IMG/VR virus record: IMGVR_UViG_3300020401_000881
Span: 1 to 23,113 of that record
Source of the DNA: a virus
Length of the DNA: 23,113 bases
Direction: 5' to 3' (one strand)
Positions 1-23,113 of this stretch are shown piece by piece. Positions within the stretch are counted from its first letter, which is position 1, and the number at the start of each line of letters is the position of its first letter. A model generated the notes under the pieces. That model was not told where the DNA came from, ran no database searches, and worked only from the letters and a program-made list of their open reading frames with translations. Position numbers and translations under genes: made by a program.

Positions 1-76
1 GTCTTACCACTAGGTAATTTTGTAATTCAGGACTGAATTTTGTCTCATCATATTGTTTACCATCTATTGTAATCAT
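1..76 (-). CDS. Partial small phage protein, DUF6447-like N-terminus (cut by left edge)
   Basis: An open frame starts at the ATG at 76-74 and runs off the left edge, leaving 25 codons. The peptide begins MITIDGKQYDETKFSPEL. This resembles the short cyanophage/pelagiphage proteins grouped as DUF6447, which open with a motif like ITIDGKEYD followed by a stretch rich in S, E and L; their function is unknown. A good ribosome site, AAGGAG, lies just upstream on the minus strand, and a late-promoter octamer (100-107) lies upstream of that. Together these support a real gene start despite the short visible part. The family call rests on recalled motif likeness only. Confidence 0.6.
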   Translation of the reverse strand, partial: MITIDGKQYDETKFSPELQNYLVVR

Positions 77-99
77 ATCAAATTCTCCTTGTACTATAC

Positions 100-107
100 T
101 ATTTATA
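100..107 (-). promoter_or_regulatory. T4-type late promoter (TATAAATA), leftward
   Basis: The plus strand reads TATTTATA, so the minus strand carries an exact TATAAATA, the -10 element of T4 late promoters (recognised by the gp55 sigma-like factor in T4). It lies 24 bases before the ATG at 76, which leaves room for a short leader containing AAGGAG. It sits back to back with the rightward octamer at 109-116. Confidence 0.75.
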
Positions 108-108
108 T

Positions 109-116
109 TATAAATA
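109..116 (+). promoter_or_regulatory. T4-type late promoter (TATAAATA), rightward
   Basis: An exact TATAAATA lies 22 bases before the ATG at 139. By T4 spacing, transcription would start near 122. The leader would then hold AGGAGA at 127-132, six bases before the start codon. The site drives the small gene at 139-456. Confidence 0.78.
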
Positions 117-138
117 AAGATAGAATAGGAGAAAAATT

Positions 139-456
139 ATGGCATTTTGGACTAAAGTTACCTACACTAGACCTAATGTATTAACACCTTGGTTTGTACC
201 ATCTGATGAAGTGATGGCTGTTATTAATGAATGGCGAACATCTGACCCGGCAAAAATAACTGCATACGAAGTATCTGAGTCAGGTGATAAATTAAAGCAA
301 TATTATAAAATTTGTTTTACTTCAGTTGATACATCACTAGGTTTTGATGATACAGAGGAATATAAAGCAAATGAGATTGCAAGAACTAATCATCTAAATG
401 CAAATGGTATTACCGTTGAACTAACTCAACACGGTGATTCTTATCCTACCGAGTAG
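139..456 (+). CDS. Hypothetical phage protein, 105 aa
   Basis: I do not recognise this protein. It is a soluble, mildly acidic 105-residue product with no signal peptide, membrane segment or metal motif. It begins MAFWTKVTYTRPN and has a middle part (about residues 45-70) that reads like a beta-sheet domain. The start is set by AGGAGA at 127-132 and by the exact late promoter at 109-116, so expression late in infection is expected. It is the only gene of its transcription unit and ends tail to tail with the next gene, overlapping it by 11 bases. Late timing would suit a virion-associated or assembly role, but nothing in the protein shows this. Confidence 0.7.
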   Translation: MAFWTKVTYTRPNVLTPWFVPSDEVMAVINEWRTSDPAKITAYEVSESGDKLKQYYKICFTSVDTSLGFDDTEEYKANEIARTNHLNANGITVELTQHGDSYPTE

Positions 457-1009
457 GTAAATCAAAACTATCATATTCTTCAGGTAGAGCAATATTCTGC
501 CAACACATTTCATTTGTGTTATCTGATACTTTGTGATTACAGGTAAAATACATTTTATCTAATACCTTTAATTTTAGACTATTCTTTTTATTCCATATAT
601 CAATCATTCTTTTCATAGCTGGTCTTCTTTTGATACCTGCGATTGAGAAGAAAGGTATTAAGTGTTTAGATATAGCAATTTCTAAATGAATTGGCAATAG
701 ATAATTTGAAGCTGTTGCCTTTAATTCTTTTTCATTATAAAATGATAATGTGCTACTTCTAGCTTTTTTAAAATAATAACATCTATCTAATACTCTCACA
801 TAATCAGACGGCCAAAATTTACTTTGAAACATACCTGCCATAGCAATAACTTCATTATCTAATTCTACAACGTGATAGTTTATATAATCTGGTATTCTTT
901 TTTCAAAATCGTGAAAGTTATGTGGTGAATCTATTGAAGCTTCTTTTGATAGTTTAATTAACTTATCTTTATCTTCAATAATATCTTTAATGTAAATCTT
1001 CTTGTCCAT
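446..1009 (-). CDS. Uncharacterised protein, possibly GNAT-like acyltransferase, 187 aa
   Basis: This is the last gene of the five-gene minus operon. Residues about 40-60 (VVELDNEVIAMAGMF) look like the central beta-hairpin of GNAT acetyltransferases. The later run FFSIAGIKRRPAMKRMIDIW resembles the GNAT C-terminal strand and helix. A clear acetyl-CoA loop (Q/RxxGxG/A) is not visible, so the assignment is weak and a non-enzymatic GNAT-fold protein is possible. The start codon lies inside the 3' end of the upstream gene (23-base overlap), and I see no good ribosome site, which suggests translational coupling. If it is an acyltransferase, it would fit a pathway that modifies amino groups. Confidence 0.65.
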   Translation of the reverse strand: MDKKIYIKDIIEDKDKLIKLSKEASIDSPHNFHDFEKRIPDYINYHVVELDNEVIAMAGMFQSKFWPSDYVRVLDRCYYFKKARSSTLSFYNEKELKATASNYLLPIHLEIAISKHLIPFFSIAGIKRRPAMKRMIDIWNKKNSLKLKVLDKMYFTCNHKVSDNTNEMCWQNIALPEEYDSFDLPTR

Positions 1010-1589
1010 TTACTGCAACTATTAATCTAATACAATCTTCTTTACCAAAATTCCAAGCAGAGTGTGTCCAACCTTGATTAACAAAGTAAACTGAACCGTC
1101 TGCTTTCATACTTAATAATTCTGGCTCTTCATTTTTTCTTTTAACTGCCGTAAACGACCATTCGTTTGTTTTTAACGGAATAAAATATCTAACACTATAA
1201 GTCGTATCATAATCCATATGAGGTAAAATATGAGCACCAGGTTTCTTAATTATAAATCTTGCTCTTGTAGGTTTTGATTTAAACATTTTCATTACTTCTT
1301 CAATATATGTACCTCTCAAACATTCTATTAAAGTTGTATAATTTCTTTCATCATATTTAACGTCTCTATGACCTGCTAAAGGTAAAGTATAATCACTACC
1401 CTCTGTTAATTCTGTAATAGGTATTTGTTCGTATAATTCATTTAAAAATGGCGTAGCACATTTGACATTTAAATTATCTCTATACTTAATAAGTTTATGT
1501 TTATTATCTTCTAAAATTTTAAGTATTTTATCTGTATCAACTTTAACACCTATCTTTTTATAGTTAGGCAATTCATTTCTATTTTTCAT
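987..1589 (-). CDS. Asp/Asn beta-hydroxylase-like 2-oxoglutarate Fe(II) oxygenase, 200 aa
   Basis: The protein matches the double-stranded beta-helix oxygenases of the aspartyl/asparaginyl hydroxylase type. These use Fe(II), O2 and 2-oxoglutarate to hydroxylate a substrate. The facial triad is visible as H124-M-D126 (in GAHILPHMDYD) and H176 (in QGWTHSAWN). R188 (in CIRLIVAV) is placed to bind 2-oxoglutarate. The N-terminal 70 residues look like a family-specific helical cap. Its ATG overlaps the stop of the desaturase gene (ATGA), so the two are probably translationally coupled. It is one of three different 2-oxoglutarate oxygenases in this operon. The substrate is unknown; protein side chains, lipids and small molecules all remain possible. 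Confidence 0.85.
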   Translation of the reverse strand: MKNRNELPNYKKIGVKVDTDKILKILEDNKHKLIKYRDNLNVKCATPFLNELYEQIPITELTEGSDYTLPLAGHRDVKYDERNYTTLIECLRGTYIEEVMKMFKSKPTRARFIIKKPGAHILPHMDYDTTYSVRYFIPLKTNEWSFTAVKRKNEEPELLSMKADGSVYFVNQGWTHSAWNFGKEDCIRLIVAVNGQEDLH

Positions 1590-2218
1590 CTTAATACTTT
1601 CTCAATTATCAATCCTGATAAATCATATTTACCTAGTCTTATTTTCTTCCAGTTTTCGTGGTGTGTATCGTGATATCCTTCACCAGCTGCAAATAAATTT
1701 ATAATATGATTGGTTACAGGTTTACCATTCTTATGACCTAATGTATTAAACAAACCATAAAATATATAACTCAATACAAAAGGCATTACAATAAAACCAA
1801 TAAAAAATTTAAAACTAATTAGTAAAGATAAAACAGCACTAATTAAATGTATTTTATTATAGTTTCTATGAAAGAACATAACTCTAGGATTTTTCAATAA
1901 ATCTTTTACTAGACTTCTCTTAATATTAGGATATTCAAACATCCATCTATTTAAAAGAACATACCAAAAACCTTTATGTTTAGGTGAGTGTGGGTCTTTT
2001 TCAGTATCAGAATATTGATGATGAGCTCTATGAGCAGCCGCCCAACCTAATGGTGATTTAGCACCTGTTAATACAATTAAATATAATATAATATTTTCTA
2101 TCATAGGAGACAATTTAAAATTTTGTCTATGAGTAAAGTATCTATGTAATCCTATTGATAAACCAAATATTGCTATTATCTGATACCAGATTGTTCCTAA
2201 AATTAATGTTTCTACCAT
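1586..2218 (-). CDS. Membrane fatty-acid (acyl) desaturase, 210 aa
   Basis: All three histidine boxes of the membrane di-iron acyl desaturases (stearoyl-CoA/delta-9 type) are present: HRYFTH at 25-30, HRAHH at 63-67 and HDTHH at 183-187. The supporting NTLGH sits at 158-162. Hydrophobic runs at about 5-22, 40-56, 125-140 and 141-157 are the expected membrane spans. The family inserts a double bond into a fatty acyl chain using O2 and an electron donor. At 210 residues it is shorter than cellular enzymes (about 300), because loops and termini are trimmed, but the catalytic core is complete. It overlaps the TauD-like gene by 7 bases and the hydroxylase-like gene by 4. Altering host membrane fluidity during infection is a reasonable inference. 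Confidence 0.93.
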   Translation of the reverse strand: MVETLILGTIWYQIIAIFGLSIGLHRYFTHRQNFKLSPMIENIILYLIVLTGAKSPLGWAAAHRAHHQYSDTEKDPHSPKHKGFWYVLLNRWMFEYPNIKRSLVKDLLKNPRVMFFHRNYNKIHLISAVLSLLISFKFFIGFIVMPFVLSYIFYGLFNTLGHKNGKPVTNHIINLFAAGEGYHDTHHENWKKIRLGKYDLSGLIIEKVLR

Positions 2219-2913
2219 ATTGCTATTCTATGCATTAGCCTTTCATTCATTTTTTCAAAGGCGTGTCTTTTATGTATTGTTAGCCATTGTTCACTAACAA
2301 CTAAATCGCCATCTTTCCAATGATGGTCGTATCTATATTTATCTTGTAAGATATGATTTTTTAAGTATTCGTATAATGTCTTTGGTATTCCGTCCATAAT
2401 CTGTAAAAAAGGAAAGAACAATCCTTTTTGACCATATTCATTTATATGAATTAATTTATATTCTTTATCTTTATTATGATGTTCTTTAAAAGTAGGGTCG
2501 TCTGTATAACCACCTCTTTTAAAACCACAAGTAAATTTTACATTATGACAATGTGCTTTTATATCATCTGGTAAATCTTCATATGCTTTCTTATTATCAA
2601 TCCAACTAGTGATACTACCCTCACTACCTTTAACTGCATAAATCCAAACTATCGAAGCTCTATTAGGGTCGCTAGGTTTATTGGCGTGCCAATCTAAAAG
2701 TTTTTTATGGCCAAACAAACCACCTTCGGTAACGTGAACTATACCTGGTAATTCTCCTTTAAATTGTTTATGTAATTCTAATTGTCTTTCGTTCTCTGGC
2801 TTTTGAACTTTACCTAAAGACTCTGCTAATTTTAATTCTTCTTCAGGACTTACTTGACCAATATTATCAACACATACTAAATCTGTAAATACTTTTTCTC
2901 TTGTTATTTCCAT
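2212..2913 (-). CDS. TauD/TfdA-like 2-oxoglutarate dioxygenase with H-A-N in place of H-x-D, 233 aa
   Basis: The overall pattern follows the TauD/TfdA (clavaminate synthase-like) oxygenases. There is a proximal motif LLDWHANKP (H76-A-N78), a central strand region IVWIYAVKGSEGSITSW, and a distal DLVVSEQWLTIHKRHAF with H214 as the second iron histidine. R225 or R229 near the C-terminus should bind the 2-oxoglutarate carboxylate. The usual H-x-D/E carboxylate ligand is an asparagine here. This could mean altered chemistry, an unusual metal site or simply a subfamily trait. The start is supported by AGGTGA about nine bases upstream, inside the end of the preceding gene (10-base overlap). The substrate is unknown. 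Confidence 0.85.
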   Translation of the reverse strand: MEITREKVFTDLVCVDNIGQVSPEEELKLAESLGKVQKPENERQLELHKQFKGELPGIVHVTEGGLFGHKKLLDWHANKPSDPNRASIVWIYAVKGSEGSITSWIDNKKAYEDLPDDIKAHCHNVKFTCGFKRGGYTDDPTFKEHHNKDKEYKLIHINEYGQKGLFFPFLQIMDGIPKTLYEYLKNHILQDKYRYDHHWKDGDLVVSEQWLTIHKRHAFEKMNERLMHRIAIW

Positions 2914-3521
2914 CTAATTAATTCACCTACTTTTTTTAAAGATTCTTCATTACATTCTACATTCATCACCATCATATAAGCATTATCTTCATATGAAAAT
3001 ATACTATGCATTTTATTTGTGTTTACAAAGTATGCTGTACCCATATTAAAATGTAAAGGTTTACCATCATACATAAAAAACATACCTGGTGGATTACAAC
3101 ATTTCAAAGGCACTAATATTCTAAAAGACTCTTGTTCACCTACGTGTCTCATATCTCTATGTGGTGGAAAAAATCCACCTCTTTTAAAATTTAAATAATG
3201 TGTTCGCCATAACCAAGGCTCAAAGGGCTCTACTAGTTTTCTTGTTTCATAACAATTCTTATATACGTCTGTAAAAGTTTTAAATGAACTTTCGTTATAT
3301 GATGTACCATTCTCTTTATTGTATTCTGCAATAGAATCTAAATCTATGCCGTTTAAACTACCGTCTAAACTGGTAACACTTAAGCCGTATCTAGGAATAT
3401 CTTTTCTGGGGTTATATCGCTTCCATTCGTATTGTTTTGTATTATACAGAAGCTTAGAGACATTACAATTTAATCTCAATTCTATAACATCACCAAAAGT
3501 CAGTAAATTATTATAATTCAT
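2904..3521 (-). CDS. 2-oxoglutarate Fe(II) oxygenase-like protein, 205 aa
   Basis: This is the first gene of the leftward operon. The C-terminal half is a double-stranded beta-helix oxygenase: H121-R-D123 in FFPPHRDMRH, then SFRILVPLK, then H172 in NTNKMHSIFS as the distal ligand. The N-terminal 100 residues are not recognised. I place the start at 3521, not at the upstream in-frame ATG at 3632. The upstream extension would read back through the promoter palindrome and into the divergent gene, while AAAGGTG lies correctly before 3521. Transcription should begin near 3545 from the late promoter at 3551-3558. The substrate is unknown, and relation to phage-encoded hydroxylases of marine T4-like phages is likely. 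Confidence 0.83.
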   Translation of the reverse strand: MNYNNLLTFGDVIELRLNCNVSKLLYNTKQYEWKRYNPRKDIPRYGLSVTSLDGSLNGIDLDSIAEYNKENGTSYNESSFKTFTDVYKNCYETRKLVEPFEPWLWRTHYLNFKRGGFFPPHRDMRHVGEQESFRILVPLKCCNPPGMFFMYDGKPLHFNMGTAYFVNTNKMHSIFSYEDNAYMMVMNVECNEESLKKVGELIRWK

Positions 3522-3526
3522 TTCAT

Positions 3527-3533
3527 CACCTTT
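3527..3533 (-). promoter_or_regulatory. Ribosome binding site AAAGGTG that fixes the start at 3521
   Basis: The minus strand reads AAAGGTG five bases before the ATG at 3521-3519. It favours this start over the in-frame ATG 111 bases further upstream, which has the promoter inside its would-be coding region. Confidence 0.65.
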
Positions 3534-3550
3534 AAAATATATGTTCCTCC

Positions 3551-3558
3551 TATTTATA
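3551..3558 (-). promoter_or_regulatory. T4-type late promoter (TATAAATA), leftward arm of a palindrome
   Basis: The plus strand reads TATTTATA, an exact late-promoter octamer on the minus strand. It is the left part of the perfect 14-bp palindrome TATTTATATAAATA (3551-3564). The expected start is near 3545, giving a leader of about 24 bases to the ATG at 3521. It should drive the five-gene oxygenase/desaturase operon. Confidence 0.75.
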
Positions 3559-3564
3559 TAAATA
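3557..3564 (+). promoter_or_regulatory. T4-type late promoter (TATAAATA), rightward arm of a palindrome
   Basis: This exact TATAAATA shares two bases with the leftward octamer. By T4 spacing the transcript would begin about six bases after the octamer, at or next to the ATG at 3570. It is the only promoter candidate I see for the twelve-gene rightward block. Confidence 0.75.
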
Positions 3565-3569
3565 TCCGT

Positions 3570-4466
3570 ATGATTAATATAGTATGTACCAGTAAACCTG
3601 GTGATGGATTGCTTTGTTATAGTTATGAGCATTGTTGTTATTTGAACTCAATAGGGATTGAAGCTCAATTGGTAATAATCACTCATTATAACTTTTCAAA
3701 AAAACATTACATAGACGCAATAACAGAAAAGTACAAAACTTGTACTAATATAATATTTGATTTCTATACACCAGAAACAAATGACATTACTTTTATATTA
3801 GGTAGAAGTATGTTAACTTTGTTATGGAAAAGTAGAGACAAATATTCTACTGACCAATTAATGACTGGTCATCTATTGTTTAATAATAAGTTAATATCTG
3901 TATATTCTGAAAATCACGTAAAAGAATATCCGATTGCACTAGAATATTTTAAACCTAAAGAAGTTTATGACTTATGCGATTATGATGTTTACCCTAATGG
4001 TGTTGGTACTCAATATGAGAAAATGATTAATTTTGAAGAGTATAAACCAGTAAAAAATGACGTTCAATTTGAGTATCTATTTTTAGGCACAAATGACGTG
4101 TATTATAAAGAGGTGGACAGATGGATAAAAGAGTGTCCTAGGTGCTTTACATCACACGGAATATTGACATATAACGAGGATTATATTATAATAGACTACA
4201 ATAATATATTTGCGCCTGTTCATAATTTACTAGGTCTTTTTAACACATATGTTTACACAAAGAACTATTATGACCCAGCGCCAAGACTTATACAAGAATG
4301 TAAATGGCTAGGTAAAAATATAGAATATTTAAGAGATAAAAATATAAAAGATGGCGGTCCTGTTTATATGAAACGACCTGTGCCTACTAAAAAGATGTAT
4401 TCAGATAATGCAAAAGTATTAGTAAAATTGATTGAGACTATAAATGAAAAAAATATTATTAGTTAG
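3570..4466 (+). CDS. Probable glycosyltransferase, GT-B-like, 298 aa
   Basis: This is the first gene of the twelve-gene plus-strand block. The N-terminus (INIVCTSKPGDGLLCYSYEH) looks like the first strand, glycine-containing loop and helix of a GT-B Rossmann half. Near residues 230-260 the run DPAPRLIQECKWLGK resembles the nucleotide-sugar binding segment of GT-B enzymes, where an acidic residue is followed by a helix. No DxD motif is evident, as expected for GT-B. No membrane segment is seen. The ATG falls almost exactly at the expected transcription start of the late promoter at 3557-3564, and no ribosome site precedes it, so translation may be leaderless. Another GT-B-fold enzyme such as an epimerase or a pseudo-transferase is possible. 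Confidence 0.7.
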   Translation: MINIVCTSKPGDGLLCYSYEHCCYLNSIGIEAQLVIITHYNFSKKHYIDAITEKYKTCTNIIFDFYTPETNDITFILGRSMLTLLWKSRDKYSTDQLMTGHLLFNNKLISVYSENHVKEYPIALEYFKPKEVYDLCDYDVYPNGVGTQYEKMINFEEYKPVKNDVQFEYLFLGTNDVYYKEVDRWIKECPRCFTSHGILTYNEDYIIIDYNNIFAPVHNLLGLFNTYVYTKNYYDPAPRLIQECKWLGKNIEYLRDKNIKDGGPVYMKRPVPTKKMYSDNAKVLVKLIETINEKNIIS

Positions 4467-5127
4467 TGGTTGTAGTTTTACAACAAGCAATTATGAATCT
4501 GCTCATCATCCTGATTTAGTAGCAGATTGGCCTAAATGGCCTGAATTGCTGGCTAAAAAATTAAATATGAGTTGTATTAACGTAGGTCAATCAGGTGCTG
4601 GTCAAGAATACATTTACAATAGTATAGTTAGAAATATAAATGCAAAAAATATAGGTTTAGTAATAGCAGGGTGGTCAAGAGCCAGTCGTAGAGATTATTA
4701 TTATGTAAATAGAAATTATTGGCACAATGATTTATGGGACGACAAAGGTGATAATCATTATTTTATAGGTAGAAGTTTAATGTTTCAATATAGTTTTCAA
4801 CAATTGTGTAAATCTTTAGGATTAAAATATAAACAAGTACAAGTAATTAATTCTTACGAAACTGCTTGTTGGGCTAATGATAAAGAAGTCTGGCCTAAAG
4901 CTAAAGGCAAAGTTTATAGTAGAAGAGAGCATTATTTACATATACAAAAAAATCCTTTATTTAATTTAATTGATAAAAACTTTATGGGTTTTCCTGGTAA
5001 AGAACTTGGTGGTTTTTGTATGCAAGATTTTTTAAAACCTGAGGATTATATATCTGAAATAGATAGACACCCTAACGCAAAAGGTCATCAAGTTATAGCG
5101 GAGGAGTTTTATGCACGGATGGGATAA
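4444..5127 (+). CDS. SGNH/GDSL-like hydrolase or acyltransferase, 227 aa
   Basis: The N-terminus ILLVSGCSFT carries the SGNH block I, with Cys in place of the usual Asp (GCS rather than GDS) and S11 as the presumed nucleophile. Block II is seen in NVGQSGAGQ (46-54). The C-terminal block V is D207-R-H209-P-N-A-K-G-H, the catalytic Asp and His. The block III Asn (GxND) is not obvious; WSRASRRD (from residue 77) takes its place. The family cleaves or transfers acyl esters, often on sugars. It overlaps the previous gene by 23 bases and lies just before a sugar aminotransferase, so a role in acylating or deacylating a glycan is the simplest inference. The substrate is unknown. Confidence 0.8.
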   Translation: MKKILLVSGCSFTTSNYESAHHPDLVADWPKWPELLAKKLNMSCINVGQSGAGQEYIYNSIVRNINAKNIGLVIAGWSRASRRDYYYVNRNYWHNDLWDDKGDNHYFIGRSLMFQYSFQQLCKSLGLKYKQVQVINSYETACWANDKEVWPKAKGKVYSRREHYLHIQKNPLFNLIDKNFMGFPGKELGGFCMQDFLKPEDYISEIDRHPNAKGHQVIAEEFYARMG

Positions 5128-6154
5128 AGAATATGAATTATACTCTGACGATTACTTAAAATTATTTGATAAAGTTATGAAACAAGAAAATCAAGAAGGT
5201 AACATTGAGTTTCTTGAAGATAGTTTATCTGATATGTTTGGTAGAAACGTTGTCGTTTGTAATAGTGGTACAGACGCACTATTCTTTTCATTATTAAAAA
5301 TAGGTGTTGGTAAAGGTGATGAAGTATTAACAACAAACTTTTCTTGGATATCAACTGCGTCTTGTATATCAATGGCTGGTGCAACACCAGTATTCTGCGA
5401 TATTAATATGCCTGATTATCATATGTCTTTAGATAGTATTAAAAGAATGTACTCTAATAAAGTAAAAGCCATAATTTATCCTCATTTATTTGGTAATATG
5501 TCTGATACTAGCAAAATAAAACAATTCTGTCAAGAGAAAAATATTCATTTTATAGAAGACGCTTGCCAATCTTTAGGTTCTAGTTTAAATGGTAATTTAG
5601 CCGGAACAATAGGTGATATTAGTACATTAAGTTTTAATGCAAATAAAGTTGTAGCTGGTGTTGCTGGTGGTGGTGCAATATTAACAAACGGCGATACAGA
5701 GATATTTAAAAGATTAAGAAAACACGGCGAACATAAACAACTAGGTTACAATTCTAAAATGTTATTGTTTAATGCTGAATTTATTAACTTTAGATTAAAA
5801 AAACTAGGTGATTATATTAAAAGAAGACAAGAACGTGCCAAATACTATGATGAAAAATTGAAAGAATATGTAACCATACAAATGACACCAGATAATTTAA
5901 ATCATAACTATCACAAATATGTAGTTAGATTTCAAAATAGAGAAGTAAGAGATAGAGTAAAGGCTAAAATAGGTCAAATACATTATGATAAACCTATTTC
6001 AGATAATATAATGTACAAAGATATTGAACATAGAAAAGATGATGATTTTATAACCAGAATAGTTTGTGATTCAATATTAACATTACCTTTACATCCTTTT
6101 ATGAAAAAAGAGGAACAAGATAAAGTAATTAATACTATATTATTATTGATATGA
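5111..6154 (+). CDS. DegT/DnrJ/EryC1/StrS-type PLP sugar aminotransferase, 347 aa
   Basis: This is a PLP-dependent aminotransferase of the family that converts keto-sugar nucleotides to amino sugars. The visible signature parts are SGTDAL (52-57, phosphate cup), EDACQSLGS (149-157, with D150 facing the pyridine nitrogen) and SFNANKVVAGVAGGGA, where K179 is the Schiff-base lysine. The protein is slightly shorter than the usual 370-400 residues, mainly in the C-terminal domain. The start is well supported by GGAGGAG ending five bases upstream, inside the SGNH gene (17-base overlap). The enzyme would need a 3- or 4-keto sugar, which the epimerase/dehydratase encoded at 13427-14155 or host enzymes could supply. 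Confidence 0.93.
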   Translation: MHGWDKEYELYSDDYLKLFDKVMKQENQEGNIEFLEDSLSDMFGRNVVVCNSGTDALFFSLLKIGVGKGDEVLTTNFSWISTASCISMAGATPVFCDINMPDYHMSLDSIKRMYSNKVKAIIYPHLFGNMSDTSKIKQFCQEKNIHFIEDACQSLGSSLNGNLAGTIGDISTLSFNANKVVAGVAGGGAILTNGDTEIFKRLRKHGEHKQLGYNSKMLLFNAEFINFRLKKLGDYIKRRQERAKYYDEKLKEYVTIQMTPDNLNHNYHKYVVRFQNREVRDRVKAKIGQIHYDKPISDNIMYKDIEHRKDDDFITRIVCDSILTLPLHPFMKKEEQDKVINTILLLI

Positions 6155-6447
6155 TAGAACATAATAAATCATTTACTCAATTTAGTTATATTGACAATAA
6201 AGGCAATATGATTGACATTACCGATAAATGCCCTATTGAGTTATGTCAAACTATGAGAAAAGTTTTAGGTGATGATATGTTTGATGAAAGTTTAGTAGAT
6301 AAAGAAGTAGAAGATATCTACCACTATTTAATTGAGAAGACTTATCAAATGCCAGATTGGGTTGATATATCTTCATACTTAACAGGTAAACCAAAAGACA
6401 AGTTATTAATAGCATTTAATACTTTCTTTTTTAAAATGATAAAATGA
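6151..6447 (+). CDS. Hypothetical small protein, 98 aa
   Basis: I do not recognise this protein. It is a small, acidic, probably helical protein, MIEHNKSFTQFSYIDNKG at the start and FFFKMIK at the end. It contains two cysteines (in KCPIELCQ) and a cluster of Asp/Glu around GDDMFDESLVDKEVED. It is joined to both neighbours by ATGA overlaps, so it is translated between the aminotransferase and the radical SAM enzyme. It could be an accessory subunit or a carrier or substrate for one of them. The DESL segment does not match the DSL phosphopantetheine site of acyl carrier proteins well enough to call it one. Confidence 0.7.
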   Translation: MIEHNKSFTQFSYIDNKGNMIDITDKCPIELCQTMRKVLGDDMFDESLVDKEVEDIYHYLIEKTYQMPDWVDISSYLTGKPKDKLLIAFNTFFFKMIK

Positions 6448-7268
6448 AAACATTTAAAGAGATTCAAGATAATTATAGAGCCATAGATTTCTTTTTATCT
6501 ATGTCGTGTAATAAAGATTGTCATTATTGTACAAGTTATACTTTAGAAATGAGAAACTTAACGGTTGATATGAATTTTTTAAAAATGTGTTTAGAATATT
6601 TAAAAAATTATAAAGTAAGAATTAACTTATTAGGTGGTGAACCAGGTCTAATCAAAAATTTAGATGAGGTTATTAATGAGATTAAAAAGTATCCTAATTT
6701 TGTATGTTCAGTATTATCAAACTCGTTTGTTAGAAAAAGATATCCTCATATATTAGAAGATAAAGATATATTATATGTTGAACATAATATATTAGATTGG
6801 TATGAGGACGAGGTTAAAAAACTAGGTAATTTTGATTATATATCAGAAAATGATAAGAATAATTTTAACGTTGTTGTTAGAACACCAAACTACTTTAAAT
6901 ACAAAGACAAATATCCTGAAGTATTAGAAAAATTGAATCATAAGAATACTATGTGGAAAGCATTTAATGGCAGGTCACCAGAATTTACAGATGTTATTCA
7001 GGCTGAAGAAATAGATAGGAAAATGTGTGCAGCTTTTCCACAGGTGCCTGTAATAGATTTTGAAAAAAGACATATTGTGCATTGTAGTAAGAAGTTTGCT
7101 AATAATAAAGAACTATCTAAAACGTTTGACTTAACGCAAGAGAATATAGATAAGATGATGAACTGGCAATTATTTAAGTATGAAAACTATTGTAAAACTT
7201 GTACAGAATGGGTACCACCAAAAGGACATTTTCCTTTTAGAAAATATGCGAAGGTGTTAAATGCATAA
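6444..7268 (+). CDS. Radical SAM enzyme with a Cys-rich C-terminus, 274 aa
   Basis: The radical SAM [4Fe-4S] motif CxxxCxxC is present as C22-NKD-C26-HY-C29. NLLGGEP (61-67) is the GGEP-type SAM-binding strand. The family cleaves SAM reductively to a 5'-deoxyadenosyl radical. Four more cysteines lie late in the protein (C195, C214, C250, C253, the last two as CKTC) and could hold a second Fe-S cluster, as in SPASM/twitch proteins, though with fewer cysteines than SPASM. The ATG overlaps the previous stop (ATGA). The context suggests a radical step on a sugar or on a small protein. The exact reaction (dehydrogenation, epimerisation or C-C bond formation) cannot be read from the sequence. Confidence 0.92.
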   Translation: MKTFKEIQDNYRAIDFFLSMSCNKDCHYCTSYTLEMRNLTVDMNFLKMCLEYLKNYKVRINLLGGEPGLIKNLDEVINEIKKYPNFVCSVLSNSFVRKRYPHILEDKDILYVEHNILDWYEDEVKKLGNFDYISENDKNNFNVVVRTPNYFKYKDKYPEVLEKLNHKNTMWKAFNGRSPEFTDVIQAEEIDRKMCAAFPQVPVIDFEKRHIVHCSKKFANNKELSKTFDLTQENIDKMMNWQLFKYENYCKTCTEWVPPKGHFPFRKYAKVLNA

Positions 7269-8748
7269 GATAACCGCTGTAGCTTTAAATTTACACGACC
7301 ATAATGTTTATGATGGCAAATTACATAAACAAATGGAAAGATATACTAGATTTAAACACAATCTACCTTATCACGCTGAGGCCTATGACCACGATAATGA
7401 TAAGTTAAATACAAATGATTACAAACTAAACAATGAATTTGTAAATGAATATTTTAAAAAGACAGATGGTGTGTTAGCATTTTCTTATACTCTAGGTGGT
7501 ATTAGAATGATAAAAGAAATTATAGATAAAGAGTTTCTTAATTTTGTACCAACTAAATTATTTGACTATGTATTTAAAGATGATATTTACTATTGTGACC
7601 ATCATCAAGCTCACGCTACATATGCTTTGATAAATTCTGACTTTGAGTTTTCAGATATACTTGCCATTGACGGAATAGGTGCTAAATTTAGATGTATATT
7701 TGTTGATAAAGATACAAATATAAAAGACTTATCAAAAGAGTTACCATTGGGGTGGTTATGGAATCAAATGTCTAAACTGACTGGATTTGGTTCATTAGGC
7801 GCAAGTAAACTAATGGGGTTAGTCGGCTATGGTAGTTTTAGTCAATACTACTATGATGTGTTTGAAACGATAATCTCCGGCGATATCCGAGAGAAGAAGT
7901 ATGATATTCATAATCTAATCAATATAGAAAAGTATGGTAAAGAAGACTTAGCATATACTCTACAAAAATTTACTTTAGATAAAATTAAAGAACATATCTA
8001 TCCACTTAAAACTTGCGAAAATCTTTGTATCGCTGGTGGTGTTGCATATAATGGTTATATGAATGAAGAGTTTTTAAATCATTATGAAAACGTATATGTA
8101 CCACCTGCCGTAGGTGATGAAGGCCAAGCATTAGGTGTTTATCAACACGCAAGTTATAATCTAAATGAAGAAGTACATAAAACAGAAACTTTTGCTGGTC
8201 AAAAATATAATTTTCCTGGTTTTATATATGCTGACTATGAAAAGATTGCAAAAGAAATTGCTAGTGGTAAAATAGTTGGTTGGTTTCAAGATAGAGCAGA
8301 AAGTGGTAATCGTGCATTAGGTAATAGAAGTATATTAGCAGACCCTAGAAATCCTAACATTAAAAATATTATTAATAGTACAATAAAAAAGAGAGAAGAT
8401 TTTAGACCATTTGCACCAGCTGTATTAGAAGAACATTATCAGGACTATTTTGATACTAGATTACCAAGTCCTTTTATGTCTCGTATATGTAAAGTTAAAT
8501 CAGATGAAGTACCTGGTATTACTCACGTTGATAATACTGCAAGAATACAAACGGTCAATAGAAAGTTTAATCAAAAGTTTTATGATATTATAAATGCATT
8601 TTACAAAGAGACAGGTGTGCCTATGTTATTAAATACAAGTTTTAATTGTCAAGAACCTATTGTAGATTCACCTGAACACGCTTTAAAAACATTTAAAAAA
8701 ACTGCATTAGATATATTAGTAATTAATGATAAGGTTATGTATAAATGA
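7261..8748 (+). CDS. NodU/TobZ-family O-carbamoyltransferase, 495 aa
   Basis: The family transfers a carbamoyl group from carbamoyl phosphate through carbamoyl-AMP to a sugar or other hydroxyl. The N-terminus shows a worn form of the family start (LHDHNVYDG with MERYTRFKHNLP). The metal site of the Kae1-like domain appears as DHHQAHA (H114, H118) plus D137 in AIDG, and AGGVAYNG (258-265) and GDEGQALG (285-292) follow. The YrdC-like catalytic part holds RAESGNRALGNRSILADPR (345-363), REDFRPFAP and LNTSFNCQEP. At 495 residues it is shorter than cellular members (about 560-600), but both domains are present. AAGGTG upstream and an 8-base overlap with the radical SAM gene support the start. Confidence 0.94.
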   Translation: MHKITAVALNLHDHNVYDGKLHKQMERYTRFKHNLPYHAEAYDHDNDKLNTNDYKLNNEFVNEYFKKTDGVLAFSYTLGGIRMIKEIIDKEFLNFVPTKLFDYVFKDDIYYCDHHQAHATYALINSDFEFSDILAIDGIGAKFRCIFVDKDTNIKDLSKELPLGWLWNQMSKLTGFGSLGASKLMGLVGYGSFSQYYYDVFETIISGDIREKKYDIHNLINIEKYGKEDLAYTLQKFTLDKIKEHIYPLKTCENLCIAGGVAYNGYMNEEFLNHYENVYVPPAVGDEGQALGVYQHASYNLNEEVHKTETFAGQKYNFPGFIYADYEKIAKEIASGKIVGWFQDRAESGNRALGNRSILADPRNPNIKNIINSTIKKREDFRPFAPAVLEEHYQDYFDTRLPSPFMSRICKVKSDEVPGITHVDNTARIQTVNRKFNQKFYDIINAFYKETGVPMLLNTSFNCQEPIVDSPEHALKTFKKTALDILVINDKVMYK

Positions 8749-9431
8749 GTACGTTTGATTTATTAGAAAAAAGACATCACGTTAGAACTTATAAAGATAA
8801 GGTGCCATCAAAAGATAAAATAGAGTTTGCATTATGGCAGGCCTGGAAAACAACACCATCTAAAAATAATTCTATGCCTTATAAAGTAATTGTTTATGGT
8901 CCTGAACATAAAGAAGAAAAAATAAAAGTTTGGAAAATGGTTGCAGAAAATCATAAAGACGCCGAAAAAAGAGCAATGAGTAGAGGTGAGGCAAAAAGAA
9001 CTGAAGGTGAAATGCCAAATCCTTTTTACGAACATATAAAATTTAATCCTTATTTGTTTTGTGTTCACGCTCAACCTAGAGAACCTAATGGTTTTTATAA
9101 AAGAAGAGTTGAACTAGGTATGTTTTTTGACCAAGCGTGGCCAAGTAGAGTTAATAGTTATATAGATACATCAGCTGTTGAAGTAGGAATGTTTATACAA
9201 AATTTATCAAGTTATTTACTTGAACAAAATATAGATGTATCATATACTTCTTGTTTTTTTAGAGATATAAAAAAATGGCACGATATAGGATTAAAAGACG
9301 CTGATTACAGACCAATAGTTTTAATGTCAGCAGGTTATAGTGAATTATATAGATATAAACAATTAAAAACTTTATATAAAGGCGTAGAAGATATTAAACC
9401 AGAGTACGAGGAGATTATTAAATGGAAATAG
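8745..9431 (+). CDS. Nitroreductase-family flavoprotein, 228 aa
   Basis: The protein follows the nitroreductase fold, usually an FMN-dependent dimer that reduces or oxidises small molecules using NAD(P)H. KRHHVRTYKDK near the start is the phosphate-binding Arg region. TTPSKNNSMPYKVIVYG (about 36-52) corresponds to the conserved PSxxNxQPW segment, with Met replacing the usual Gln. EVGMFIQNLSSYL matches the helix after the substrate pocket. A middle insertion rich in charged residues (about 65-95) is unusual. Its ATG overlaps the carbamoyltransferase stop (ATGA). It could perform a redox step in sugar synthesis; other uses of the fold include cobalamin-ligand synthesis and dehalogenation, which the context does not suggest. 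Confidence 0.82.
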   Translation: MSTFDLLEKRHHVRTYKDKVPSKDKIEFALWQAWKTTPSKNNSMPYKVIVYGPEHKEEKIKVWKMVAENHKDAEKRAMSRGEAKRTEGEMPNPFYEHIKFNPYLFCVHAQPREPNGFYKRRVELGMFFDQAWPSRVNSYIDTSAVEVGMFIQNLSSYLLEQNIDVSYTSCFFRDIKKWHDIGLKDADYRPIVLMSAGYSELYRYKQLKTLYKGVEDIKPEYEEIIKWK

Positions 9432-10021
9432 ACCTACAACTATTTAAAAATATAATGAGAGAAGGTAGACATAATACTGACCTTTTAGATTCATTTAGTC
9501 CTAATCAATTTAAATCTAAAGAAATGTTAATCAAAATGGTTAATGATTTAAATATGGTTGATAGTAATAGTGAAATAGTTATATTGGGTGGTTGGTATGG
9601 TAGTATATTAATACCTGCTTTTAAATACGTAAAAAGAATTACTTTAATTGATTTAAATGACCAAGTTATTGGTTTAGCTAAACGTAGATTATTTAATCAT
9701 TATGATAATGTAGATTTTATTACAAGTGATGTTTGGAATGAAAACAGATTAGGTAGAATACAAAATGCAAATTTAATTATTAATACATCTTGCGAACATA
9801 TGCGACCTATGAAAGAATTAAAACTAGATACAAATGCCTATTTTGCCTATCAATCAAATAATATGAGAAGTATAAAAGACCATATTAATTGTGTGGGTGG
9901 TATTGATGAGTTTCAAAAACAATTACCAGATAACGCTAGAGTTTTAGATAAAGGTATAATTGAAGATGAAAGAGGCTTGAGATTTACTCTTGTTGGAAAA
10001 TATGAAAAAATTAATTTATAG
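9422..10021 (+). CDS. SAM-dependent methyltransferase-like protein, 199 aa
   Basis: A class I methyltransferase Rossmann core is visible. Motif I is IVILGGWYGS (G56-G57-x-x-G60), the acidic end of strand 2 is LIDLND (D77), then VDFITSDVW (strand 3) and LIINTSCEHM (strand 4). Glycine-rich motif I with Trp/Tyr is unusual but fits phage members. The N-terminal 50 residues are helical. GAGGAG at 9408-9413, eight bases before the ATG, sets the start and overlaps the nitroreductase gene end. The methyl acceptor is not evident; sugar hydroxyls or amines fit the cluster. No DNA-methyltransferase DPPY/NPPY motif is present, which argues against a standard DNA N-methyltransferase. Confidence 0.82.
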   Translation: MEIDLQLFKNIMREGRHNTDLLDSFSPNQFKSKEMLIKMVNDLNMVDSNSEIVILGGWYGSILIPAFKYVKRITLIDLNDQVIGLAKRRLFNHYDNVDFITSDVWNENRLGRIQNANLIINTSCEHMRPMKELKLDTNAYFAYQSNNMRSIKDHINCVGGIDEFQKQLPDNARVLDKGIIEDERGLRFTLVGKYEKINL

Positions 10022-10829
10022 TATTTACATAGAAGTACCTGATAATGAGTTTGTTGATAATAAAAAAACAAACTTAAATACTAAAAATGAGTTTATTGAA
10101 AACTATCAAAAACTTATTGATTGTAAAAAAGAATATGCTGATATTATTGGCGCTGACTTTGTATTAGTAAATAAGTATAAAGAATATTATGATGAAATGA
10201 AAGGTAAATATCCTTTCTTAACAACTTACAACATAATAAACTTTTATAAGATATTTCTATTATATAAATTTTCATCAAAATACGACCAAATATTATATCT
10301 TGATTTTGATGTAGTGCCCAATACTAAAGAAAACTTTTTTGAAGTATTTGATTTGTCAAAAGGTATCGCTATCGCAAATAATAATAACAAGGTTGCTAGA
10401 ATAGAAGATATATCTGAAACTTCTCAAACAATTAGAAGTCCTAACTCAAAGTATTATAATGCTCAAGCAATGTTATTACATAGAGGTCTTAGCTCAGATG
10501 TTGATGTAGTTAATACAGGTATTATAGGTGTAGATAAATCTCATTTATTTCAACTAGAGTATTTTAATCAATTTGACCAAGATATGATTACAATGACACA
10601 ATTAAAATTTGATACAAGTATGTTTCCTAAAAAAATAGTAGATTACTTTGGTTATGATAATGAAACTTTGTTTAGTGTTAAGTTAAAAGAAAAAGACGTA
10701 TCTGTACAATGGCTAGATGATAAATGGCATTATTTTTTCTATGATAATTTATTCATACCTGAAGATACAAAATTAATACACGCTATCAATAAAAGATTTG
10801 ATATTGTTTGGAGAAATGTAAATGCTTAA
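10002..10829 (+). CDS. DxD glycosyltransferase, GT-A-like, 275 aa
   Basis: The metal-binding DxD motif of GT-A glycosyltransferases is seen as ILYLDFDVVPN (D101-F-D103). It is preceded by a helix-strand region (TTYNIINFYKIFLLYKF) typical of GT8/GT32-like enzymes, where the sugar-nucleotide pocket is formed. The enzyme would move a sugar from a nucleotide donor onto an acceptor, probably in the cytoplasm, because there is no signal or membrane segment. I choose the ATG at 10002. An in-frame TTG at 9990 would add four residues, but the ATG has a GGA before it and gives a natural start (MKKLIYSIYI). The gene overlaps the methyltransferase gene by 20 bases. Donor and acceptor are unknown. Confidence 0.83.
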   Translation: MKKLIYSIYIEVPDNEFVDNKKTNLNTKNEFIENYQKLIDCKKEYADIIGADFVLVNKYKEYYDEMKGKYPFLTTYNIINFYKIFLLYKFSSKYDQILYLDFDVVPNTKENFFEVFDLSKGIAIANNNNKVARIEDISETSQTIRSPNSKYYNAQAMLLHRGLSSDVDVVNTGIIGVDKSHLFQLEYFNQFDQDMITMTQLKFDTSMFPKKIVDYFGYDNETLFSVKLKEKDVSVQWLDDKWHYFFYDNLFIPEDTKLIHAINKRFDIVWRNVNA

Positions 10830-11526
10830 AATATGTACCGTATATTTTAAAGGTCTTTATACACCAGACTATGTATCTAATTTTTATAATAGTATTAGAA
10901 AGCATACTAGTGTGCCTTTTCAATCTGTATGTATTAGTGATACAGATGTTGAGGCAGATATTGTGTTACCATACAATCATTATGGTAGTATAAAAAAACA
11001 TTGGCATAAATTAAAATTTTTTAGCCCTTTATATGGTTATCAAAATCCTGGTGATGATATTATTATTATGGATATTGACCAAGTAGTTGTTAACAATATA
11101 GATGACATATTAAATCATAAAGTTAAAGATGGTGTATTATTAACTTATGACGCTTGGTGGGATAATAAGTTAGGTATTAATGGTGGTTTTTATAAATTTA
11201 AATCAGGAACTTTAAATAATATATGGGAAAAATTTGAATTAAATCCTGAATATTGGCAAAACACTTACTACGAAAGAGGTATTGTACATAAAAAATATTA
11301 TGGTGAACAAAACTATGTAAGTATGATGGCCAGAGAAAAATATAAATTAAAAAAATTACCTGGGAAAATCTTATATAAAAAATCAAATGATTTTAGAAGA
11401 GATTTAGAACTACAAAAAATATATTGTAAAAAATTTAAAACAGACTATGCAATTATGGGCGAGGCACATAAGTATATAAAGATTATACATTTTGCCGGAC
11501 CTGATAATAAAATAAAGGATATTTAA
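10822..11526 (+). CDS. DxD glycosyltransferase, GT-A-like, 234 aa
   Basis: A second GT-A-like enzyme begins with LKICTVYFKGLYTPDYV and carries IIIMDIDQVVVNNID (D84-I-D86 as DxD). KKHWHKLKFFSP before it is the expected helix. Downstream, YDAWWDNKLGINGGFYKFKSG resembles the acceptor side of such enzymes, which often have an N-G-G or N-x-G turn after a Trp-rich strand. GGAG at 10810-10813, eight bases from the ATG, supports the start; the gene overlaps its neighbour by 8 bases. It differs enough from the gene upstream to look like a separate specificity rather than a recent duplicate. The linkage formed is unknown. Confidence 0.83.
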   Translation: MLKICTVYFKGLYTPDYVSNFYNSIRKHTSVPFQSVCISDTDVEADIVLPYNHYGSIKKHWHKLKFFSPLYGYQNPGDDIIIMDIDQVVVNNIDDILNHKVKDGVLLTYDAWWDNKLGINGGFYKFKSGTLNNIWEKFELNPEYWQNTYYERGIVHKKYYGEQNYVSMMAREKYKLKKLPGKILYKKSNDFRRDLELQKIYCKKFKTDYAIMGEAHKYIKIIHFAGPDNKIKDI

Positions 11527-12396
11527 ATGGACGTTGAAACTAAAATTATGCATATGTTCTATGATTGGGACAAAGAGAGAGAAATATATAATAAAATTCA
11601 AAAATGCCAAAGAAATTGGGATTATGAAAAGTGGAATAAATTAAACCCTCTTTTAGTAGATGATATTGTTAACGAATTATTATGGATAGCAACAAATAGT
11701 CCTACTAAACAACACGAAGGATATTTTGATGTATATTATACGGCTGATAGAAAAGTAATACAAGAGATATCAAGATATACTTGGGGTTATACTCATAGAA
11801 GAAATCCTCCAGCAAACTGGAGAAACTCACAATCAAATGCTAGTATCTATATGGTATGGGTGGCAAAAGAACCTAATAGTCAATTAAACTCTCACGCTGA
11901 TGGTACTTTAAAATCTAATACAGATAAAAACAGATGGCAAAATGCCTATTGTAGTATTGGTATATCTTTAGGTCTAACAATGAAAGCAGCTGCCTCAATG
12001 GGATTTGCCACAGGTGCAAATAAAAGTCATAATGATTTAAATGGTGATGATTATTGGCCTAAAAAATTAGGTATTATGGATGACATAAAAAATGGCACTA
12101 AAGAAATATGTTATGGTTTAGGTATTGGTTATCCTAGAAATGATAAACCTCGTTGGGAATCAGATGAAACTGAATTAATGTTAGGCGCCGCTAATGGTAG
12201 TAAGATTACAACAACTGACCAAGAAACACACCCTAGAACTGGTAAAAAAATGAGAAAAGCAAAAATAGTTGATATAACTAAAAATAAAGGTCAAGTAAAA
12301 GACCCATATGGTAATACTCATAACATACCTGAAAAAGCAGAGTTTAAAATAAACTCTCATAGAAATAGAGGCATTAAGATAATAGAAATAAAATGA
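11527..12396 (+). CDS. Second nitroreductase-like protein with a basic C-terminal tail, 289 aa
   Basis: The central part fits the nitroreductase fold. IATNSPTKQHEGYFDVYY (54-71) corresponds to the flavin-binding PSxxNxQPW segment. AYCSIGISLGLTMKAAASMGF matches the dimer-interface helix that ends in a GL/GF turn. The N-terminal 40 residues and the last 60 are extra. The tail, with THPRTGKKMRKAKIVD, is strongly basic and could bind nucleic acid or an acidic polymer. The start codon follows the previous stop directly (TAAATG), with AAAGGA a few bases upstream. The protein shows little visible likeness to the nitroreductase at 8745-9431, so the two are probably not recent copies. Its reaction is unknown, and it could be a redox-inactive fold relative. 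Confidence 0.72.
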   Translation: MDVETKIMHMFYDWDKEREIYNKIQKCQRNWDYEKWNKLNPLLVDDIVNELLWIATNSPTKQHEGYFDVYYTADRKVIQEISRYTWGYTHRRNPPANWRNSQSNASIYMVWVAKEPNSQLNSHADGTLKSNTDKNRWQNAYCSIGISLGLTMKAAASMGFATGANKSHNDLNGDDYWPKKLGIMDDIKNGTKEICYGLGIGYPRNDKPRWESDETELMLGAANGSKITTTDQETHPRTGKKMRKAKIVDITKNKGQVKDPYGNTHNIPEKAEFKINSHRNRGIKIIEIK

Positions 12397-12965
12397 GAAT
12401 AATTTGTTGTAGATTTGGTGATAAGTTTACTCAATGGCACGTTGATAATTTAAAACATATGATTGATACTTATTCAGGTATCAAGTATGATAAGTTTGAG
12501 GTCATTGAAAAAGATTTATATGGTAATTGGTATAATAAACTTCAGATGTATGATATGTTTAGAGACGGTGAAAATTTATACTTTGATTTAGATGTATGTA
12601 TATTTGATAAGTTAAGACCATTAGTTAGAAAACATTTTACATTACTAGATGATTCTTGGTGGCGAGAAAAAGCTCATACACCTTTAAACTCGTCTGTCGT
12701 ATCTTGGACAGGTGATGTATCTTATATTTGGGATAAGTTTAAATCAAATGACGAATATTATTTAAAGAAATACAATAAGGGTAGTGATGAGTTTTATTAT
12801 CACGAAATTAAATACTATACTTATGGTAGACATTTTTGTTCATCAATTAAAAACTATATTCACAATAAACCTACCAAAGAAAATATGATTACTTTTGGTC
12901 AAATGCAACACCTTATGGAAAAAGGTTGGTCGGGCTGGTGGTCTAATTACTTTTTAAAATATTAA
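12393..12965 (+). CDS. Short DxD glycosyltransferase-like protein, 190 aa
   Basis: This is the last gene of the plus block. ENLYFDLDVCIFDKL gives D65-L-D67, a DxD-type metal site on a strand of a GT-A fold. NWYNKLQMYDMF before it is the typical helix. The protein is short for the family and may keep only the donor half. Later parts (HTPLNSSVVSWTGD, then a Tyr-rich stretch) resemble acceptor-side segments of the related genes upstream. The C-terminus is rich in Trp and Lys. It joins the preceding gene by ATGA and ends tail to tail with a minus-strand gene, overlapping by 23 bases. Function as the last transferase of the cluster is an inference. Confidence 0.75.
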   Translation: MRIICCRFGDKFTQWHVDNLKHMIDTYSGIKYDKFEVIEKDLYGNWYNKLQMYDMFRDGENLYFDLDVCIFDKLRPLVRKHFTLLDDSWWREKAHTPLNSSVVSWTGDVSYIWDKFKSNDEYYLKKYNKGSDEFYYHEIKYYTYGRHFCSSIKNYIHNKPTKENMITFGQMQHLMEKGWSGWWSNYFLKY

Positions 12966-13437
12966 TTGCTTTTTCTAATACTTCTAATTTAGTTTTAGAC
13001 TTTCTTAATTCTGTTTTTAAATCTTCTTGTTTTGTATCTCTGATTTTTTCTACTTCAAACAATGCAAGTTTTAAAGCAAATAAATGGTCATCATTTTCTT
13101 TATCAACAAATAATGCTTTTACTACAGCAGGAAAAAATTTAGTATCTATTCTATTATAATCAAAGACCAAACCAGATTTTTTAGCAATCAAAATAGCCTC
13201 TTCTTCAAATGCTTTTCTTTCTGCCTTTTTTTGATTATATGTGTTTTCGTGTAAATCATCAACACTTACAACTTTATTTAATGCTTGAAAGTCTGGATGT
13301 TTTGTATCGTATTCTATTATTGCGTTGAGATTTGTTTTAAAGTCTTCAGATGAATATAAGACTTCAATTATTTTTCTTTCATTATCTAAAAAATAAGCAT
13401 TTATCAAATGGTCTTTCAAATTCACTTTAGTTAACAT
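12943..13437 (-). CDS. Hypothetical coiled-coil protein, 164 aa
   Basis: I do not recognise a function. The second half (about 105-164) is a charged helix with heptad-like spacing (LFEVEKIRDTKQEDLKTELR, then more K/E/L) and should form a coiled coil. The middle has KSGLVFDYNRIDTKFFPAVV. The start is supported by AAGGAAAAT in the upstream leader. It overlaps the epimerase gene by 11 bases and the convergent glycosyltransferase gene by 23. Proteins with this general shape occur as small unknown genes in marine T4-like phages. The coiled coil suggests an assembly or scaffold-type protein rather than an enzyme. Confidence 0.75.
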   Translation of the reverse strand: MLTKVNLKDHLINAYFLDNERKIIEVLYSSEDFKTNLNAIIEYDTKHPDFQALNKVVSVDDLHENTYNQKKAERKAFEEEAILIAKKSGLVFDYNRIDTKFFPAVVKALFVDKENDDHLFALKLALFEVEKIRDTKQEDLKTELRKSKTKLEVLEKAINILKSN

Positions 13438-14155
13438 TTCTATTTTCCTTAATATAATTATATAAATTTACTTTAGGTTTCCACCCTAACCTATTTAGTG
13501 TAGTTGTATCAGCCTTGTTATCAAGTCTTTCATTTTCAACGCCTATCTTTTTCTCACAATCTATTTTAAAATAATCTATTATATCTGTAAGTTGATGAGA
13601 GTAACCTGTACCTATATCAATTACACCAGATATGTTTTCAATCATTAATGTATCTATAGCACTCATTAAATCATTAATATGAATAAAATCTCTTTTATGA
13701 TTTGTGTTTATGTAAGGTACGTCATTTCTTAAAATTCTAGGTATTAACATATTAGGTTTTGCATTAGGTCCGTAAACGGTTGTAAATCTCATACCTAAAC
13801 TATTTTCAGGTGCTATTTGTTCTATACTATATTTACTCATAGCATAAGGATTACGCCAAGGTTCCCAAGCCGTTGATGAACTAGCATATAATATTCTTGT
13901 ATCAGAAAAATAATCAAATAATCTTTGACTTGCAACTACATTTTGTTTCCAATAATCAGTTGGATTATTCATACTATCTCTGACACCAGATAGTCCTGCT
14001 AAATGTATAACTAGGTCTGCTTGAAAATGTAAATCACAGGTTAATAAATCATAACCTGAAATTTTATCTATGTTGATTAATTTATATTTTTCTTTAAGAT
14101 GATTGTATAGATTTTGACCTATAAAGCCATCACTTCCAGTTAATAATATATTCAT
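13427..14155 (-). CDS. NAD-dependent sugar epimerase/dehydratase (extended SDR), 242 aa
   Basis: This is a short extended-SDR enzyme of the GalE/RmlB type. The NAD-binding loop is GSDGFIG (7-13, GxxGxxG). LVIHLAGLSG (48-57) follows, and the catalytic set is S93/S94/T95 with Y104-A-M-S-K108 (YxxxK). MRFTTVYGPN (in the C-terminal part) is a common family motif. Family members epimerise, dehydrate or reduce nucleotide sugars. At 242 residues it lacks some of the usual C-terminal substrate domain (about 310-340). No strong ribosome site is seen before the ATG. It lies on the opposite strand from the sugar block and next to virion genes, but could supply the keto-sugar needed by the aminotransferase encoded at 5111-6154. 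Confidence 0.9.
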   Translation of the reverse strand: MNILLTGSDGFIGQNLYNHLKEKYKLINIDKISGYDLLTCDLHFQADLVIHLAGLSGVRDSMNNPTDYWKQNVVASQRLFDYFSDTRILYASSSTAWEPWRNPYAMSKYSIEQIAPENSLGMRFTTVYGPNAKPNMLIPRILRNDVPYINTNHKRDFIHINDLMSAIDTLMIENISGVIDIGTGYSHQLTDIIDYFKIDCEKKIGVENERLDNKADTTTLNRLGWKPKVNLYNYIKENRNVN

Positions 14156-14164
14156 AATTCATAA

Positions 14165-15109
14165 TTAAGTTGTTTTTTGTATTTTCAAAAAATATGTGCT
14201 TATTGTTGTTGCTGTTCCGTCAGGAAACTCTTGAGCTCTGTAATCATTTGTGTTAACATATCTTGTTTGATAATTACCAGAACCACCTGTTAATCTTGTA
14301 TCTATCATACCTGAGCCAACGTTTGTTCCTGTGCCATTTATGTTATATCTAATTTTATATCCGCCTGTACTATCAATTGTTTCATTTCTCATTAACTCAT
14401 TAGCTATTGTATTAACCTCTGATAATGTAAACTCTTGTATATCATTATCACCTCTTATCTTTAATGGCAATACTGAAAGACTAGGTGATGATATTGTATT
14501 CTTTTTTAAATAATAACTATTGATTGTTGTAGGTTGGTCTTGAGTCTCTCCAATACCGCTTGAAGTATAAGCAGATACGTTTGCTCTTGTATCTAAAAAA
14601 ACTGGTGTGCTAGAAACTAAAGATTCATCACCAGAAGCTGTTGAATTAGTATCAATAAAATATGTTCCTGCTTGTTGATTAGTATTACTACCATTTGTTA
14701 ATTCATCAATTACAGGTCTAACAATACTATCTAAAACATCTTGATATGTCATTGCTTGAATATTTGCGTCATCATCAATATAACAAAAATATCTTTTACC
14801 ATCATCACTTGTAATTGATGGAGCAGAAGCTATGGTTTGATTTATTTTTGCGTATGATACTGAAACTTGGGAAGGTTCATTTGTTTCAGCTTCAGTAGAA
14901 AATCTATCGGTTCTTGTAGTAGAGGCACCCGCCTGCATACGTGTATCAGTAATTGTGCCTAAATTACCACCACTTCCTACTACCGATAATCCTATTGGAA
15001 CTGCTTGTTGAAATTCGTATCTGAATCTATCTTTTAATAAACCAAACATAGTATCATCCATTTGCTGGATGTTACCGTTATTTAAGTAAACTGGTCTTCT
15101 TACTGCCAT
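14165..15109 (-). CDS. Virion structural protein (tail/baseplate-associated), 314 aa
   Basis: The protein begins MAVRRPVYLNNGNIQQMDD and is rich in Ser, Thr, Asn and Gly, as are beta-structured tail proteins of marine T4-like phages. There is no signal peptide or membrane segment and no enzymatic motif. The C-terminal half has alternating short strands, with repeated N/T-rich turns (SGGNLG, GSGNYQTRYVNTND). It is transcribed in line with the other structural genes, between the fibre-like gene at 15128-16030 and the epimerase gene. A weak GGAATT precedes the start. I cannot match it to a named T4 protein with confidence. A role as fibre adaptor or baseplate decoration fits the position. Confidence 0.78.
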   Translation of the reverse strand: MAVRRPVYLNNGNIQQMDDTMFGLLKDRFRYEFQQAVPIGLSVVGSGGNLGTITDTRMQAGASTTRTDRFSTEAETNEPSQVSVSYAKINQTIASAPSITSDDGKRYFCYIDDDANIQAMTYQDVLDSIVRPVIDELTNGSNTNQQAGTYFIDTNSTASGDESLVSSTPVFLDTRANVSAYTSSGIGETQDQPTTINSYYLKKNTISSPSLSVLPLKIRGDNDIQEFTLSEVNTIANELMRNETIDSTGGYKIRYNINGTGTNVGSGMIDTRLTGGSGNYQTRYVNTNDYRAQEFPDGTATTISTYFLKIQKTT

Positions 15110-15127
15110 AATAAAATTCCATTTCTA

Positions 15128-16030
15128 TTAAGATAATGCACCTGCACCATAAATTGTTTTTTGTGCAACACCTGAACTATTGTATAAAACTAAAGTTACC
15201 GTACTCTTAAATTTATTTCCTGTAATTGTATCGTCTGATAACATTGCACCTGTTATTGAACCAGTTGTACCTGTAAGTAATACGGTTCCGCCTGCGTCTG
15301 GAAAAGTAATTACTCTATCAGCAGTTGGGTCTGTTACCGTTATTGCTGTTTCAAAACCATCATCTGTAGCACCTTCAAATATCATTAATTTACCTGGCGC
15401 CATTGTTATATCTGAACTTATTGCTAAATTACCAGAAGCAGCTGTTAGTGTAGGTGTAGTTAAAGTATTACTCGCACCTAAAGTTAAGTTGTCATTAACG
15501 GTAATTGTATTTGAGTTATTTGATGTAATAGTATTACCTGAAACATTTATAGAACCAAGAGTTGCGTCACCAGTTGTAATAATAGCAGCGTTAATGTTTA
15601 TAACACCACCTGATACATCATCAAGAGTATTTGTTTTTACAGCCGCTGAACCAGTTGTTGCAATATTTCCTGATGAACTAATACCACCTGAACCAACCGT
15701 AATACCATTTGAAATATTAATATCTGACGGCAATCCAATTGTTAATGTGTCTGTAGCTGATACTGCAACCTCAACCTCATTTGTAGTACCTCTAACTTGT
15801 AATTCTTGACCTGCACCAATTAATTGTCTTGATGAAGAGGCGTCAACAATAAAAAATCCTTCAGCAGCACCAACGATATTAATAACTTCGTTCATTGCGC
15901 CAACAATACTTGTAGCGTTAATTGAACTATCTAAATTATCAATATCACCAAAGTCTTGGGAAGCCAATAAATTAAATTGACTTCTTAATGTCTCTAAACT
16001 ATCGGTTACATTTATTTGTCTTATTGCCAT
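15128..16030 (-). CDS. Tail-fibre-like structural protein, 300 aa
   Basis: The N-terminus (about 1-55) holds IRQINVTDSLETLRSQFN and TSIVGAMNEVINIVG, the latter like the xxIVGAINEV segment common at the start of fibre proteins in marine T4-like phages. Residues about 85-215 consist of short, imperfect, strand-forming stretches (for example TLTIG, NGITVGSGGIS, GNIATTG, GDATLGSINVSG) that look like a beta-helix or fibre shaft. AITVTDPTADRVITFPDAGG (about 230-250) is a recurring phage fibre module. It ends before any large head domain, so it may be a short fibre or a shaft segment. No ribosome site is seen; the gene follows one base after its neighbour's stop, so coupled translation is likely. 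Confidence 0.82.
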   Translation of the reverse strand: MAIRQINVTDSLETLRSQFNLLASQDFGDIDNLDSSINATSIVGAMNEVINIVGAAEGFFIVDASSSRQLIGAGQELQVRGTTNEVEVAVSATDTLTIGLPSDINISNGITVGSGGISSSGNIATTGSAAVKTNTLDDVSGGVININAAIITTGDATLGSINVSGNTITSNNSNTITVNDNLTLGASNTLTTPTLTAASGNLAISSDITMAPGKLMIFEGATDDGFETAITVTDPTADRVITFPDAGGTVLLTGTTGSITGAMLSDDTITGNKFKSTVTLVLYNSSGVAQKTIYGAGALS

Positions 16031-16031
16031 T

Positions 16032-16253
16032 TTATTTTATTAAACCCTTGATTAAATTTTTAATCTCTTTTAATTCTGCTTTTAAAGTATTTATCTCCCT
16101 ACAAGCAGACTTAATTTGGTCGCTTTGACTCTTTCTGCTTTCTCTTCTTTGCATATAAAGTTGATACTCGGTAACATTAGTATTAACAATAGCATTAGAA
16201 CCTGTGTCTCTAATTAAATGCTCTTGTCCTTCTACTTTATATTTAATAGTCAT
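16032..16253 (-). CDS. Small conserved phage protein with a coiled-coil C-terminus, 73 aa
   Basis: A 73-residue protein starts MTIKYKVEGQEHLIRDTGSN and ends in a Lys/Glu/Leu helix with heptad-like pattern (INTLKAELKEIKNLIKGL). Proteins of this shape sit next to the large structural gene in marine T4-like phages, where no function is assigned. The ATG shares one base with the stop of the giant structural gene (TAATG), so translation is probably coupled to it. A role as a small trimerising or chaperone-type helper for fibre assembly is an inference from the coiled coil and position. Confidence 0.8.
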   Translation of the reverse strand: MTIKYKVEGQEHLIRDTGSNAIVNTNVTEYQLYMQRRESRKSQSDQIKSACREINTLKAELKEIKNLIKGLIK

Positions 16254-19200
16254 TATACCGCCAATGCAATTGCTCTAAAATCTTTTAATCTCGCTGGATA
16301 AGCAGAGTTTGTTCCGTTAAATACTACTTTAATTTGGAAAGATGTAAATTCAGGTAAATCTTTAACACTAAATTTATAGTCTTTAAAATCTTTATCAATA
16401 ACTTCATCACCTTGAGAAGGAGGTACAACACTATCGGATGAACCATCTGTATTGAAAGGTGTAAATTCTATATCTTGTATTCTTCTTGTTTCCTCACCAC
16501 CTGTTAATCTAAAGAACATTTTAATTGATGAAGATGACCTTACACTAGCCGCTACTCTTACCTCAATAGCAGTTGATGGATTTTCCAAGTTTACAGGTTT
16601 AGTTAAGTAAACACCTTCAGATGAACCACCCTCTGGAGCAGTATCGTCTTCGTAGTTTACCATATTAGAAACTTTAGCAACAATTTTCGCACCAGCAGCT
16701 GGAGCAGTTGTCAAAGTCATAGTTGAACCTGCAAGTGTAAAATCAACAACAGGTGATAATTTTTTACCTGATTTTTTAACAGATAATAAATGAACACTTG
16801 AAGGTGTTGATGATAAACTAAATCCTGTCGTTGAACCATCACCAGTAAATGTATTAGTTGATGATACTTCAGGTTTATTTAATCTGTTTGAAATACCAAA
16901 TGCGTTAACTCTTTTTAAATCTATTACAGGTGAAACATTAACATTTGAAGAACTTAATGTTAATTCTACAAACATTGATTTAGAACCTGCCATTTCGTTT
17001 GTTTCATTAATACCACTTGCAACAAGTTTTGGTTCTGTAAAGTAAATATTATCACCTAATACAACCGTTTGCTTGTCAGCTGTGCCTGTTAAACTAAATG
17101 GTGTTTCTACACCGTGAATTGATTTACCAGTTGTTGTTCTAATTGTACCTGTTAGTCCTGTTTGTGGATGTAAAACGTGGCCAATTTGTAATTGTAATAC
17201 GTTGAAAGGAACATTTTTAGTTGCATTTATAGTTGAACCACCTGTATCGCCAGTAGCAGTTGCCGTTCCTGAAGTTGTTAAATCATAACTATCTAATGTT
17301 ATGTTTGAAATACTTGTATATGTTCCGTTAATATCAGAGTGTGCAATACCATTGTAAGTGCCTGAAGCTACACCTGAAATGGTAACGTTATCCGTTGTAC
17401 TATGCATACCGTGATTTTTTTGGAATACTCTAATAACACCAGAACCATTAAATGTTCTAATAGCATTTTGTTTTAATAATTTTGTAGGTAAAGTTGCGTT
17501 AGTTAAAGTTAGATTACCATTTGCTGATGTATCAAATACTGCTTTCTTAATTGTAAGTTTCATATCTTCCATTTGTTCAGCAGTCCAACTTCTATTGTTG
17601 GCAGATTTAAATAAAATACCCATATTAGGTTGTGCTGATACCGTTCTATTTGAACCGATAATTTTATCACCTAATCTTGCAACATAAGCTGTATAATCTA
17701 CTGAATCTGAATATAATACAACACAATACTCAATACCTTCTTGTAAATAAACTGGTGAGTCAAAAGTAAATGTTGTAGCAGTAGAACCATCTGTACTTGT
17801 ATTTACTTGATTAGAATTTAACCATTTTCTTGCAAAAGGTAAAACCTGTGGACCAGGATAACCATTTACCATATTTCTAATTTCTGCTTTAACAGGTATC
17901 GTTGATGATTTAGTTGCAAAGAAAGCGTCAATTGAAGTTATAAAAATACCATCTTCTTCGTCAACCATAAATGATTGTGCTAATGGGTCACCATTATTTC
18001 CGCCGTCTCGGCCGCCACCACCATCATTATCATTTCCTCTATCAGGCGGTTGTCTAACTGCAATAACTCTACTAGCGCTTCTAGTAAAACTTCTTGAACC
18101 AGTTACCTGACTTCTTACGGTACTTGTTTCTCTACTTGCAATAATAGCTTCTTGTACCGTTTGTTGTAAACCTTTTGCAACATAATCGCCTTCGGCTGAA
18201 GTTGCTACTGCTGTTCTATCATCACTATTTGTTGAAGAACTTGTAAGTCTGAATACTCTGTTACCTGTTCGCCATCTAGGGTTTGATGTATTTGTTGGGT
18301 CAGGTATTGCAAAACTTCCTTTTACAAATCCGTTAGCGTCTGTAATTAAATTACCACCTGCTGAACCACCATCTGGGGTTACATAAGTTGCTACGTCAAT
18401 ATTATCAAAGAAAGGATAAACTCTTGTATTAGGTCTTAATCCATAACCTTCAAATTCAATTGTTCTACTTCTAATAAATGGTACAAAGGCTACTGATATA
18501 ACTCTTTCACCTAAACTCTGTCTTAAAGTTTGAGGTACTGCCGTTGTTCTAATACCACTTCTTGTTTGTACAACGTCTCTTGAAGTTGTTTGAACTAGTC
18601 TATCACCTTGCCAACTAGCATTTGACCTAGGATTACCTGACCAAGAATCTTGCCAACCATTCCACTCTGTACCCATTGGTATAGATGAAATATTACTATT
18701 AGTTAATCCTCTTTCTCTTGCTAAGTTATCAAAAGTACCTTGAACATTAGCAACAACTTCTGGTGCTACCTCTGTATCTCTCCATTCATCAATTGGTGGA
18801 TTTAATTCTACATCACCAATCCAGTTAAATATTAAAAACGGATTTAAGTTTTCTGTTTTAGTAGCAAATGGTTGTTGTAAAAAATTTGTTTCTGTAAATG
18901 GTAACGTAATTAAGTCGCCTGTTTTAGCATAATTACCATCTGTTCTATCTGAAGCAAGTATAGCTGTGCCATCATCATCACGTTCCTCTAATTCTATTAT
19001 ATCTTCCGTAAACCACGTTCTTGCCTCACCTCTTGCTCTATCAATTGATAGTTTATAATCGTTGTTACCTACATCACCAACATTGTGGCCTGAAAAGTTA
19101 TCAACAACAAAACCATTTTTAAATCTATCAAAACCATCTGCGTCTTGTATTTGTAAACTTTGAGCGTCTGCCTCTAATAGAGAAAGTTGAGTGTAATACT

Positions 19201-22200
19201 CTATATTTTTAATTCTTGTTTCAAGATTACCAATGTCTCTCATTGTGTATCTTCTATTATCTTCTTTTTCTATTTTAACATCTTCAGTATCTAAAGTATA
19301 TGAAGGTATACTTAAAGTCGCCAATAACATATGACCATCTAAATTAGATGGTGATAATGGATTTAAACTTGAAGCACCTTTAACCGTTCTTAATTGGCCT
19401 TCTCTTGTTTGAAATAGTTTATCAATTCTGTTTAAATAAAATTCTAAATCTGAAGTTATATCAGAACCAAATTTAGGAACATCAATAGTAGAAGCACCTG
19501 TACCATCATAAGACCTATCATTTGAACCTGAGTCAATTGTACTAGCGTCATCAACTCTTGGTCTAAAATCTAAAACGTCTCTTAATTGAAAAGTTGTACC
19601 TAAAGTATCTGAAGTATAACTTGGTATTAATTCATAGTTTACAACACCTGAATATGAGTCAACATCAAAGTAATCACCTGAACCGTGAGAAAAGAACTCA
19701 AAGTTTACAAGTAATTGACCTGTTGGTACGATTGCACCAGGTTTTAATTTTAATCTACCAATATCATAAAAGTTATCTCTTTGTCCATTATCTAAATCAA
19801 ATCTATCGGTAACATCTGTATCAGAAGCTGAAGGAACTGCACCAAAACCACTTGACATTTTAACACTATTAATTTTAAATATATCGGCTTTGCCAATTGG
19901 CACTATACCACTTTCAATAACTGATTGAGTAGCTATTGTTGCGTTTTGGTTTGTATTTAAAGATTTTGTTTTTGAACCTGCAATTGACCTACTGACCGTT
20001 GCCAGGATTTTTACTTTATGTCCTGCAAAGTTAGCACCAAAGTCTAGGTTTAAAGTTTTACCTGTTGGCGAACCTGTTAAATTAAATATTGAATCACCTT
20101 CGTGGTTTGTACCTGATACACTTAATACATCACCAGCTGCACCTGTGCTACCTGAGCCAAGTGTCATTATAGAAACTGAAAAGTCTGAATTATTTAATGA
20201 ACCAAAAGTTTCATTTGTACCTGCTGATATTGTTGCGTCACCATTTGATGATAATGTTTGAACGAATTGTCTTCTTACTGAATAATTTGTATCAGTAGCA
20301 CCACTATTAGTTGCTGTCTTTAAAGTTTTTACCGTTTTATAAGGCAATGGAAAAACTAAAATATTATTTTCTGCACCTTGTAATTTTGCTCTTTTTCTTG
20401 TTAAGATAGAGGCAGTTGATACATCTGAACCACCAACAGCAGCTGATAAAGTTGCCTCTGTTTGTGATATAACGTTTTGAACAATTGCATTGATTGTTCC
20501 ACCAGCGTCATTAGTAAAAGATATACTATCACCAATTTTTAAATCTATGTTAAAGTTAGTACCTTTACCTTGTAAAACTTTTGAACTATTTGCTATTGAT
20601 ACGTTACCTGCAATAGTTTCATTTAATCCAAAAGTAGAAGATAAATCTGTATCAGCAGTATATTGTGGCGAACCTGCCATACCAATTTGTTTTACTGAAC
20701 TAATATCTGAAGATAAAATACCTTTTCTACCATTTACATCTGCTTGAATTACGGCTGAATTACTTGAAGTTTGTCCTGTAATAGTTTCGCCAGTTGCAAA
20801 AGTACCTTTTACATTTGATAAAACTGCTAATGCGTGTTCAATATTAGGACCTGAAGTAAAAGCGGTAACGTTTTGTGCCGTTGTGCCATCTGCACTAAAC
20901 AATTCAAAAGTGTTTTGAGTTGCGTTTCTTATAGAGTAAACACCTGGTGTGTAAGCAGCACCACCAATTTCAAAATTACCACCTGATAATGTTACCTGTT
21001 GACCGTCTCTAAATCCGTGATTAGCTAAAGTTGCAACACCAGGATTTGCAACGGAAATATCCGTAGGCGTAAATGTTCCTGTTACCGATATTGATTGTAC
21101 AACACCTGTTGCACCTGAATTAGAACCGGTTACAATTTCACCTGTTGTAAATGAAACTGCTGTAAGTAAATTGATTTGAGTAAACATTTCAATATCAAAA
21201 AGATAATGTCGAAATATTCCTGAAGTATTAATTATATCATTTGTTTCTGTACCACTTACAAATTGGAAACCTCTTGATTTAGCACGACCAATTTGAGGTA
21301 CGTCAAAACCTAAAGTTGTTTGTGAACTACCTCTATTGACGGTAGCCTCATTAAATAAATTTACGGTTTTAAATGCCGCTACATCACCAGAAACAAATCC
21401 TATATCTGGTGAATTAAATACATTGGTTACATTGAAAAAGTTATCTACTGAAAATCTAGTTTTATTATTATTAGCAGTATCGAAATCTCTTGCTTTATCT
21501 ACACCAACAAAAGTTGTGTTAGTTTTTATATTTTCATAACCATTTACATATGATTTAAATGGTGAAACACCTATTGCTAATTTACTTTCTAATCCACCAT
21601 TGCTTGAAGTAAATATACCTCTATTATTACCTGAAGCTAAATGTTCTCTAACATCAAAATCTGGATTAGTTAATGTGTAATCACCTGATTCGTCAAATGT
21701 TCTTCTTGCTAAAGTTTCTTCAAGAACTGCATACTCTGTATTTCTAACTAAATTTTTTATATTACCATTATCTACTCTAGCAATTTCAAAGAAATTATTA
21801 TCATCTGAACTGCCTAATGTTTTCTTTGTTAATGCTAATGAAATTTTAAATCTATGAGCACCTGGGGCATTTGTATTTGAAACGCCTTGAGCTCTGTCGT
21901 TTAGACTAGGGTCGCTACTTGGGGTTACAAAAGATTCTGTAACCGATAAACCAATTCTATATGATGGCGTATTTGTATATTTGTCTAGTATTAAAGTTGA
22001 AGCTGCAACTTGAACAAAAAATCCATTTATGTAATATACACCACTTTGAATTGCGGCCGCTGAACCTTCGTGAGTTGATTCAACAACAACCGTTGGATTA
22101 CCTGTACCGTCGGAAGTTAAAGTTTCGCCGGCGTCAAAAACAGATTTTGAATTATCAGTACCGGTTTTTGAATATTTTACAAATAATGTATCGGGGTCTG

Positions 22201-22543
22201 TACCGTCATTGGCAGAAACGCCAACAACATCAGCAATAACACCTGAAGTAGCACCTGTTAATGTTGTATTATTATAAACATCTATTGATGAAGCTGATTT
22301 AGAAGTTAACTTTATAGAAGTGTATGATGTATCAATTGATACTTGGCCAGGAATAACCATTGCGCCTTGTTTAAAGACGTGGTCACCAAATCTTTCAATT
22401 TGGTTTTGTATAATAGTTTGTGATTGTGTTAACTCTCTCGCTTGTACGGCAAATGCTGGTCTAAAAAGTATTCTATGAAAATTCTTTTCCTCAGCAAAAT
22501 CATCATAATAGGGAGATAAGTTAAAATCAGTTGGACTTGGCAT
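16253..22543 (-). CDS. Giant T4-like virion structural protein, DUF4815-type N-terminus, 2096 aa
   Basis: The N-terminus (YYDDFAEEKNFHRILFRP, then AFAVQARELTQSQTI) matches the DUF4815 tail proteins of marine T4-like phages. DVLDFRPRVDD (about 985) and the helical RDIGNLETRIKNIEYYTQLS (about 1100) belong to the same type. Further regions hold repeated beta modules. F-x-x-GE-x-(I/V)TG-type units occur several times in the first 650 residues. HGF/HGM-type FCCH-like units lie near 500 and 1710. A FTGDGSTTGFSLS fibre module sits near 1895. A Gly/Asp/Asn linker (about 1500-1517) divides the protein. The start has AAGGGGA ten bases upstream, overlapping the preceding stop. It is probably a baseplate or tail component; matching to a named T4 gene product is not possible here. 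Confidence 0.88.
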   Translation of the reverse strand: MPSPTDFNLSPYYDDFAEEKNFHRILFRPAFAVQARELTQSQTIIQNQIERFGDHVFKQGAMVIPGQVSIDTSYTSIKLTSKSASSIDVYNNTTLTGATSGVIADVVGVSANDGTDPDTLFVKYSKTGTDNSKSVFDAGETLTSDGTGNPTVVVESTHEGSAAAIQSGVYYINGFFVQVAASTLILDKYTNTPSYRIGLSVTESFVTPSSDPSLNDRAQGVSNTNAPGAHRFKISLALTKKTLGSSDDNNFFEIARVDNGNIKNLVRNTEYAVLEETLARRTFDESGDYTLTNPDFDVREHLASGNNRGIFTSSNGGLESKLAIGVSPFKSYVNGYENIKTNTTFVGVDKARDFDTANNNKTRFSVDNFFNVTNVFNSPDIGFVSGDVAAFKTVNLFNEATVNRGSSQTTLGFDVPQIGRAKSRGFQFVSGTETNDIINTSGIFRHYLFDIEMFTQINLLTAVSFTTGEIVTGSNSGATGVVQSISVTGTFTPTDISVANPGVATLANHGFRDGQQVTLSGGNFEIGGAAYTPGVYSIRNATQNTFELFSADGTTAQNVTAFTSGPNIEHALAVLSNVKGTFATGETITGQTSSNSAVIQADVNGRKGILSSDISSVKQIGMAGSPQYTADTDLSSTFGLNETIAGNVSIANSSKVLQGKGTNFNIDLKIGDSISFTNDAGGTINAIVQNVISQTEATLSAAVGGSDVSTASILTRKRAKLQGAENNILVFPLPYKTVKTLKTATNSGATDTNYSVRRQFVQTLSSNGDATISAGTNETFGSLNNSDFSVSIMTLGSGSTGAAGDVLSVSGTNHEGDSIFNLTGSPTGKTLNLDFGANFAGHKVKILATVSRSIAGSKTKSLNTNQNATIATQSVIESGIVPIGKADIFKINSVKMSSGFGAVPSASDTDVTDRFDLDNGQRDNFYDIGRLKLKPGAIVPTGQLLVNFEFFSHGSGDYFDVDSYSGVVNYELIPSYTSDTLGTTFQLRDVLDFRPRVDDASTIDSGSNDRSYDGTGASTIDVPKFGSDITSDLEFYLNRIDKLFQTREGQLRTVKGASSLNPLSPSNLDGHMLLATLSIPSYTLDTEDVKIEKEDNRRYTMRDIGNLETRIKNIEYYTQLSLLEADAQSLQIQDADGFDRFKNGFVVDNFSGHNVGDVGNNDYKLSIDRARGEARTWFTEDIIELEERDDDGTAILASDRTDGNYAKTGDLITLPFTETNFLQQPFATKTENLNPFLIFNWIGDVELNPPIDEWRDTEVAPEVVANVQGTFDNLARERGLTNSNISSIPMGTEWNGWQDSWSGNPRSNASWQGDRLVQTTSRDVVQTRSGIRTTAVPQTLRQSLGERVISVAFVPFIRSRTIEFEGYGLRPNTRVYPFFDNIDVATYVTPDGGSAGGNLITDANGFVKGSFAIPDPTNTSNPRWRTGNRVFRLTSSSTNSDDRTAVATSAEGDYVAKGLQQTVQEAIIASRETSTVRSQVTGSRSFTRSASRVIAVRQPPDRGNDNDGGGGRDGGNNGDPLAQSFMVDEEDGIFITSIDAFFATKSSTIPVKAEIRNMVNGYPGPQVLPFARKWLNSNQVNTSTDGSTATTFTFDSPVYLQEGIEYCVVLYSDSVDYTAYVARLGDKIIGSNRTVSAQPNMGILFKSANNRSWTAEQMEDMKLTIKKAVFDTSANGNLTLTNATLPTKLLKQNAIRTFNGSGVIRVFQKNHGMHSTTDNVTISGVASGTYNGIAHSDINGTYTSISNITLDSYDLTTSGTATATGDTGGSTINATKNVPFNVLQLQIGHVLHPQTGLTGTIRTTTGKSIHGVETPFSLTGTADKQTVVLGDNIYFTEPKLVASGINETNEMAGSKSMFVELTLSSSNVNVSPVIDLKRVNAFGISNRLNKPEVSSTNTFTGDGSTTGFSLSSTPSSVHLLSVKKSGKKLSPVVDFTLAGSTMTLTTAPAAGAKIVAKVSNMVNYEDDTAPEGGSSEGVYLTKPVNLENPSTAIEVRVAASVRSSSSIKMFFRLTGGEETRRIQDIEFTPFNTDGSSDSVVPPSQGDEVIDKDFKDYKFSVKDLPEFTSFQIKVVFNGTNSAYPARLKDFRAIALAV

Positions 22544-22558
22544 AGTCTTTTATTCCCC

Positions 22559-23113
22559 TTAAAATTCTATAATCAACTTGATATTCTCTGTCTGGTCTGC
22601 CGCTCTTGTTATTGGTGCTCTGTTTTCTACATATAAAACATCACCTGAATCGTGGTCAATTTCTGGTACAGAATATCCGCTGACAAATACTACATTGTTT
22701 GTTGTCGCTGAGTGTGAAGTCTCTGGTGTGCCTTGAGCACCACCTGTTCCGGTTACTACGTTAGCTCCAGAAAATGCTGTTTGATTACCATTACTATCAA
22801 CACCTTCATCATTGTGTCTTGTTTGAACATAATATAAAATTGAGTTTGTAGAATCAAATTCGACAACCTTACCAATAGCACCTGTGCTTGATTGTGTTAT
22901 TTTTTCATCAACAGCAAAAGTACCTGATATACCTGTTAGTCTAATTGCTTTCGTTGCTCTTAAAGTAGCAGCAGTTGCAGCTGTACCACCCGATTTCGGG
23001 TCTTTAATTAAGCATACTCTTCTAAAGTCGTTTGCAACTGAAACGTCACCAGAGTTTGCTGATTCTGTTCCTTCTAAACTTGTATTTGTCATTACAAAGA
23101 AAGCACCTAATTC
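22559..23113 (-). CDS. Partial baseplate wedge protein, gp8-like C-terminus (cut by right edge)
   Basis: The frame is open through the right edge. The ATG at 23092 is an internal Met, since seven more codons (reading ELGAFFV) precede it without a stop. The C-terminus, DVLYVENRAPITRAADQTEN then a final IIEF, is like the end of the gp8 baseplate wedge proteins of marine T4-like phages. A module FAVDEKITQSSTGAIGKVVE in the middle is of the same kind as the repeated units in the adjacent giant protein. The stop at 22559 overlaps the ribosome site of that gene, so they are in one operon. The gp8 label is recalled likeness, not an alignment; another baseplate protein is possible. Confidence 0.7.
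   Translation of the reverse strand, partial: ELGAFFVMTNTSLEGTESANSGDVSVANDFRRVCLIKDPKSGGTAATAATLRATKAIRLTGISGTFAVDEKITQSSTGAIGKVVEFDSTNSILYYVQTRHNDEGVDSNGNQTAFSGANVVTGTGGAQGTPETSHSATTNNVVFVSGYSVPEIDHDSGDVLYVENRAPITRAADQTENIKLIIEF

Follow-up and report, generated by a model that had tools for sequence, protein, structure and literature searches.

The window analyzed for the current report is the whole 23,113-nucleotide stretch of IMG/VR virus record IMGVR_UViG_3300020401_000881, and its positions 3570 to 12965 are read as twelve plus-strand ORFs (genes A to L) with no intergenic base among them. Ten of the junctions overlap and one abuts, as a sequence-only reading of this DNA had claimed; in order from A to L they measure -23, -17, -4, -4, -8, -4, -10, -32, -8, 0 and -4 bases, and the H/I junction changes from -32 to -20 if gene I begins at the invariant Met at ORF residue 5. 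The twelve ORFs that were counted as twelve genes are real, but D belongs to C, and relatives may lack G or K, in some cases B and in one case F. A hydropathy scan of the 12 proteins encoded by this cassette revealed no transmembrane-like segment (top 19-residue mean, 1.45).

Gene C (5111 to 6154), one of the core genes, encodes the main body of a PLP aminotransferase that is placed in the DegT/DnrJ/EryC1 family by its Pfam domain (7e-69). Residues D150 and K179 are invariant (20 sequences for the latter), and K179 occupies the position that we take to be that of the PLP-binding Lys. Among proteins of known structure, those closest to C are aminotransferases acting on sugars and cyclitols, including QdtB, WbpE and the perosamine synthetases, which serve bacterial surface sugars. 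The ORF that follows (gene D, 6151 to 6447) had been described as a separate small protein; judged by its sequence, it represents the C-terminal module of the aminotransferase, encoded apart from the main body, and no further enzyme. Its residues ~30-95 match residues ~350-417 of DegT proteins of 418-424 aa, with E-values down to 4e-18, and C and D are fused in 18 of 28 complete loci, separate in the other 10 and fused in 40 of the 66 loci of a wider set. With this assignment, we reject the possibility that this small ORF beside a radical-SAM gene encodes a RiPP precursor.

Gene E (6444 to 7268), also core and the best conserved of the twelve, is predicted to encode a radical-SAM enzyme (Radical_SAM 9e-8; 32.8 bits against a cut-off of 29.5), in which C22, C26 and C29 of the CxxxCxxC motif and four further Cys residues (C195, C214, C250 and C253) are invariant. 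These seven Cys are possibly compatible with a single twitch-type auxiliary cluster of four Cys, as in the aminocyclitol dehydrogenase BtrN. One account describes such a four-Cys cluster for BtrN, a two-electron enzyme, and a three-Cys cluster for MoaA (PMC9012708). The dN/dS of E (0.036-0.066) is the lowest among the 12 genes in each of three comparisons. BtrN is the first Foldseek match of E (5e-5, TM 0.42), on a structural model of poor confidence (pLDDT 68.8), and the E-value between the two sequences is 0.15. When the same model was compared with solved structures, BtrN scored Z 9.5, while BlsE, peptide-modifying SPASM enzymes and viperin-like enzymes scored Z 9.0-10.2. A viperin-like identity for E is conceivable but was set aside: its matches to viperin-like profiles are weak (0.007-0.034), the fold scores are level with those of SPASM/twitch enzymes, and the NCBIfam viperin model reaches 9e-8 but 31.6 bits against a cut-off of 180, with a putative QueE model ranking ahead of it (3e-8).

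The core gene F (7261 to 8748; 495 aa) encodes a NodU/TobZ-type O-carbamoyltransferase with matches to both family domains (Carbam_trans_N 6e-19, 69.2 bits against 24; Carbam_trans_C 3e-65, 219.2 bits against 27). Residues H114, H118, D137, R351, R382 and S460 are invariant in 19 sequences, and the first three presumably constitute the HxxxH and Asp metal motif seen in Kae1/TobZ. Relatives in the PDB are the decarbamoylnovobiocin carbamoyltransferase, GdmN and TobZ; the match to NodU itself (2e-33) lies far below the family cut-off. Among the matches listed (40 of 134 records), other phage copies are 29-34% identical to F, and in 3 ORFs of relatives F is fused to a radical-SAM protein. Four further genes might tailor the sugar. 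Gene B (4444 to 5127; in 26 of 28 loci) resembles SGNH/GDSL-like hydrolases or acyltransferases through a Lipase_GDSL_2 match below the cut-off (4e-4), which is shared by 6 of 20 family members, and its S11, D207 and H209 are invariant. The core gene H (9422 to 10021) is predicted to encode a class I SAM methyltransferase: its family members match Spermine_synth (17/23) and Methyltransf_25 (12/23), H itself shows a weak methyltransferase-like family match and resembles MJ0882 (2e-6) and, weakly and far below the family cut-off, NodS (0.0018), and G56, G60 and D77 are invariant. Genes G (8745 to 9431; Pfam 2e-10) and K (11527 to 12396) are dispensable, being present in 22 and 20 of the 28 loci, respectively. 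The former specifies a nitroreductase-family flavoprotein and the latter a diverged nitroreductase-like protein, marginal by its own match (0.08) but related through 15 of 22 family members that match Nitroreductase at E<=0.01.

Four glycosyltransferase-like genes belong to the core. Gene A (3570 to 4466; 298 aa) drew no sequence-family match in profile searches, but its predicted model (pLDDT 91.7) folds as a GT-B glycosyltransferase over its full length: PimA is the best match (Z 16.0, rmsd 4.2, 262 of 298 residues aligned), other GT-B enzymes come next, and the DNA alpha-glucosyltransferase 1y6f appears among many others (Z 13.9). Foldseek gave weaker support (best 7e-5, TM 0.38). A viral fold search with A returned a 974-aa viral protein, 52% identical. 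The remaining three carry invariant DxD motifs. Gene I (9990 to 10829, probable start 10002; D105xD107) is GT8-like, with a weak match to Glyco_transf_8 (2e-4, below cut-off) that 9 of 22 members share. Genes J (10822 to 11526; 9e-15; D84xD86) and L (12393 to 12965; 6e-6; D65xD67) are phage glycosyltransferases of phrog_1962, and no Pfam match was obtained for any of the 17 members examined for J.

To the right of the cassette lie structural genes, in agreement with the proximity to tail genes that had been proposed: a weakly tail-fibre-like gene (15128), a virion structural gene (16032), VrlC (16253, recognized through its match to Pelagibacter phage Mosig) and a baseplate wedge gene (22559). 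Genes 12943 and 14165 have no family match with a function. An SDR nucleotide-sugar epimerase/dehydratase-like gene (13427 to 14155, minus strand; Epimerase 4e-23, phrog_540 1.5e-42) faces the cassette and possibly supplies a precursor, although not obligatorily: no match to it was found at the corresponding place in loci L008, L012, L028 and L034, and no other sugar-nucleotide synthesis gene is obvious.

Between a divergent gene (2904-3632) and gene A, the palindrome TATTTATATAAATA (3551 to 3564) contains TATAAATA, the core of T4-type late promoters, on each strand, in keeping with the late promoter noted earlier; elsewhere in the window this core occurs only near 100-116, and the late-type motif is the only promoter motif detected before A in the window. 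In a set of 39 upstream regions, 38 of them distinct (that of the window is identical to that of locus L001), the late-type motif precedes A in 15 of 38, and in 16 of the 39 rows by a second scan (against a mean of 2.6 and a maximum of 7 in shuffled sequences). Of the 38, 13 carry a strong sigma70-type promoter, with or without the late motif (shuffled sequences: mean 0.15, maximum 2). A looser sigma70 scan marked 21 of 38, where chance would give 22%, so that weak sigma70 matches mean little. By their sequence, the strong promoters suggest use of the host polymerase, as an early change of the cell surface would need. In 9 of the 38 regions, gene m precedes A on the same strand, putting A behind the tail-side genes.

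The order of the core genes, A-C-E-F-H-I-J-L, is identical in 27 of the 28 loci that hold both A and L. Since possession of these two genes defines the set, the presence of A in 28/28 is by construction, and the presence of E and K is partly by selection, the loci having been found through one or the other. One locus, L034, gave no match for F while possessing every other core gene. Most genes show low dN/dS, with values for B, G and J that reach 0.75, 0.60 and 0.61 in some comparisons. Nitroreductases and radical modules come, go or move among loci, and relatives contain additional proteins of the SPASM radical-SAM and SGGIDSA (ATP-PPi-like) types. The sequence-only reading had proposed a pathway-like gene set, to be checked by co-occurrence and conserved order in relatives and to be given up if the genes were shuffled or their key enzymes predicted to be inactive. 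The fixed order, the invariant catalytic motifs and the purifying selection on most genes strongly support such a set; the core is neither shuffled nor visibly inactive, and the variation concerns the nitroreductases, which differ among loci in presence, copy number and position.

Among 50,697 phage records, from which records near the window's genome were possibly excluded, only Mosig matched A, E or J. Its cassette (61-71 kb) sits between VrlC (74.6-80.8 kb) and the neck gene gp14 (neck-protein genes, 38.0-39.6 kb), as a host recognition cluster requires; the window ends before the neck genes. The Mosig genome is rated 75.73% complete, and its host assignment rests on a mixed lysate because the culture was impure and held two phages (PMC7892664). 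HTVC008M, which like Mosig was grown on HTCC1062, is without A, E and J; these three are therefore dispensable for infecting that strain. Only 1 of 197 host-family genomes contains A, E and J, there on the cassette contig itself, and the other 196 lack all three. A scan of genome contigs with E yielded three MAG contigs, of which L099 carries phage neighbors m-q, L100 carries m and o, and L098 is short, with cassette genes only; all are read as phage contigs binned into MAGs (L098 by similarity only) rather than as a cellular source. F-family carbamoyltransferases, by comparison, occur in 113 of the 197 genomes. Ten such host regions contain F-like genes (10/10), DegT genes (4/10) and epimerase-like genes (6/10), which makes carbamoylated surface sugars plausible in the host, and none of A, E, G, J, K and L is matched in these ten.

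The virus represented by the window appears to be pelagimyophage-like, that is, one of the T4-like relatives that infect SAR11, and its own host is probably a SAR11 bacterium. We tentatively read the cassette as an operon of the phage's host recognition cluster that tailors glycans and alters host surface oligosaccharide, a reading to which we give somewhat less than an even chance of being correct. An amino- and carbamoyl-bearing sugar, as was proposed earlier, does follow from the enzyme families (sugar aminotransferases and antibiotic O-carbamoyltransferases); the substrate, product and acceptor are predictions only. We infer the substrates, order of steps, acceptor and benefit as follows. 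The starting sugar, supplied by the host or modified by an SDR enzyme, might be a nucleotide sugar or an already attached residue; E would oxidize a hydroxyl to a ketone, the two-piece aminotransferase (C and D) would convert the ketone to an amine, and F would carbamoylate a hydroxyl. H might methylate N or O, B might add or remove an acyl group, and G and K could contribute flavin-dependent redox steps that are not always required. A short chain would be assembled and transferred in the cytoplasm by A, the GT-B enzyme, together with the DxD transferases I, J and L; such a location fits the absence of membrane segments. The likeliest acceptor would be an LPS-core-like surface oligosaccharide of the host, altered during infection such that competing phages no longer bind.

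Although host surface oligosaccharide is the favored acceptor, virion protein is a serious rival, if a less probable one by our estimate: the same sugar pathway might decorate Ser/Thr-rich neighbors, such as the product of 14165-16030, and thereby alter adhesion or protect the virion. The cassette adjoins structural genes, a membrane protein would not be needed, and the late-type motif that stands alone before A in the window, like the location of A behind tail-side genes in some relatives, suits virion decoration. The distances of J and F among relatives also correlate with those of 14165 (r 0.70 and 0.73), but most gene pairs in the region show such correlation, as shared ancestry would give, and 14165 is without assigned function. 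The strong sigma70-type promoters count against this alternative, as do the mean distances among relatives, by which E, F and L (0.18, 0.22 and 0.24) are more conserved than their neighbors 14165, 15128 and 16032 (0.41, 0.52 and 0.43). An unlikely product of the pathway is a small compound, secreted or kept inside the cell, of aminoglycoside-like or modified-peptide type, made with enzymes of the antibiotic-cluster type (radical-SAM/SPASM, nitroreductase, ATP-PPi-like). Natural-product pathways do supply the closest relatives of solved structure for F and several such relatives for E, and the SPASM and SGGIDSA proteins of relatives would be in keeping with them; yet four glycosyltransferase-like genes are core, the 12 proteins include no membrane exporter, and the gapless cassette of the window has no precursor-peptide gene, its sole small ORF being the aminotransferase module.

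DNA as the acceptor, with carbamoylated and aminated sugars attached to phage bases, is very unlikely. Pathways of DNA hypermodification do use PLP, radical-SAM, carbamoyl- and glycosyltransferase enzymes, the families found here, and gene A resembles a DNA glucosyltransferase among its other matches. Partner genes for hypermodification are reported in a study of pelagipodophages (PMC9599517). Mosig has a putative adenine methyltransferase. The usual source of hydroxymethyl bases, however, is a dNMP hydroxymethylase of the thymidylate-synthase family, and a gene of that family is present in 0 of 7 records, a count that speaks mainly about Mosig since the other six are fragments; ThyX was found in Mosig only (1/7), and the six shorter contigs may simply miss that part of the genome. 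Restriction-modification, moreover, is coded by only one of >100 SAR11 genomes according to PMC7029224. The same source describes the island as hypervariable, and with the mobility of G, K and the radical modules and the higher dN/dS of B, G and J this might suggest unlinked auxiliary genes piled up without a joint pathway, a reading that is strongly disfavored, and the least probable of those considered, in view of the core order, the low dN/dS and the C-D and radical-SAM-F fusions.

Beyond the surface-tailoring reading itself, we consider it conceivable but doubtful that these phages evolved an aminoglycoside-like sugar pathway of their own, not derived from the host, with a two-piece aminotransferase and a fixed core into which radical-SAM/SPASM modules are plugged to diversify the product. 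If true, a virus-encoded serotype system of this kind would, during infection, remake the cell surface in some of the most numerous bacteria of the ocean. Few bacteria on Earth outnumber those of the SAR11 group, whose myophages are difficult to grow; with a cultured phage that carries the cassette, it could be tested directly whether host or virion glycans are remodeled by marine phages. The radical-SAM enzyme, the two-piece aminotransferase and the carbamoyltransferase might also possess new specificities.

Several known systems share parts of this arrangement. The logic of butirosin and nebramycin synthesis (BtrN, a DegT aminotransferase and TobZ) employs the same families for radical oxidation, transamination and O-carbamoylation, whereas the cassette is distant in sequence, rich in glycosyltransferases and phage-borne, with no cyclitol synthase recognized among the 12 genes. 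In Nod-factor tailoring, the carbamoyltransferase NodU and the methyltransferase NodS act on an amino sugar, and the matches of F and H recall this pair, with no NodABC recognized in the cassette. Gtr-type O-antigen conversion depends on a membrane flippase and a membrane glucosyltransferase, and no such membrane component shows up among the 12 proteins in the hydropathy scan. Closer in biological setting are the LPS clusters of large cyanophages (PMC3037559) and a stretch of HTVC008M, which are likewise marine, T4-like and equipped with carbamoyl-, glycosyl- and methyltransferase genes; the HTVC008M stretch clearly shares only F with the cassette (3e-53), E being borderline (9e-4). The closest precedent is the host recognition cluster of the pelagimyophages, for which glycosyltransferases, radical-SAM genes and a proposed surface change in a hypervariable setting are already in print. 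In our searches of the open literature, we recognized no description of the ordered cassette, the split aminotransferase or the swappable radical modules. As described in PMC7029224, that cluster is hypervariable and non-syntenic, adjoins VrlC as the cassette does, likewise contains glycosyltransferases (including the GT8 type) and radical-SAM cassettes, and was proposed to change the O-chain against coinfection; unlike it, the cassette has a core of fixed order, an aminotransferase in two pieces and radical-SAM modules that can be exchanged.

The twelve plus-strand ORFs of the cassette, A to L, occupy 3570-12965 with zero intergenic bases, as the sequence-only reading had stated. Family searches also bear out the outline of functions that it gave, except that its small protein, ORF D, reads as a piece of the aminotransferase. 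Scans of IMG/VR yielded 155 relatives with the radical-SAM protein E, 80 loci of which were kept, and 14 loci with the nitroreductase-like protein K. Removal of re-fetched contigs, phage HTVC008M and loci sharing an identical E reduced 97 loci to 66 (including the cultured Pelagibacter phage Mosig), a set that carries the selection bias of its collection via E or K. In the 28 loci with both A and L, genes C, E, H, I and J are always present, F is found in 27, B in 26, G in 22, K in 20 and a separate D in 10. Core genes run in the order A-C-E-F-H-I-J-L in 27 of these 28, and the other, L034, deviates solely by having no F match. In some loci (e.g. L016, L019, L042, L045 and L049) the cassette as a whole is inverted relative to its neighbours, and K or G is found at other positions in some. 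Conservation is highest in E, F and L (mean pairwise distances 0.18, 0.22 and 0.24) and exceeds that of the neighbouring genes at 14165, 15128 and 16032 (0.41, 0.52 and 0.43), and distances of the nitroreductase genes correlate weakly with those of other genes. Against three loci, dN/dS was lowest for E (0.036, 0.061 and 0.066), and values for B, G and J were as high as 0.75, 0.60 and 0.61 in some comparisons.

ORF D (98 aa), which overlaps C by 4 bases in the window, resembles the C-terminal 60-80 residues of longer DegT proteins (418-424 aa) in relatives, with E-values down to 4e-18. C and D are fused in 18 of the 28 complete loci and separate in 10; across all 66 loci they are fused in 40 and separate in 18, and C is missing or truncated in 8. 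Where D is separate, C is mostly ~346-364 residues long. Because of the matches to DegT C-termini and the fusions in relatives, D is, as judged from sequence, a detached module of the aminotransferase. The nearest solved structures to C are sugar and cyclitol aminotransferases, the best being 7b0d (4e-73, deposited as glutamine--scyllo-inositol transaminase), followed by QdtB (2e-63) and WbpE (8e-54); matches of C to the PseC and LegC models score under the cut-offs.

Radical enzymes in the relatives appear to be modular. A ~210-aa CxxxCxxC protein adjoins a ~120-aa Cys-rich protein inside the cassette in 38 adjacent pairs from 29 of the 66 loci (e.g. L064, L077 and L043). The two larger proteins that were scanned had no Pfam match, and one of two small partners matched SPASM at 0.008. 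Since both parts cluster with 350-374-aa proteins matching Radical_SAM and SPASM, and are one fused protein in L070, the pairs are probably split radical-SAM enzymes. In L051, L079 and L080 a ~470-aa radical-SAM/SPASM protein (7e-11) is joined to the carbamoyltransferase F as one ORF (968 aa at L080:7912-10818). Relatives also carry inserted SGGIDSA proteins, and two that were scanned had no Pfam match; the motif presumably marks a resemblance to ATP-PPi enzymes. We infer that a constant core with exchanged tailoring enzymes is the pattern expected of antigen-like glycan diversity.

The predicted model of A (pLDDT 91.7) is of GT-B type, with PimA as top structural match (Z 16.0, rmsd 4.2, 262 aligned), many further GT-B enzymes 1-3 Z units below it, and weaker Foldseek scores (best 7e-5, TM 0.38). 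The SGNH-type protein B keeps candidate Ser, Asp and His residues, with no block-III Asn clear by eye. E has invariant cysteines C22/C26/C29 and C195/C214/C250/C253; a twitch domain binds one auxiliary cluster, through four Cys in BtrN, which oxidises an aminocyclitol, and three in MoaA (PMC9012708, accessible part). On a poor model of E (68.8), BtrN was the top Foldseek match (5e-5, TM 0.42), and BlsE, SuiB, anSME, BtrN, ChlB and viperin-like enzymes scored alike in VIA-align (Z 10.2-9.1). F has the novobiocin carbamoyltransferase, GdmN and TobZ as its nearest relatives, searches place H among the class I methyltransferases, and DxD is invariant in the glycosyltransferases I, J and L.

On the minus strand to the right of the cassette lie ORF 12943, gene 13427, which is epimerase-like, and gene 14165. 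Then come a gene with weak tail-fibre resemblance (15128), one for a virion structural protein (16032), one for a protein of 2096 aa that matches phrog_358, and one for a baseplate wedge of gp6 type (4e-41). This right-hand stretch aligns to the VrlC region of Mosig (EXVC030M). On the left, the minus strand holds one ORF, an aspartyl-hydroxylase, a desaturase-like membrane protein, a TauD-type oxygenase and one further gene. The oxygenase-rich divergent operon there (446-3632) includes gene 2904, with an HxD-type pattern judged by eye. The annotated start of this ORF (2904-3632) overlaps A and the late motif, and an in-frame internal Met in the translation suggests a start at ~3521. Operon content differs between relatives, the Mosig version having extra aminotransferase, FMN reductase and peroxiredoxin genes. 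Across the 23,113 bases of the window, GC ranges over 25-37% in 1-kb steps, being 25-31% in 1-13000 (cassette and minus-strand operon) versus 32-37% in 15001-23000 (structural genes). Mosig (MT647606.1) has a second glycosyltransferase/sulfotransferase/methyltransferase cluster at 124.8-130.7 kb, distant from its host recognition cluster.

A palindromic late-type motif lies at 3551-3564, upstream of A; a second site, with TATAAATA on both strands, lies at 100-116, upstream of ORF 139-456. The late motif occurs in 15 of 38 distinct A-upstream regions, and in 16 of 39 rows of the shuffle test (the window repeating L001) versus a shuffle mean of 2.6 and maximum of 7. Strong promoters of sigma70 type, defined by an exact TATAAT with no more than one mismatch in TTGACA, were found in 13 of these regions (shuffle mean 0.15, maximum 2), often ending 5-7 bases ahead of the A start codon, in 17 with two mismatches allowed (mean 1.07, maximum 4) and, by a looser scan, in 21/38 versus 22% expected. 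Because the regions are related, none of these motif and promoter counts is independent. A stands behind the phage neighbour gene m, on the same strand, in 9 of the 38. Cyanophage-style detection of middle and late promoters is described as unsatisfactory in pelagimyophages (PMC7029224, accessible part).

In tblastn searches of 50,697 phage records with E, J and A (cut-off E<=1e-5), the sole record hit was Mosig. The F family is broader, with 134 phage records, mostly cyanophages, at identities below 60% in all but one. From the family to which a Candidatus Pelagibacter MAG belongs we searched 197 genomes, part of a larger group; a single one contains A, E and J, there on the cassette contig itself, and 113 contain an F-family carbamoyltransferase; ten such host regions include DegT in 4 and an epimerase-like gene in 6. 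Three MAG contigs bearing the phage cassette, labelled Pelagibacter, Rhodobiaceae and Gammaproteobacteria (L098, L099 and L100), are probably phage contigs inside MAG bins. Tandem carbamoyltransferase pairs occur in two SAR11-family genomes (L108 and L109).

The accessible text of the Mosig announcement, which reports an impure culture, does not discuss the cassette genes (PMC7892664), nor is the cassette mentioned in the accessible parts of PMC9599517, PMC9004378 and PMC9238414. Our literature search did not turn up any account of the cassette as an ordered set, of the aminotransferase in two pieces or of the radical enzymes as modules. Already known, from accessible parts of the sources, are the pelagimyophage island, named the host recognition cluster, its glycosyltransferases and radical-SAM cassettes, and the proposal that it changes the surface against coinfection (PMC7029224). 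Cyanophages, too, are reported to carry LPS gene clusters along with carbamoyltransferases (PMC3037559).

In the pathway that we propose, oxidation by E would be followed by transamination by C plus D, carbamoylation by F and methylation by H, with optional acyl and flavin steps, and A, I, J and L would carry out assembly on a host surface oligosaccharide, the acceptor that we favour. The strongest rival is that the cassette decorates the virion. We consider a role in DNA modification unlikely: none of seven records yielded a gene of the thymidylate-synthase family, a test that bears mainly on Mosig because ThyX was found there alone. None of the 12 cassette proteins shows a membrane-like segment, which argues against a periplasmic system of the Gtr type.
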